From: Nitzschia sp. pyKryTriq1
Lineage: Eukaryota; Bacillariophyta; Bacillariophyceae; Bacillariales; Bacillariaceae
Direction of reading: 5' to 3'
DNA: 64,000 nucleotides
Assembly: GCA_956465555.1 (NCBI GenBank)
Contig: OY101115.1
Coordinates: 1-64,000, forward strand
Every line of letters starts with the position of its first letter. Position 1 is the stretch's first letter. Positions 1-64,000 of the stretch are shown here, one piece after another. Both the position numbers and the translations under genes were made by a program. The notes under the pieces are model-generated. The model saw only the letters and a list, made by a program, of their open reading frames with translations, was not told where the DNA came from and made no database searches.

Positions 1-366
1 ACGAAACCATTGTGGCAAGGCTTGCTCGACCTCGAAACGGAAGCCTCCGGGAAAGTCGGCTACTTGCCCAAAAATGTTTCCATGCTAGTAGACGAGTCAA
101 AAGGGACCGGCATCTTGGCTTCGTCGTGGCCTACCCCACCCTCTGAATATGAAATTGGATATGCGGGCGGTATAGGACCAAGTAATATCGAAACGGTACT
201 GGATGATGTCATGCTAGCAGGCAATGGTCGCGAGATATGGATCGACATGGAAAGCAGTCTGCGAAGCATGAAAGATGAGAAGGACGTTTTCGATCTAGAC
301 AAGTGCTACGAGGTGATCAACGCAGTATGCAATGCTGAAATTTACTCTCATCCAGAATTCCTGTAA
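1..366 (+). CDS. TIM-barrel protein resembling phosphoribosylanthranilate isomerase, 3' end only
   Basis: The frame is open from base 1 to the TAA at 364-366, so the 5' part lies outside the window. The visible 121 residues contain GYAGGIGPSNIETVL followed by WIDMESSLRS and FDLDKCYEVINAV. A glycine-rich AGGI-P-NI loop near the C-terminus is typical of phosphate-binding TIM barrels of the TrpF type (isomerisation of phosphoribosylanthranilate in tryptophan synthesis). The WIDMES segment sits where TrpF has its final strand and helix. I infer a PRAI-like barrel but cannot say whether it is the true tryptophan enzyme, because the catalytic Cys and Asp would be upstream. No splice signal is needed in the visible part. 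Confidence 0.55.
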   Translation, partial: TKPLWQGLLDLETEASGKVGYLPKNVSMLVDESKGTGILASSWPTPPSEYEIGYAGGIGPSNIETVLDDVMLAGNGREIWIDMESSLRSMKDEKDVFDLDKCYEVINAVCNAEIYSHPEFL

Positions 367-1214
367 GAAGAAGTCTCGTCCAATGAATTTGTTTGAGTAA
401 TCTAGACTCCCTCTGCTAGAGAGCAATGACGAGACTGGCTGACACGATCCATACGTCACAATCTCGGCTAACTGGACAACTGTTCAGACCAGCAACTTCT
501 TCATCCTTCGGTTTTACCACGATGGCTACCTGTAGACGGTACTAGTAGAACAGGACTCATACTGTAAGTCTATGGAAGCCTTGCATTATACTACATATTT
601 GTAGTATTCTCGCAGCATAGACCGAGCTACAGGAGGTAGTATATAGTACGAACTCTCTACTATCTCTAGAGTATAGCGTAAAGCAGCGAAAAAGTGCACT
701 GTCTAATTTAGTTACTACCTTGACGGTCGAGAGCAATGAATCCCTCTTCCGCCGGAACGATAGTAGCCACGCCAGACAGTCCTCTCTCTAGAGTAGAGAG
801 AGAGCTACCGGTACCGTTAGGGTACTTGTAGAGAGCTATAGCTCCTACCGGTACGGTACTGTACGTGACCAATGACGCATGATTTTCATTCCCGCATGTT
901 CGTGATTCATTCGTCCACGTCTCGAGGAGAATAGAAGGAGTGCGTGAGTACAAGTGTACCTGGTACCTGGTACTTGTACCGTACCGTCCATACCAGTAGT
1001 CGTCGTCGTCAAAATTCAAAATGCGGGTGACCGCAAGACTCTCGCCATTCATTTTTTTCGACCGATCGAGAAGTTCTCGTTTTGGTCGTCGTTGTTGTTG
1101 GTCGGCCGTTGGCATCTACATATTTCGATCTTTGTGATCTTATTGCTGCTACCAGTGTAAATCACAATATCAACCACACCCCATTGCTAGCCCTCTGATA
1201 CAGACAGTACCACC
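367..1214. other. spacer with one copy of a dispersed repeat
   Basis: No convincing gene. It carries short TAGAG/CTAG-rich words and a GTACC-rich stretch near 950-990. A dispersed two-module repeat at 676-762 is listed separately. Two small open frames here (708-1115 minus, 954-1160 plus) overlap antisense and have no protein-like composition. Confidence 0.5.
676..762 (+). repeat. dispersed repeat, copy 1 (modules A then B)
   Basis: Module A (676-715) contains GCAGCGAAAAAGTGCACTG followed by TCTAATTTAGTT. Module B (719-762) contains GGTCGAGAGCAATGAATC and TTCCGCCGGAACGATA. Both modules recur near 59.2-59.36 kb, with B inverted there, and A recurs near 63.4 kb together with its own inverted copy. 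The element has no open frame. It may be a non-autonomous transposable-element end or a spacer repeat. Confidence 0.7.
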
Positions 1215-2887
1215 ATGACACCCACGAAAACCGAAGACGATTCACGGAAAAAGCGAAAGGAGGAAGGGAAGCTGAAGAAGCGCCAAAGAATCGAAGAATC
1301 AGGTGGAACACGGCCAAGAGAAGCCAAGGCGTCCAAGACGAACGATGTGAAATCTCCATCGATAACGACAAGCAGCAATCACGTGGAATCGCCAGCATCT
1401 CCAAAGGATAATAAAAGGAGCAATTTCGATGCTCTAAAGTCTTCGAGTGGCGAGCAGAATAGAAGAAATAATCACCGTCCAGCAAAGCCATCATTCGAGT
1501 CGAACCATCGGTTTGGGCGCGTGATGGAATCGGTTCCCTGCAGAAACAAGCCACGATTTTCAACAGTGAGCATAGCTGTTCCCGGAAGTGTGCTCTCGAA
1601 TTGCCAGACTAAAGAACTACGCACTCTGATGGTCGGACAAATTGCTCGAGCTGCTGTAATTTATCATGTCGACGAAATTATTGTCTTTGACGACAAGCTT
1701 GGGAGGAATGACAATCGTCGATCTGGGTGGAAGAAAAATCGCGAGCATCGAAAAGAGAACAACCGAGAAGAAATCACCAATGCTACTAGTAGCAAGAATG
1801 AGGATGATTGTACGGAAAAAGCGGAAAAGGACGAACACGAGCATGAGAGACGACCCCGTTCAACCCCCGAAGAATTCATGGCAAGGTTGCTGCAATACTG
1901 CGAGTGTCCACAATATTTGAGACGGCACTTTTTCCCGATGCATCCGGACCTTCAATTTGCTGGTCTTCTAGCTCCAGTGGATGCACCTCATCATGTGCGA
2001 GCTGAAGATCAATGTCATTATCGGGAGGGAGTCGTGCTGCAAAAGCAAGCCAAAGATGGCGCGTCTCTGGTAAATTGTGGGATTCGGAATCGGCCAGTCG
2101 AGTACGTGTGATATTGTGGAAAGAGCTTACCAATGAAATATACATTGTGTGAAATCTCATTGTTTTTTTTCTTCTTCTCCATTAAGAATCGATCGCAAAC
2201 TCGCGGCAGGTATTCGTTGTACCGTAATGATTGATCCATCCCTCTACGGCAAAACAGGTCCAATCAAAGGCACAGTTGTGTCCCCTTCAGCGCCACGAGA
2301 AGACAATGGTATGTATTGGGGCTACATGACGCGCTTGGCTAGTTCCATCAATGATGTGTTTGATGGATGTCCTTTCGAAGGAGGCTACGATCTCAAGATC
2401 GGGACGAGTGAACGCGGTGACAAAACAGTCGAAGAAAAGAGTTTCAAGCTTCCCAATTACGAACACTCGCTCATCGTTTTTGGTGGGGTGGCTGGTATCG
2501 AAGAATGCGTTGATGCTGATGAATCCATCAAATTGCCGGGGTCTCAAAGCAAGAAGTTGTTCGACATGTGGTAAGTTCACATTAGGGTGGAGAAAAGGTA
2601 TCCGAACTCAACGTTTTCCACGCGCGCTCACCACTCTGTACGAAATGTCAACCCTCAGGCTGAATACATGTCCGTTCCAGGGTAGTAGGACGATTCGAAC
2701 CGAAGAGGCCGTTCTTATAAGTCTTGCGCAATTGAGCTCTCCATTGGCAAAGTCGGCACGGGGCAAAGAAATCAAGCAGGAGGAACCTACAAACATCGAA
2801 TTCAGCGACGCCTCCCCTTCCGAGGAGAGTAGCAGCAGCGAAGAAAGTGGTAGCGAGGGTGGTGCTAGCGACGAAGAAAGTGAATAG
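1215..2887 (+). CDS. SPOUT1: SPOUT-family RNA methyltransferase (C9orf114/SPOUT1 type)
   Basis: Three exons are inferred: 1215-2101, 2187-2570 and 2659-2887, giving 499 residues. The splices restore family sequence: RPVE|IDRKLAAGIR across intron 1, and DMW|LNTCPFQGSRTIRTEEA across intron 2 (donors GTACGT and GTAAGT, acceptors TTAAG and CTCAG). The N-terminal ~90 residues are Lys/Arg/Glu-rich and could target the nucleus. The SPOUT fold begins near residue 115 (VSIAVPGSVLSN) and is interrupted by a charged insertion at about 165-215. The trefoil-knot end is the GSRTIRTEEAVLISLAQL segment, which binds SAM in this family. The tail is acidic and Ser-rich. Known relatives modify RNA and localise to nucleolus or spindle; the substrate here is not visible. 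Confidence 0.88.
2102..2186 (+). other. intron 1 of the SPOUT methyltransferase
   Basis: GTACGT donor, polypyrimidine run TTTTTTTTCTTCTTCTCC and TTAAG acceptor, 85 nt. Splicing rejoins a split GAA codon and removes the in-frame TGA at 2109-2111. Confidence 0.85.
2571..2658 (+). other. intron 2 of the SPOUT methyltransferase
   Basis: GTAAGT donor and CCTCAG acceptor, 88 nt. Splicing rejoins a TGG codon and restores the family's LNTCP segment. Confidence 0.85.
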
Positions 2888-3128
2888 TTGTTTATAAATC
2901 AAAACTTATTTGAATCTTTTAACACTGATTCTAGCTGATGATCCTTTGAAATAAGGTTCGAAGAATCTAAAAGAGGGTCCGATCCGATCCGACCTGTTCA
3001 AGTCGCCTTCGCGGGTTGATTCGAATATTGTATGTACCTGACTATCCCGTTCTTACCGAATCAATCCACAGCATCCCAACAAACACTCTTCCGCCTTTTC
3101 TTTTCTTTTCTGTTCTTTGACCGCTGGC

Positions 3129-3878
3129 TCATTCCAATACAGGTTCACCGTCGTCGCCAACCAGTGATCCGCTTTCGCTGTCAAACCTTAAAATCTGCTC
3201 CAGATTAAAAACATCTGGAGTTACACGCATGACGGAATCTTCCATACCTTTTGTCCTGAAGTAGTCTTCGATATTGCAATCACCATCCAAGCCAGGCGTT
3301 TCATTCAGATTGTCGGCAATCAAATGTTTGCTTTTGCATCCTTTGCAAATAGCAATGACCATCCCTGAGCGGTAGGCTGTGAAGAATGGTAAACAAAGTG
3401 GTAACCGCCGATTGAGCTGACAAAAATCAACTCCAACTTTAAATATACATTCTTTAATCCATTGGAAGGATTTTGCCAACTTACCCATTCGAGACACCAT
3501 GTGGGAATTCCGGGTATCACAAACATTGCAGGTGTACTGAAGCTTGAACTTGGGAGAAACGAATGCAGCATCGGAACTGTCGCCATTTGGCGATGGGGCC
3601 TCCCCGCTGGAGATTTCTATGGATTGGTTCGAAAAAGAGGAGGCCCCAAAAGCGGGGAGTTGAGGGATGCCCGTAGACGATTCTTCCTTTTCATCGCCGT
3701 CATTATCCAATGACCTTCGTCTCCTGGCACGCAAAGATTGCACCGGATACGAAGGATATTTTGAGCGGAAATTCTTGCGGGTCACCACACTGGCCCCTTC
3801 GAATGATTGGCTTTGTTGAGCCAACAAGGTAGCCGAAAGGCAAATTGCCATTGATTTGAAGCAAGATAGCATCACCAT
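3129..3878 (-). CDS. DNLZ: DNL-type zinc-finger protein (Zim17/Tim15/DNLZ family)
   Basis: Two exons on the minus strand (3878-3485 and 3376-3129) give 213 residues. The splice joins SRM to AYRSGMVIAICKGCKSKH and rebuilds the DNL zinc finger: CNVCDTR, then CKGCKSKHLIADNL. Four cysteines (two CxxC pairs) bind one zinc. Family members keep organellar Hsp70 soluble and assist import. I chose the ATG at 3878 because it opens a hydrophobic leader (VMLSCFKSMAICLSATLLA) followed by QSQSFEG and a basic, Ser-rich stretch. That is a signal-peptide plus transit-peptide arrangement seen on diatom plastid proteins, so plastid targeting competes with mitochondrial. The open frame continues upstream, but that part is not protein-like. 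The C-terminus is acidic. Confidence 0.85.
   Translation of the reverse strand: MVMLSCFKSMAICLSATLLAQQSQSFEGASVVTRKNFRSKYPSYPVQSLRARRRRSLDNDGDEKEESSTGIPQLPAFGASSFSNQSIEISSGEAPSPNGDSSDAAFVSPKFKLQYTCNVCDTRNSHMVSRMGKLAKSFQWIKECIFKVGVDFCQLNRRLPLCLPFFTAYRSGMVIAICKGCKSKHLIADNLNETPGLDGDCNIEDYFRTKGMEDSVMRVTPDVFNLEQILRFDSESGSLVGDDGEPVLE
3377..3484 (-). other. intron in the DNL zinc-finger gene
   Basis: Minus-strand GTAAG donor at 3484 and CACAG acceptor at 3378-3377, 108 nt. Removing it restores the contiguous DNL domain. Its length is a multiple of three and has no stop, so a retained form would insert 36 residues between the two CxxC pairs. Confidence 0.8.
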
Positions 3879-4476
3879 GATCTTTGTGACACTCTTTTTG
3901 TTCTGATGAAAAATAAGAAAGAAGGAATTCTCGCCAAATTGAAGATTGGCATCGATTCGATCGCTCTTCATGATGACGCTGACGTGTGTCGCGAAATTCA
4001 GACCTCGTACGGTACACTGGTAGACTGTACAGGGGACCTCCTGTGCAGTACACTGTACCGGTAGAGTAACTACTCGTATACATTGCACAATCTCGATATT
4101 AATGTTTATAATAATAATGGCAACATGGTTCCTGAGGACGAGGACGAGAATGGCAGTGCTGGTGATGAAGGTCGCTGGTACGAGTACTGCTCTAGCTACC
4201 GGTAGAGTGCTGAACAATCATCGTCCTCTCTCTAGTAGTGCTCGTAGTAAATAGACTACCTCCGTGCACGTTGATTAAGAAGACAGCCTTAACAATCAAG
4301 ATTTGTTCTTGCGGAACTTTCCGAATTAGTCCAAGTAGATGATCATCTACCACTGGCAGTACTACCCGGACTCTAGAGTAGAGACGTGATCGCGACGTCT
4401 CGCTGAAGGCAGCACTTGGACCGTGCTACACATACGAAGTGCACCACAGTGACAAAATGTTGCACATACTCCTCGT
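3879..4476. other. spacer upstream of the DNL gene
   Basis: No gene seen. Contains GTACGGTAC-like palindromic words (4008-4060), an ATAATAATAATGG stretch, and CTAGAGTAGAGA words. Confidence 0.4.
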
Positions 4477-5586
4477 TCAGTCTTTGCTAGCCTTTTGTTT
4501 CTTTTCTTCCTCGTCCAGTTTTTTCCTGTCGATGTATTCTACTCCGGCGGGTAATGGTGGTATCGCAGGCTTTTGCCCCAAGATTTCGTCTGACGTGGGA
4601 CCACCTTTGTGATACTGCTCCTGATCAAAGATGATTCTGCGAATCTTGGCTTGGGTGGCATCATCGTATTCCCCAATATGACGTCGATTGTCTACTAGTT
4701 CAGTATCAATCTCTTCATCACCTTGCATAATCGTCTTCCAAAAGGTTTGTTTGATCTTGTCCAGTATCACAATGACCACTCCTCCTTCTACACTCCATGT
4801 AGACTCGTCGGGTCGAATCTTTTCCACAAGGGTTCCTTCCAAAAAGGCTCTAGGTGTATCTTCTCCTTCTAGCGGCTTTTTGGACTTGATCGAGAGACTG
4901 CTGGCAGTAATTTTCACCGAAAGATCTTTGCCATGAAGGGTTTTCGGAACTCCAACAAGCACACTACATTCCTCAATCGTTTGCGTCCACTTGTACCTCG
5001 TGGTGGATCCTCCATTTCCGACGGGAATTTGCAGTCCTTCCTCAGTATACCTCACTTCAGAAGAGTTATCATCTGATGACGTCGATTTTTCTTCTTGGGA
5101 TTTGTTCTCCACTTCTTTCGTTGGTTTCGACGTTTCGGTGGCCGGACTGGAATCTGATTCTTTCGCGACCGCAGAGGAAGAGTCCTTTGAATCAGATTTT
5201 TCAGCTGGCGTTTGCTTTGCTGGAGCAGAAGTTGGAGCAGCAGCAGTCGAAACAACTGGTTGTTTGGGTGGAGCACCAGCTGCCTTGTTTGTTCTCTTGC
5301 CTCCTTGGCCTTTGGGGATTCGTCGTAGAGGAAATTGCCGAAAGGCGGCGAGCAAAAGCTTTTCGGCATCGCCTTCTCGAAATCCCATGGACGACGAATC
5401 GGCATCATCCGGATGAGGCACCAAATAAAAGTCGGTGCGACGGTGCAAAAAGCTGAAAAAGGCAAACATCAATCGTCGCAAATCGCCCCCGCATTCTTGC
5501 GTTAACGCAACGAGTGGAGCGTCCATGGCTTGGAGTTGTTTAGGATCCAGTGATCCTGGAGTAGTAGAAGGAATCGGTAGACTCAT
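4477..5586 (-). CDS. NUDC: NudC family co-chaperone with CS domain
   Basis: 369 residues from the ATG at 5586. An upstream in-frame ATG at 5640 would add 18 residues that look like translated leader. Residues ~14-57 form the NudC N-terminal helical segment (LTQECGGDLRRLMFAFFSF then HRRTDFYLV). Residues ~65-190 are an Ala/Pro/Lys/Ser/Glu-rich linker. Residues ~195-290 are the CS/p23-like beta-sandwich (YKWTQTIEECSVLVGVP, LSVKITASSLSI, STWSVEGGVVIVILDK) followed by the WKTIMQGDEEID segment typical of NudC. Relatives act with Hsp90 and dynein in nuclear movement and folding of beta-propeller clients. It is divergent from the DEAD-box gene, with 492 bp between the two start codons. No intron seen. 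Confidence 0.88.
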   Translation of the reverse strand: MSLPIPSTTPGSLDPKQLQAMDAPLVALTQECGGDLRRLMFAFFSFLHRRTDFYLVPHPDDADSSSMGFREGDAEKLLLAAFRQFPLRRIPKGQGGKRTNKAAGAPPKQPVVSTAAAPTSAPAKQTPAEKSDSKDSSSAVAKESDSSPATETSKPTKEVENKSQEEKSTSSDDNSSEVRYTEEGLQIPVGNGGSTTRYKWTQTIEECSVLVGVPKTLHGKDLSVKITASSLSIKSKKPLEGEDTPRAFLEGTLVEKIRPDESTWSVEGGVVIVILDKIKQTFWKTIMQGDEEIDTELVDNRRHIGEYDDATQAKIRRIIFDQEQYHKGGPTSDEILGQKPAIPPLPAGVEYIDRKKLDEEEKKQKASKD

Positions 5587-6078
5587 GGTGAAAAAGAGAA
5601 TAGGAGGGAAGGTTGGGTATATAGAGCAATTGGAAAACAAGAAAGACTTTTGATCGCAATGATAATGAAAATGGTCGACAAAGAGAAGATAATGCTCGAA
5701 GGAAGAAGAATCCTTTCACTCGTACTAAAATCAAAGAGGAGGGAGGAGGAAAGCGCTTTCATTTTTTGTGCGGTTGTGGTTGTGGTGTGCGGGTTTGTGC
5801 GTTTGTGGTTGGTTGCTTGAGTTCGCCGCCTGTCCGTCGTCTCAGAATGGAAAAATTGTGTGTAAAATACGAGTACTGTGCTGATCGACAAGGGCGATCC
5901 ACCCATCAGTCCGATCGGTTCGACGATGACGGCGATGGCCACACACAGCCAGCAATAACAGCAGTCGAAAGTCGAACAACTTCCAAACTTGCATCAGTTG
6001 TCGCATTGCATCGACGAAGAAGTTGTCTACCAACACCTAAGCGCATTCACATTGCACTGAAAGAAAGCAGTCGAAATC
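5587..6078. promoter_or_regulatory. divergent intergenic region between NudC and the DEAD-box helicase
   Basis: The two genes are transcribed away from each other, so this 492-bp interval must hold both promoters and 5' leaders. It has a GTGTGCGGTTG-type GT-rich run near 5765-5810 and no recognisable TATA box at a fixed place. Confidence 0.4.
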
Positions 6079-7597
6079 ATGAGTGAGACAGAAGAGAGCA
6101 AGACGGCGACGTCGGAAGATACCAAATCCGAGGAAGAAACCAAGGCAGAGGACGAGAAGAAGACAGAGGAGGAAAAGCATGTGGAAGCCAAGAAGAAGAA
6201 GGAAGACAGCGAGGAATTGACCAAACGATTGCAAAAGCTGGCGCTCGAACATCAAAAGCAGTTTGCCGGAGATCGCCTCAAAGTCATTCAAACGGATGCT
6301 TCTCAGGCGCACTTAACAGGTGCCAAGACCTTTCAAGAGTTGAACTTGCCCAAGCATTTGTTGGACGCCCTCTTCGGCATGGGCTTCGACCGGCCTTCGG
6401 CTATTCAAGAGGAAGCCATGCCTCGTATTCTAGCAGAGCCACCCCGCAATCTCATTGGGCAAGCGCAGTCTGGAAGCGGAAAGACGGCAGCCTTTACATT
6501 AGGAATGCTCTACCGAATCAATGTGGATGATCCACCTTCAATTCAAGCACTATGTGTCACTCCCAGCCGCGAATTGGCGATTCAGATCTTTGAAAAGGCA
6601 GTCAAGCCCATGGCTGCCAACATGGTAGGACTCAAAATCCAGCTGGCTATCGCGGGGACCAATGTGGAAAAGGGAAAACCACTTCCAGCTCATATGGTCA
6701 TTGGAACTCCGGGCAAAGTAGTCGACTGGCTCAAGCGGAAGATTATCAAGACCAATAACATCAAGGTCTTTGTATTAGACGAAGCCGATCAGATGGTTTC
6801 TGAGAGTGGTCACCGAGCCAACTCGCAACTGATCAAGAAGCTCATGCCGAAGACCTGTCAGAGTCTCTTGTTCTCGGCGACATTCCCAGAGGAAGTCATC
6901 AAGTTTGCCGACAAAATGGTGGACAAACCCGACAAGGTGCGCAACCAAAAGCTTTGCATATGGTCGATCTAGGATGCTATCACTCGTGCAAGCTAACTCT
7001 TCCTTTCTTTTTTTAAAGATTCTGATCGAACGTGGACCAGAATCATTAGTTCTGGATGTCATCAAACAGTTGTGGATCGACACCAGGCAGTATGAGGGTG
7101 GTAAACTCGAGTTCCTGTCCGATATTTACTCCCTATTGACTATTGGCCAAAGCATCGTCTTTGTCGAATCAAAGAGGAACGCAGATATGGTGCACAGAAC
7201 TTTGACTAACGGAGGATACACTTGCTCCGTCTTGCACTCTGGTTTGGATGGGCCCGATCGTGACTCTACTATGCTTGCCTTCCGGAATGGAGAATCCAAT
7301 GTTCTCATTACCACAAATGTCCTGGCTCGTGGTGTGGATGTGGACAATGTCTGTCTGGTTATCAATTACGACGTTCCAGTAGACGGTGACAAGCAACCTG
7401 ACTTTGAAACATACCTACACCGAATCGGGCGTACGGGCCGTTTCGGACGAAAGGGTACTGCCATCAGTCTGATAGAAGATGAGCGATCCCTTCAAGTATT
7501 GGCGGCAATTGAGCAGCACTTTGCCAAGGAAGGAGTGGAAATGATTCATCAGGCCGAAGCGGATCCTGAGAAACTGGCGGATGTCATTGAAATCTAA
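6079..7597 (+). CDS. DBP5: DEAD-box ATP-dependent RNA helicase, Dbp5/DDX19 type
   Basis: Two exons (6079-6936 and 7019-7597) encode 478 residues, close to the usual DDX19 length. The charged Glu/Lys N-terminus is followed by a Q-motif region (FQELNLPKHLLDALFGMGF...PSAIQ), motif I AQSGSGKT, Ia PSRELA, Ib TPGK, II DEAD, III SAT, then RecA-2 with SIVFVESKRNAD (IV), LARGVDVDNV (V) and HRIGRTGRFGRKG (VI). The FETYLHRIGRTGR wording and the NYDVP just before it are characteristic of Dbp5. The family remodels mRNPs at the cytoplasmic face of the nuclear pore, activated by Gle1-IP6 and Nup159/214. All catalytic motifs are intact. The exon join is DKPDK|ILIERGPES. Confidence 0.92.
6937..7018 (+). other. 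intron in the DEAD-box gene
   Basis: GTGCGC donor and TTTTTTTAAAG acceptor, 82 nt, phase 0. It contains the in-frame TAG at 6970. Confidence 0.85.
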
Positions 7598-8304
7598 TAA
7601 TCGTGGATGGTGGTACTTCTTCATTTTGCACTGCTACTATCTGAATAGTTTTCTAAAGAATAGCATGCGGTATCGTGGTCGAAGATTAACGACGAGGGGG
7701 AAAGTAAAAACCAATTTAACTATTCTAATAAAATGAGATTCTCTCTTCTCTTCTCTCCTCTTTTCTTTACCATTACTCTCTGGTAGAGAGAAGTAGATTG
7801 CGAGTAGAGAGTCGACGACGATGACGTCCCAACTTAACTTAACCCCAACATAACTTAACTTACCTAAGTACCTATTAACCTATTAAGTACTATTAACTAT
7901 TAGTATTATTAATATTAGTATTAGTATTAACATAACTTAACTTACCTAAGTACCTATTAACCTATTAAGTACCTATTAACTATTAGTATTAGTAGTATTA
8001 GTATTAGTATTAGTATTAATATTAGTAATTTTAGTACTATGACATCTTCTACCACTGCTAATACTTTATACATTACGACTACTACTACTGATACCACTGT
8101 CACTATAATAATACTACTACTACAATACTACTACTAAGTACTATAGTGTTACTCCTACTACTTTTACTACTACTGCTAGTAGTACATCTACTATTCGTAC
8201 TGCTAGTATTACTTCCACTTTATACATTTCTCCTTCTCCAATCTCTGAACCTCGGCGAGGTACATGTGATCCTCTTCCAACTTACTTAAGTACCTATTAA
8301 CCTA
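7598..8304. repeat. A/T-rich spacer with TAACTTAAC and ATTAGT repeats
   Basis: A ~43-bp unit (ACATAACTTAACTTACCTAA then GTACCTATTAACC and TATTAAGTAC) occurs at 7848-7890 and again at 7930-7972 (82-bp period). A shorter inexact copy lies at 8281-8312. Between them are ATTAGT/ATTAAT runs and CTACTACTA microsatellites (8085-8215). A TCTCTTCTCTTCTC pyrimidine tract lies at 7740-7765. Confidence 0.7.
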
Positions 8305-8941
8305 TTAAGTACCTACCCAACCCCAACCGTAAAATTTTGCCGGCCATAAAGGTATGTATAAATATATAAAAATCATACACACGACACGAACAAGCCCCAG
8401 AACATCGTAGATGCCATTATACCATCCCTTGGAGACTTTCGATTGATGCTCCTTGTTATCATCTCCAGTAACAACAATAGACTCTAGGTCGAGATCCGAC
8501 AGTAACTTCCCGATGGCCGCCGCTAGTATCTTGGTGGAAGCTATTATATGCCCAGCTCTGCTTGGATGTTTTTGAAGATAGAGCTGTACACACTTTACGG
8601 CACTCGAATGACCAATCGTTTCAACCCGTCGCTGGATCATAGGAAGACAATAATTGAATGGGTGTAGAAGTAGAATTGCAAGAGGAGTCGTCCTCGCCGC
8701 TCGCGAATGATGCCGCTGAAGAAAAGAACGATAAAGATCCCCCTCGGCTGCTAAGGGGATGGTTTGGCGTACTTGTAACAGCTAGTATGACAACGGCGGC
8801 CCATCTTTGAATGCTGCTGCCGGTGTTGCTGCTGCTGCTGCTTGGACGACGCCTACACCACGCGAACGAGGAGCGCGACCGAGCCATGGGTGGCAGATGA
8901 TGATGGTGATGTATCCGGATGAAATGATCTTGGCGAGGCAA
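8305..8941 (-). pseudogene. unassigned minus-strand coding fragment, two overlapping frames
   Basis: Two minus-strand open frames meet around 8621-8640. The first (from 8941) has a basic Ser/Arg-rich start, a hydrophobic stretch (WAAVVILAVT) and a Ser-rich region. The second (8640-8305) has protein-like composition: GHSSAVKCVQLYL, RAGHIIASTKILAAAIGKLL and LESIVVTGDDN. The two are one base out of phase and no GT-AG intron separates them, so a frameshifted remnant is likely. I do not recognise the family. It could be a real gene whose exon boundaries I misread. The end at 8305 runs into the TAACC-type repeat. Confidence 0.28.
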
Positions 8942-9472
8942 TGATGCGGTATTATCGAGTTTCTACAAATCAATTACCAGTAGGAACGTTCGGAGAGAGT
9001 GAAATACATCAACTGCACTATGCGTTTTGCTCTTGCTGTCAAGGGTCATTCGTCATACATACAGTAAGTATCAAATGGATGCCAACACGCACACATCAAT
9101 CCTTGGTACTGGTACTGTATGTACGGGTCAGGTACGGGTACTTGGTTCGTACAGTCTATCGCGTTACGTACAGTATGCGCGCGAGTTGTCCGTTGTCCGC
9201 CTCCGTTCGTAGTCGTTCGAGAATGATGACATGAAGATGCGGAAGTGCATCCGACTGGCCGTCTGCCGACAATTTCAATGTCGAATACGTCCGTGGTTGT
9301 CCGTTTACGAATGTTTTCGACAACGAAGCACGCCGCGACATATCGCGCTTCTCGGCGATAACAACGCTCTCCTTTTCTCGCGTCCCTTCCGAGCGTACCA
9401 GGTATCGCATTGTTCAACACGTTGTTGACGACTGACTCCAAATAACAGTACATATCTGTCTTCGTTTCAACC
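8942..9472. other. spacer upstream of the GDI gene
   Basis: No supportable gene. GTAC-rich words lie at 9100-9180. A minus-strand open frame (9046-9621) runs antisense across the proposed GDI leader and has no recognisable domain. Confidence 0.35.
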
Positions 9473-9496
9473 ATGGCAGAAGGAGAACCACCCAAG
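9473..9496 (+). other. possible 5' coding exon of GDI
   Basis: ATGGCAGAAGGAGAACCACC plus CAAG encodes MAEGEPPK and is followed by a GTCCGT donor. Joined in phase 0 to the CCGAG acceptor at 9838-9839 it reads on into GMEALADGEYDAIVLGTG. The intron would be 343 nt, long for this window, and the acceptor lacks a strong pyrimidine tract. It may equally be untranslated leader. Confidence 0.35.
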
Positions 9497-9842
9497 GTCC
9501 GTCGCGTGTGTGTTAATGTTGTCATCGCCGTCATTATTGTTGTTAGTTGTGTTATTGTTATGGGTGTTGTTGGATGAACGTAATCGTCCCGGTATTTTCT
9601 CTGGGTGCGTTGAGTCGACAAAATTCCTCGTGGTACAATTTCTACGTAAAGTGACGTAGGAGAAGCTCACAATGACCGATGTGATTCGATTCGATGATTC
9701 TCCCGCCGACGACGACTTTCGTTCTTTCTTTGCATGTGTCGCTATTGATACTCATCCTCCATTTGTCACCATTGATTATTCTATCCGGACGAATTATTAT
9801 ATACATACAAAATAGCCCACTTTTGACTGGCTGCCCGAGGGC

Positions 9843-11183
9843 ATGGAAGCTCTCGCCGACGGAGAGTACGACGCCATCGTTCTCGGAACGGGCCTCAAGG
9901 AATGCGTCATTTCGGGCCTCTTGTCGGTCAAGGGCAAGCGCGTCTTGCAACTGGACCGCAATGGCTACTACGGAGGAGATGGCGCCTCGCTCAACTTGAC
10001 CAATTTGTTTGAAAAGTTCCAAGCCGGCGAAGCTCCCTCCAACCTCGGCGCCAACCGCGATTACAACGTGGATTTGATCCCGAAATTCATCATGGCGTGT
10101 GGAAATCTTACCAAGATGCTCTTGCACACCAAGGTCACTCGCTACTTAGACTTTAAATCCATCACGGGATCCTATGTCTACAATGGAGGAAAGATTCTCA
10201 AGGTGCCTGCGACTCCCCAAGAAGCGCTTTCGTCCTCGTTGATGGGCTTGTTTGAGAAACGACGCTTTCGAAAGTTTCTTATTTTCGTAGACCAGTACGA
10301 TCCGGCCAAGCCGGAGACTCACGAGGGCCGGGACTTGACCAAGATGACCATGCGAGAACTATACACGGAATTCGGACTCGTGCCCGATACTCATCAGTTC
10401 ATTTCTCATGCCATGTGTCTCCAAATGGACGAAAAGCACATGGACTTGCCCGCGCTACCAACCGTCCAAGAACTCAAGGTCTACATGTACTCGTTGCAGC
10501 GATACGGAACTTCGCCTTACATTTATCCCATTTACGGGCTCGGAGGTCTTCCTGAGGGTTTCTCTCGCATTTGTGCCATTCACGGAGGTACTTTCATGCT
10601 CAACCAAGATATTGACGAGATTCTCACGGACGAGAGTGGTGCCGCTTACGGTGTCAAGGCGGGCAATCAAATGGCCAAGGCTGCCATGGTCATTGGAGAC
10701 CCTTCGTATTTCAAGCAGTCTCAAATTCGCCCTACTGGCAGAGTCGTTCGTTGCATCTGTCTCTTGAACCATCCCATCCCAAACACGTACGATGCCGAGT
10801 CGGCCCAGATCATCATTCCAGGTCCTCAAGTCGGACGTGTCAATGACGTCTTCGTCTGCTGCATGGGTCACGGTCTTCAAGCTACGGCTCCTGGTATTTA
10901 CGTTGCCATTGTTTCGACCTTGTCCGAGAAGGCCAACCCCGATGAGGATGTGGCACCTGGTCTTCAACTCATGGGTCCTATCCTCAAGCGATTCACTTCG
11001 GTATCGACCAACTACGAACCCGTATCGGATGGAACTGCCGACAAGTGCTTCATTTCCAAGTCATTCGATGCCACATCTCACTTTGAAGCAGATTGCGATG
11101 ACTTGCTATCTCTCTACAAGCGAGTGACTGGAGAAGATCTGGACATGAATATTAATGCCGATTCGGTCGAAGGCGACTACTAG
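9843..11183 (+). CDS. GDI: Rab GDP-dissociation inhibitor (GDI)
   Basis: 446 residues from the ATG at 9843, the usual GDI length. Residues 8-16 (YDAIVLGTG) and 39-50 (DRNGYYGGDGAS) are the GDI/REP dinucleotide-binding-like motifs. The Rab-binding platform and later conserved blocks are present: MTMRELYTEFGL, SHAMCLQMDEKHMDLPALPT and YPIYGLGGLPEGFSRI followed by HGGTFMLN. GDI extracts GDP-bound prenylated Rab GTPases from membranes and recycles them through the cytosol; it has no redox activity. An extra upstream coding exon at 9473 is possible. No intron within the body. The C-terminus is acidic (SVEGDY), as in many GDIs. Confidence 0.93.
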   Translation: MEALADGEYDAIVLGTGLKECVISGLLSVKGKRVLQLDRNGYYGGDGASLNLTNLFEKFQAGEAPSNLGANRDYNVDLIPKFIMACGNLTKMLLHTKVTRYLDFKSITGSYVYNGGKILKVPATPQEALSSSLMGLFEKRRFRKFLIFVDQYDPAKPETHEGRDLTKMTMRELYTEFGLVPDTHQFISHAMCLQMDEKHMDLPALPTVQELKVYMYSLQRYGTSPYIYPIYGLGGLPEGFSRICAIHGGTFMLNQDIDEILTDESGAAYGVKAGNQMAKAAMVIGDPSYFKQSQIRPTGRVVRCICLLNHPIPNTYDAESAQIIIPGPQVGRVNDVFVCCMGHGLQATAPGIYVAIVSTLSEKANPDEDVAPGLQLMGPILKRFTSVSTNYEPVSDGTADKCFISKSFDATSHFEADCDDLLSLYKRVTGEDLDMNINADSVEGDY

Positions 11184-11955
11184 TAGAGATACGAGCCGGA
11201 CTAACTATCGTGTGGCATTCGACATTATGAACGAGCTGAAAAGTTGGACGATGGAATATCTCTGCTCGTTTGTCGAGTGCCGTTTATTGTAGCGATCGCA
11301 TGAATTCTTAGACAATATATTTCCTCTCAAGCAGACTTTTCTCTCTACTACTACTAGTAGAGTAGACTATGTCAACGCCATCAATGAGTAAAAGTACGCA
11401 TGTACTCTATACTACTCGACTCCTCAAGAGTATTATGATGCAGTAGTAAGAACTACACTCTAGTAGTAGTAGTAGTAGTAGTAGAGCTAGAGTAGTACGG
11501 TAGAGCACGGTGCCGACGTCCGTAGGAGTGTTCTGGCTTCGCCAGTGAATCTGTACGGCAGCGTTGTTCCCATTGTCGATTTCAGTATCACTTGGTGCAC
11601 CCGCTTACTACAGTACTTTCTGTGCAAATAGAGCAACACTATCTACTAATCGAGCAAGGAATACGAAGAATTCGTATTAGCTCTCTCTCCTCTAGCTAGT
11701 AGAGTGCTCTGCTACTAGAGCTAGTCCCCTCAACTACTAGACTTGCGGGAGGCTGGACTGTACTTTCTACCACCAATGCTACTAATGTCGCTGATTCAAC
11801 GTGACGTATACTTTTATTTTATCGATCAAAATTTCAAAACAGGAGCATGCAATCGACTCCGGTACAAAATATTTCGCCTAGCCTAGCTACTAGAGAGCAA
11901 CGAATCATCAATCGGTTGGCGGAGCGTTAGCTAAGCGAGCTAGCTAGCTAGCTAG
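11184..11955. repeat. spacer dense in CTA/TAG trinucleotides and CTAG palindromes
   Basis: No gene. TAG/CTA runs lie at 11346-11362 and 11459-11483, CTAGCTAGTAG-type words at 11690-11735, and a GCTAGCTAGCTAGCTAGCTA run at 11938-11957 overlapping the stop codon of the next gene. Confidence 0.6.
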
Positions 11956-12708
11956 CTAATACTCGGTAGACTTGACAATTTTGATTTGTTCTTCATCGGG
12001 CGATGGAGTTGGTGGTAGACTTGGCAAAGGCGAAGAAGATTCGCCGCCGTCGCCCAGTCCAATACCTCCGACACCTACTAGATTCATGGGCGTCTTAAGC
12101 GCTTCCAACAAGCTTTTGGCCAGTGGTTCCAAATCATCGTCTCCAAATGGCTTTCCAGTGGCTCGCTCGACGACACAAAATACGTCATGAATCATTGGCA
12201 CGTCGTCGGCGCTGCCGTCATCATGGACCACATGATGAAAATGGGGCGTATCGATACTTTTGGCGGCATGCAATTCCACGAGCGAGCATCCTCGTACGGC
12301 CAAGGCGACCGTCATACTGGCCAAGACACCGTCAATATCGGGTCCACTGACGGTCAGTTGGGTGGCATCATGTCGGGCGGCGTTGTTCGCTTCGATCCGA
12401 TAGTAGATACTCCAGTCATCGACGGCGGCGGCGGCGCCGCCACTGGATGAAAAGAATCGGCAGGTATTGTTGGAGCCCGATGGCATCGAGGCAAGAAGAA
12501 GAGGATGGCCCATCTGGTTTACCGCGGATACATGACTGTACGAGTTCATGGCAGTGGCCGCTCTCAAGAGTCTCGCGGAGGTGCCACTCATCATCGAACG
12601 TCGAGGAGTCATTATCATCGTACTCGCGAACATTCTCGATCCAGCACACTTTTGCAACATTCTGCTCGTTCGAACCGAGGCAGTACTCGTAATAGCCGAT
12701 GGGGGCAT
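11956..12708 (-). CDS. ACT-domain protein with probable organellar presequence
   Basis: 250 residues from the ATG at 12708; an in-frame ATG at 12852 would add 48. The first ~90 residues are rich in Ser, Thr, Arg and Met with few acids (MPPSAITSTASVRTSRMLQ), which suits a mitochondrial presequence. Residues ~110-215 carry a beta-alpha-beta-beta-alpha-beta pattern: TQLTVSGPDIDGVLASMTV, ALAVRGCSLVELHAAK, IHDVFCVVERATGKPF and LEPLAKSLLEAL. This is the ACT fold, a small-molecule (often amino-acid) sensor; the DIDGVLASMT turn is where ligands usually bind. Only one ACT unit is seen and no enzyme domain is attached, so it may regulate a partner. The Pro/Glu-rich tail is probably disordered. Confidence 0.65.
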   Translation of the reverse strand: MPPSAITSTASVRTSRMLQKCAGSRMFASTMIMTPRRSMMSGTSARLLRAATAMNSYSHVSAVNQMGHPLLLASMPSGSNNTCRFFSSSGGAAAAVDDWSIYYRIEANNAARHDATQLTVSGPDIDGVLASMTVALAVRGCSLVELHAAKSIDTPHFHHVVHDDGSADDVPMIHDVFCVVERATGKPFGDDDLEPLAKSLLEALKTPMNLVGVGGIGLGDGGESSSPLPSLPPTPSPDEEQIKIVKSTEY

Positions 12709-13408
12709 GGTCGATGTGATGTAGATGTGGGAGATACGATATAAACGTTCGCTGAATAAGGTGGTGGGTGTGAAAAGGATACCAAGTGTCGTAAAGCGAA
12801 TGGATGACCGACGTAATGGAATTTGCTGAATAATGCTATGAGAGATGAGCAATGGAAGAAGATCCGCAATACACGATGATGATTCTTCGTTGGAATAAGC
12901 TTCGCCTTCGTTGCTATTTTCTCGAGTTCTTGCGTTGGCATCCTATTCCGGGCGCGCGGCCGGCCGGCCGCCCGTCTGGTGTGCGTGGTGTCCATGCGTT
13001 GGGCGGTTACGACAGGTAAATTGGCACCGTCTATTCATTCCACGCACTTGGACTATGGTCTACCAATTCGCTCTTTGCTATCGGACGACCTCCATTGGAT
13101 GGTACGAGTATGTATTTATTTCCTCGTACATGGCTTGCTAGCCGGTGGTCCTGGCATTGACAATCTCGAAAAGAAGTAGTGTCGTGTTGTGATTTTCTCC
13201 GAACGAGTATTATTTCTCGACCGAGTATTGGATATCAATGTCTTAATCTCTACTGCTCGGTAGTAGACTACTAATATAGTATTGATAACCTATGATATGG
13301 ATCGACCGTGACATCGAACTCTACTAGGTCTACTACTAGCAGAGTAGAATGAAATTGGATATGTATCGATTAGTTTCTTTTAGTACCAGTAGTACTCCCT
13401 TGCTGCTC
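12709..13408. other. spacer between ACT and NadA genes
   Basis: No supportable gene. A GC-rich palindromic run GGCCGGCCGGCC lies at 12956-12971. TAG/CTA-rich words near 13260-13350 lead into the 3' end of the quinolinate synthase gene. Confidence 0.4.
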
Positions 13409-13421
13409 CTATCGCCGCGAT

Positions 13422-13488
<67 letters not shown>

Positions 13489-15508
13489 ATGATTTCGATG
13501 CTCGACGAATCTTTTGGACCAACTCGGCCGGCAATTGTTTGGTTTGCATATAGTGTCGCATATACAAAATGGACTCGGTTCCCAAATCGGTCGCATCTTG
13601 ACCATTGATTTGACGTCCCTGCAACCGATTGGGAGGCAAATGACGTTTCAATGTCTTTGTATTATTCGAAAGGCACATTTCCAAAATGTCTTGGACTCGA
13701 TCCAGATCATTCATTTTCATAAAGGGACATGTCGCACATCCTCCTGCTGTCGAACATCCTTCTCCACCCGCCACGCCTGGGACCAGCGCCATGCCAGTAC
13801 TACTACTGCTACTACTACTGTCGTCCGTGGTGGCCATGACAGCATCACTGCTGACGGGGAAAATGATTTCCGCTTCGACGTGTTTGGATCCCGTCTCTTG
13901 AAGAATCCTTTGGACGGACTGGACAATCGATGTAACCATGCCCGCTTCGGTACCCAAGACAAATTTGAGACGTTGCAATGTCGTCGGTTGGGTTTGTGCC
14001 ACGTCTTGGACCTTGCGTGTAATGAATGACAAAATGTCCGACGTAGATCCCACGACGCCTTGATCGATGAGACTCTTTTCCATGGCAATCTCAAACATTT
14101 CACCCGGTACTTCCAAATGAGCCGTCATGAAACAATCGTCATAATACGATTCTCGTACTGTTTGAACGACTTGAGCTCCAAACATGTGATGGACGATACA
14201 ATTCCCTTGAGGGAAGACAATGAGATTCTCTCGTAGTTTTTGAAGACTCTTGTTGGAATGGTGCGGATGCAAGTCTGCTTTTATTTTGGCATCGGTCCAA
14301 TCGGGAGATTGTAAAATGACATCCAATAGTGTTTGTAGGTTGTGCCCCATGTACGTATCGGGCCCATACAAAATTCGAATGTCGGGAACTTGAACGGCCG
14401 ATTGGAGCAGCGTTTGCAAAACGTTGGAAGAAGTACAGGTGATGGTGGGTACCAACGACGAGCTGATCGCCTTGGTTTCCAAACTGGTATTGATGTAAAT
14501 GACATGAAGAGTATTGTGGTCGGTCGCTTCTTGTTGCAGCCAAGCCCGGTACGCATCTCCTTCGGCGGATTCGGCCAAGGAACATCCAATGTGTTGTGCC
14601 GTGGCTCGATAGACCGGAACATGGTCGCATCCATTCTTTTGCAAAATCGCTTGGACGCTTTCCGCCATGAAATCAACTCCCAAGCAAATCACGCCCTCCA
14701 CTTGATCGGTTTGACACATTTGCACGGCCAAGTCTCCCATTTTGAGAGAATCCGCAATTCCTACTCTGTGTTCCATACCGGGAGTTTGTTTGAGAGCTTG
14801 CAAGACGCCTTGTAATTCGACATCCATATAATAGTGAGCGACGATCCCCATGTTGGCTTCCAACAGTCCTATTCGAAGCGCTTCGACTGCTTCGGGATCT
14901 GGATCCAAAAACTGTAATAGAAAAAATGGGAGAAGAAAACGACGCGTCGTCGATAGTCCAAGGGTAAGAATGATCACTTGATGAAAATAAGACCAGTATG
15001 GACAGTGATTGCTTGACTGATTGAAATAGAGTATACTGTATATATTACCCACCTGTGCTTGTGCTTCCGCAAAAGATCCTTGCGGTTCAATCGATCGATC
15101 CGGTCCGATGACGATGGAAGGAAAGGCGTCGACGCTTTGATCGTAGGTCGATGTCGCGGCCGTGCTCTTACTGCGGATAGATGCAGCAGTGGTTGTACAT
15201 TTAGGATGAATATAATTATTTGTAGCAGTATTACTGATGCGTGTAGATAATGATGGAGTAGTAGAAATCTGCTGTGTCCATGATGGCCGTGAAATGAGCG
15301 AGGTCGAATTGGTAATAGCAGTACTTGAAGAGGCGGCAGCAGCAGCGGCAGCAGTAGTAGAATAGTAGGCAGGCCGCACCGACGGCGGTGTTCCCACGGA
15401 AGCGACAGCCAGTGACCAGCACCAGGAGGAGGATGGAGCAAAAAGTATATTGGACCCAAGAGTCCGATTGGTTTGTTTCTGGACCAAGCGAGGTAGTAGA
15501 CTCATCAT
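13409..15508 (-). CDS. nadA: quinolinate synthase (NadA)
   Basis: Two exons on the minus strand (15508-15053 and 14911-13409) give ~652 residues; an upstream ATG at 15538 is also possible. The enzyme condenses iminoaspartate with dihydroxyacetone phosphate to quinolinate in NAD synthesis, using a [4Fe-4S] cluster. Visible motifs in order: VAHYYMDVELQ, GDLAVQMC, VICLGVDFMAES, NTSLETKAIS, TCTSSN, GPDTYMGHNL, HHMFG, AHLEVPGEMFEIA, VGSTSDILSFI, GTEAGMVTSIV and CATCPFMKMN. Cysteines in CLGVDF, TCTSSN and CATCPF are the probable cluster ligands. The N-terminal ~170 residues are Ser/Thr/Ala-rich, longer than bacterial NadA, and look like an organellar leader. The C-terminus ends in a long Ser tract encoded by a 9-bp repeat (13421-13490). 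No SufE domain, unlike plant QS. Confidence 0.92.
13421..13492. repeat. 9-bp tandem repeat encoding the NadA serine tail
   Basis: About eight copies of ATGACGACG (plus strand), read on the minus strand as Ser codons. It makes the last ~27 residues of NadA homopolymeric serine and is probably length-variable. Confidence 0.85.
14912..15052 (-). other. intron in the quinolinate synthase gene
   Basis: CAG|GTGGGT donor at 15052 and CTATTACAG acceptor at 14914-14912 on the minus strand. It is 141 nt (47 codons) and has no in-frame stop. The translated insert is hydrophobic and unlike NadA, and splicing joins the family sequence AQ|FLDPDPEAVEALR. Confidence 0.8.
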
Positions 15509-16206
15509 TATTTCGAATGTAATGTAGCGGGGATTCAAATTGATATAAGCGCGTGTTTGGATCTTTTCTGGCTATAGGATGGATTCAATATTATTTCGAC
15601 AAAATCGCCGGCTTTTGACGCTTATTATGTCTCACTGGTTGGAACCGGTACAGTAGCAAACTACAATCAACGAACCAAATTAACACAGATCACAATGCTT
15701 CGTTGATGTCTTGCCTGTTTGGTCGGTCAGCTCTCTTCTTTTGCCTTTTTGGGATTGCTCTACAGTAGCTCTAGTAGAGGAGTTGTTGAAATGTTTGTGT
15801 TCTTTGTGCCGCATTATTTGATACCGCCGGTAGATGATGCTAGCTTCATAATATGCTTCTCTCTTTTCTCTGGATCGGCGGCAACAAAATAAGAGGTGGT
15901 CCTTTGCTCGTCGGGCGTAGGACGGACCTTTTTGACGTCATCCTCTTCGCTCCCGAATGAATCATCATCATATCGCGAAGAATAATCGAATAAAGGGGGA
16001 ACCGATTTTTAAAATGGGGGATGGCGGGTGCGGAAGCCGAATTCTCGCGGTGTTCGAAAGAACACGACGTGATGTGTTCATTTCATTATCATCTTCGTCT
16101 CTACTGTACAAGTACAGTACCGGTGCATTACTTGTAAACACTATATCGTCCATACGAAGTACAGTACTCCTCCCACCCCTTCCTTCTTTCCTTCCTTCGT
16201 TCAACC
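15509..16206. other. divergent spacer between NadA and the membrane-protein gene
   Basis: No gene seen. It must contain both promoters. A C/T-rich run (CCACCCCTTCCTTC type) at 16170-16200 lies directly before the ATG at 16207. The small open frames 15957-16217 and 15968-16204 are mutually antisense and not supported. Confidence 0.4.
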
Positions 16207-17815
16207 ATGACTACTGAACTGGTAGAAGTAGCTGCTCCGAAGAGCGAGAGCCGCAAGTCGCCCTCGATGCTACCGTACTTGCTCGGCACGTGGACGCTCG
16301 AAACGCACGTTAGTTCCGATTTGGGATATTACAAGGCCAACGCCTTTGTCGTGATGCATGTCATGGCGGATCCCTTGGCGGCGACGTATTCCTGCTCGCT
16401 TCCCGACTGCGATGAATTGCAGAATCAAATTTGTCAACGAAATTTGGATGCCTGTGTCGACACGGCGTCGAGTATTTCGCAGTGGAGTGATGGTGCGTTA
16501 TATTATACTATATTTTTACTGCCCTGCCCTGTCCTGTACTGTTATCTCATTGCTCAGTTCGTTTATTCATTCACTCTCTTTGATACTATTAGTTTCCGTC
16601 TTTTATCAATTCGGATTCGATGTGCTGTCCGGAACGTATCCTTGGAGGACGCATGTGATTCAAAATACCAGTGATTGGTTGGGTCCATATCCTCTGGTCT
16701 TGTCGCAAAAGAATTTTCATTTACAAAGTCGCTACGTGACGACGTTATCGACCGATTATTTACAACCTCCCGTCAATTATACACTGACATCGGCGGCACT
16801 CTTTGATCAATATGCCGGTGCGACGGCCGTCCATAATTCGATTGCGCAACAGACCAAACTGCATCCGCCAGCATATGAGGATCCATATGCAGCGCAACTT
16901 GAAACATGTGCTCATGGCGATATCCATCCGATTCTTCCCCGATTGGGATTGCAATTGCAACATTCTACTAAAAAGAACAAGAAGAACAAGAGCAATTGGA
17001 TATTCGATATGGAGTTTTCACTTTTGAGTCTGCCCGAAAAGGATACCAAAGATTCCTTGTACAAGGTGTGGCCGACGGTTCAAAAGCATTTTCCCGATTT
17101 GGTGGCCGGACCGTATTGTTTTCAAGGCGATCCTCACCGAGCCTATGCACTTAACGTATCCTTGGGTGGTGGTGCGAATACAAACGATGATGGTACTGCT
17201 GGTAACAATAATCCGTGGAAGCTGACCGCGGGATGTGTCAATGATCTGCCCTGTTGGCCGACGGATCCTCATCCTCCAAAACCACCCACGCCGACGCCAG
17301 ATGGTCCATCGTCGACTGCCGACATGATTTGGATGGCTCTGACCACATACGGTGTCTACTTTTTGTTGGTGTTTTTGATCATTTCCTTGACTGTCAATTG
17401 TCAATTCTCCTATCAACTCCAACGACTACGCGAACAACAACAACACCAGCACCCGGTGGACGAATCGTCTGGCGGCCGTCGTATTAGTGGTAGTCGTCAA
17501 CGTCAACAACGTCGCCGTCAAGTACATGACCAAGAAGAAGGAGGCGATCTTCAAGAGCCTCTTTTGTCTTCCTCTGCAGCAGCGACGGAAGAAGAGGATC
17601 CAACAACGACGACGACGACGACGACGGATCATCAAGATTCATCATCATCATCGGCACCTCCTTCATCAGCAGCAGCAGACGGTGCAGTTGTTGTCGTCGA
17701 AACTTCTAGTACAGATGATGCTACTACCGGCGTTGTCGTCGGGGGTGACCAGCAGACGAGCTCTACTACAACAGCATCTACTGGTACTAGTAGTACTGCC
17801 AAGGAAGAAGTATGA
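16207..17815 (+). CDS. single-pass membrane protein of unknown family
   Basis: Two exons (16207-16492 and 16593-17815) join in phase 1 at SD|VSVFYQFGFDVLSG, giving 502 residues. Residues ~20-35 (MLPYLLGTWTLET) begin a Cys-containing domain (CSLPDCDELQNQ, CQRNLDACVD). A folded region follows to about residue 350, with several possible N-glycosylation sites (NTS, NYT, NVS). After a Pro-rich linker (PHPPKPPTPTPDGP) comes one hydrophobic segment near residues 340-365 (MIWMALTTYGVYFLLVFLII) and a Gln/Ser/Asp/Thr-rich tail of ~140 residues. No clear signal peptide at the chosen start. I recognise no domain. The layout suggests a lumenal or extracellular Cys domain with a cytosolic disordered tail. 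Confidence 0.7.
16493..16592 (+). other. intron in the membrane-protein gene
   Basis: GTGCGT donor and CTATTAG acceptor, 100 nt. Splicing fuses the two open frames into one. Confidence 0.75.
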
Positions 17816-18951
17816 TAGCACGATACTACTACTTCTATATACTACTACTCCTACTACTGACTGTAGTATGGGTATGTAATACGTACTCTAGTAAACGCAT
17901 GACACATCATGCCCGCGTCTGTTGACATTGCTCCTACTAGCTAGCTACTACTAGTAGCTGTACGGTACATTACCACTTCTAGCTACTAGAGTCGTGTCTT
18001 TTGATCATGAAAAAAGATACATCGTACTCTACTTTAGGTAGCAAGTAACATTTGTATGTATTCGTAATACATACTGATTATAGTCTACTTGTTTACATAC
18101 GTCTTCCTCGAAACCTCCCTTTGCTCCCGAACGACTCGTGATCGCACATGCATGACAGGCATCTACTAGTAGTACTGTACGTACTGATTGTTTGGGGAAG
18201 TCGTCTCATAGTTAGTACGGTAGAGTCAAACACAATGCAATGCAATGCAAGAAGAATCGAGCAGGCGCCCGTCGTGCTGGGGTGGTGCTCTACGCGTTGT
18301 CGCCTCTTGTCGTCGTCTCTTCTTGTTGGTATCTCGTCTCGCCAAGTTTCGACATCATCATCTGGCGTCAAATAGAGCCTGTTCCCCTATTTAACGCAAT
18401 AGCCTAAGTTAGTTAGGCCGTTAATCATGGCATGCTTTTATTCTAGCCTGTCGTCCGCGCCAGTACCGGTACACGTACACTGGACGGACGAGAATCGCGC
18501 TCGCGCCCGCCGCCCACAATACTTTCTTTTCCCGCCCAATTCTCCCGCGCAATTTACAGCAGTTGTTGAATGAATGACGTGGTCGTCATCAGAATTATTC
18601 GAGGCGTGCGTGATGATGATGATTGCGGTGGAGTTAGTAGTTGAAGCACGAAGCACGAAGCTCTACCGGTATCTCAACGCCCAACAAGTTAAGTGCGATG
18701 ATGCAAAAAGGCCATGATCTCATCATCATAATATCATTGTTCTCATCGATCATCGCTCGTTGGCATCAGCAGCAGCACCAGCAGCCACAACAACAGCACC
18801 AGCAGCATACTAGCGCAGCAGTGGGATCCATCTACTGTACTCGTAGTAGTACACATCATCAGTAGTAAAAAAGAAGAAGATTGAGAGTGCGGTGTTCTTG
18901 CGGCGTCATCATCCTCTGCTGCTACCGGTACAGTACAGAACCAATATCATC
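17816..18951. other. spacer with CTA/TAG words
   Basis: No gene supported. Contains CTAGCTACTACTAGTAG at 17938-17955, a (AATGC)n run at 18236-18250, and a CAGCAGCACCAGCAGC stretch at 18768-18806 leading into the next gene's repeat-rich start. Confidence 0.4.
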
Positions 18952-18981
18952 ATGAGTCACGGCAACAGCGACAACACAAGT

Positions 18982-19033
<52 letters not shown>

Positions 19034-22000
19034 TCAATAGTAACAGCAATAGTAACAAGCGGCTACTGCTGCGATGGCTCGTCTTGTTTTGGATGGCGGT
19101 ATCTTGCCGTGCCTTGATGGTTCCGAACGAGTCTACGTTATCCTCGAGTTTGACGACGACGACCACCAACAAGCCACCGCAAAGACCAAATAATAATAAT
19201 AACAACAAAGGACGGCTGAGCAAGCTGAACCACCAGCAGCAGCAGCTATCTCAAAGTCGAAAGAATAAGTTCCCACCTCTCTTTTCGGAATATTCGGAAA
19301 ATGATCCTCGTCAATATCCAAGAAGGAGGGGAGACAACAACAACGGCGATGACAATGACGACGACTATGATGATGATGATGATGATACCGAAGATATCTT
19401 GAATGCGCACTTTGTTCATCGTCCGAGCAGTGGTACACCACCACCACCCCATCCAAGCCATAAACACAAACAAGTCCAAATCCAACCGGGTGTGATTGGG
19501 ATCTATCCCAAGGGCGAAGAAGACAGCAACAACAACAACTCTGAGCATGATCTCATTCAACCTCCCAAGCCACTTTCCGCACCCTCCAAAATGAGCCGTA
19601 ATCTATATGTGATTCCAGGCGAGGAAAACGACGAGGACGAAGATGACCAGCTGTATTCGACCTCTGGAAATCCTCCCGACCCCAGGAGTACGACGACGAC
19701 TACTAGTAGCAGTAGCAGTCGCACGCCGTATGTTCTTTCAGGCAACAACAACGAAGACAACGAAGACAACGATAATATTATTATCCAAAACAAGAAGACG
19801 AATCGTCTTCGAAGCGATCAAGACGATGGTCGTCCAAAGGCGATTATGGGCAGTGAGACGACGGCTCCCAAGCCCATTCCCGAGACAAGAACGGGTCTCA
19901 ATCTTCTCAATGACGACAAGAAACGTCCTGGAGGAGCCATGTATTCGTTTGCCAACCGACGACAAGCATCACCACAACAGCAAACCAATCCCAGTGCTGC
20001 TGCTGCTGCTGCTGCAACTACTGCTACAAACAAGTCCATCCCGCCGCAACAACAGCAGTCTCGAGGCAATTTCCAAGGTCGTGCCTTTTCGACTTCGGCC
20101 AATGTGCGTCCGCCGGTATCCTCGTCGTCGCCGCCGCCATCCACAAAGAGCGTTGTCACCGCAGAACAAGAAGACGACGGGGAGGATATGTGGAATCCCC
20201 GAGCCGTATCGTCGTCTTCGGATCCGACTACTACAGAGGATGGCAAGAAGAAGAAGAAGAAGGACAATCCCGTTCGTGTATTGGGTGGTCCATCCGAGAA
20301 ACTCTACCAGTCTTCCGCTCTCGGTATGGAAGTTCCCATTCGCGCGCCTGCTGCTTCCAACAAAAAATCGCCCCCCGCCGCTGTCATCAAGCCACTGGGA
20401 GAAGATGATCTCACGAAATCGGTCGAAGAAGGAATCGAAGTACCCATCCAAGGACCTCCTACTTCTACTTCTACTTCTACTACAAGATCATCATCGCGTC
20501 TGGTCCAAGAGTCTTTGGAAATGGTAGACTATGCGGCACGACTTTTGAATCCACCCGATAATACCAGCAGCAACAAGAATACCGTGGATGGAGGAGGATT
20601 TGTCGTACCCGGCAATGCTCCCTCGGTCGAATCGGTACGAGCCCAAATGGCTGCCGATAAATTGAAACGGCAGGGAGGCGCTGCTCTTCGTAGCAATCCA
20701 GACGGAGATCCATCTCAGTCTCTCGATCAATCGGCATCGAAAGGTTTGCTCAATCCTCCTCTTCAAGCTCCTGCAAAAAGTAGTAGTAGTAGTGCGGAAG
20801 CACAAGGTGCCGGCCGACGAAACATCATATCCAATACCGATGGCGATCCGTCCCATTCGTTGGACAAGTCGGCCGCCCAAGGACTGACCATTCCACCGCT
20901 CCAGGCTCCCGCTGGCAGCAAAACAACGACAGCAGGTTCTCGAGGAATCAAGACGAATACCGATGGTGATCCAAGACATTCGCTCGACAAGACGGCTTCC
21001 CAAGGCTTGGTAGCGCCTTCGCTCAAGGCGCCTACTTCTTCCTCGGACGACATGATCGGTGTGAGGAAGTCCTCGCCCGTCAAGTTGGACTCTTCGACTG
21101 ATCCTCATTACAAATTGGACCAACAGTCGACACTTGGAATGGAGATCCCCATCTCCTCTGGTGATGCCCCTGGAAACAGACCGGCCGCCAAGCAAGTCCC
21201 GCAGATCAAGACCGAGACTGGCTTTAAGAGCACTCGCGCGGACTATCCCGAAACATGGCGCAGATCTGATGTGTCGGCGGCGGCAAGTCAGCAAGCCAAA
21301 GCATCGTCCCAGCAAGTGCGACTTGATTCGTCCACCGATCCTCACTACAAATTGTCCTCCCAGTCGACCCTTGGAATGGAGGTTCCGATTGGTGGCGGAA
21401 AGAATGTCCCGACGCCCAAGATCAAGACGGACGCTCCCCTTCGAGCCGATTATCCCGAGACATGGCGGCGCCCGGATACCCTCAAGAAGCCGACTGCTGG
21501 TGGTGGTGGTGGTGGTGGTGCCGAGACATCCAAACAAGTACGACTTGATTCGTCCACTGATCCGCACTACAAACTGTCCTCGCACTCGACACTTGGGATG
21601 GAGGTGCCAGTCTCTGGTGCGCCAGCAAGCGGAAGCATCCCCTCGCGAGTCGGTTTGGATTCTTCCACCGATCCTCATTTCGGACTCGACAAGAACTCCC
21701 GATTGGGTACCGAAGTTCCGATTGGTGCCTCATCGTTGTCTGGCTCCAGTGCTTCCAGCAAGCCTTCTACAACTTCCAAGGTACCGCAAATCAAGACGGA
21801 TGTCCCTACGCGAGCGGACTATCCAGAGACTTGGCGTCGAGCAGATGCGGCAAAGAAGCAAGCTACTGGTCCTGCCAAACCAGTGCGGCTCGATTCTTCG
21901 ACGGATCCTCATTTCGGTCTCGATCAAAATTCCAGACTTGGGACCGAGGTGCCCATAACGTCTGCCCCAAAGAAGTCCCAGAATTTCCAGCCCAAGCCGG

Positions 22001-25000
22001 ATCAGTCTGCCCGCTTGGATGAGAGCGCGTTAAAGGGAACGTTCGTCAATATCCAGTCGACCGGTGCTTCCAAGAAAACCAGGGTCAAGCAAGTATCGAC
22101 CCCGGCTGGATTCCAGATGGTCGAAGTTGACGACGAAAGTGACGTCGACGGCGTGCCTCCTCTCACACGGGCCGACTTTCCAGAGACATGGCAGAAAAAG
22201 ACTCCGTACAAGTCCAGTCATATGAAGAACAGTGCGACCGAGGGTACTGAAGTGACGATCCAAGCTCCTGCTAGCTCCTCAAAGACAGGCGCGGCCTCTC
22301 AGAAATTTCCAGAGAAGCCGGACCAGTCGGCTCGTCTTGATGAAAAATCGATCGAGGGTACATTTGTTCCCGTTCAGTCACGAGGGCCCCCCAAGAAGAC
22401 CAAACTCAAACAAGTATCGACACCAGCTGGCTTCCAAATGATCGAGGTGGAAGATGACGAGGATTCCGATGTGCCGGCAATCACGAGAGCAGATTTTCCA
22501 GAGACCTGGCAGAAGAAATCGACATCCAAAGAGGGAAGCCAACACAAGAATCAGGCAACAGAAGGAACCGAAGTCCGAATTCAAGCTCCAGATACCGCGT
22601 CGACGGAAGGCGACTCAGGATCGAAATACAACAAGGTGAGGAAGGCGACCGAGGACGAGAATGAAAATGAAAATGACGACAACAATTAATATTCTAATAG
22701 TATCTATCGAACATGAAGCTCGTGCCAGATCAGCAGGCTGCTACATCCCGAAACAACCAAGCCATGTCGGGAACATTCGTCAATGTGGCGGCCAGCGGTA
22801 TGTCTGGGGCTACCTCGCCAGCGAGGCCATTACATATGAAGATTGTTCCTGATCAAATGGCGTCACTTTCGCAACGCGCACTCGAAGGCACCTCCGTCGT
22901 TGTAGGAGCGAGCTACGCAAATAGTAGGGCCGGCCAAGGACGGACGATAACTTCTAGTAGGAAGCAGCGTGAGGAGGAGGCAAAGCGCTCGAGCATTTAC
23001 GACCAAGCGCGACGCCGTGGCATCGAAGCAGCTGAAAAGCGAGCTGCACTTGAAGCATCAAGAAGGGGGGCGGAAACTCACCTCAAGCAGCGAATGGACG
23101 AAGTCGCCCAACAAGCATTGCAGCAAGCGGCCAGAATGGGAGAACAATTTCGAGAAGCAGTGCAGAAGAAATTCGATCTAGAAGTTGCCGCGAAGAGAGT
23201 CGAAGCGGAAGGACGTGCCGCTGCACTTCAAAAACAGCACGAGTCTGTGATGGCTGACCGTCGCGCCGAAGAAGAGATACGGCTTGCCAAGGAACAAGCC
23301 GAAGCAGACGCCGAGATGAAGGCGGAAGAGGAAGCTGCGCGGCAAGCATACAAGAAACTCGAACTAGACGCGGCGCAGGCCAGGCTGGATGCGGACGAAG
23401 AAGCCGCACGTGTTGACTCGATTCGGAAGAGACATCTCGAGGAGGTTGCACGACGTGCACAAGAGATACGTCTAGCAGCAGTGGTGAATCAAGCTGACGA
23501 AGACTCTCGCGTCAAAGCTGTGCAAGAACAAGATCGCGAAGGGAAAGTTACCGAAAACGAAGCTCAACCACCAAACATGAAGCTCGTGCCGGACCAGACG
23601 GCATCACTCACAAACCGAGCCATGTCGGGGACGTTTGTGACGGTGGCGGCCGGTGGTGTATCTGGTGCCAGCTCATCAAAGGCAGCACAGATGAAGATCG
23701 TTCCCGATCAAATGGCATCAATATCTCAACGAGCGCTCGAGGGCACCTCCGTCGTTGTCGGCGCAAGCTACGCAAACAGCAGGATCAGCCAACGACAGGC
23801 GAATGATGTCGGGACAAAGCGCTCGAATGTTCTAGACGAAGCGCGACGACGTGGTATTGAAGCAGCCGAAAAGCGCGCCGCACTTGAGGCCGAACGACGA
23901 GCCAAGCAAGCAGAAGCAGAGGCTAGGTTGAAAGCCCAAAAGGAGGAAGCGATGCGACTTGAAGAGGCTCGACGACAAGAGCGTGCTCTACTAGCAACCC
24001 AAAAGAAACTCGAGCTAGAAGCTGAACACGCGAGGATGATTGCAACGAGGAGAGCTGAAGCGGAAGCCCGTGCTGCTGCAATTCAAAAACAGCAACAGGA
24101 AGCAGCCGAAAAACGTGCCGCACTCGAAGAAGCAAGAAGGCAGGCCGAGGCCAAGCTCGCACTGGAGAGGAAGCTACGAATGGAAGAAGCCGTTCGAATG
24201 GAAGAGGCGCGAAGGCAACTGCGGGCTCAGCAAGCCGCCCAGAGGAAGCTTGAACTTGAGGCCGCACAAGCCAAGCTGGTTGCTGACCAGAGGGCAAAGG
24301 CGGAGGCACGAGCTGCTGCAGTCCGACAACAGCAACAAGAGTTGGCGGAACGTCGTGCAAAACAAGCCGAATTGAAGGCTCTTTTGACAGCCGAGAAGGA
24401 AGAAGCGGCGCGAATAGAAATGGCCCGACGACAAGAACAAATTCGTCAAGCAGCCCAGAAGAAGCTCGAACTAGAAGCAGCACAAGCTCAGATGCTTGCC
24501 GAGAGGCGGGCGGAAGCAGAAGCACGCGCTGCGGCAAAACTAAGGGAGCAGCTCGAGATAGCGGAGGCACGTGCCGCAGCAGTTCAAAGACAAAAGGAGG
24601 AAGTGGCCGAACGACGTGCCAAACAAGCCGAAATGTTGGCCCGATTAAAAGCGGAGAAGGAAGAAGCAACGCGGCTTGAAATCGCTAGACGACAAGAACA
24701 GGCTCGGCAAGCTGCCCAGAAGAAACTCGAACTCGACGCTGAACAAGCGAGGATGATTGCCGAGAAGCGGGCGGAAGCAGAAGCACGTGCTGCGGCGATG
24801 CGAAAGGAGAAACTAGAAATAGCCGAAGCACGCGCTGCTGCAGTTCAAAGGCAAAAGGACGAAGTGGCGGAACGGAGAGCACAACAAGCCGAAATGTTGG
24901 CTCGATTAAAAGCCGAGAAGGAAGAAGCGGCCCGACTAGAAATGGCGAGACGACAAGAACAAATTCGCCAAGCAGCTCAAAAGAAACTCGAACTAGAAGC

Positions 25001-25461
25001 CGAACAAGCAAGGGTGATTGCAACAAAGAGAGCCGAAGCTGAAGCACGTGCAGCTGCAATTCAAAAAGAGCAGCTACAGATTTTGGAACGCCGTGCTAAA
25101 CAAGCCGAAGCGGAAGCTCGATTAAAAGCAGAGAGAGAAGAAGCAGCGAAAATCGAGGCCCGAGAAGCCGTCGCCAGGAAACTCGCAGTGGAAGCCGAAC
25201 AAACCAAGATGGTTGCCGCTGAGAGGGCCGAAACGGAACGGCGTGCCGAAGAGACGCGCCTTGCCAAACAAGCAGAAGTCGAGGCTCGACAGAAAGCGGA
25301 ACAAGAACAGGCCGAATCGAAGCAACAGGCGGAAGAGGAAGCAGCGCGGCAAGCAGCCGCTCAGGAGAAACTTCGAGTGGAAGCAGCACTAGCCAAGGTG
25401 GCTGCCCAGCAGGCAGAGGCCGACGCGAAACAAATAGCGGAAGATCAGGAAGCAGACCGTC

Positions 25462-25502
<41 letters not shown>

Positions 25503-26333
25503 GAAGCAGAAGCAGAAGCAGCCGCTGCCAAGGTGGAAGCGGCTCTCGCCAAGGTGGCTGCTGCGACCAAGGCCGATGCGGAAGCCCGTGCGGTGGCGAT
25601 TCGAAAGCAACATCAAGAAGAAATTGCTCGACGTGCCGATGAAATTCGCCTCGCCCGTCAAGCCGAAGAACAAGAACGGCAATTAAAGATCCTCGAAGGT
25701 ACCAAACGTCGCATTGGTAACAATCAAAACAACAACAATACTCGGCCATCGGGAGGCTTTTCGCGATCTCAATCCACGGCCTTGCACATGAGCAGCAGCA
25801 GTCGCCAGTTCTTGAACAACGAAAAGGTCGACAAGGACAACGCCGACCGGATGCTTCGAATGCTCCAGCAAGCGGCTACTACCTCTGCCGACCTCTTGTC
25901 GAAAGGAGCCGCTACCTCCGCTGACCTTCTGTCAAAAGGTTGGGCCGTGGGCGTGGAAGAAGTAAAGCGGCTTCAACAGCAACAGCAACAGCAACAACAG
26001 CAGAAAGAGGCTCAGCGTTCCGCGACAACGTCCAAGAACAACAACTCCTTTTTTGCCCAATTCCTAGCAATGCAAGAACGACGCCGTCAAGAGCAGCAAG
26101 AAGAGCCACCACTAGAATCTCTGGATACTACTGCTAGTACTAGTAGTAGTGTTTTGTCCCCTGCTCGACCAGCAGCAACACGTCCTCCCAGTACTACTGC
26201 CAGCAAATTGGACAATCTCTACCGACCACCGCCACCCAACCACAACAAGGTACAGTCGCATCCGCAGTCGCAGAGTAGTAAGAGTACACCCTTTTTTGCT
26301 CGACGAATCGAGGGTGGCGACGGACGACAATAA
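18952..26333 (+). CDS. very large repeat and coiled-coil protein, unknown family
   Basis: I join two open frames (18952-22635 and 22701-26333) across a 65-nt intron into 2438 residues. The join reads SKYNK|YLSNMKLVPDQ, and an internal repeat (PPNMKLVPDQ) supports it. Order: (SN)n start; hydrophobic anchor or signal at ~38-54 (LLLRWLVLFWMAVSC); disordered region to ~450; degenerate ~20-residue modules from ~455 to ~1150 (DSSTDPHYKLSSQSTLGMEV, PDQSARLDESALKGTFV) alternating with five RADYPETW/RADFPETW motifs and two KQVSTPAGFQM motifs; then two units of PDQ modules plus long Ala/Glu/Arg/Gln coiled coil (~1230-2240); a Gln tract; and a STPFFARR tail. No enzyme motif seen. A secreted, plastid or cytoskeletal scaffold is possible. 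If the intron is wrong, these are two genes 23 bp apart. Confidence 0.72.
22636..22700 (+). other. intron joining the two halves of the giant coiled-coil gene
   Basis: AAG|GTGAGG donor and TTCTAATAG acceptor with a branch-like CTAAT, 65 nt, phase 0. It removes the TAA at 22687-22689. The exon 2 start encodes YLSNMKLVPDQ, matching PPNMKLVPDQ 288 codons later. Confidence 0.72.
22713..24000 (+). repeat. 864-bp internal duplication (PDQ pair plus coiled coil)
   Basis: MKLVPDQ at 22713 and at 23577 are exactly 288 codons apart. After each come AMSGTFV-V-AA, MKIVPDQMAS-SQRALEGTS, VVVGASYANSR and ARRRGIEAAEKRAALEA in the same order. The second unit's coiled coil is then expanded by shorter repeats. 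Confidence 0.85.
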
Positions 26334-27239
26334 GACTATTGGGAGAAGACTACGACAAGAACGAATACAATAACAACAACTACTACTAGTACTACTAATA
26401 GTACTGCGACAACTGGTATTAAAATGTACTAGAAGAACGTACTATGCTTGCACACTCTATGCCACCGCATGATCTACTACCACCAGTATCATCCCTCTAC
26501 AGGTAGATACTTTCTCTACCGGTAGCAGTAGCTAGTAGTACCAGTACTACTATTCTTCGTACGGTGGTAATGCTATAGCAGCAAGCAGCAAGGTCGTCTG
26601 GTGATCATCGGATTGACCGACATACCGGTACAGACAGACAGACAGAGATACCCGCCGGGCCGGCGCATGCAATGCAGCGCGTGTGTGTGACACGACGACG
26701 ACGACGACGGCCGGCGGCCCCGCCCGCCTGCGCGCGCGGATCGTCGTTGTTCAAATAAATTAATAACAATTATTTCCTGCGCCGGCAGATTAGAAAAGCC
26801 GATACAATGAGCGAAATCTTTCACTGCGACATTCCAGGCATATATCAGAGGCTCATTCTTCTAGCCGTTATTCTGCCACGCACGTACAATAGGAGCATTG
26901 CCCGTACATATGTACAAGTAGTAGTTACGGTAGGTGTACAGTAGTGGAATGCCAATGGAATGGCCAATGTCACGGACGACACGATGATGATTCGGCGGGT
27001 GCGTGTGTTTGAATTCGATCTTTTTGTGACACCGACCGAACGAGACGAGAGCAGCGAGCGCCAAATACTACTAAAATAAAAGAAGAGGCAGGAGCAGCTA
27101 GCGAAAGCGGGACTTTCTCGTTATTAGTTTCTGATCATCTCGTTATTAGAACACAAGAATAACACATCCCTGCCTCTACATAAACAAAGCATACAACAAT
27201 AACACATACAACAACAATAACAATAACAATATCAAAACC
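26334..27239. other. spacer between the two coiled-coil paralogs
   Basis: No gene supported. Contains ACTACTACTAGTACTACTA words (26381-26400), ACAGACAGACAGACAGA at 26631-26646, a GC-rich CGCCGGCGGCC-type run at 26650-26740, and a CAATAACAATAACAA leader directly before the ATG at 27240. Confidence 0.4.
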
Positions 27240-30200
27240 ATGAAGCTCTCGTTGGCATCAGCAGCGCTATCGTTGTGGGTGGCGACGATTGGGAATGCGC
27301 CAGGAGGGGCATGGTCTTACACTACTACTTCTACAAGTACTACAGTTCGTACGGCTCGCACCGCCACTACTTCTACTACTACTCAATTAAAGTATCAAGA
27401 AAATGCCAATGTCGACGTGGATGTCGACGTTGTCGAAGCGACGGAACGAGCCAAGCATGAACAACAGCTTGAATTGGCGGCGGTGCGAATGCGATTGCTC
27501 GAGGATGCCAAGCGGGCCGAGGTTGCCAGCAACAGCGACAACAACCCAGGCAGCAGCAATAGCGACAGCAGCAGTCGTCGTCAAGCATTCTTCTTGCAAC
27601 AAGCGGCGGAACAGGCTTTGGAGTTATTGTTGGAAACACAACAAACGAGCCAGAATAGTAGTATTGAGAGTTATTTGGAACAAGCGGCATTGCTACAGGC
27701 TCAAGAAGAGATGCATTTGCAAGCGGCCGTGGAATTAAGGGTGCAAATTGAACAACAACTGCAACTGCAACTGCAGCAGCAAGGTACTACTACTACTGCT
27801 AGTGCTACTAGTACAGAGTTAGTACTTGCCAATCTTCAAGAACAGGAAGAAGAGCATTTACAAGCGGCCGTCCAAGCGCATTTACAAGCAGAGGAACAGT
27901 TGGAATTGTATCAGGAGCATGAAACCAAGTTGCAAGCCAAAGTCGAGGCATTCTTGATGACAACGGTCCAACAAGGAAACACAGAAAAAGAAGAAGAAAC
28001 AGACACTGCTACTACTACTACTACTGCTACTACTGCTACTACTGCTACTGCTATTACTCGATCATTGGAACGAGAACTTGCGGCTGCCGAAGCAAGATTG
28101 CAAGCCAAGGAAGAAGAAGCACGACTCTTGCAAGAGGCAATGCAAAAGGCCAAACAGGAACAACAAGCCGAAAAGGAGGCGGCGGCAGCGGCTCGGGCCA
28201 AGGCTTTTCAAGAGCAAGAACAAAAAGAAGCAGAAGCCAAGAGGCAAGCCGAGGCCGAGGCGGTTGCCATCTTGCAGCTCAAACAAGAAGAAGAAGAATC
28301 AGCAAGAATCCTGCTGGCTGAGGCGCAACAAAAGGCTCAATTACAAGCTCAACAAGAAGCGGCCGAGGTAGAAGAAGCTGCTCGCTTGTTGGCAGAAGAG
28401 CAACAAGCGGAATTAGAGTGGATGGCCAAGTTCGAACAACAAGAAGAAGATCGTCAACGGGCTGCCGCTGCTGCTGCCGCCGAACTAGATGCTCTGCTCA
28501 ACAAGGCACAGTGGCTAGCGGAAATTGAAGCAGCCAAGCGTCAAGCAAAGCCAGAGTATTACTACGATCAAAAAGATCAAGACGATACAATGGGCATGGA
28601 TGTCATTCAACTCGCCAAGCGTCGTGGTGCTATGGAACGAGAACGTCAAGCGGCTCAAAAGGCACTACAAGTCCAAGAAGACGAACTGTTGCGAGCGGCT
28701 CTGGAAGAACAACGTTCGATTGCGGCACGTCGTGCCCGACAAGAAGAACAGGCTCGGCTCGTCCAACAACAGATTCAAAAGGAAGAACAGGAACACCAAC
28801 GATTAGTACTCGTCGAACAAGCCAAGCAACGGGGTATGGAGGAATTGGAACGACGTGCTGCGTACGAGGCCCAGAAGCAACAGGAAGAAGAACTGGCTCT
28901 ATTGAAAAAGAAGGAAATTGATGCGATTGCCAAGCAACGACAAGATCTCGTCATGGAAATTCAAGCTCGTAAAGATGCCATGGAGAAACATCAACAACAA
29001 GAACTCCAAGCGAAACTTGTCTCTGACGAACAAGTTTCCATCATGGAGGAAGCTCGTCGACGTGGAGAGGAAAAGAAGAAAGCACTGGCTCTCAAATTGC
29101 AACAAGAAAAGGAAGCCAAAGAGGAGTACAATGCCATTCAACTTGCCGCCAAGGTTCGTGGAGAAGAAGAAGCCAAGCGTCGTGCGGAACTCCTTGCCAA
29201 GACACAAGCGGAACAAGAAGCATTAGAGCGTGAGCAGCTTGCTGAAGCTACCCGACGCAAAGAGGAAGAAGCTCGACTACTGGCCGAGGCACGGCGCCGA
29301 ATGAATGTTCATGCGCAGCTCAAGATGGAAGCCAGGAATCTACCCAATCTGATGATGGCATCATCATCATCAGCTACAACAACATCTTTGTTGAAAACCA
29401 ACGGCCTAGTAGAGTCGTCAACATCTACAGAGAAGAAGCCCGATTTCGTCAAGGCCCTTGTCGAATACGTTGCGGATCCATCTCACAAACGTCTCATCAA
29501 GTCGATCCAAGAGGAAGAGCAAGTCAAGATCACAGTTGCTCCCGATCAACAACAAAGTCGAGGTCCTCCGCCCAAGATTGTCAAAAAGTGGAAGCAAGTC
29601 AAGGGTGATGGTGGCTTTCGAATGGTGTCCTACTTTGAAAAGGAACACAACAACGGCGTATCATCTCCTCCTCCTGCTCTTTCGACCAAGCCCGTGACTT
29701 CGATTCCTTCCGCATCCGCCGTGAAATTCGTTCCTCCGACGGATGGAGCCACTCCCATGATGCGTGTCAAGAAATTCAAGCAGGTTCCCACGAATGGAGG
29801 GAATAAGTTGGTTCCTTACTATGAATACGTCCCCGATCTCGAAGCTATTCAGGCCATGGCTCGCGCCCAAAAAGAAGAGGAAGCACGCCTCGCTCGTCTT
29901 GAACAAGAGCAAGAAGAAGAACGACGTCGCATTGAACAAGAGCAAGAAGAAGAACGACGTCGCATTGAACGATACAAGGCGCGTCAAGAAGAAAACCGAC
30001 GACAGGCCATGGCCGCCGTTTCCAAGATCAAGGCTTATATCGAGCGTAAGATCCCACCCCAGGTCGAAGAGACTTGGGCGTCGTTGCAATCCGTTAAGGC
30101 GAGTGGCAGCAGCACCAGCATGCCTAAACCTCCCAAGACGCCGCCCTCTTTGGAACTACTTAACGGCGGTAGCAGTGAGGCTATCGTCGCCAAGAACGAT

Positions 30201-30254
30201 GAGGAGCGTGACAATAATACGCGAAAGACTCCCTTTTTCGCCAAGGAGCAGTAA
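27240..30254 (+). CDS. coiled-coil protein with signal-like leader, paralog of the upstream giant gene
   Basis: 1004 residues, one exon. Residues 1-26 (MKLSLASAALSLWVATIGNA then PGGAWS) look like a signal peptide followed by a Ser/Thr-rich stretch; A|W near the cleavage site would also fit a diatom plastid signal. Residues ~60-700 are Gln/Glu/Ala coiled coil with recurring AKRRG/ARRRG...RAA phrases. Residues ~770-870 carry VAPDQQQSRGPP, KKWKQVKGDGGFRMVSYFE and KKFKQVPTNGGNKLVPYYE. A short exact repeat (EQEQEEERRRI, twice) lies near 890-915. The protein ends KTPFFAKEQ. PDQ, KQV...G, RRG...RAA and TPFFA are all shared with the gene just upstream on the same strand, so I infer tandem paralogs. 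No enzyme motif seen. Confidence 0.8.
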   Translation: MKLSLASAALSLWVATIGNAPGGAWSYTTTSTSTTVRTARTATTSTTTQLKYQENANVDVDVDVVEATERAKHEQQLELAAVRMRLLEDAKRAEVASNSDNNPGSSNSDSSSRRQAFFLQQAAEQALELLLETQQTSQNSSIESYLEQAALLQAQEEMHLQAAVELRVQIEQQLQLQLQQQGTTTTASATSTELVLANLQEQEEEHLQAAVQAHLQAEEQLELYQEHETKLQAKVEAFLMTTVQQGNTEKEEETDTATTTTTATTATTATAITRSLERELAAAEARLQAKEEEARLLQEAMQKAKQEQQAEKEAAAAARAKAFQEQEQKEAEAKRQAEAEAVAILQLKQEEEESARILLAEAQQKAQLQAQQEAAEVEEAARLLAEEQQAELEWMAKFEQQEEDRQRAAAAAAAELDALLNKAQWLAEIEAAKRQAKPEYYYDQKDQDDTMGMDVIQLAKRRGAMERERQAAQKALQVQEDELLRAALEEQRSIAARRARQEEQARLVQQQIQKEEQEHQRLVLVEQAKQRGMEELERRAAYEAQKQQEEELALLKKKEIDAIAKQRQDLVMEIQARKDAMEKHQQQELQAKLVSDEQVSIMEEARRRGEEKKKALALKLQQEKEAKEEYNAIQLAAKVRGEEEAKRRAELLAKTQAEQEALEREQLAEATRRKEEEARLLAEARRRMNVHAQLKMEARNLPNLMMASSSSATTTSLLKTNGLVESSTSTEKKPDFVKALVEYVADPSHKRLIKSIQEEEQVKITVAPDQQQSRGPPPKIVKKWKQVKGDGGFRMVSYFEKEHNNGVSSPPPALSTKPVTSIPSASAVKFVPPTDGATPMMRVKKFKQVPTNGGNKLVPYYEYVPDLEAIQAMARAQKEEEARLARLEQEQEEERRRIEQEQEEERRRIERYKARQEENRRQAMAAVSKIKAYIERKIPPQVEETWASLQSVKASGSSTSMPKPPKTPPSLELLNGGSSEAIVAKNDEERDNNTRKTPFFAKEQ

Positions 30255-30906
30255 ACGGGCATACACCATTTCATTTTATTTCATGGGGAAGTACGAATAC
30301 GTACACAAACATACATTGAAAAGCTACTACTACGAGCCCCGACGATACAAAGGTTGTCGAGGCCACCATTATCAATATTATACACACAGAGAGTTTGCAC
30401 GCACACACACAAGGAAAATACTACAGGTAGTAGACAGCTAGATCCTAACGACCAGTACTGTAACTCTGCCGCTATATTACGTATTACATCTCTGCAGCAT
30501 CGATCGATTGTTGCGGCTACACTAGTAGAACAGCTAGTATTAGTCTACTATTACGAACTGTCGATTGATTGAAATTCGAACGAGACGAAACTGAATGCCC
30601 CGAAACGGTACGACTACTGTCTATATCTATCTATCTATCTATCTATTTCTACTAGTCTACTACGAAAACACAAACCAGCATTGTACACGGAGGTATTGTC
30701 CAAGACTACTAATGAAGTACCAGTATACTGTACGAATAACTGTTTTCTCCTCTCAAAGATATTATTTGAGATTCGTCGACGGGCAGCACGATGATGATGA
30801 TGACGATACTTCGAAGAGCCGTATCAATGTAGCTCGTACTATTATACTGGACTATCATCTTTCGTTCTTAGAACCCAAGGTACGCACTATTTCATTAATA
30901 TTTTAT
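30255..30906. other. convergent spacer
   Basis: No gene supported. It separates the 3' ends of two convergent genes. Contains CTATCTATCTATCTATCTAT at 30623-30645 and a GATGATGATGATGACGAT run at 30790-30806. Confidence 0.4.
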
Positions 30907-32538
30907 TTATTCCAACGAAAGGATATCGGAATTGACCATGTACGGAGAGGAGTCAAAGGTCGTACGTTCTCCCGCGACTTTGCCGGGAACCGGAAAGACC
31001 CGACAACTCAATGGTTTGTTCCATCGTCCAGCAATTCCGGCGACATCGAGGATTAAACTTGTCAATTGTTCCGACGTGACATTGCCAGCGACGGGTACCG
31101 TATCGACACCGACACCACACACACTACTTATACTCAACAAATCGGAAATGCCTAGTGGACGCTGTTGTCCTTGTGCTTCTGCTTCTGCTGCTTGATTATC
31201 ATCGTCAGTAACGTGATCCTTTTGGGATGGTGATGATGATGATGATGATGATGCCAATTCGGCAAGTCGAGTATCTTCACAGAGCGGTAGCATGAGGCCA
31301 CAATACCCAGTCAAGTCGATATTGGGTAAACTTTGCAGGGCCTTGGTAATTTCTGCCGCTGCCGCCAACGTCCCATGGCCTCCAAAGACTTTGATTTCTT
31401 GTAATTGCTCCATGGCCGCCGCTATGGATCCAGTATTGTTTGGATCCAGAGAGGGATTCAAACTCGAATCGATACCCAAAAAGGTAGCACTACTGCCATG
31501 ATGATCTTGGGCGGCCGCGACGGATCGAGCAATTCTTTGAATCGGTTCCAATAGTTGAGCATAGGTGTCTCGGAACTGTGTTCCAATATTGGCTATCGAT
31601 TGGCATTCGGCCAAGAGTTGTTGGACTACGGGTCCATTTTCCAATCCAATCGCAAATGGAATAGGCAAAGGCGATGACGGTGGTAAAGACGAAGATGACA
31701 CCTTGGAGGAGGATGATTCGGCCTTTGCGGAAGGAAAGAATGGAATTCCTGGTCGACAATACGACGCACTGCAAAAACGAAAGTTTCCCAATCCATCTTG
31801 GATATGAGGTTGTTGTTGTTGTTGTTGTTGTTTGTCGGATCCCCCACCACCACCATCGCCTTGACCTTGTGCTTCTCCTTGTCCTAATTTGGAAATGGCC
31901 AGTATGGTATTGGCGGCAGTCGTAGCTTGTATCACATTGCCGGCCTCGACGATTTGAGAACACGAAAAGCGATGCGACAATGCCACAATATCGATACACA
32001 TTTTCGATTCTTCCTCATTGGTGGCTGGACCGACGGAACAAAAGTCAATATTGTGATTCTTCAACAATTGATCGAGACGTTCGAGTCGATTGAGTTTGTC
32101 CATCATCCTCTTGAGCTTCTTTCTCTTGGGTTGTTGACCTTGTTGTTGATGATGTTTTCGACTACCGGAAGGAATATCATCGTCGTTGTCGTCCAGAGTC
32201 ATCCATTCACCAAAGGGATTGGTGGCTATTCGTAAGGTTTGAACCTCATATCCTCCATCACCTTCTGCTGTCGTCGCCATTAATTCGTCTCTTACAGCAT
32301 GCAAGAGTTGGACGCACTGGGCGACTTTGGCGTCCAAATCATGGGCCGAAAAGAGACTTCCCCAAGTCACGTCAAAGTTCTTGGGTTCCAGTGTTAAAAA
32401 GGCCGTAATGGTCCGAATGGTTGGTTTGATACGAATAGCTGTACCGGTACTCGTATTACTGTTGCTGCTGCTGTTGCTGTTGATGGCGTTCTCATTGTCG
32501 CCCCTCGTCGTGGTTGCGCTTGTTTCTGGTTGGGCCAT
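30907..32538 (-). CDS. DUF711/UPF0210 family protein
   Basis: 543 residues from the ATG at 32538. After a Asn/Ser/Thr-rich leader (~1-35) the family core begins at PTIRTITAFL. Conserved blocks: FCSVGPA, FSCSQIVEAGNVIQATT, FRFCSASYCRPGIPFFPSA, FAIGLENG, GIDSSLNPSLDP, FGGHGTLAAAAEITKAL, YCGLMLPLCEDTRLAELA, VCGVGVDTVPVAGN and LSCRVFPVPGKVAGE. This matches UPF0210/DUF711, which has a bacterial crystal structure with a glycyl-radical-like barrel but no firmly assigned reaction. Poly-Ser and poly-Gln insertions (~230-250, 425-450) are lineage-specific. A decayed copy lies at 44452-45180 on the other strand. No intron seen. Confidence 0.85.
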   Translation of the reverse strand: MAQPETSATTTRGDNENAINSNSSSNSNTSTGTAIRIKPTIRTITAFLTLEPKNFDVTWGSLFSAHDLDAKVAQCVQLLHAVRDELMATTAEGDGGYEVQTLRIATNPFGEWMTLDDNDDDIPSGSRKHHQQQGQQPKRKKLKRMMDKLNRLERLDQLLKNHNIDFCSVGPATNEEESKMCIDIVALSHRFSCSQIVEAGNVIQATTAANTILAISKLGQGEAQGQGDGGGGGSDKQQQQQQQPHIQDGLGNFRFCSASYCRPGIPFFPSAKAESSSSKVSSSSLPPSSPLPIPFAIGLENGPVVQQLLAECQSIANIGTQFRDTYAQLLEPIQRIARSVAAAQDHHGSSATFLGIDSSLNPSLDPNNTGSIAAAMEQLQEIKVFGGHGTLAAAAEITKALQSLPNIDLTGYCGLMLPLCEDTRLAELASSSSSSSPSQKDHVTDDDNQAAEAEAQGQQRPLGISDLLSISSVCGVGVDTVPVAGNVTSEQLTSLILDVAGIAGRWNKPLSCRVFPVPGKVAGERTTFDSSPYMVNSDILSLE

Positions 32539-33273
32539 ACTTGCATTCTCCTTGCCGCTCCAAAGAGTTGCTGTGCTTTGCTGTGCTATGATAAGCTGCT
32601 GGTTACCGGTAGATATTGTATTGTATTGTAGTGTATTGTATTGTATTGTATACTATAGTATTGTGGTGTGTTGGGTTATTCTCATCGATGAATCAATCAT
32701 CATCATATCAGCATGAAAACAGATGACAGCCAAACATCATATCACCGATGACGTTTGTGTGCGGATGGATCGGATGGAAGGGATGTGCGTGACATCATCG
32801 TGCAACAGTGGAAGGACATACGGACGGTTGCTTGTTTTGGCTTCTTCTTCTTCTTCTTCTTGCTCTCTTCGTCGTCGGTTCTTGTTGGACAAAGAAACCT
32901 ACTACTACTAGTAGTATTAGAGCCCAGAGCATGATGGACAGTTTCTTCAAGAAGAAGACGAGATCGAAGAAGAAGAAGGCTTTGTTCATCGTTTCATGAT
33001 ATCGCTCGAAGACCGTTGCTGTGACTGAGGAGATGCTACTACCTGTACTCATCTCCTCATACTGACTTTGACAGTCGTGCACTACTACTACCACTACTAG
33101 CTAGTAGTAGAGGACTATTCGTTCGCGCTAATCATATTATTAGATCCCCAAATTTTGTTTTTATATTATTATTCTTGTCAAGTTGATATTACTACTACTA
33201 CTACTACTACTACCCAAGCTAGCAGCCCACTGCCAGCTAGTAGTAGTAGAACTACTAGGCTATTACTAGCTCT
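32539..33273. other. spacer with TATTG and CTA repeats
   Basis: No gene supported. TGTATTGTATTGTA-type pentamer run at 32615-32655, TTCTTCTTCTTCTTCTTC at 32841-32860, and ACTACTACTACTACTACTAC at 33190-33212. TAGTAGTAG words sit just 3' of the next gene's stop. Confidence 0.45.
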
Positions 33274-36200
33274 CTAGTAGGATCTGTTCAAATCGTAACC
33301 GAGCGATGTATCCACCGAGTCGTCGTCGTCGTCGTCGTCATCGCCGACTGAAATGTCAAGCCCCATGCCCACGTTGGAAAGATAGGACATGAAATCTTGC
33401 GACGAGTCGACGACTTGTTGCGGACAAACGTCGACGTTGCCAATCCCAATCCCCATATTTGTATTATTTGTGTTTTTATTATTCCCCATCCCTTCTTGTT
33501 TCGACACTGCACTGCTCTTGCTTGTCGTTGGTGCTGAAGAAGAAGAAGTTCTTGCCGTGGATGACGGCTTGTTGTTCGTGCTGTTGTTGTTGTTGTTGTT
33601 GTTGTTGTTTGGAGAGCGTCGATTAGTCTTTCTACCGCCCCCGCCCCCGCCGCATTTGCGAGGATCGCTCCTCCTCGGCGCTCTCAAACGATGCAGCTCT
33701 TGTTCGAGCTGGTTGCGTGCGTGGAACCATTTTTTACGTTCTTGCATCCAAAGATCCCGTTCTTGTTCCCAACGGTCTTGATCGGACTTGTGCTTGATCA
33801 GATCGGTATTGCGTTTCCGCATCAAGCCATCCAATTGAGACTTGAGTTCCGTCTTGGTAGATTCCAAAGTCGTGCGCAATTGGGCCATTTCTTGTTGTGC
33901 GTGGGCGACTTGAGCCTTGGCTCGATCCAATTCGGCTTGTAACTGTGCTCTCACTTGCCATGATTCCCGCAATTCATCTTGCGCTTGTTCGAGCTCAATG
34001 TGCGCTTGGTGGAGAGTCTGCGGGACCCAATCCAACCAAGCAATATTATCACCTTCAATGTCACTCTGGCTGATACTGTTCTTGTTCTTGTTCTTGTGGT
34101 TCATGATGATACTTCGACAGCTCTTGATTGACTGCTGTTGCAGCACGCGCTTCAAAATCAATGTAGCATCGTCGCGTTCAAAGACTTGTTGCCAGTCTCG
34201 AGACAATACTTGCATACAACGTTGCTCCAAGAATGTGGAATGGATGTCGTTGGTAGAAGTAGTAGTGTAGGAGTCGACGGCGGTTGATGACGACGAGAGA
34301 AGAAGTTCCAAGATGAAAATGGCCGCATGGACGGTCAAGACACCGATATGTCGACAGCACTCGTCCAAAAAGGATGGAGTGACGGCGTCTCGATAATACC
34401 CACAATACTTCATCAACAGAGACGACAGATTGGCGCTGCATTCTTGCTTTCGAATAGGATCGACTCGTTCCAATATGTTGACAAATTGAACAGGTGATAG
34501 TTCCGACAAGAAGGATGAGATGTGCAAATCATCATCATGATTGTTCTTCTTGATATCCCAGTAGGGCACTTGGAGCGATGCCAATTGCAAAATCGAATCG
34601 ACCAACTCGTGTTGATCAAAATACGTAGCGTCTTGTAGATACACTGCCAATATTGTTGTGTCAGTGTTTTGTTTCAAGTCTTGTTGGATGAAATCCATGC
34701 ATTCTTTCAAAAGTTGCCCGTGCTCCAAATACTGAGCGAGATAGGCGAGGCCGACGGCCGTCTCGGTCGTCATTCGAAAGGTCGATAGACCGTAGATATG
34801 ATCCAAAAAGTACGGCATCAAGTCGCACCCTCGAGCAATGAGTGGAATTCGGGTCACTCGATCTGTGGTGGTTGTAGAATTATTGTTCTTGGCCACTTCT
34901 CGTTGAAAGTAGCCACAGGATCGTTTTCCGACACACAAGACGACTCGATGGACATGGTAGGTCATAAAGTCCTTGGTAGAACGATTAAAGATCTCCAACC
35001 TCCAATCTGACATGGATTGAGATGGGTCCATTCGCCACGACAGTTTCTGAAAGGCGGACGGCGCTTCCATCGTAGACGTAGTAGCAGTCTGCTCGTGATG
35101 ATTATGATTATGATGTCGGCTGTAGTCGCGATCAAACGACGAAACCTGGGATAGTGGCGCGGCTTGATGATAATGATGGTCCGCCAAGGAAGGACGATGA
35201 AAAGCTGATCCAGCATCAAACGAACAGGCTTGACGCAATAAGGGAAGAGACTGGTCGACATCGAAAGCGTCGTTGTTGTTGGTCATACGAGTATTGGTGG
35301 ACCCGCCTAATGGATGTAGAGGGTAGCTAGGCTTCTGATTATGGTGCACATCACAAGCACCGTACGAAGAACGATCGTCAAAGGAATGGGAATACGAGAT
35401 GCTCTCTGGCGGATCCGGAGAAACTCGGCGCTTTGTTGCGAATGATCTGGAAGGCTGTGAATACCTTTTCTGGATCTCATGAATCTTGGGGGAGGTAGCA
35501 CCGTCTGGATCGTAATCCGAATAGTGATGCAGCCCCATGTTTCTCGCTTGCACTTCCTCTCGATGAGCAGTTGGTGGAATAATAGTAGTTTGCGACCCAC
35601 GATACTCTTTCATGCTCTCATCATCTTTCTGGACTGCTTCTTTTTCTTCTTCTCCTTTTTCTTCTTCCACTACCTTGGCTGTGGTTGTTGTTGATGATGT
35701 TGGAGGGCAGTTTCGTGCCCGAATACAATCTTGGGCCGCGGCTTCCCATTGACCCAACTTTTCCAAAACAATGGCTCGATGGGCATACAAGAGAGCCGTC
35801 GGAGTGGGCGCCGTAAGAATCGCTTCATTGTAACATTTCAAGGCTTGTTGATAATCTCCCTCCAGCTTGGCATTCGTCGCCATTTGTTGGTAGTGGGAGG
35901 ACCGATCAAAAAGCGCATTCGACTTGTACGTGGTGTACTCATCGTGTTGTTCTCGATCTGCTGCTGATGGAACCACTGGCATATTCTTCAGATTATGATG
36001 ATGGTAATTATTATTCGCAGAATCAAATGCCGAGGACGGTAATGATGGGTGATCCTTTTCTTTCAAAGAAGTAGGTGGGAGGATCAACGGATTGGCATTC
36101 GCCGAATGGGTAGGATCCAGAGAAGGAGGATTGCCCGTACCCCATGAGTCATCCTCTCCGCGATTATGTTGGCGCTGGCTTGGTACAATATTGGGAGGAT

Positions 36201-37458
36201 TTCCCGTACCCCACGAGTCTTCCTCGCCTCGTCCTTGACGACCACTATTACTATAATTGCTGCTGCAGCTGGGTGATGATGATGATGAATTCTTGGGAGG
36301 ATTTACCGCACCCCATGAATCGTCTTCTCTTCCTCTTCCTTCTTGTTGGCGTAGCAGATGATCAGTAGCAGTAGCAGTAGCAGTAGCAGTAGCACCTCCA
36401 TTGCCTTTATCTTCTTTATCGGGCAACGACGTGGCCATAGGTGGTGTCTCGCGCAACGACGGAAGACGACCACTGCGAGGTCTTGCGTAGGAAGTACCAA
36501 TTCCTTTTGTGTGGTTTTTGTTGTTCTTGATGTTGTGGTTGTTCTTGTTGTTGTGGTTGTGCCGACTTCTAGTATCTGTTCCTCGTCTCGAAACAACCTC
36601 TTGATGTAGTCGAGGAGGAGATGGTGGCACAACATTCACATGTGTTTTACCATCATTATCATGATCATCATCACCGGGCGGCGATGACGACGACGGCGGC
36701 GACATTACGATTGAATTGGAAGGCAAAGTCAAGGGAGGATCGACAATGGGGGTGGCACCTTCTTGTGTTGTTGGCTGATGCCGGCGTGCATGTGGACGTG
36801 GTCGTAGCTCCTCTTGGTGTTGCCGAAAGGAACGAGGACGTAGAGGAGGCTGCTGCAAGTGACGTTCCAGCCGGGAAGTAGTAGTAGAAGTAGAAGCCGT
36901 TGGGCGGCGAGCTTCATGATCATGATCATCATCTCGGACGACATGAACAACATCCCCATTGTTCTTTTTGTTTGTACTACGCGCACCACTTGATATTGTT
37001 CCACACTTATTCCAATGTTCTTCGAATGATGGAACGGGAGAAGCCTGCATGAACACTATTTCTTCTTCTTCTTCGTCATCATCATCGGAAAAGATGGTCA
37101 ACTCATTGTCCGAATGCCTCGAAATAGCCGATAAGGCGTCCTCGGGCCAGGCTGGTGGTGCCGGCGGTGATGGGACCATGACTTGGCGTTGCTGCTTTTG
37201 CTTTTGTTTTCGCCTTTCTTGCTCACGCTCACGATGATATGGATCATCATGCTTTTGACGTTGATGATAGCGTTCTTGTTTCCTTTGCAAGGCAGCTGTG
37301 GGCGTTGATGTGGTTGACATTCGAGAATTGGCACTACGCGTACTTCCATCCGAAGAAGAGGAAACCATTCCGCTCTTCGAAGACCAGCCGGTCGAAGACA
37401 CGTCCATACGGTTCGTGCTGGAAGCGGAGGAGGATGAAGAGGAAAATTCTTCAAACAT
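33274..37458 (-). CDS. TPR-BTB-coiled-coil protein, copy 1
   Basis: 1394 residues from the ATG at 37458; this start matches the paralog's MFEDF as MFEEF. A disordered Ser/His/Arg-rich N-terminus holds ALQRKQERYH. Three EDDSWG-type motifs lie at plus-strand ~36125-36330 (two read DSWGTGNPP, one is degenerate, DSWGAVNPP). Two TPR-like helical pairs occupy ~520-590 (GDYQQALKCYNEAIL, LLYAHRAIVLEKLGQWEAA). A BTB/POZ-like domain spans ~805-930 (SDWRLEIFNR, HVHRVVLCVGKRSCGYFQRE, LMPYFLDHIYGL), with a BACK-like helical region to ~1070. A coiled coil is at ~1150-1250, and the tail has QQVVDSSQDFMSYLSNVGMG. BTB proteins often dimerise and recruit Cul3, but no target is visible here. Confidence 0.75.
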   Translation of the reverse strand: MFEEFSSSSSSASSTNRMDVSSTGWSSKSGMVSSSSDGSTRSANSRMSTTSTPTAALQRKQERYHQRQKHDDPYHREREQERRKQKQKQQRQVMVPSPPAPPAWPEDALSAISRHSDNELTIFSDDDDEEEEEIVFMQASPVPSFEEHWNKCGTISSGARSTNKKNNGDVVHVVRDDDHDHEARRPTASTSTTTSRLERHLQQPPLRPRSFRQHQEELRPRPHARRHQPTTQEGATPIVDPPLTLPSNSIVMSPPSSSSPPGDDDHDNDGKTHVNVVPPSPPRLHQEVVSRRGTDTRSRHNHNNKNNHNIKNNKNHTKGIGTSYARPRSGRLPSLRETPPMATSLPDKEDKGNGGATATATATATDHLLRQQEGRGREDDSWGAVNPPKNSSSSSPSCSSNYSNSGRQGRGEEDSWGTGNPPNIVPSQRQHNRGEDDSWGTGNPPSLDPTHSANANPLILPPTSLKEKDHPSLPSSAFDSANNNYHHHNLKNMPVVPSAADREQHDEYTTYKSNALFDRSSHYQQMATNAKLEGDYQQALKCYNEAILTAPTPTALLYAHRAIVLEKLGQWEAAAQDCIRARNCPPTSSTTTTAKVVEEEKGEEEKEAVQKDDESMKEYRGSQTTIIPPTAHREEVQARNMGLHHYSDYDPDGATSPKIHEIQKRYSQPSRSFATKRRVSPDPPESISYSHSFDDRSSYGACDVHHNQKPSYPLHPLGGSTNTRMTNNNDAFDVDQSLPLLRQACSFDAGSAFHRPSLADHHYHQAAPLSQVSSFDRDYSRHHNHNHHEQTATTSTMEAPSAFQKLSWRMDPSQSMSDWRLEIFNRSTKDFMTYHVHRVVLCVGKRSCGYFQREVAKNNNSTTTTDRVTRIPLIARGCDLMPYFLDHIYGLSTFRMTTETAVGLAYLAQYLEHGQLLKECMDFIQQDLKQNTDTTILAVYLQDATYFDQHELVDSILQLASLQVPYWDIKKNNHDDDLHISSFLSELSPVQFVNILERVDPIRKQECSANLSSLLMKYCGYYRDAVTPSFLDECCRHIGVLTVHAAIFILELLLSSSSTAVDSYTTTSTNDIHSTFLEQRCMQVLSRDWQQVFERDDATLILKRVLQQQSIKSCRSIIMNHKNKNKNSISQSDIEGDNIAWLDWVPQTLHQAHIELEQAQDELRESWQVRAQLQAELDRAKAQVAHAQQEMAQLRTTLESTKTELKSQLDGLMRKRNTDLIKHKSDQDRWEQERDLWMQERKKWFHARNQLEQELHRLRAPRRSDPRKCGGGGGGRKTNRRSPNNNNNNNNNSTNNKPSSTARTSSSSAPTTSKSSAVSKQEGMGNNKNTNNTNMGIGIGNVDVCPQQVVDSSQDFMSYLSNVGMGLDISVGDDDDDDDDSVDTSLGYDLNRSY

Positions 37459-38147
37459 CCTGATGCTATCTACGATGGTTACTTTGTATCCAAACCAACA
37501 ACACTTACTATTCCACCACCAGTGTATGTCTATCAGATCTGTCGATCGATCGATCGGACGCCTCTTTCTTGCTGTCTGGCTTGGCTCGCACATTCTCGAT
37601 CCATCTGCAGCCCGCCCTGCACAAAAAACACGCACGAACGCACATTCTCCATGAATTTTTCGGCGTTCAAAATATTTTGGACGGTCATGCTCGATGTGGA
37701 ACGGAAAGTTTCCTCTAAGTAAAACGACGAACGGCTGCCAACGATGGCGGTTTTGCGAATTATTCTGAATGACCCGATAATTTGGATTTCGTAGTAGTTG
37801 TACGTACGGTATAAGTACAAGGTACTGTACGACGAAGGACGGACTTCACTCTGCTCCATCCAACGCGCGCGTGCGTTGCCATGCATGTACAGCATGTCAT
37901 CCGCTCATCGCGTTTCGAGCCGGCCCGGACGAGTTCCATCACAAGCTTCTTGGAGTGCGGGGGAGGGCGCTCGACGACGACTCCTCTGACTGGAAAGCTA
38001 CTACGAAAGCACGCTTTGAATGCAATACAGGCTAGTAGAGTAGCTAATATGTCTAACATGCTCATCGATACTTATTTTAAACCTACTAGCAGTAGAGTAA
38101 TTCTCATTTCGTCATCGTACAACTAGATAGTAGTGCAACAGTAGCTA
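37459..38147. other. spacer between the BTB paralogs
   Basis: No gene supported. It holds the promoter of copy 1 and the 3' end of copy 2. CGATCGATCGATCGG at 37542-37556 and TACGTACGGTA words near 37800. Confidence 0.4.
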
Positions 38148-41100
38148 CTACAGAGTATTCAATTCGAAAGATGTATCCACAGAATCGTCGACGGATGTGT
38201 CGAGCCCCATGCCCACGTTGGAAAGGTACGACATGAAATCTTGCGATGAGTCCACCACTTGTTGAGGACATACGGCAGCGTTTCCAATTCCCCGGACGGT
38301 ATGGGCCGGAATAGATGACGAAGTCGACGACGACTTGTTCATGCGGTTGTTCGGAGAGCGTCGACTGCTACTTCTCTGCCCATTCGTACCGCCTCGCAAA
38401 CGATGCAGCTCCGTTTCTAGTTGACTGCGCTCTTCCAACCACTTTTGTCGTTCTTGCTTCCAAAGTTCCCGTTCTTGTTCCCAATGATCTTGATTGGTCT
38501 TGTGCTCAATCAAATCCATATTGCGTTTCCGCATCCAGCCATCCAATTGAGACTTGAGTTCCGTCTTGGTCGATTCCAAAGTCTTGCGCAATTTGGCCGT
38601 CTCTTGTTGGGCTTGCCGGGCTTGTTCCCGCACTCGATCCAGTTCGTCCTGTGCCCGTGCTCTCAACTCCCAGGATTCCTTCAGTTCATCTTGGGCTTGC
38701 TCAAGTTCAATATGAGCTTGATGGAGAGTCTGCGGCACCCAGTCCAGCCAAGCAGCGTTATCGGCTAGAGATAGGTCGTCATCGCCGTCGTTGTTATCGT
38801 TGATAATGATGCTTCGACAGCTCTTGATGGCTTGCTTTTGCAAGACACGCTTTAGAATCAAAGTAGCATTTTCCCGTCCAAAGACTTGTTGCCAGTCTCG
38901 AGACAACACTTGCATACAACGTTGCTCCAAGGAAGAAGAGGCGTCGTTGGTGTTGGTAGTAGCATTCAGGTCTTCGGCCGAGGAGGACGAGGATGATGAT
39001 AGCAGGAGTTCCAAGATGAAAATGGCCGCATGGACGGTCAAGACACCGATATGACGACAGGACTCTTCCAAAAAGGATGGAGTGACAGCATTTCGATAGT
39101 ATCCACAATATTTCATCAACAGAGACGAAAGGTTGGCACTGCATTCTTGTTTTTGAATCGGATCGACTCGTTCCAACACCTTGACGAATTGACCCGGTGT
39201 CAGTTCCGACAAGAAGGATGACATGTGCAAAGCATCGTCTTGATTTTCGCCGTCCCAGTCGGGCACTTGGAGCGATGCCAATTGCAAAATCCAATCGACG
39301 AGTTCATGTTGATCATAATACGTAGCGTCTTGTAGATATGCTGCCAAGGTTGTATCACTGTTTTGTTTCAAGTCTTCGTGGACGAATTCCATACATTCTT
39401 GCAAGAGCTGGCCTTGTTCGAGATATTGAGCGAGATAGGCGAGGCCGACGGCCGTCTCGGTTGTCATTCGGAAGGTTGGTAGATCGTAGACATGATCCAA
39501 AAAGTACGGCATCAAGTCGCACGCTCGAGCAATCAGTGGGATCCGTGTCACTCGATCGGAAGCATTATTATTCCTTGCCACTTCTCGTTGAAAGTAGCCA
39601 CAGGATCGCTGACCGACACACAAGACGACTCGATGGACATGATAGGTATTGAAGTTCTTGGTGGTCCGATTGAAGATCTCTACTTTCCAATCCGACATGG
39701 ATTGAGACGGATCCATTCGCCAGGACAACTTTTCAAAGGGCGATGAGGACGCTTCTTCCAGCATGGGAGAAGGAGGAGTATGATATGTCTGTTGATGGTG
39801 ATGATTAGGCCGTTCTCGGCGATGCCGGTCGTAGTCGTGATCAAATGACGAGGATGCCAGGGACAGTGGTGCGGCTTGGTGGGACAAGCCAACATGGTTC
39901 GGCGAAATCGATGACACATCAAACGAAAAGGCTTGACGTAATAAACCAGGTCCGTCATGGCCCTCGTCGTTGTTGGTCATACGACTACTTCTTGCCAATG
40001 GATGAATATTCGCAGCCGCAGCACCGTAGTACGAGTGATCGTCAAAGGAATGCGACTGCAAGATACGTACGGGTGGATCCGGAGACACTCGGCGCACTGC
40101 TGATGTTGCTGTCGCTGTCGCTGTCGACGACCTCGGCAAAGGATGAAGATATCTTTGCTGGATTTCGTAAATCTTCTTGGGAGAAGTATTAGTAGCACTG
40201 ACCGGATCATCCTCATGGTCCAAGTAGTGATGATCATCCTCTCTTGGCGGTGTAGTAGCCCCGGGTGAGCCATCATGATGATGATGCTCCGCTTCCTCCA
40301 TTGTCACATCATCATCTTCTTCCTTTTCCATATCTTTCAATACCGCCTGGGTGGTCGGTGTCGGAGGACAGTTTCGTGCCCGAATACAATCTTGCGCCGC
40401 CGCTTCCCACTGGCCCAACTTCTCCAAAACAATGGCTCGATGGGCATACAAGAGAGCCGTGGGAGTTGGTGCTGACAGAATCGCTTCATTGCAATATTCC
40501 AAGGCTTGAACATAATTCCCCGCTACTTTGGCATCCGTAGCCATTCGTTGATAGTTGGCGGCACGAAGCGGGTCGGATGGAGTGTGAGTGTGGGGGGCAG
40601 TAGCAGCAGCAACGACTTTTTGACGATTCGCCAGCGGATCGTCGTAGTTGCCATCGTTGTCGTCTTCCTCCAAGGTAGGTTGCAGTATCATTAATAATGG
40701 ATTAGCACCATTGACGTTATAGGTCGGATCGAGAGAGGGAGGATTGCCCGTCCCCCAAGAATCATCATCCTCGCCTCCTCGAAAGGTTCTTGAGAGGATA
40801 TTGGGTGGATTGCCCGTCCCCCAAGAATCTTCTTCCCTTCCTCCTTGAACTCCTCCTCCTCCTCCTCCTGGACGTGGAGCAGAATTAGTAGTATTATTTC
40901 TGCTCATCATACTCATCATCATCGTTTTGGTCTTCTTGGTGGTGGTACCTTGTTCTTGTTCTTTTTCCGCAAACGATGTGGCCATGGCTTGCATCATTTC
41001 ATAATGGGTTCCATTGTTGTCAGTGTCGCGGGAAGTAGAAGTGGTATTGTTCGTACGAGATGATGTTTCCATCATTGTGGTCGTTGTCGTCGTCATACTC

Positions 41101-42753
41101 CTCATCATCTGGGGCCGCATCGGAGACGACGACGACGACTCCTCCGCATTTTTGGCGGATGCGATTTGGTCCTCCTCGTCAGGCCATGGAACCACCACCA
41201 CCACCACCTCGGAAGAAGAATTAGCCGGTCGTTTGGACGACTCTTGCTGCTGCTGCTGCTGTTGCTGTTCTAGCACTTCTTGTGGTTGTGGTTGTGGTTG
41301 TGGTTGTGGTTGTGGTTGTACTTGCTGTTGCTGCTGCTGTTGCTGCTGCTGCTGTTGTCGTTTCACAGGAGATGGAGTCGTCACAAAGAGGGTCCGTCCT
41401 GCTGGTTCTTCGGCTTCTCGTAATGGACGTCGTCTGCGAGGCGACACGTAGGCACTGCTCACTACTACTGCGGAATGTTGATGTTGTTGTTGCTGTTGTA
41501 GTTGCTGCTGCTGATGCTGCTGTTGCCGAGAAAGAGGATGATGATGAGTACGGGTGGTAGCCGTATTGTTGGTATTTGTCGTACTCGCAGTACTACTCGA
41601 CGCCAAGACAATGGTCGGATTGACAGTTCTGGTGGTTGTTGTTCTTCTCGACGAGAGTGGTAGTACTTGGAGTCGAGGTGGAGAGGGTGGTACTCGTACT
41701 GGAGTATTACGATACTGCTGGTGCTGCTGGTGTTGTTGATGTTGTTGTTGTGGAAGGATGACGACTTCGGTAAAATCAGACGTCATGGGAGACATGACGG
41801 GATCCTCCATGACTGTTTCACCATCCTCCTCATTGACATCATCATCATCATGATAATGATGATGAGGTGTACTCGGACGTTCTTGCCGTCGTGGTGGACT
41901 CGATACTACTACTACTTGTTCCCGATACGATGATTGAGGTCGTCTCATGGAAATATTATGGTTGTGGTAGCGGTTGTGGTTGTGGTTGTGATTGTGGTCC
42001 GAGTTTGCCTTTGCTGTTGCTGTTGCTGTTCGTGCATTCTTCTTTCTCCTCCGATGATCATCATCATCATCATCATGATCTGTCGAGTTTGTTGTTGTTG
42101 ATGTTGATGTTGTTGTTGTTGATGATGATGCATCTTTATCATCATGATCATCATCGGCATCCGAGGCTACAATCGAATTGGAAGGCAGTGTCAAGGGAGA
42201 TGATGATTCGGCAATCGACGACGAGGAGGTAATAGCACCACGTGGAGGTAGAGAATGAGAATGAGAATGAGAATGAGAACGGGAAGGAGGAGGATGATGC
42301 AAGTGTCGCTCCAGTCGAGAAGAGGAGGGTGTGGGGCGTTGACGGTGGTGCTGGTGTTGGTGCTGCATCGACCGTTGTACTTTGTAGTAGTTGTTGGTAT
42401 CGAGCGGAGCAATTCCCATTCGAGGAGTACCAGTAGTCCCAGTTGTACCAACAGTACCAACAGTACTAGTAGTTGTACTGTTGGTGGTGGGTGCCACCAC
42501 TGTACCACTATCCCCACCACCGCTGCTATTGCTCCATGGAAACGATGGAATCGTTTGCACCTCTTCTACTTCCTCTTCTTCTTCTAGTACTTGCTCTTCT
42601 TCTTCTTCTTCTTCTTCTTTGCTTCTTCTTGCTTCCAACATGGCGGCGGGGGTTGCCAACAACTCCTCGGAACGCTCATGTTTGGAAATGGCCGATGATG
42701 ATACATGATGGTGCTGTCGATGTTGCGGTTGCGGTTGCTGCGGTTGCTGGTGC

Positions 42754-42788
<35 letters not shown>

Positions 42789-43070
42789 ATATCGCTCTTG
42801 CTTTCTTTGAAAGGCCGGAGTGGTGGGCGCGGGATTCGTCAAGGAGGAGACGGACATGCGACTGCTCTTGCTCTTGCTCTTGTTGCTCCCACCACCATCA
42901 GAGGAAGACGACCAACAACCCGACGACGCATCCATGCTGGTATTATTATCATGGTTGTGGTGGTTATGGTGGTTGTGGTTATTCGACCGATAGGTCGTCG
43001 TCATCGTCCTACTAATGGTAGAAGACGACGACGACGAGGATGACGACGACGAGTGAAAGTCTTCAAACAT
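38148..43070 (-). CDS. TPR-BTB-coiled-coil protein, copy 2
   Basis: 1640 residues from the ATG at 43070. Same layout as copy 1 with longer low-complexity segments (Gln, His, Asn, Thr tracts). Shared N-terminal ATP-rich AFQRKQERYHKQQ; two DSWGTGNPP motifs (plus-strand ~40741-40835); TPR-like pair near 837-900 (NYVQALEYCNEAIL, LLYAHRAIVLEKLGQWEAA); BTB-like domain near 1125-1250 (SDWKVEIFNRTTKNF, HVHRVVLCVGQRSCGYFQRE, LMPYFLDHVYDL); BACK-like region (SNLSSLLMKYCGYYRNAVTP); coiled coil; and the same C-terminal CPQQVVDSSQDFMSYLSNVG. Tandem duplicate of copy 1, same strand, 689 bp apart. The globular parts are far more alike than the linkers. Confidence 0.75.
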
Positions 43071-44045
43071 GATGTTGCTGTGGATGTTGCCGTTGCTGTT
43101 GCTACGTGATACTGCACTGCACTGCACTGCACTGCACTGCGCTGTACTTGTGCACAAACAATAACCAAACAAACAAGCGACACGTACACGTACACGTACT
43201 GGCAGGCAATACTCGTAATACTATTATTCTGCCATGGTCGATCGATCGATCGATCGATCGATCGATCGATCTCTTCCCTTTCGTGCTACTTTCTACTCTG
43301 CCGTTACTCGGTAGAGCTCTACTATAGCGGTACATAGGTAGGCATGGCACGGCACTCTCTGCATCGGCAGACCGAGCACAAGCTCGCTCGATACACATAC
43401 AAAAGCATTTACCTACTGGGTAGAGTAGCTACTTAAGTACGGGTATGTATTTTTGGTGATTGAAATAATATCATAGAATTATTCGAATACTAACTGTACC
43501 AACTACCCGATCGATAGTACTTGACTTGTAGTCGAAGCAACGGAAGGGATGTGGCCGAAAATGACTGGACTAATAAAGAAGAAGCAAAGTTTCGTAATTA
43601 GATAGATGATGATGATGAGGATTCCGTATGTAGTGCGAATTATTTAGAATGACTCAATTTGGATTTCCCGCCCAAAAAATATTACTATTGTCATCCTACG
43701 TGCGTGCGTGCGTGCGTGCGTGCGTGCGTCCCTTACTACAGGTACAGTACTTCACGGGTAAGACGGAGGGATAGACAAGGAGGGAATTCACCCCATTGCA
43801 AGGGAGCCCCCGACAACGGCCGTCCATCCCTCAGTCGCTTGACTGACTGACTGACTGAGGAGTGGATTGAAGTTTTCGTAGGGACCGCGCCGCATCGTCT
43901 GAAGATCAGCATGCATTGATTCGATCGGGTGGTCGACGTGTCATCCATCATGGTCCGTCCGTCACAGATTGCCGCATAATATCTCCAACAAACAACTGAC
44001 ACGTTTATTTCTTTCACGGATCGAGCGACGACCGATCACGGCAGC

Positions 44046-44077
<32 letters not shown>

Positions 44078-44270
44078 TATATTATTGTGAATGAAGAGAG
44101 AAGCTTATGTATTGTTGCCTTCTTTTCTTCTATGCGTTTACTATACTGTATACTTGATGGAGGCGTCGTGATGATGTATAATGATGTATACGGCTTCTTC
44201 TTCTCGGCGCGGCGGTCTCAAGCCTCAAGCCAAGCGATGACGTCCTCCTTTTTTGGTTCCTTTTTTCTCC
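43071..44270. repeat. spacer rich in simple repeats
   Basis: No gene supported. Tracts: (CACTG)n at 43113-43140; (ATCG)n at 43236-43270, self-complementary; (GTGC)n at 43699-43727; (TA)n at 44045-44085. An imperfect ACTGACTGACTGACTGA run lies at 43841-43857. Confidence 0.7.
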
Positions 44271-44451
44271 TTAGTCAAAATCCGAGTACGGAAGCTTGTT
44301 GAACTGATTGCGAAGGGATCCGTCTGCGTTCCATCCATCGGACTCGGCAAAGTCAGTATGTTCGTCCACCAGTTTCTTCGCAAGGCCCCAAGGAGTTCCA
44401 AGATCAGCCGTGGGATCGCCTTCAAGAACCAATGACATGGGAAGTCCCAAT
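44271..44451 (-). pseudogene. 3' fragment of an unrecognised gene
   Basis: The minus frame ending at the TAG at 44271 encodes LGLPMSLVLEGDPTADLGTP, then WGLAKKLVDEHTDFAESDGW and LRNQFNKLPYSDFD. Composition is protein-like and contains no simple repeats. On its 5' side it runs directly into the antisense of the decayed DUF711 copy, so it appears cut off by a rearrangement. The family is not recognised. Confidence 0.3.
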
Positions 44452-45180
44452 GCGTCTTGATCAATTGTTAAAGAATCACAACATTTTGACTTTTGTTCCG
44501 TCGGTCCAGCTAATAGAGTACCAATGAAGAAGAAACGAAATTGTGAAATATCGATATTGCGGTGTGACACAAGCTACTGCGTACGACTGCCGCCAATACC
44601 AAACACTGGCCACTTTTATAAATTAGCAAGAGGACAAAGCGGATCCGACAAACCACAACCACAAGCAACAACAACAACAACCTCATCTCCCAGGTGGATT
44701 TGGGGGAGACCAACTTTTTGTGTTTGCAGTGCCTCATATTGTCGACCAACAAGAAGAATTCCATTCCTTTCCTGCCGCAAGAAAGGCCGACTCATCATGA
44801 ACATCCTCCAAGTCGTCACTAAATGTGGTCCACCGCAACCACGAGAAGAACGAGTTCGTCTTCGCCCATTCCATTTGCGATTGGACTGGACAATAGCCCC
44901 GTCGTCGTCCAGCAATTTTGTACAGAGTGCCAATCGATTGCCTAGTAGTAGTACATTGGAACGCCATTCCGAGACGACAATCCCCACTAATAGTACTGGA
45001 ACCGATGATTCAAAGGATTGCTCGAATCATCATGATTGCAATAGTACCTTTTTGGATGCCGAGGATGATTCGAGTTTGAATCCCTCTCTCTCTCTCTCTG
45101 TCTCGATCCAAAGACTGGGTTGATAGCGACGGCCATGGATGGTATCTCCCATTGGCGGCAGCGGCAGAAATTACAAACGA
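44452..45180 (+). pseudogene. decayed copy of the DUF711/UPF0210 gene
   Basis: This plus-strand segment is collinear with the intact minus-strand gene at 30907-32538. It starts at TTGATCAATTGTTAAAGAATC (intact: ...CAATTGTTGAAGAATC), passes CTACTGCGTACGACTGCC, then TGCAGTGCCTCATATTGTCG (CSASYCRP), then PIPFAIGLDNSPVVVQQ and ECQSIA in a different frame (20 of 25 aligned residues match around one inserted codon), then SLNPSL, and ends near GGCGGCAGCGGCAGAAATTA. Frameshifts, deletions and CT-repeat insertions break it. The 5' third and the 3' third are absent. Not expected to make a functional protein. Confidence 0.85.
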
Positions 45181-45249
45181 CCGACTTGGGTCTCTCTCTC
45201 TCTCTCTCTACATGGTCATAGTTGGAATGAATGATAAAATACTGTATTA

Positions 45250-45275
45250 TATATATATATATATATATATATAAT
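45250..45275. repeat. (TA)n microsatellite
   Basis: Uninterrupted TA run between the decayed DUF711 copy and the 3' end of the next gene. Confidence 0.8.
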
Positions 45276-45379
45276 TCATAGTGCGCTCGTCGTACGTTTC
45301 TGCTCCAATGTTAGAACAGGGGGTAAGCAGTCGTTTCAGCGATATGGCATGCCTTCGACCGATTCGCAAACATTTCCTA

Positions 45380-47272
45380 CTAGTCGACATCGGGATCGGG
45401 TACGCAGTCACCAGCGATGCATGTCAATCCATTATTAGAGTCACACTCAATCTCGTAGCAGAGATCAAGAGAGCACCAATTCCTCGAGGAAGGTGGTACC
45501 ACCACCAGTGCATCAGCCTCTGCAGCAAGAGGCTTGCAGGATTGGGTGCAAATAGTACTACTGGTAACTGCCGGATCCATGGCTATCAAGTCGCCGACGA
45601 AGACTCCTCCAGTGCTAGCCGTGGTTACGGCATCTTGGCAAGTGACTAGTCCATTCTTGATAATCTTTGGGACAACCGGTGCTGGGACGAAGATACTCGC
45701 ATGGTTATCGCCAATTACTTCGTACAGAGCTTGCTCCAAAGTATTCTCCTCCAAAGGATGTTCAAACAACACACCAAAATCCACCTTTTTTGCAAGAACT
45801 AGCCTCTGTCGAAGGGTTGGATTGCTACCACAATACGCAGAGTTCTCAAGAAAAACGTCGTCAAGCGCCAAGCCACAACCCAAATACAGGTCGTAGCTAA
45901 TACCACGATAAACTGACGCGTCAGCGTGGCCGCAGAGTTGAATGGATTCGGGATTGGCCACATCATCGGAGAGCCGAACGAAGTTGTTCCTCAGCGAGTC
46001 AACAATGTTGTCAACCGAGTTGTAACTCATAAAGAGTTCGACAGATCCGAAGCTAGCATACGGGGAGAGCTGGTTGCGAAGCACATTGACGCGCTTCGAG
46101 ATGAGCCTACCGTAGTCCACACGGACACCAATCTTGTTCAGTCCACGGATCAGAATATCTTCCAGCAGAGTACGGGCCGCCGAAAAACCGGTAGGGAGCT
46201 CCGGCATGAGGAACGAATTCAAAATCGCAAGCTTGACATCCGAGAATGAAGTGTGCAGGACTTCGAGATCGATTTGAGAGTCGGGGTCAAAGTTGATGGC
46301 AACGACCCCAGAGTCCATCTGAGTAAAGGTGCTACGATGCACCTTGATCTCGCCAGCAGCTCCCGGCTGGACAAAGAAGACTCCGGCCTGGGAGTCTTCA
46401 AAAATGGAGTCACGAATATCCAATTTGAGGTTGAGTCCAGCGGATTGAGTATTACTGGGTATCAATCTACCATCATCAGAGCCTCCTCCTTCTGGGATCA
46501 AATTAGTTCTTTCTTGTTGTAGCAACGTCAAATTGGTGATTTCTTGTAGGCGCTCGACTTCACCAAATAACTTGTTGGCCTTGCGGTCACCGACGAATAT
46601 GGCGGCCTTGGTGATGTCAAAAAACTTTCCATATTCGATACCGACAGTGTGACTACTACTAGTAGCTCCAGTAGTACTACTACTAGTAGTACTGCCAACG
46701 GCATGGATACCAAATTCGAAATTCGAAATGGCACAGTTCATGAATTTCGCTTTCCCGTGTACTTCAAAGGCGACATCGATCACTACTGGTGAAACCTTCT
46801 GACGAGGCTCAATAGGAACAAGCTGTAGTTCACCAAGCGGAGCACTAACAATGCGAGGATCCGAGTTGAAGGGTTCTTGAAGATCCGAGTTGGCAAAGCC
46901 AGTGATGGCGAATCCATTGCAGTCGATTTCAGTTCCATCCTCGACGCGGAACAAAACTCCATCACCAGCTCCGGCAGTACATCCCTTTGGGAAAAGAGAA
47001 GGAAGATCGATATTGCCTTGCAACGAAATCTTTCCGGAGAGAACGTAGGGACCTTTCTGGAGATTGTCACAGGTGATACCTTTGACTTCGTGAAACTGGG
47101 CTCCAGCGGGACATGATTCTTCTTTTTGGTTCTTCTTCAAGAGACGATCCAGCACCAAATTCTTGGCTCCTCGACGAACAGTGGTCGAGGCCGAAGCCGA
47201 AGCCTGCGCCTGGTACAGCTTTTCTTGCGAGAGCAAAAGGGACACGACGAGGGCGAAGGAAGCGGTGTTCAT
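45380..47272 (-). CDS. secreted beta-helix-like protein
   Basis: 630 residues from the ATG at 47272, which opens a signal peptide (MNTASFALVVSLLLSQEKLY then QAQASA). An upstream ATG at 47455 would bury the signal, so I rejected it. The mature part has repeated short strands typical of right-handed parallel beta-helices: GKISLQGNIDLP, FRVEDGTEIDCNGFAITG, FEVHGKAKFMNCAISNFEF, LDIRDSIFEDSQAGVFFVQ, IKVHRSTFTQMDSGVVAIN and LEVLHTSFSDVKLAIL. The C-terminal ~170 residues carry many cysteines (LCGHAD, LGCGLA, YCGS, CTQSCK, CSLDLCYEIEC, CIAGDC), probably disulfides. Beta-helix proteins of this type include polysaccharide-binding and lyase folds; no catalytic site is evident. Likely cell-surface or extracellular. 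Confidence 0.75.
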   Translation of the reverse strand: MNTASFALVVSLLLSQEKLYQAQASASASTTVRRGAKNLVLDRLLKKNQKEESCPAGAQFHEVKGITCDNLQKGPYVLSGKISLQGNIDLPSLFPKGCTAGAGDGVLFRVEDGTEIDCNGFAITGFANSDLQEPFNSDPRIVSAPLGELQLVPIEPRQKVSPVVIDVAFEVHGKAKFMNCAISNFEFGIHAVGSTTSSSTTGATSSSHTVGIEYGKFFDITKAAIFVGDRKANKLFGEVERLQEITNLTLLQQERTNLIPEGGGSDDGRLIPSNTQSAGLNLKLDIRDSIFEDSQAGVFFVQPGAAGEIKVHRSTFTQMDSGVVAINFDPDSQIDLEVLHTSFSDVKLAILNSFLMPELPTGFSAARTLLEDILIRGLNKIGVRVDYGRLISKRVNVLRNQLSPYASFGSVELFMSYNSVDNIVDSLRNNFVRLSDDVANPESIQLCGHADASVYRGISYDLYLGCGLALDDVFLENSAYCGSNPTLRQRLVLAKKVDFGVLFEHPLEENTLEQALYEVIGDNHASIFVPAPVVPKIIKNGLVTCQDAVTTASTGGVFVGDLIAMDPAVTSSTICTQSCKPLAAEADALVVVPPSSRNWCSLDLCYEIECDSNNGLTCIAGDCVPDPDVD

Positions 47273-49024
47273 ATTTTTATTGGGAGGATGTGCTGCTGCT
47301 GCTGCTGCTGCTGGGGCTTCTGCAAATATGAAGTGACGACGTAACATAAGAGAATGGTTAAACAACAAAAAGGGAAGTTTTGAAGAATCATCATCGTCGG
47401 TTGTTATTCGCATACAGATAGTGGGCCGCACGGAGGAGCATGATATCGCAAACACAACTGTCTTATTTCTTCTTTATTCAATAGTAGTTCAGTGGTGTAT
47501 CTATTGTTCATACCTTGAATCAATCAATGAGATCAATCGCAATCGATCGCAATCGATCATGGAATGTGTCTTCTTTCTGCAAAACAATATGGTAGGAGAG
47601 TGGGAACCAGGAGCCTCTAAAGTATGATATTATGTTTGAGAAGTAGGAAAACGAGAACACCCCCTCGAAGATGCATGCATTTTACGAAACACATTTTAAT
47701 AAAAATGCTGCATGCAATACATACCGGTACCTGGTACTGTGGGATTATGCATTCAAAGATCCACGACTGATCACTAGTGAATGAACAGTCTGTCATGGGA
47801 TACGAACCCAAAGACGATGATCAGGAGAAGAAAGATATGCGCTTGTGGCCATCGAATATCTTGTGTGGATAATCGATCGACAATGTCGTCGGTTGTAGAG
47901 TAGAGTGTAATCACAACTTTTAGATGGTTCCTTACGTAGGACTACATTCTCTATCGGTTTGTCCTTAGAGTCTCAACAACTCTAAACCCACACGCTCCCT
48001 CTGCGGCAAGACCGCTAGTCGACAGGTCTACAACTGTCTAGAAAAGTAAAGTAAAATAGTGACAACTCGCAGCAACGCGAGATCTCAAGAGGACATGGGC
48101 GACAACAACCCCAATCCACCGGGAATGAATGCCCCTGCCATGCCTGCATTTGATGCAAACTTCACCAAGGCGATTGCTGCTGCAATCGCTCAGGCGGTGA
48201 CAGCACTCACAGGTACACGTACAGTACTATGGCACTGGAAGGCTTGCCATACCAGACCCTGAATGTCTGTCTGTCTGAATGGCATACGGAAACCCGCCGG
48301 GAGTAGTTACAGCAAAACCGACGAGCGTCATCCCCGCCACCGTTCGTTCTTCTAGTGGTTGAGTAGGGAAACAACAATGAGTATCATCTCTTGATCTCAT
48401 TGTTGTCTACGAATCTAACGATACGAAAGTTAATGTTACACTGCGTGTTTAGCTTAGACTGACTTTGTTATCTTAGTGATACAATAGTCTGGCTTTTCAC
48501 CGTTGTTTCAACACCTCGTACTACTGTATGATGTTGTTAGTGCAATGCTGATGTTTGTGGACTCGATCGAATCAGATTTTATGACAGTCCAACCAGTCAA
48601 ATGGAATGAATCATTTCAAGAAAGAAAATGTGTGCTGACTTTTCGCCAACTTCCCCTGAATATAACCAGCTCTACAATAACAATGCGGAATATGATATAG
48701 AGTCGAGACTGATAGTAACTAGACCGACAAGGTAGAGAACGTGACGCCGATATTCCAGATCGTCCACAGTAGTAGACGGCCGATTCAAAACACAACAGGC
48801 ATGGTATGAGACATCTCATGGCTCGCGCCGTGCCGTGGCTTGGTCATTTACTAGAAGTACTAGAGTAGAAGGAGGAAAGTTAGTCAATGATTCCGTCAGT
48901 CGGGAATATTCTCTTTGTCACTATGATGTACTCTTATGCGACAAAAAGTTTCCTTGGCGTCAAGAAGTAAGTACATACTATACCTAGAACGCTTGTTGGA
49001 TGGTGGTGGTGGTAATGGTGGTTG
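47273..49024. other. long spacer containing a possible retroelement remnant
   Basis: No intact gene. A gag-like fragment is listed separately (47930-48260). A GGGTTCGTATCCC stem-like word at 47790-47806 resembles a tRNA T-arm but has no partner arms. The rest is unremarkable A/T-balanced sequence. Confidence 0.4.
47930..48260 (+). mobile_element. possible 5' end of a decayed LTR retroelement (gag start)
   Basis: A plus-strand frame from about 48059 reads TTRSNARSQEDMGDNNPN, PGMNAPAMPAFDANFTKA and IAAAIAQAVTALTG, then degenerates. An Ala-rich helix after a basic, polar start resembles the N-terminus of Ty1/copia gag proteins. It follows an AAGTAAAGTAAAATAG stretch that could be leader. There is no ATG, no second long repeat and no downstream pol, so if it is an element it is truncated. 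Confidence 0.3.
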
Positions 49025-51356
49025 TTATCGGCGTCGTCGAAAGCTGACCGTTTTACCGCTCTTGCTGACGGCGCAATCGAATCTCGAAAATTGAAAGGGT
49101 GCCAATATGGCATCCATATCCCAACGGTGAAATCCATCTCGTTGATACGGAGGCATCTTGTTGTTACTGTGATTGTGATTGCGATGACGGATAGTCGTCG
49201 TCGCAGTAGCAGTAGCAGTAGCAGCCGTTGCCGCAGTAGCAGTAGCAGTAGCAGTACTAGTAGCATCATCCTGGTCGATCCAAAAGTCCAAATTGCCCCA
49301 AGTATTCCAATTGTCACCACACGATCCATCGTCGGCTTCTCCGATCAAAATATACTCGTCGACCTTGTGTGAATCTCGAAAGAGTTGCGTCCAGTCTTGA
49401 CCCATGGGCATCCACGAGCAAATGACAATGACCGAAGAAGAAGTAGAAGTAAGTGTAGTAGTACTGCCGTTGCCGTCGCCGCTGCCGTCATTCTGCGCAT
49501 ATTTTTGCAAGGCTTGTTGAGCATTGAGAGTTTCGACGGGTGCCTTGGCAAAGATCCTCCAACTCTTGTCGTCCGTCGCGATCCATTCCATGCGGGGAAC
49601 TCCAATCGCTCCTCTTTTTCGTTCTTGTTGATGATAATATTCTTGCAAGTAATGCAATAACAATCCATCACCGGCTCCAATATCCAAAATCAAGGTAGTA
49701 CGAGTAGTAGTATTCTCAATGCTACCGGTACTATCCGATGCTGATGCTGCTGATGATGATGCAGCAGCTGCAGCTGATGCTGATGCTCGTTGGATCAAGT
49801 AGTCTCCCAAATGTTGCACGTATTCCTTGGTCCACAATTGATAGATATTAGCTTCTTCACATACCGTATTGAATGGTCCACACTCCTGAATCGGTCCTCC
49901 ACTCCCTCCCGTGGCCAAATCAAGAATTTCGGGCATGCTCCAAGTAGTAGTAGTACTAGAAGCTTTTGTGTTGTTCTTCTTGCTGCTGCTGCTGCTGCTG
50001 CTGTTGTTGTTATTCTTCGAAAAAGTGCCGGCAGTAGTAGTAGTAGTGGTGGTATGATCATCATGTTCTTGTTGTCGTATGAAATTCTCGGTATCGGTGA
50101 TATGGATCGATTGTTTCGTCGTGGCCCAATCTCTCATCGAAAATGCCTTCGTGATCGTTTCCGAGGATGGAAGCAATAACTGAGAAGAATGCGGATGCTT
50201 GGGACGGGTTGATGATGATGATAATAATGGCGTCGTCATCATCTTCTGCTTCTTCTTGTTCTGGGATGATGATAATGATGATTCTTCTTTGCCCTCCTCT
50301 TGTCCTCTGCTGCTAGTAGTAGTATCGCTACTAGTATTGCCAGTATTGTGAGTATGATTATCCCATTCCAGTCGACCTCGGGCCAAATTGAGTAACATTC
50401 GCTGCGTCGGATGTCGTGTCAATTGTGGTGACATGCGTAATTGAGGATAGGCATCCAGCGCCTCCTAAGAAATGAAAAAGAAAAGAAAAGGAATGAAAGG
50501 AAAACAACAGAAAAGAAAAGTAGAGAAAACAAAAGAAGAACGATGAAAATGAGGCGTCAGTACAACAACAAAACAACAGAAATGAAATGAAAAGAGCAAC
50601 AATGATAATGAGGCGTTTGCACTACGAAAGCCACTCATCATGACCAACGTCCAAAGTCCAAAGTCCTGCTACGTTCATGTATGTATGTCTGTATGTATGT
50701 ACTACGAGTAGTAGTAGTAGTAGTGGTCTCCGTTCCTTTGGTAGTACATTCATTCATTCATTCATTCGTACTACGAACGAACGTACCTTGACAAAGGGTC
50801 CATATTGAGCAATCAAGACTTCTTGTCGTACCCATTTCAATATCCGTACATTCCAATTCCACTTGGCAATATCCTGTTGTACAGTATGTATACATCGATT
50901 GTTGTTCTTGTTGTTGCTGTTGTTGTTGGTATTGGCACTCGTAGTACTAGTAGTAATACTCGGTACCAACGCTGGCAAGAGTTGTTCGTCCAAGACTTGA
51001 ATGCGAAGTTTGGCCATGGAAGCAATAGTAGTAATACTGGAATGGTCGTTCTTCCTCTTCCTGTTGGGATGGTCGTAGTCGTAGTCGTCGTCGTCGTCTT
51101 GTTTGGATCTGCCCGTCGTGCTGCTAGTAGTACTGGTTCGTTGCGCACATTCTTCATAGATGGAAAGACTCAACAGTCGTTGCGCCATGGGAATGCCACA
51201 CAGCAAGTCGTAGTAGTAGGAACTGCTAGTACTAGTAGTACTAGTACTTGTTGCTGTTGCCTTATTGGGAAGTTGATTGCGAACGGCAATTCCAAATCGT
51301 AACAATCGAGGACCCATCCAATGGGTCACGTATTTACTCACTGTATACAGCACCAT
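49025..51356 (-). CDS. class I SAM methyltransferase-like protein, function unknown
   Basis: Two exons on the minus strand (51356-50787 and 50464-49025) give 669 residues, joined in phase 0 at YGPFVK|EALDAYPQL. The N-terminal part has a hydrophobic start (MVLYTVSKYVTHWMGPRLLRF) and a Leu-rich helical segment. The C-terminal part has CGPFNTVCEEANIYQLWTKE, then a motif-I-like TLILDIGAGDGLLLHYLQ near residue 445, MEWIATDDKSW (second strand), SVIVICSWMPMGQDWT (fourth strand) and YILIGEADDGSCGDNWNTWG. The Rossmann glycine loop is intact. Poly-Ser/Thr/Asn linkers vary. The ending FDCAVSKSGKTVSFRRR is basic. Substrate unknown. Confidence 0.65.
50465..50786 (-). other. intron in the methyltransferase-like gene
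   Basis: AAG|GTACGT donor at 50786 and TTCTTAG acceptor at 50467-50465 on the minus strand, 322 nt. It contains a TTTTCTTTTCTTTT-type pyrimidine tract before the acceptor, and ATTCATTCATTCATTC and TAGTAGTAG repeats. Confidence 0.7.
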
Positions 51357-52281
51357 AATAATAATATTTTGGAATCAGTCGCGTCGCGGGATCAACAACA
51401 ACAATAATAGAGTGATATGGATGGACGGACGACGATCAATGCATGCAAGCAATACTATGTGCTAATGTGATGCAATGGGACGCCGCGATGTTTGCTCTCT
51501 CTACTACTAGCGTAAAGTAGAATAGAGTAGAGTAGAGGGAGACAGTGGGTAAAAGTTAGTGCATATTCGAACGACGAATGATGCGATGAAATAATGAATG
51601 ATGGGAAAATAATGAATGATGGGAAAATAATGAATGATGGCGAATGATGAGAGGATGATGATGATGATGATGATGAGCGCGACCGATCGCAGCGGGACAG
51701 TGCGGTGAAGATATTATGACGGTGGGAAGGACGGACACTTCCCCCCCGCCCCCTTTTCCGTCTCAGATGACGTACAAAGTACAGACACCTGAAGTCTGAT
51801 GGTTCGTCGCTCGACTCGACTCGATGAAGTCGATCCAGCGAGGTGCTTCCACGTGTGGATGATGTGATGGGGCGCCAAAAAAACGAGTATGTATCCCATC
51901 CATCACATCATGACATCATCACCATCATCCATCACATGGGGATCGCGATCCTCACTCACTTCGTACCGGTAGTACAAGAAGTGCGTGTGCGTACCGGCAG
52001 GTCAGTATGAGAAGTGTACATCCTAACAATAATGGTGATGGTGCGAAAGTAGTCTTCCTTGTAAGATAGTTATTGGTAAGAGTTGTTCAACGCAAAACAA
52101 TCACCATCCTCCTCCTATTCATCAGCATATCCTCCTCCTTCTCTTCATCATCATTCTTGTCATCGCTATAATATAAGAAGAAGAAGAAGAAGAAGAGTGA
52201 GGTAGGCAGTCAGTCTTAGTCAGTAATATAATACAGTCAGCCGCTGGAAAATATTATAATTTAGGACGAGCGCACCGCATC
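51357..52281. repeat. divergent spacer with short tandem repeats
   Basis: No gene supported. An 18-bp unit (AATGAATGATGGGAAAAT) is repeated about three times at 51592-51640. A GATGATGATGATGATGATGA run lies at 51655-51676. AGAAGAAGAAGAAGAAGAAG at 52175-52196 falls in the probable leader of the next gene. Confidence 0.55.
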
Positions 52282-55080
52282 ATGCAGAACAACAACAACA
52301 ACAACAACAGCAACAACAGCAACAATGAGATCAGCCATGAGAACAACAAGACCATCACTGCTACTCGTACGACTGGCCAACGCCGACGCTATTCTTACCG
52401 CCAACAACAACAACGAGTAACCACCACCCATTATTCCACAACAACAACAGCTGTACTAAGGAGACTGCTCCTTCTCACAGTCGCCATTTCCACTTTGCGG
52501 ATATCGTCGTTTCATAAATTATTGACATCATCACCATCATCAGCAGCAGCATCATACAGTTCGTTTTGTGGCGTATCGGCTGCTACTCCTGCGATACCAG
52601 CAGTGGATGAGCAACAACATGAGGAACAACAACAACAAGAAGAAGAAGAACAACAAGAACGACGACGACGACAAGAAGAGAGGCAACATCATCAGCCACA
52701 CCAACAAGAACAAGAACATGCCGAGGATGCTGCTGCTGTCGACAAAGAAACAAAAGAGTCTAACCAGCATCGTCATCATCATCATTATCATCATCAAGAG
52801 ACGACGGTGGAGAGCCAGAAATATCCATATCAACACGAACACGAACAAGAGGAAGAACAAGAACAAGAGGAAGGGCATCATCATCATCATCATCACGCTC
52901 CGACAAGAATACTAGTAGCAGCAGCACAAGAAGAAGCACAAGCATCGGTAAGAGGAAGAATAGACAACGACGACATGAAGGAAATAAAAGAATACGACGA
53001 AAACGAAAACGAAAACAAAGACGACTCTTCCCCGCCATCACCACTCCAACAACAACAACAACAACAACAAGAAGAAGAAACAGTGGAAGCAACACTACCA
53101 TCAGTTGATGATGATGATGATGACGATGATGCTGGTAGTAGTAGTGGTAGTGTCCGAGAGGATGACTCGGAGCAGATGATGACGTTGGGCGAACAACAAC
53201 AACGACAACAACAACAACAACAAGCTCCATCATCGTCGGAACAAGACAAAGTACAAGAATTCAAAGATGATGAGGATGGTAATAATGCGGCACGTCCGCC
53301 AAAAGAAACTACGAACGAGGAGCACATCATTACTCAAGAAGAAGAAGAAGAAGAAGAACAGCAAGGAAATAGTAATGACAAATCAGAGACCGAGCAAGAC
53401 GAAAATGAAGAAGACGAAGAAGAAGAAGTAAAGGTTACCATGATCAATGCTGCCACTCCTCATGAATCGTCAACCACGGGTCAGCAGGAAGTCAGCACAA
53501 TACACACAGACAATGAAAAACGCGACGATGATAAGAAAGAAGAAACGGTGGATGATGACGAGGATAAAGAGTCGTCAGATGATTCCACATCCTCCTCCGA
53601 GACGCCGTCGTCCACCCCCTCCACCATGAACCAAGAAGAAAACACTGCTGATACTAATAGTAGGAGTAGTGTCCATCATGTCGACCATGATGATGATGAT
53701 TCATCGGTTCTCGATTTAGATGATGGCAATGGTGGTCGCATCACCCATTCTGAAAATAGCCCAGATGACAATAAGTTCAACGATTCTTCCCAGAGGTCTG
53801 GAAAAACCGAGTCCGATGCCAAGGACTATGATATCGTGGATGACTACGACTCTACGCAAGAGCAGGTTACTCTTTCGAATGAGACGACAACATCATCATC
53901 ATCATCATCTACCGAAGATGATGATTCCACCAATACCGAAACGGCCAAAGAAGAAAAGAAGGGACCACCAGCCCCAGAAGGATCCATGGCTAGCTTTTTT
54001 GAAAAGATCAACCACAAAAAGTCGTCGTCGCCGTCGCAGCATAGTGGCAAACCTTCTTCTTCGTCATTTGAAGCCTTGAATGCTCAACAGCAACAAGTCA
54101 ATGCGATAGCAGCAGCTGCTGCTGCTGAGGAAGAAGAACAACAACAGCAACCTCCACAACTACAGGAACAGCCTAATGCCGAAGCCTATTCGGGAATTCC
54201 GTGGGGAACGAGTCATCATCACGGATCAAGAGGAAGAAGGAAGATTCCCGACATGGAACTATTGTACCTTGTCTTTCAGGAACGCATGAATGCCGACACG
54301 GAATTCTACAATTACTACAAATGGCCACGGCCGGAGCATCGCTTTCCTTTGAGTATGGGACAGGAACAAGAACATAACCATGATCATGATCATGAAGAGC
54401 TTGAGTTTGTCGATCAAATCAATACTCTGTTGAAAGCGTCCGATGAAGCAGCCGACCAACTCCAAGACGACATGGCAGATTATAGCGAAGACGAGCAAGA
54501 GCAGCTTCGATTGCTCGAAGAGTACATTCGTAGTAGCGCGACCGGAGAAGCATCTGCCGCCGGAGAGGATCTACTCAACGACGACTTGGTCCAAGGCCTG
54601 GACGATATCGACAAGTTTTTCCGAGGAGTCGATGCACCGGACGAACTCGATGTCGGCGCAGCATCGGGATCGTCCATGCAAGAGCTCATCATGGGAAAAG
54701 GTCGCGAGATACTTGTCAAGAGAGTGGTCATGGGATACAAGTTTCTACGAAAAGTGGTGACCACAACAAAAACCAAGATCATGGATCGACGAAACAAGGG
54801 CCATGGGCAAGAAAATTCCAAAAAGTCAGATACAACATCCAAGCCCAAAGACGAAACGGACGGATCCACCAATTTCCTACGCAATCTATTGGAAGACTTT
54901 GATTGGAAAGGAACAGCAACGTCTATATGGAAGGGCGCTGGAAAAGTATATCAATCGATTGCTAGTTTTGTCGACGATTTATTCGATGGCAACGACTCTC
55001 AAGAAGAGAGTCCTCCCGATGTTGGCTTTGATTTGGATGCTATTCGCAAAATGGGAGCCATGGGTGGTCTAAAAGCATAG
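52282..55080 (+). CDS. large acidic low-complexity protein with conserved-looking C-terminal region
   Basis: 932 residues, one exon. Begins with an Asn tract; a hydrophobic signal-anchor lies at ~55-75 (LRRLLLLTVAISTL). Residues ~100-610 are almost entirely Gln/Glu/Asp/Ser/His-rich and encoded by CAA, GAA and GAT repeats. From ~635 the composition becomes protein-like: GIPWGTS, IPDMELLYLVFQERMNADTE, FYNYYKWPRPEHRFPLSMG, FVDQINTLLKASDEAADQL, DELDVGAASGSSMQELIMGK, RVVMGYKFLRKVVTTTKTK, TSIWKGAGKVYQSIASFVDD and an end at MGAMGGLKA. I do not recognise the C-terminal region. Secretion or ER anchoring followed by a long acidic spacer is the simplest reading. Confidence 0.65.
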   Translation: MQNNNNNNNSNNSNNEISHENNKTITATRTTGQRRRYSYRQQQQRVTTTHYSTTTTAVLRRLLLLTVAISTLRISSFHKLLTSSPSSAAASYSSFCGVSAATPAIPAVDEQQHEEQQQQEEEEQQERRRRQEERQHHQPHQQEQEHAEDAAAVDKETKESNQHRHHHHYHHQETTVESQKYPYQHEHEQEEEQEQEEGHHHHHHHAPTRILVAAAQEEAQASVRGRIDNDDMKEIKEYDENENENKDDSSPPSPLQQQQQQQQEEETVEATLPSVDDDDDDDDAGSSSGSVREDDSEQMMTLGEQQQRQQQQQQAPSSSEQDKVQEFKDDEDGNNAARPPKETTNEEHIITQEEEEEEEQQGNSNDKSETEQDENEEDEEEEVKVTMINAATPHESSTTGQQEVSTIHTDNEKRDDDKKEETVDDDEDKESSDDSTSSSETPSSTPSTMNQEENTADTNSRSSVHHVDHDDDDSSVLDLDDGNGGRITHSENSPDDNKFNDSSQRSGKTESDAKDYDIVDDYDSTQEQVTLSNETTTSSSSSSTEDDDSTNTETAKEEKKGPPAPEGSMASFFEKINHKKSSSPSQHSGKPSSSSFEALNAQQQQVNAIAAAAAAEEEEQQQQPPQLQEQPNAEAYSGIPWGTSHHHGSRGRRKIPDMELLYLVFQERMNADTEFYNYYKWPRPEHRFPLSMGQEQEHNHDHDHEELEFVDQINTLLKASDEAADQLQDDMADYSEDEQEQLRLLEEYIRSSATGEASAAGEDLLNDDLVQGLDDIDKFFRGVDAPDELDVGAASGSSMQELIMGKGREILVKRVVMGYKFLRKVVTTTKTKIMDRRNKGHGQENSKKSDTTSKPKDETDGSTNFLRNLLEDFDWKGTATSIWKGAGKVYQSIASFVDDLFDGNDSQEESPPDVGFDLDAIRKMGAMGGLKA

Positions 55081-55647
55081 AAAAACATGAACAGTTTGGT
55101 TGCTACTACTACTACTACTACTAGAATTACCTGTCTAGTAGTAGTAGTAGTAGTAGTAGAGTAGTAGAGACGGCTCGACTCTACTAGAGTAGTTAGAACG
55201 TAGCTCTCTCGGGTGCAATCTTGATCCACTACTAGTAGCCAGAGTTGAGTTAGCGAATCTACTAGTAGAAAGCGGCATCTAGCGTTGCCTTGAAATTATT
55301 CATTTGGAGAGGTCGCATAGTGCACTCTTGGTTGTGTCGCCAAGTTTCTCCATGATTATCGATCTTGATCTTGCGCACTTGTTCTTAGAATGAATCATCG
55401 CCATCCTCATCTTCTTGTTGGGTGTGAGAGGACATGCCGTTACAGTAGAACTTGTACTGCGGCACTCCGAGCGTTGATCGTGTACACGTCATCCCACGAA
55501 GTTGCTAGTACGTACGAGTTTATTTTTCAAGACTCCGACATCACGTAGGCCTGGTACAAAACCAAATAAGCACTAAATTAGAACCCTTTGTAACTAAGTT
55601 AGCACCCTTTTTTGTAGTCGTAAAATCGAAAAAAATGAAGCACAACA
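55081..55647. repeat. spacer with CTA/TAG inverted run
   Basis: CTACTACTACTACTACTACT at 55104-55123 is followed by TAGTAGTAGTAGTAGTAGTA at 55137-55158. These are complementary and could form a hairpin just 3' of the preceding gene. No gene is seen in the rest. Confidence 0.6.
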
Positions 55648-56328
55648 TCAACAATCGTTCTTGCGTACAGTGAATGATTCGCCTTCCAAAAACTCTTGAC
55701 GGGTCAATAGCTCGGCCAATTGATGGGTCAATTCAACATCTTGTTCGAGTAGTGGTTTCAAAAAGTCAATCCCTTGAATAATTTTCCGTTTGGCCTCCAT
55801 GGCTTGTGTCGCATGCGATTGCATGATTCCCCGGAATGACTTGTGATCCAATCGCAAGACGCGAGTAATATTACCCCCTCCCTCGTCGTCATCGTCATCA
55901 TCATCATCATGATCATTGTCCAAATAGTAGTTCTTCCTACCCTCATCATCATCATCATCATCATTAGCATTAGCATTAGCATTACCAACGGCAAATAATT
56001 GTGTAGTCGCGGCCGTCGCCCCCGGATGCAACAACGCGTGTTCCCCAAAACAGTCTCCCTTTTTCGCTCGTCCGACAATCACTCCATCAACTTGAATTTC
56101 GACTTGACCCTGCGTGACGATGTAAAAGTGCTCATTGGTGTCCTCCTCCTCGTCGTCGTCGTCGTCGTCACCATTATTGTTCTTGCCGTGTTTCTTGGTT
56201 TCGGTAGTGGCACTAGTAGTACTAGTACTCGTACTAGTAGTAATCTTTTGTCCGGCTTTGGCAGTGATTGGTTCAAATTCGCGAAGATCCCGCACCGCAG
56301 CTGCAAGTAGCTCGTTCGTAACCACCAT
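55648..56328 (-). CDS. cyclic-nucleotide-binding-like domain protein, probably incomplete
   Basis: 226 residues from an ATG at 56328. The open frame continues upstream (KAFVEKKSKIRA) to a TCTTAG acceptor-like site near 56367, so 5' exons may be missing. The core reads LREFEPITAKAGQKI, [Asp-rich insert], FYIVTQGQVEIQVDG, GRAKKGDCFGEHALLHPGAT, AATTQLF, [Asp-rich insert], VLRLDHKSFRGIM, as in a PKA-regulatory or CNG-type jelly roll. The phosphate cassette normally reads FGE-AL----RAA; here Thr replaces the Arg that contacts the cyclic phosphate. A second domain starts (LAELLTRQEFLEGESFTVR) and stops at KNDC, where a full protein would continue. It is a truncated gene, a fragment duplicate, or a non-binding scaffold. 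Confidence 0.55.
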   Translation of the reverse strand: MVVTNELLAAAVRDLREFEPITAKAGQKITTSTSTSTTSATTETKKHGKNNNGDDDDDDEEEDTNEHFYIVTQGQVEIQVDGVIVGRAKKGDCFGEHALLHPGATAATTQLFAVGNANANANDDDDDDEGRKNYYLDNDHDDDDDDDDEGGGNITRVLRLDHKSFRGIMQSHATQAMEAKRKIIQGIDFLKPLLEQDVELTHQLAELLTRQEFLEGESFTVRKNDC

Positions 56329-57411
56329 TGCACGGATTTTTGACTTTTTTTCGACGAATGCCTTCTAAGATGTATGTTTAGATGAAATGTTCAATAATAG
56401 TCAAAAAGTACTCGCTAGAGAAGTAGTGGATGCTATGCTTCTATCACACCATCGTCGGTGGGAGTTTGTTGTCATTGTCGTGATGGCGATCGCGGAAGAA
56501 ATTCTTTCATCATGATGGCGCGGCAGGACTCGTGTTCGTGATTCGGGCGTTTGTACCAGGGCTACATGGACCTACGTCATGCCAGAACGCTGGAAAATAA
56601 ACTCGTACAAATTTGTCCGGGATTCTTGGTGGTAGTAGAGAATACACCGATGTTATTCTACATCTCTATCGATAAATAGCTACCGGCGGTTGGGATGATT
56701 CTATTGGATGGTTTACGCAAGATTGGCACGTGTGATTCTCTTTCCTTCTTCTACATACGAACTTTCTCCACCCAAAGACAATGCATACAAGAACGAGGCG
56801 TTTGGTTTTTATTTTTCAACGTATCGATGGCAATAGTACTGCACGTGCTCTGAGTTCTCTTTCGCGACCCAGTAGCAGTCTATCAGTGGTATACCTATGT
56901 GGCAATGAGAACGATTTATTGTCGACGAACTTGAAGAGTGTTCTGTGCGATGATGATGATGCAGAAGGAATCTATCATCAACAATTATTGTTTAGTAACT
57001 GCTTTTGTACCAGTAGATAATGAGTGTGGTGTACCGTTAGACTAAAATCGCAGTGCGCACACCTTGTCGTGGATTTTGTGAGCCAAAATTTGATGCGGAC
57101 CGTTGGGACCGACTGTCCCTAAGACTGACCGTGTCGCAGTAATGTCGTGTCGTATAACAAACCGTGCGTTGAATCAGGTTTCAGCAAGGAGCACCCTAAG
57201 TGACACGCGCTGCGCGGGCGTCCTCGCCACATTTTCGAGGATAGAAACGACCCGACGAAATTTTGCCAAAAAAGGCCAGGAAAGATAGGAGATGAGGAAG
57301 TCAGAGCGTTGTCACAAATTGGACAAGTCGGCATCCAACATAGAATTATAAATTTCACAAACCAATAAAGAATAAAAGCAAAACAAACATTACAACAAAA
57401 CAAAAATAAAA
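56329..57411. other. long spacer between the CNB-like gene and a plus-strand gene
   Basis: No supportable gene. The 56781-57020 plus and 57119-57403 minus frames lack protein-like features. An A-rich leader (AAAACAAACATTACAACAAA) directly precedes the ATG at 57412. Confidence 0.4.
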
Positions 57412-58281
57412 ATGGAGACTGTTATGCCTATCAACGATCATCGGCGTCGCCACTCTCGCCACCACAGCAATCTGAGCTTGGGAGCGTTGAGTTTCAAGAG
57501 CTTGGATCACATCGAAGACGAAAGTGAGGAACCCCAAGATCGCGGCCATGGTCGCAAGGCGAGTCTTCCTGATTTCTCTTACAGTCTTGGTTGGAGTATG
57601 AGCATGGATACTTCTCTTCTCGGATTGGAAGATGCTGATGAAGAGCAAGAAGAAGAAGAAGAGGCCGAAGACGACCGTCAAGGTCAAGATGTCAGGCAAC
57701 GACTCATGTCGCAAGACGGAACAGGCCGAGAGCGACTTCTTTCCGATGACGGCACCCTCGCATCGGCTACAAAGACATCGACTTTCAAGAACATTTACGA
57801 GCCAGAAGACCACAGGTTATCACAAGACATTGGCTTTGAGGTTGAACTCTTTGAAGAACCAGCGCCAACAGCAGCAGCATCACCCAGCACCACACGACCA
57901 ATCTCCTGCTTTCGCGGCATTGTGGCTTCCTGTCCCGAGATGCCAAGTTTTGATGACGGAGACCTGAAACAAGAATGTGGTGAACGAGTTGACCTCGTCC
58001 TAAGAAGAGCTCGGGCTTTCAGCGAAGACTCTGCCGACATCTACCGAAGAGCTACATCCATGGACTTGTCCAATTCCAGTATGGGTGTACGGGTCCGATA
58101 CGGACGTCGAGACTCGATGCTCATCGACAGCAAGTATGGTGGTGTTGAAGCAGTTGCAGATCAAGTCGCATCAACCTTCACAGAAAGTCCCACAGCAACT
58201 TGGCTCTACTGGGAAGAGAACTTGGAGAATCCTACGCCCATCTCTCCATTTGCTGAAGCCTTTCGCGACCCCCAATTTTGA
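57412..58281 (+). CDS. small disordered protein with basic Ser phosphosite-like motifs
   Basis: 289 residues, one exon. Unlike its neighbours it has little homopolymer content. It has a basic His/Arg start (RRRHSRHHSNLSLG), repeated R-x-x-S-type sites (RKASLPDF, RRATSMDL, RRARAFSED, RRDSMLIDSKYGG), a Glu/Asp-rich segment at ~75-95 and a short Cys-containing middle (ISCFRGIVASCPEMPSF). The RKAS and RRATS sites fit basophilic (AGC/CaMK) kinase targets or 14-3-3 binding, by inference. The C-terminus ends in WLYWEENLENPTPISPFAEA. No domain recognised. Codon use and composition look genuinely coding. Confidence 0.65.
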   Translation: METVMPINDHRRRHSRHHSNLSLGALSFKSLDHIEDESEEPQDRGHGRKASLPDFSYSLGWSMSMDTSLLGLEDADEEQEEEEEAEDDRQGQDVRQRLMSQDGTGRERLLSDDGTLASATKTSTFKNIYEPEDHRLSQDIGFEVELFEEPAPTAAASPSTTRPISCFRGIVASCPEMPSFDDGDLKQECGERVDLVLRRARAFSEDSADIYRRATSMDLSNSSMGVRVRYGRRDSMLIDSKYGGVEAVADQVASTFTESPTATWLYWEENLENPTPISPFAEAFRDPQF

Positions 58282-59639
58282 ACCAAGAACGACTTCACCA
58301 CTGTCTTCACCGGACAGTACACGTACAAATACTCCTCCGCCTCACGACTGCATGGTCTTGTGTAATACTGTTTTTCAGGAGAATTCTCCTCGAGATGTAA
58401 GCTATTCCTGATTCTACTAATATCAACTGTTTCTATACTACTACCACATCGATCTGTTTTCTACTCTACTGGTAGTACCGGTAGAGTTCTTCTTTAGAGT
58501 ACACTCGCGATGCTAGCTAGCTACTGCACTACTACTCTAGCTAGAGCTACACTCTCCTCTACTCCTACTACTTGCTAGTAGAGAGTGGCAACGCGGAGTA
58601 GTCTTCTTCGACAAAAATTAATATATGCATTGATTAATCCGAACTGGGCAGTTGATTTTTAAAATATCCCGCCCGTCGCCAAAAATGGGAGGGCGGCGGG
58701 TGCTCCACCTGGTGCGCGTTGGATGGCTGGGTTGACGACAATGATGATGATTTTGCAAAAACTCTCGTCACTACTACTACCGTACTACTTTCCCCCGCGA
58801 GGAAGGAACGAGTTCCCAAGTACTATGTGCATTGTTTCTTGCTCTTTACTGCTAGCGACCACGAACAGTATCACACTACTACTATTCTGCTACTAGTATT
58901 ACTTCAGTAGAGTAGTAGTCAACTAGCTAGTAGTACGGCGCGGCAGCACTAAGACCAACACGTGCAACTATAACTCTACTAGTAGATCTACTCTAGCTAC
59001 TAGTCGTAAGGTGGTATCATCTCAAACGAATTACTAGATTCATTCATGTACTACTTGTAGAGATGTGCAGATTAGTAGCGACGATGATCAGATGATCCCG
59101 CTACCCGCCGTACGGGTGAAAAGAGTCCACTGAGTCAATAAGAGGTGGACTGTCTGGCGCGGCGACCGTACTACCGGTATCGTTGTTCTACTGTACGAAC
59201 CGGTATCGTTCCGGCGGAAGAGAGATTCATTGCTCTCGACCGTCATAGTACACTAGTAGTAACTACTACTACTAGCCTACTACTACTACTACTACTACTA
59301 CTACTAGAGCTAGTGATACATCGTAAAGCAGCGAAAAAGTGCTCTGTCTAATTTAGTTTCTACTTTTTAGTAGTAGTAGTCTACTAGTAGTAGTAGTCGC
59401 TACTACTTTTCCAGATCACCGCGAATGTCTGTTAAAGTTCTGATACCACTCGTGACTCGTCACGTGTCTCAACTCAATATCTTCGCTCAGATATACTTAT
59501 ACTTGTTACTACTACTGTGTGATCAAATACAGCAGTCACAATCCAGAATACGCTCGTCAGTATATCCCTTTTCGAATTGTGAGCTAAAGTAAATTAATTC
59601 TATTCTACCTTTTGTCGTTTCATCCTGACTTCACGAATA
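58282..59639. repeat. spacer dominated by CTA/TAG words
   Basis: No gene. CTAGCTAGCTACTGCACTAC-type words at 58513-58600, TACTACTACTACTACTACTA at 59280-59305, and TAGTAGTAG runs at 59368-59400. It holds dispersed repeat copy 2 (59204-59358). Confidence 0.55.
59204..59358. repeat. dispersed repeat, copy 2 (module B inverted, then A)
   Basis: Inverted module B at 59204-59245 (CGTTCCGGCGGAAGAGAGAT, then TCATTGCTCTCGACCGTCA) and module A at 59322-59358 (GCAGCGAAAAAGTGCTCTG, then TCTAATTTAGTT), separated by CTA repeats. Compare copy 1 at 676-762, where both modules lie on the same strand. Confidence 0.75.
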
Positions 59640-60300
59640 GAATAAGATCATCCAAGACTTGATACCGAGATGACATTGGTCAGGAAACTTGGTACTACCA
59701 ACACGTCATGCAGCACAACCCTCTTCCCCTTGCCCAAGTGTACCGTGGTCCATCCTTGCTTGTAAGCAGTCACCGTCTTTCCATTGCCGACAATGATGTC
59801 GATTTTGACGTCGACTGGATCTCGAATATCAGTTCACTTTATCTCCTTTCCCATATATCTCTCCAACACATATCGTCGATCTGATCTTACTTTGTTTCCA
59901 ATCCGGTCTTACTTTTGTATTCCAAGATCACAATCAGTTTAGTTCATATATCTTGATCACAGCATCCGAATCGATTAAATCAGTAGATTCAAGTCCCGAG
60001 TGAATCTCCAGTATATTGTATGACTCGTTTGATACGCCCGGTCGGATGCCATCCGACCTCGCTCATTGTCTAATCATACATCAATCCGAACTTCGCCCAT
60101 CTCGCGTTAGGACCAATCAATTCATTTAGATGAGTTCGCGAGTAGTGCCCGTATACTTCAAGTTGGCATTTTGTTTCCGTTATCGAACCGTTTCTCATCG
60201 TCTGCACTTCATCCGTCGGGTCTCTCCGTGTTTGACTCTTCCGACATAAGTGCATCTTCAACAAATGTCCACTCCCCTGGGAATGGCTACCAAAGGACTA
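59640..60300 (-). mobile_element. decayed Ty1/copia retrotransposon fragment
   Basis: On the minus strand, 59829-59665 reads DPVDVKIDIIVGNGKTVTAY, then KQGWTTVHLGKGKRVVLHDV and LVVPSFLTNVISVSSLG before a stop. The VxLxDVLxVPxxxxNxISVSxL pattern is the end of the copia protease region next to the GAG-pre-integrase domain. Further 5' (60264-60200) SGHLLKMHLCRKSQTRR resembles a degenerate gag zinc knuckle. Stops and missing segments separate the two. No LTRs, reverse transcriptase or integrase are visible. Confidence 0.6.
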
Positions 60301-61187
60301 CCTAAAATAGATATTCATATTGCTATTGCTAGTAGTAGTCGCTACGACTAGAGTAGTATTGGTGGAGAAAGCGGAGGACGACGACGACAACAACTCAAGA
60401 AAAAAACGCCCACGGTTGTGGAATGAACCGGTAGTAGGCAGACAGTACCTACTAGCTACTAGTAGTAGAACAGTAAGGTAGTCTATTCTACTACTACTAC
60501 AGAGCAGAGAGTAGTAGCGGTTCCGATAATTGCTACCGGTACTCTCTTCTACTAGTAGTAGAGTAGTAGTGGTTGCTCTAGTAGTAGTAGTCGAGAGTTT
60601 CCGAGCAGAGAGCTTTTTTGGACCCTCAAGCAAGGCCAGGGCCATAATAATCAAAATAGCCCAAGACACATCATACACATTAGTAAGGTAGATTATTGAT
60701 TAACAATGTTCAACATTCCATTCGTGCTACGACACATAGGGCATATACGTTTCCCGTTTCTTCAGTGTCAAATGGCGCGCACACAACAACACCAACAACA
60801 AACAACTAACGGAGAAACCTTCATTTTCTACCGACCATCCGATATCCTATCCGATCCGATATCCGATAAAACCGAGATCCAGCATCCATCGCGCATCAAA
60901 CACAACAACAACAACAACAACAACAACATCATATTCTGCATCACATCATAATATTATATCATCCACCCGCAGCAGCATCCGCACCTATCGATATAGAGTG
61001 TTGAATCATCAGAATTCATCAGCTTCATCATCATCATCATCATCATCACCATCACCGGCATCACATCATTGCCTACTACTAGTACTACTTCTACTAGTAG
61101 TTCTTCTTCCATCATCCATCGTCGCGTTCTTGTTGCTGCAAAAAGGCCATAATCGGCTGCTCGCACCATATCATCATCATTACGATC
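60301..61187. other. spacer upstream of the last gene
   Basis: No gene supported. Contains CTACTAGTAGTAGA words (60448-60600), an AACAACAACAACAACAACAA tract (60901-60925) and a CATCATCATCATCATCATCA tract (61020-61052). Confidence 0.4.
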
Positions 61188-63167
61188 ATGATCAGCTCTT
61201 CTACGAGTAGTAGTACTGCTGCTGCTGCTGCTACGCCTTGTTGTAGTACCATTCGCCCTACTGCTACTGCTACTGCTACCACTACCAATGGGAGTAGTAA
61301 TACTAGTACCAACTGCGGTTCTGCTACGAAATCATCACCAGCACCACCACCATCCCCCGATAGTAATACGGCGTCTATTACTACTACTACGACTTATTCT
61401 CCTTCCTCTACGAACACGAATACGAATATGAATATCCAAAGTCAACAACAAAAAGGAGGAGGTCGTGACGACCACCATGACCAACATGATGATGATGATG
61501 CTGATTCGACTATCATGAGTAGTAATACTACTACTAGTGTTATTAGTATGGAGGAGGAAGAAGAGGAGGAAGAACAACCTTTTCTTTCTCCCAACAAACA
61601 TCACCACTGTCTCCTCGGAGGAGGAGGAGGAGGAGCTGGTGGAAAGAAGAAACAAACGACAAAGGACTGCCGCCGCTGCCGCCGCCTTCTAGTAGCCCAA
61701 ACGATTGGCAGCAGCAGCAGCAACAGAAGTCCAAATCGTTCTTGTTGCTTACCACCCAGTCCGAATTTGGATGCTTCCTCAATGTCGTTGTTAACATTGT
61801 TGGACCACGACGACGACAACAACAACGATGACGACGAACAAGACGATGACGATGACGACGAAGACGAAGACAACGAAGTGAATTCGGTGATTTCGAACTG
61901 GACCATGACGCGACATGGAGGACGGATCCCTACTCATCATCGTTACAACAACACGGACAACAAGCAGCAGCAGCAACAGCGTCAGCAGCAGCAGCCGTAC
62001 CGATCATCGGCAGTGGTGGTTCGATTCTCCAAACGAAGGCCCGAAGTGATACCTCAGTTTTATTCCGAGGACGATGCGGATTCATGGATGTCGGAATCCA
62101 CAACCTATAGTAGTAGTAGCAGTAGTAGAAGTAGTACTCCTAATAGGACTACTACTACTGGTACTACCAAGAGTAATACTATTGGTGTTCAACAACAAGA
62201 ACAAAAACAAAAAAACAAGAGGCTCGGTACCATGGAAGAAGGAGAATCTACTCCTCCAAGAAGAACCAAATCATCCGACATCAGAATCAAAGAGGATGCT
62301 GATGCTGATGCCCCCGATACTGCTGGCGATACTGCTGGCAATGACGACGATGATGATGATGATGATGGTCGTCCCTCCTCGTCCTCGTCGTCCTGGTGGT
62401 CCGAATTTAATTTGAGGCATGCCCAGAAACGAGCACGTTTGACTACAAAATTGTTTCAAAAGAAACACCCGGCTTATTGCCGTGCCATAGTCGGACTGTA
62501 CGACGACTGTTGTTCTTTCCGCCCAACAAAGAACAAGAACAAGAACAACAAGAATAAATCTTCGTCGTCGTCTCTTCGTCTTCAAGAGATTATGCTGTCT
62601 TCTAATTTCATTCAAATCTTGACGGATACTACTATCACTACTATGAACAACCATCTGATGGCGGCGTCGATTCGAGGTTTGGAACTCCGACTTCTTCCCA
62701 AAGACCATTCTTGGCTGCTCCGACGTCGCGTTCATACTCAGACAGTTTTGCACTTGCAGAGCAAACTGAAACAAATTCAGAAACAACTGACAGCACCAGG
62801 AGGAAATTCTTCTACTCCTACCGGCAGTAGTAGTAGGATTATTACTTCTTCGGGCACTAACAATGAGCAGGATTTCGGTATTCAAGAAGAACATCATCAT
62901 CATCATCATCGCCAGGACGACGGCGGGGGCCAAGAGGAGGAAGGTCGTAGTAGTGGTACCAGTACTACTAGTACTACTGCTACTAGTTCTTGCTGGATGG
63001 CGGCACAACTTCAGGTGTGGTCTGCTCAATCGAGTCGACCATCACGAACATTGGCAAGAATCATGGCTCATGGCGATACCTTTCATGTCGCTACCATGAA
63101 TCGATTAATGCAGCAGCAGGAGGAGGAGCAGGCGGAGAAGCAGCAACAGCAGCAGCAGCAGCACTAG
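61188..63167 (+). CDS. large low-complexity protein with a possible lineage-expanded C-terminal domain
   Basis: 659 residues, one exon. Most of 1-265 is Ser/Thr/Asn/Asp/Gly-rich. A Cys/Arg cluster (KDCRRCRRLL) lies near 160. From ~280, VVVRFSKRRPEVIPQFYSED followed by DADSWMSESTTY resembles the xVxFxxxxxV...Y..ExxxxWxS opening of an uncharacterised diatom/stramenopile family. That family then has a helical region with RGLE: here FNLRHAQKRARLTTKLFQKK, AYCRAIVGLYDDC, MAASIRGLELRLLP, VLHLQSKLKQIQKQL and SSRPSRTLARIMAHGDTFHV. This assignment rests on pattern memory only. The protein ends in a Gln tract. No catalytic motif seen. Confidence 0.6.
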   Translation: MISSSTSSSTAAAAATPCCSTIRPTATATATTTNGSSNTSTNCGSATKSSPAPPPSPDSNTASITTTTTYSPSSTNTNTNMNIQSQQQKGGGRDDHHDQHDDDDADSTIMSSNTTTSVISMEEEEEEEEQPFLSPNKHHHCLLGGGGGGAGGKKKQTTKDCRRCRRLLVAQTIGSSSSNRSPNRSCCLPPSPNLDASSMSLLTLLDHDDDNNNDDDEQDDDDDDEDEDNEVNSVISNWTMTRHGGRIPTHHRYNNTDNKQQQQQRQQQQPYRSSAVVVRFSKRRPEVIPQFYSEDDADSWMSESTTYSSSSSSRSSTPNRTTTTGTTKSNTIGVQQQEQKQKNKRLGTMEEGESTPPRRTKSSDIRIKEDADADAPDTAGDTAGNDDDDDDDDGRPSSSSSSWWSEFNLRHAQKRARLTTKLFQKKHPAYCRAIVGLYDDCCSFRPTKNKNKNNKNKSSSSSLRLQEIMLSSNFIQILTDTTITTMNNHLMAASIRGLELRLLPKDHSWLLRRRVHTQTVLHLQSKLKQIQKQLTAPGGNSSTPTGSSSRIITSSGTNNEQDFGIQEEHHHHHHRQDDGGGQEEEGRSSGTSTTSTTATSSCWMAAQLQVWSAQSSRPSRTLARIMAHGDTFHVATMNRLMQQQEEEQAEKQQQQQQQH

Positions 63168-64000
63168 TACAGTATTACTAGATAGCACATCTAGTAGTAG
63201 TAGTACAACAGTCCAGCACCCGGCCAAGAGAAGCAGGACGAAACTAGTACTAGCTAGTAGCGCTAGAGTGGTGGTAGTTAGCAGCAGCGTCTACTACTAC
63301 TACTACTACTATTAATTGCTCTCAAGGTAGTAAGAACTACTAAACTCTAGTAGACAGTGCATTTTTTCGCTGCTGCGTTACGATATACTAGCTAGTAGTA
63401 GTAGTAGTAGTAGTAGGAGCGAGCGTACTAGTAATATCGTCAAGCAGCGAAAAAGTGCACTGTCTAATTTAGTTATTACTAGTACTTTTGGCTTGACTGA
63501 CGGTGAATGCGGGTTCTTCTGCCGCATTATTAAATGCTGCTTGGATTGCTGCACGCGAAGCTTTGATCGCTAGCTGAACGCGAACGTTCGAATGCTGCGT
63601 GGCTTTGATCGCTACTAGCTGAACCCGAACGTTCGGTGTTGGCCCAATCGCAGTCAGTTCACAAACATCCAGCTGGAGATTGTTGAGCGTAAGAAACAAA
63701 ACGTGTTGGAGGCAGGCAGCGACCACGGCAGAAACACTGAAACGCTGTCAAGAGGTACGCTACGGCTTGGTGACAGCCCTACTAGTAGCTAGTAGCCCGA
63801 AGCGGAGAAAATTGACTTTTTGATTCCCCCGCCCCGTCTACCACTACTAGTAGTATGTAAGATTGCAATGGCGGGACGAAACGCGAAACGCTCATGATGC
63901 GCTCCAAAGCGCTGACTCGTCCTCGCCGACGACATCTCGTATTCGTCGAATCGTAAAGATTACATACTAAGTATAGTCTTGTATTCATTCATAAAGTACC
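63168..64000. repeat. spacer with CTA/TAG runs and a small tandem duplication
   Basis: TACTACTACTACTACTACTA at 63290-63312 and TAGTAGTAGTAGTAGTAGTA at 63397-63417. A ~49-bp imperfect tandem duplication at about 63556-63645 repeats GCTTTGATCGCTA, GCTGAACGCGAACGTTCG and GCTGAACCCGAACGTTCG. No gene supported. Confidence 0.55.
63355..63474. repeat. dispersed repeat, copy 3 (module A as an inverted pair)
   Basis: Inverted A at 63355-63384 (CAGTGCATTTTTTCGCTGCT, then GCGTTACGATA) faces direct A at 63437-63474 (ATCGTCAAGCAGCGAAAAAG, then TGCACTGTCTAATTTAGTT) across ~50 bp of TAG repeats. The inverted pair could form a hairpin or mark the termini of a small non-autonomous element. Confidence 0.75.

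Follow-up and report, generated by a model that had tools for sequence, protein, structure and literature searches.

Do two neighbouring diatom genes that match no Pfam family encode proteins that work together, and if so, what would these proteins hold in place? The question is raised by a locus in the window (the whole 64,000-nucleotide stretch of DNA that was analysed), where the initial annotation had placed two adjacent genes in one structural or scaffold family. The two genes read as follows.

18952..26333, forward strand: gene 1, exons 18952-22635 and 22701-26333, 2438 residues, from open frames and one splice
22636..22700, forward strand: predicted intron of gene 1, phase 0, AAG/GTGAGG ... 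CTAATAG/TATC, from sequence reading only
27240..30254, forward strand: gene 2, 1004 residues, no intron needed

The annotated coordinates of both genes held, with the correction that a 65-nt GT..AG intron (22636-22700) is needed for gene 1 to read through. Gene 1 as two separate genes was rejected: 23 nt separate the stop at 22689 from the ATG at 22713, and the splice retains the string N-M-K-L-V-P-D-Q. As this string is found both at the splice and at an internal second copy, it is evidence that the sequence before this ATG is coding. No Pfam family was matched at E<=0.01 by either exon of gene 1, by gene 2 or by gene 3, an unlinked gene (G000:C12:153962-152601) discussed below.

The segments on which the comparison of genes 1 and 2 is based are listed here.

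26283..26303, forward strand: STPFFAR tail of gene 1, TPFFAR being residues 2424-2429 of 2438
30225..30245, forward strand: KTPFFAK tail of gene 2, TPFFAK being residues 997-1002 of 1004
22081..22125, forward strand: KQV module of gene 1, copy 1 (RVKQVSTPAGFQMVE), residues 1044-1058, no hairpin predicted
22402..22446, forward strand: KQV module of gene 1, copy 2 (KLKQVSTPAGFQMIE), residues 1151-1165, beta hairpin predicted with low confidence, block pLDDT 43-48
29586..29627, forward strand: KQV module of gene 2, copy 1, residues 783-796, predicted beta hairpin, pLDDT ~84
29772..29813, forward strand: KQV module of gene 2, copy 2, residues 845-858, predicted beta hairpin, pLDDT ~91
29538..29570, forward strand: APDQQQSRGPP of gene 2, its QSRGPP common to gene 1 by masked BLASTP
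21997..23753, forward strand: six PDQ...G[TS].V modules of gene 1, starting at 21997, 22318, 22725, 22848, 23589 and 23703
20707..21945, forward strand: eight DP[HSR]..L...G repeats of gene 1, a DP variant of the PDQ module

The reported TPFFAR/TPFFAK tail was borne out, lying near both C-termini. The KQV motif is also shared, in two full copies per gene, but the spacing first given, x5, is in fact K-Q-V-x4-G. It belongs to a block of approximately 45 residues, QSRGPP...K-Q-V-x4-G-F-x-M-V, that is common to both genes (SEG-masked BLASTP, E=0.002). QSRGPP occurs once per gene, in gene 1 inside VQSRGPPKK at 22372-22398. A helix phrase, ARRRGIEAAEKRAALEA / AKQRGMEELERRAAYEA, is paired between the two genes as well (masked BLASTP, E=0.002). 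Gene 1 holds three extra KQV tripeptides, of which one (173) fits KQV-x4-G with the rest of the motif absent. In local shuffles of gene 2, for which the patterns were chosen post hoc with the motifs already seen, KQV-x4-G appeared twice in 5/20000 and KQV....GF.M[VI] in 1/20000; KQV....G[FN].[ML][VI] twice and a TPFFA[RK] tail were each reached in 0/20000.

Such motifs might have arisen by chance or by low-complexity convergence in unrelated neighbouring helical genes, and several results point that way. The PDQ modules had been described as common to both genes, but the single PDQ of gene 2 lacks the G-T-x-V half and was reached in 1280/20000 shuffles, so that alone it stands at chance level. 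The tail alone gives a BLASTP E of 2.9 between the genes, and E=0.002 is modest and comes from a single pair. The best ungapped 10- and 16-residue matches of gene 2 residues 750-1004 to the gene 1 repeats and tail are compositional, being E/R/Q-rich text reached in 13/400 and 14/400 shuffles, respectively, and much of the remaining sequence is A/E/K/R-rich. Nevertheless, after masking the genes still have in common the KQV block, the tail and a helix phrase, a KQV hairpin is predicted in both genes, and the two genes bearing the tail adjoin each other within a genome of 40.65 Mb. As QSRGPP...KQV...GF.M and the helix phrase still pair after low-complexity masking, composition alone does not account for the similarity, and we regard a chance origin of the shared motifs as very improbable. 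After masking, the alignment of the genes consists of blocks only, and the shared KQV block is 51% identical at the DNA level; as tandem paralogues, which would be expected to be colinear over most of their length, they are at best putative.

The combination of tail and KQV module is nearly unique to these genes in the genome. KQV-x4-GF is found at 10 places, and x-M-[VI] follows it in only three of them, all in the window. TPFFA[RKQHNS] is found at 15 places and forms a convincing protein end only in genes 1 and 2. TPFFA was also considered as a widespread targeting tag and rejected. Eight of the 13 places outside the window share the same 17 bases, seven of them continuing NFGGRTDS; at one place a frame of 23 codons ends, and longer frames overlap it in both other phases; and the other four are internal to frames of 36-129 codons, in which 15-73 residues still follow. 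A literature search with the string TPFFA gave no lead, the titles being on other subjects; papers on diatom pyrenoids may already name these proteins.

AlphaFold predicted a beta hairpin in three of the four KQV copies, both of gene 2 and one of gene 1. The suggestion that KQV is a short binding motif agrees with the anatomy as far as a module is concerned, but the predictions point to a small hairpin in place of a bare linear motif. Together with the TPFFA tail, the predicted KQV hairpin makes up a pair of modules for which no Pfam family was matched.

Homology searches gave few relatives. With gene 2 as query, its own locus was the sole match in the genome at E<=0.001. With the gene 1 repeat sequence, neither gene 2 nor gene 3 was returned at E<=10; a weak match at C7:1886972 was free of motifs over the 360 bases read, and another, L004 (E=1.38), was a 616-codon frame without KQV, PETW, TPFFA, PDQ or RAD[YF]P. 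Relatives of gene 2 were absent from viral contigs and those of the gene 1 repeats from viral contigs and prokaryote genomes, results that have no bearing on other diatoms. In the fold search with the C-terminal model of gene 2, 0/87 matches reached E<=0.001; the best, the red-algal phycobilisome protein CaRSP1, was non-significant (E=0.38, TM 0.09) and was set aside.

Both genes encode long helical regions, which had been annotated as coiled coils. That of gene 1 is given here.

23856..25697, forward strand: 614-residue Ala/Glu/Arg/Lys-rich stretch of gene 1 without Pro or Gly, part of it in an 87-codon tandem repeat

No hydrophobic periodicity of approximately 3.5 residues rose above shuffles in gene 1 (p=0.12 for ILVMF, 0.88 with Ala) or in gene 2 (p=0.33-0.69 over two segments and two residue sets). 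Meanwhile, the coil of gene 3, used as a positive control, gave a heptad signal matched in 0/300 shuffles for ILVMF (0.057 with Ala). In the absence of a heptad peak in either gene, a coiled coil is doubtful, and its canonical form was rejected for these helices. In the gene 1 helix (26% Ala, 39% charged), pairs of E with K/R at i+3/i+4 are in excess (95 vs 60.7 +/- 6.6), and like charges at i+4 are depleted (24 vs 69.8 +/- 6.7), which is the signature of a putative salt-bridged single helix. At 0.15 nm per residue, a straight helix of ~600 residues measures ~90 nm. The charge pairs and the missing heptad peak recall SAH domains; in the source excerpted, SAH domains are described as extremely E/K/R-rich, unlike the Ala-rich helix of gene 1 (PMC5812594).

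The question of where these proteins act was approached through their leaders.

19057..19113, forward strand: hydrophobic leader of gene 1 (KRLLLRWLVLFWMAVSCRA, then L-M-V-P)
27240..27311, forward strand: signal-peptide-like leader of gene 2, ending in GGA, then W-S-Y and a Ser/Thr-rich stretch

A hydrophobic leader had been noted at the start of both proteins. This is correct for gene 2, but in gene 1 the hydrophobic stretch comes after 35 polar Asn/Ser-rich residues. The genome is that of a photosynthetic ochrophyte (72 PF00504 matches), and A-F-type leaders are visible in 12/30 of its antenna loci. Diatom plastid import follows a rule of F, W, Y or L at +1 of the cleavage site, as stated in the excerpted source (PMC2173943). 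Read by eye, the apparent cleavage sites have L in gene 1, W in gene 2 and F in gene 3 at this position, in line with the rule, and acidic residues are few after it: two in the 35 residues after W of gene 2 and one in the 35 after L of gene 1. Two points count against plastid targeting, namely the rarity of W and L in the +1 position and the polar residues that precede the leader of gene 1. From these leaders, read by eye, we infer plastid import of the products of genes 1-3; those of genes 1 and 2 are probably sent to the chloroplast.

Alternatively, the products could be secreted or silica-associated cell-wall proteins, with an ordinary signal peptide as leader and a glycosylated stem in the Ser/Thr-rich stretch. 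Diatom wall proteins are commonly low-complexity, repeat-rich, charged and equipped with a leader, and the plastid call itself was made by eye. However, W and L in the +1 position, with acid-poor stretches after them, fit the plastid rule, and we consider a wall location unlikely.

The strongest repeat of the locus is RAD[YF]PETW in gene 1; like the plastid-type leaders and gene 3, it had no place in the initial annotation. The tryptophan-containing segments are as follows.

21235-21264, 21442-21471, 21811-21840, 22168-22197 and 22486-22515, forward strand: five RAD[YF]PETW[RQ][RK] repeats of gene 1, in a region predicted to be disordered
30063..30095, forward strand: VEETWASLQSV of gene 2, predicted helix, resembling AAEWGSMNQ / ASEWASMNT of PYCO1

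The region around the repeats, residues 560-1228 of gene 1, is predicted to be disordered, with pLDDT<50 at 637 of its 669 residues in the single-sequence AlphaFold model, and this arm is basic (pI 9.17). In the same model, none of the five PETW motifs is predicted to be helical. Their spacings are 69, 123, 119 and 106 residues, three of the four falling within the 20-120 residues by which Rubisco linkers have been searched for. The initial proposal of a structural or scaffold role agrees with the predicted disorder, the long helices, the missing Pfam matches and the modules in adjacent genes, while PDQ in gene 2 no longer contributes to it. Our preferred reading, to which we give a probability of about 0.4, is that the products of genes 1 and 2 are partner scaffolds in the stroma of the plastid, and most probably in its Rubisco condensate, the pyrenoid, with the stickers of gene 1 most likely on Rubisco.

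The closest comparison is PYCO1, the Rubisco linker of Phaeodactylum tricornutum, which in the source excerpted is also a repeat protein, mostly disordered and basic, for which a transit peptide is predicted and in which tryptophan motifs recur (PMC10288592). Its large-subunit motifs AAEWGSMNQ and ASEWASMNT resemble ETWASLQ of gene 2 (PMC10288592), a likeness picked after PYCO1 had been seen and for a single copy. The pattern W-[AG]-S-[ML]-[NQ], our own summary of these motifs, fits ETWASLQ and occurred in 14/20000 shuffles of gene 2; the predicted helix (residues 940-954) is of low confidence, with pLDDT 55-65. The exact pattern E-W-[AG]-S-M-N is found at 0 places in the genome, gene 2 having the relaxed form T-W-A-S-L-Q, and neither KWSP of the small-subunit sticker KWSPR/Q nor the GTGYNP repeat occurs in genes 1, 2 or 3. 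A PDB query with the published PYCO1 motifs gave no match. Compared with PYCO1, gene 1 is the larger one and adds KQV hairpins, a TPFFA tail and a long half that is helical; the stickers of PYCO1 are helical (PMC10288592), unlike the modelled PETW motifs. The green-algal EPYC1 and CsLinker share with gene 1 disorder and short elements repeated at a Rubisco-crosslinking spacing; their stickers are helical and act on green-type Rubisco (PMC11570498, as excerpted), whereas gene 1 has PETW motifs with no predicted helix and, besides, a helical second half. SAGA1 and SAGA2 offer a comparison as coiled-coil proteins with Rubisco-binding motifs that join the matrix to another structure, but they have predicted CBM20 starch-binding domains, and genes 1-3 have no Pfam family (PMC13167743, as excerpted).

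A real possibility is that these are plastid scaffolds unrelated to Rubisco, organising thylakoids, the envelope, the nucleoid or the division machinery via KQV hairpins, TPFFA tails and charged helices. The plastid-type leaders agree with this, disorder, helices and shared modules would suit any multivalent plastid scaffold, and no exact known Rubisco sticker is present. Meanwhile, the Trp repeats on a basic arm and the ETWASLQ helix weakly favour Rubisco over other stromal partners. The KQV hairpin/TPFFA module pair is of interest even with a partner other than Rubisco.

On the preferred reading of a Rubisco-binding pair, the five RAD[YF]PETW motifs on the disordered arm of gene 1 would be stickers for a stromal partner of high abundance, for which Rubisco is the most likely candidate, and the charged Ala-rich helix of ~600 residues would be a rigid spacer, ~90 nm long if straight, followed by the short tail. 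Besides the tail that it shares with gene 1, gene 2 would bring helical arms, a single ETWASLQ helix and a pair of KQV beta hairpins. The hairpins and the TPFFA[RK] tails could then dock both products on a common third partner or on each other. We infer the shared partner, Rubisco as partner and the rigid-rod role from these features taken together.

Diatoms reportedly account for as much as 20% of the CO2 fixed globally (PMC10288592). According to its authors, in the source as excerpted, PYCO1 has no homologue in other sequenced algae by BLAST (PMC10288592). The locus supplies named modules, mutable residues and a third candidate partner, so that the question of how other diatoms gather Rubisco becomes directly testable.

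The third candidate is gene 3, found in the genome scan for PETW. PETW is absent from gene 2, and KQV and TPFFA are absent from gene 3. Three of the 21 further places of the motif scan were read, two lying in short closed frames and the third, L091, being an ambiguous case; a literature search with the string PETW gave no relevant title among the matches listed. Gene 3 ends in AAYPETWR and carries PLSRAEFPD, so that it has the patterns A[AD]YPETWR and PL[TS]RA[DE]FP[ED] in common with gene 1. It could encode a plastid-type protein recruited via its C-terminal AAYPETWR. The fuller picture would be an undescribed pyrenoid scaffold set, in which a linker with the new sticker RAD[YF]PETW[RQ] on a ~90-nm single-helix rod is paired with its neighbour by KQV/TPFFA and recruits others by a C-terminal PETWR; we consider it somewhat unlikely. 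If true, this would give the red lineage a counterpart of the Rubisco-binding motif common to Chlamydomonas pyrenoid proteins (PMC13167743, as excerpted). In shuffles of gene 3, the 8- and 9-residue matches were reached in 0/400 and the 10-residue match in 1/400.

The window spans 64 kb at the start of contig 1 of a genome of 40.65 Mb and 20 contigs. The two adjacent genes analyzed here, and the tails discussed below, are as follows.

Gene 1: 18952..26333, plus strand, 2438 aa
Gene 2: 27240..30254, plus strand, 1004 aa
TPFFAR tail: gene 1 residues 2424-2429 of 2438
TPFFAK tail: gene 2 residues 997-1002 of 1004

The first frame of gene 1 runs from the ATG at 18952 to a stop at 22689; 23 nt further on, at 22713, a second frame opens. 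A predicted phase 0 intron at 22636-22700, GT..AG and containing a CTAAT box, unites the two frames in a product of 2438 residues; the junction text SN-MKLVPDQ has a second copy, PN-MKLVPDQ, 288 residues downstream. Gene 2 is a single frame of 1004 residues. Neither gene 2 nor the separately scanned gene 1 exons matched any of 24736 Pfam families at E<=0.01. For the first exon of gene 1, the PDB yielded two matches up to E=10, the better at E=0.8; for gene 2 it yielded none at E<=0.001. No relatives turned up in the viral and prokaryote sequence collections.

The initial annotation described the genes as tandem coiled-coil paralogues with four modules in common. Masked BLASTP and shuffling indicate that the two sequences have the KQV block and the tail in common, along with a single helix phrase, but not a full PDQ module. 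The KQV spacing proved to be x4 rather than the x5 first proposed, and the full module, K-Q-V-x4-G-[FN]-x-[ML]-[VI], is present in two copies in each gene, with a third KQV-x4-G in gene 1. With low complexity masked, BLASTP between the two proteins recovered the QSRGPP-..-KQV-x4-GF-x-M block and the previously noted A+RRG...RAA phrase, as ARRRG-E-..-RAA (E=0.002 each), and the tail pair only at E=2.9. In local shuffles of gene 2, using patterns drawn up only after the motifs were known, neither the full KQV pair nor the TPFFA tail was reached (0/20000 each), whereas PDQ was reached in 1280/20000. The best ungapped 10- and 16-residue matches of gene 2 residues 750-1004 to the gene 1 repeats and tail fell in E/R/Q-rich text and were equalled by 13 and 14 of 400 shuffles; therefore, the ungapped test supports nothing. 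Over 45 bases of the KQV block, DNA identity was 51% between gene 1 copy 2 and gene 2 copy 1 and 78% between the gene 1 copies. We infer that the protein likeness has outlived the DNA likeness, through selection or old separation.

Both motifs were then sought genome-wide, as the stated residue patterns. TPFFA followed by a [RKQHNS] codon occurs at 15 places (reversed pattern: 7), two of them the window genes. Eight of the other 13, all TPFFAQ (L029, L031, L032, L034-L038), have 17 bases in common and are a dispersed repeat; seven run on as NFGGRTDS, and four have the full TPFFAQNFGGRTDSYQVLHTLLRVSAFLVQ. At another place (L028), TPFFA closes a frame of 23 codons over which longer frames run in both other phases, and at the remaining four it is internal to frames of 36-129 codons, far upstream of the stop. 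Ten places carry KQV-x4-GF (reversed: 15). Three are in the window; the other seven, which include frames read as aldolase-like and FKBP-like, all lack the following x-M-[VI]. Thus, the combination of tail and KQV was found only in genes 1 and 2.

Gene 1 also carries a tryptophan repeat in five copies, three reading RADYPETWRR and two RADFPETWQK; their Trp residues are 769, 838, 961, 1080 and 1186. [YF]PETW occurs at 19 genome places (reversed: 3), five of them in gene 1; five of the other 14 lie in frames of at least 166 codons, four of which look like folded enzymes or domains. The related frames L084 (C7, 166 codons) and L086 (C8, 181 codons) have in common [YF]PETW..NS.P..F.PDLG, where the motif probably belongs to a fold. 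Loosening the pattern raised the count to 28 places (10 for the reversed pattern), 21 of them new; among three read, two were in short closed frames. The fifth longer frame is the following.

Gene 3 (L090): G000:C12:152601-153962, minus strand, 454 aa

Its N-terminus reads MMKFNQHCLLLVLWVQLANHPSYG followed by FTPNSS and its C-terminus ...AAYPETWR, with a heptad-periodic coil near 256-330. It is Tyr/Asp/Arg-rich and apparently disordered, with a plastid-type leader. No Pfam family was matched at E<=0.01, and no paralogue was found in the genome at E<=1. Gene 3 PLSRAEFPD matches gene 1 PLTRADFPE (0/400 gene 3 shuffles over nine residues, 1/400 over ten), and YPETWR also matches gene 1 (0/400); plain BLASTP gave these matches E=0.72 and 1.3.

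AlphaFold was run without an alignment on gene 1 residues 560-1228 and gene 2 residues 721-1004. In the gene 1 segment, pLDDT was below 50 for 637/669 residues. The elements drawn are a helix (residues 563-574) and, at the second KQV module, a beta hairpin (1154-1157/1161-1164; block pLDDT 43-48); KQV copy 1 was drawn without a hairpin. Both gene 2 copies are predicted hairpins (780-786/793-799, pLDDT ~84; 840-851/854-865, ~91), followed by a helix at 867-937 (block means 82-98), a weaker one at 940-954 (PQVEETWASLQSVKA, pLDDT 55-65) and a disordered TPFFA tail. Foldseek with the gene 2 model returned 0/87 matches at E<=0.001.

The coiled coil proposed for genes 1 and 2 is doubtful: hydrophobic periodicity near 3.5 did not exceed that of shuffles in the gene 1 helix, where p was 0.12 (with Ala included, 0.88), nor in gene 2, where p ranged from 0.33 to 0.69, whereas the gene 3 coil reached it (0/300 shuffles; 0.057 with Ala). 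Residues 1614-2227 of gene 1 contain no Pro and no Gly. The gene 1 helix shows an excess of E-to-K/R pairs at i+3/i+4 (95; shuffles, 60.7 +/- 6.6) and a depletion of like charges at i+4 (24; shuffles, 69.8 +/- 6.7). With no 3.5 periodicity above shuffles, this pattern is characteristic of a salt-bridged single helix, although a coil of other periodicity might also fit. Part of it is encoded by a 261-nt DNA repeat (2.7 copies, 80% matches).

The published requirement for diatom plastid import is F, W, Y or L as the first residue (+1) behind the signal peptide, then a transit-like stretch (PMC2173943, excerpt). At the apparent cleavage sites, read by eye, +1 is L in gene 1, W in gene 2 and F in gene 3, with 1, 2 and 5 acidic residues, respectively, within the next 35. 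As F is nearly universal in heterokont plastid proteins and W, Y or L are rare replacements (PMC2567999, excerpt), the plastid case is weaker for genes 1 and 2. PF00504 antenna proteins gave 72 matches in the genome search, each exon counted separately; the heterokont A-F site (e.g., AAAFAP) was read in the N-terminus at 12/30 excised loci, and at 6/30 the open frame showed no leader, with 12 minus-strand loci outside this reading. This suggests a photosynthetic ochrophyte, very probably a diatom.

In the simplest reading, the products of genes 1 and 2 would be a multivalent scaffold within the plastid. The known diatom precedent is PYCO1, the Rubisco linker of Phaeodactylum tricornutum, which an excerpt of PMC10288592 describes as disordered and basic with repeated Trp motifs: KWSPR stickers for the small subunit of Rubisco and, for its large subunit, the helical motif AAEWGSMNQ, which probably has a second copy in ASEWASMNT; variants of the large-subunit motif are noted in other proteins. 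We tentatively propose a pyrenoid scaffold with Rubisco as putative partner (probability about 0.4). Gene 2 E-T-W-A-S-L-Q has the order of the large-subunit motif (W, small, S, large hydrophobic, amide), a pattern reached in 14/20000 gene 2 shuffles and chosen after reading PYCO1; the exact motif was found nowhere in the genome. The Chlorella linker was sought through disorder, repeats and 20-120-residue spacing (PMC11570498, excerpt), with which the gene 1 Trp spacings of 69, 123, 119 and 106 residues may be compared. No helix was predicted at the PETW motifs within 560-1228, which argues against a helical sticker. A plastid scaffold of another kind is somewhat less probable than the pyrenoid reading.

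Other genes were seen in the window. Adjacent long minus-strand frames at 33274-37635 and 38148-43172, 63% identical over 886 columns, are tandem paralogues; TPR matches are weak, and one of the two frames also has weak BTB matches. A plus-strand frame of 932 aa at 52282-55080, matching no Pfam family at E<=0.01, begins Asn-rich and contains a hydrophobic stretch as well as long low-complexity regions that are acidic and rich in His/Gln. The minus-strand frame at 13409-15538 is quinolinate synthase A-like (NadA, PF02445, E=2.7e-29) and has a long run of Ser at its C-terminus.
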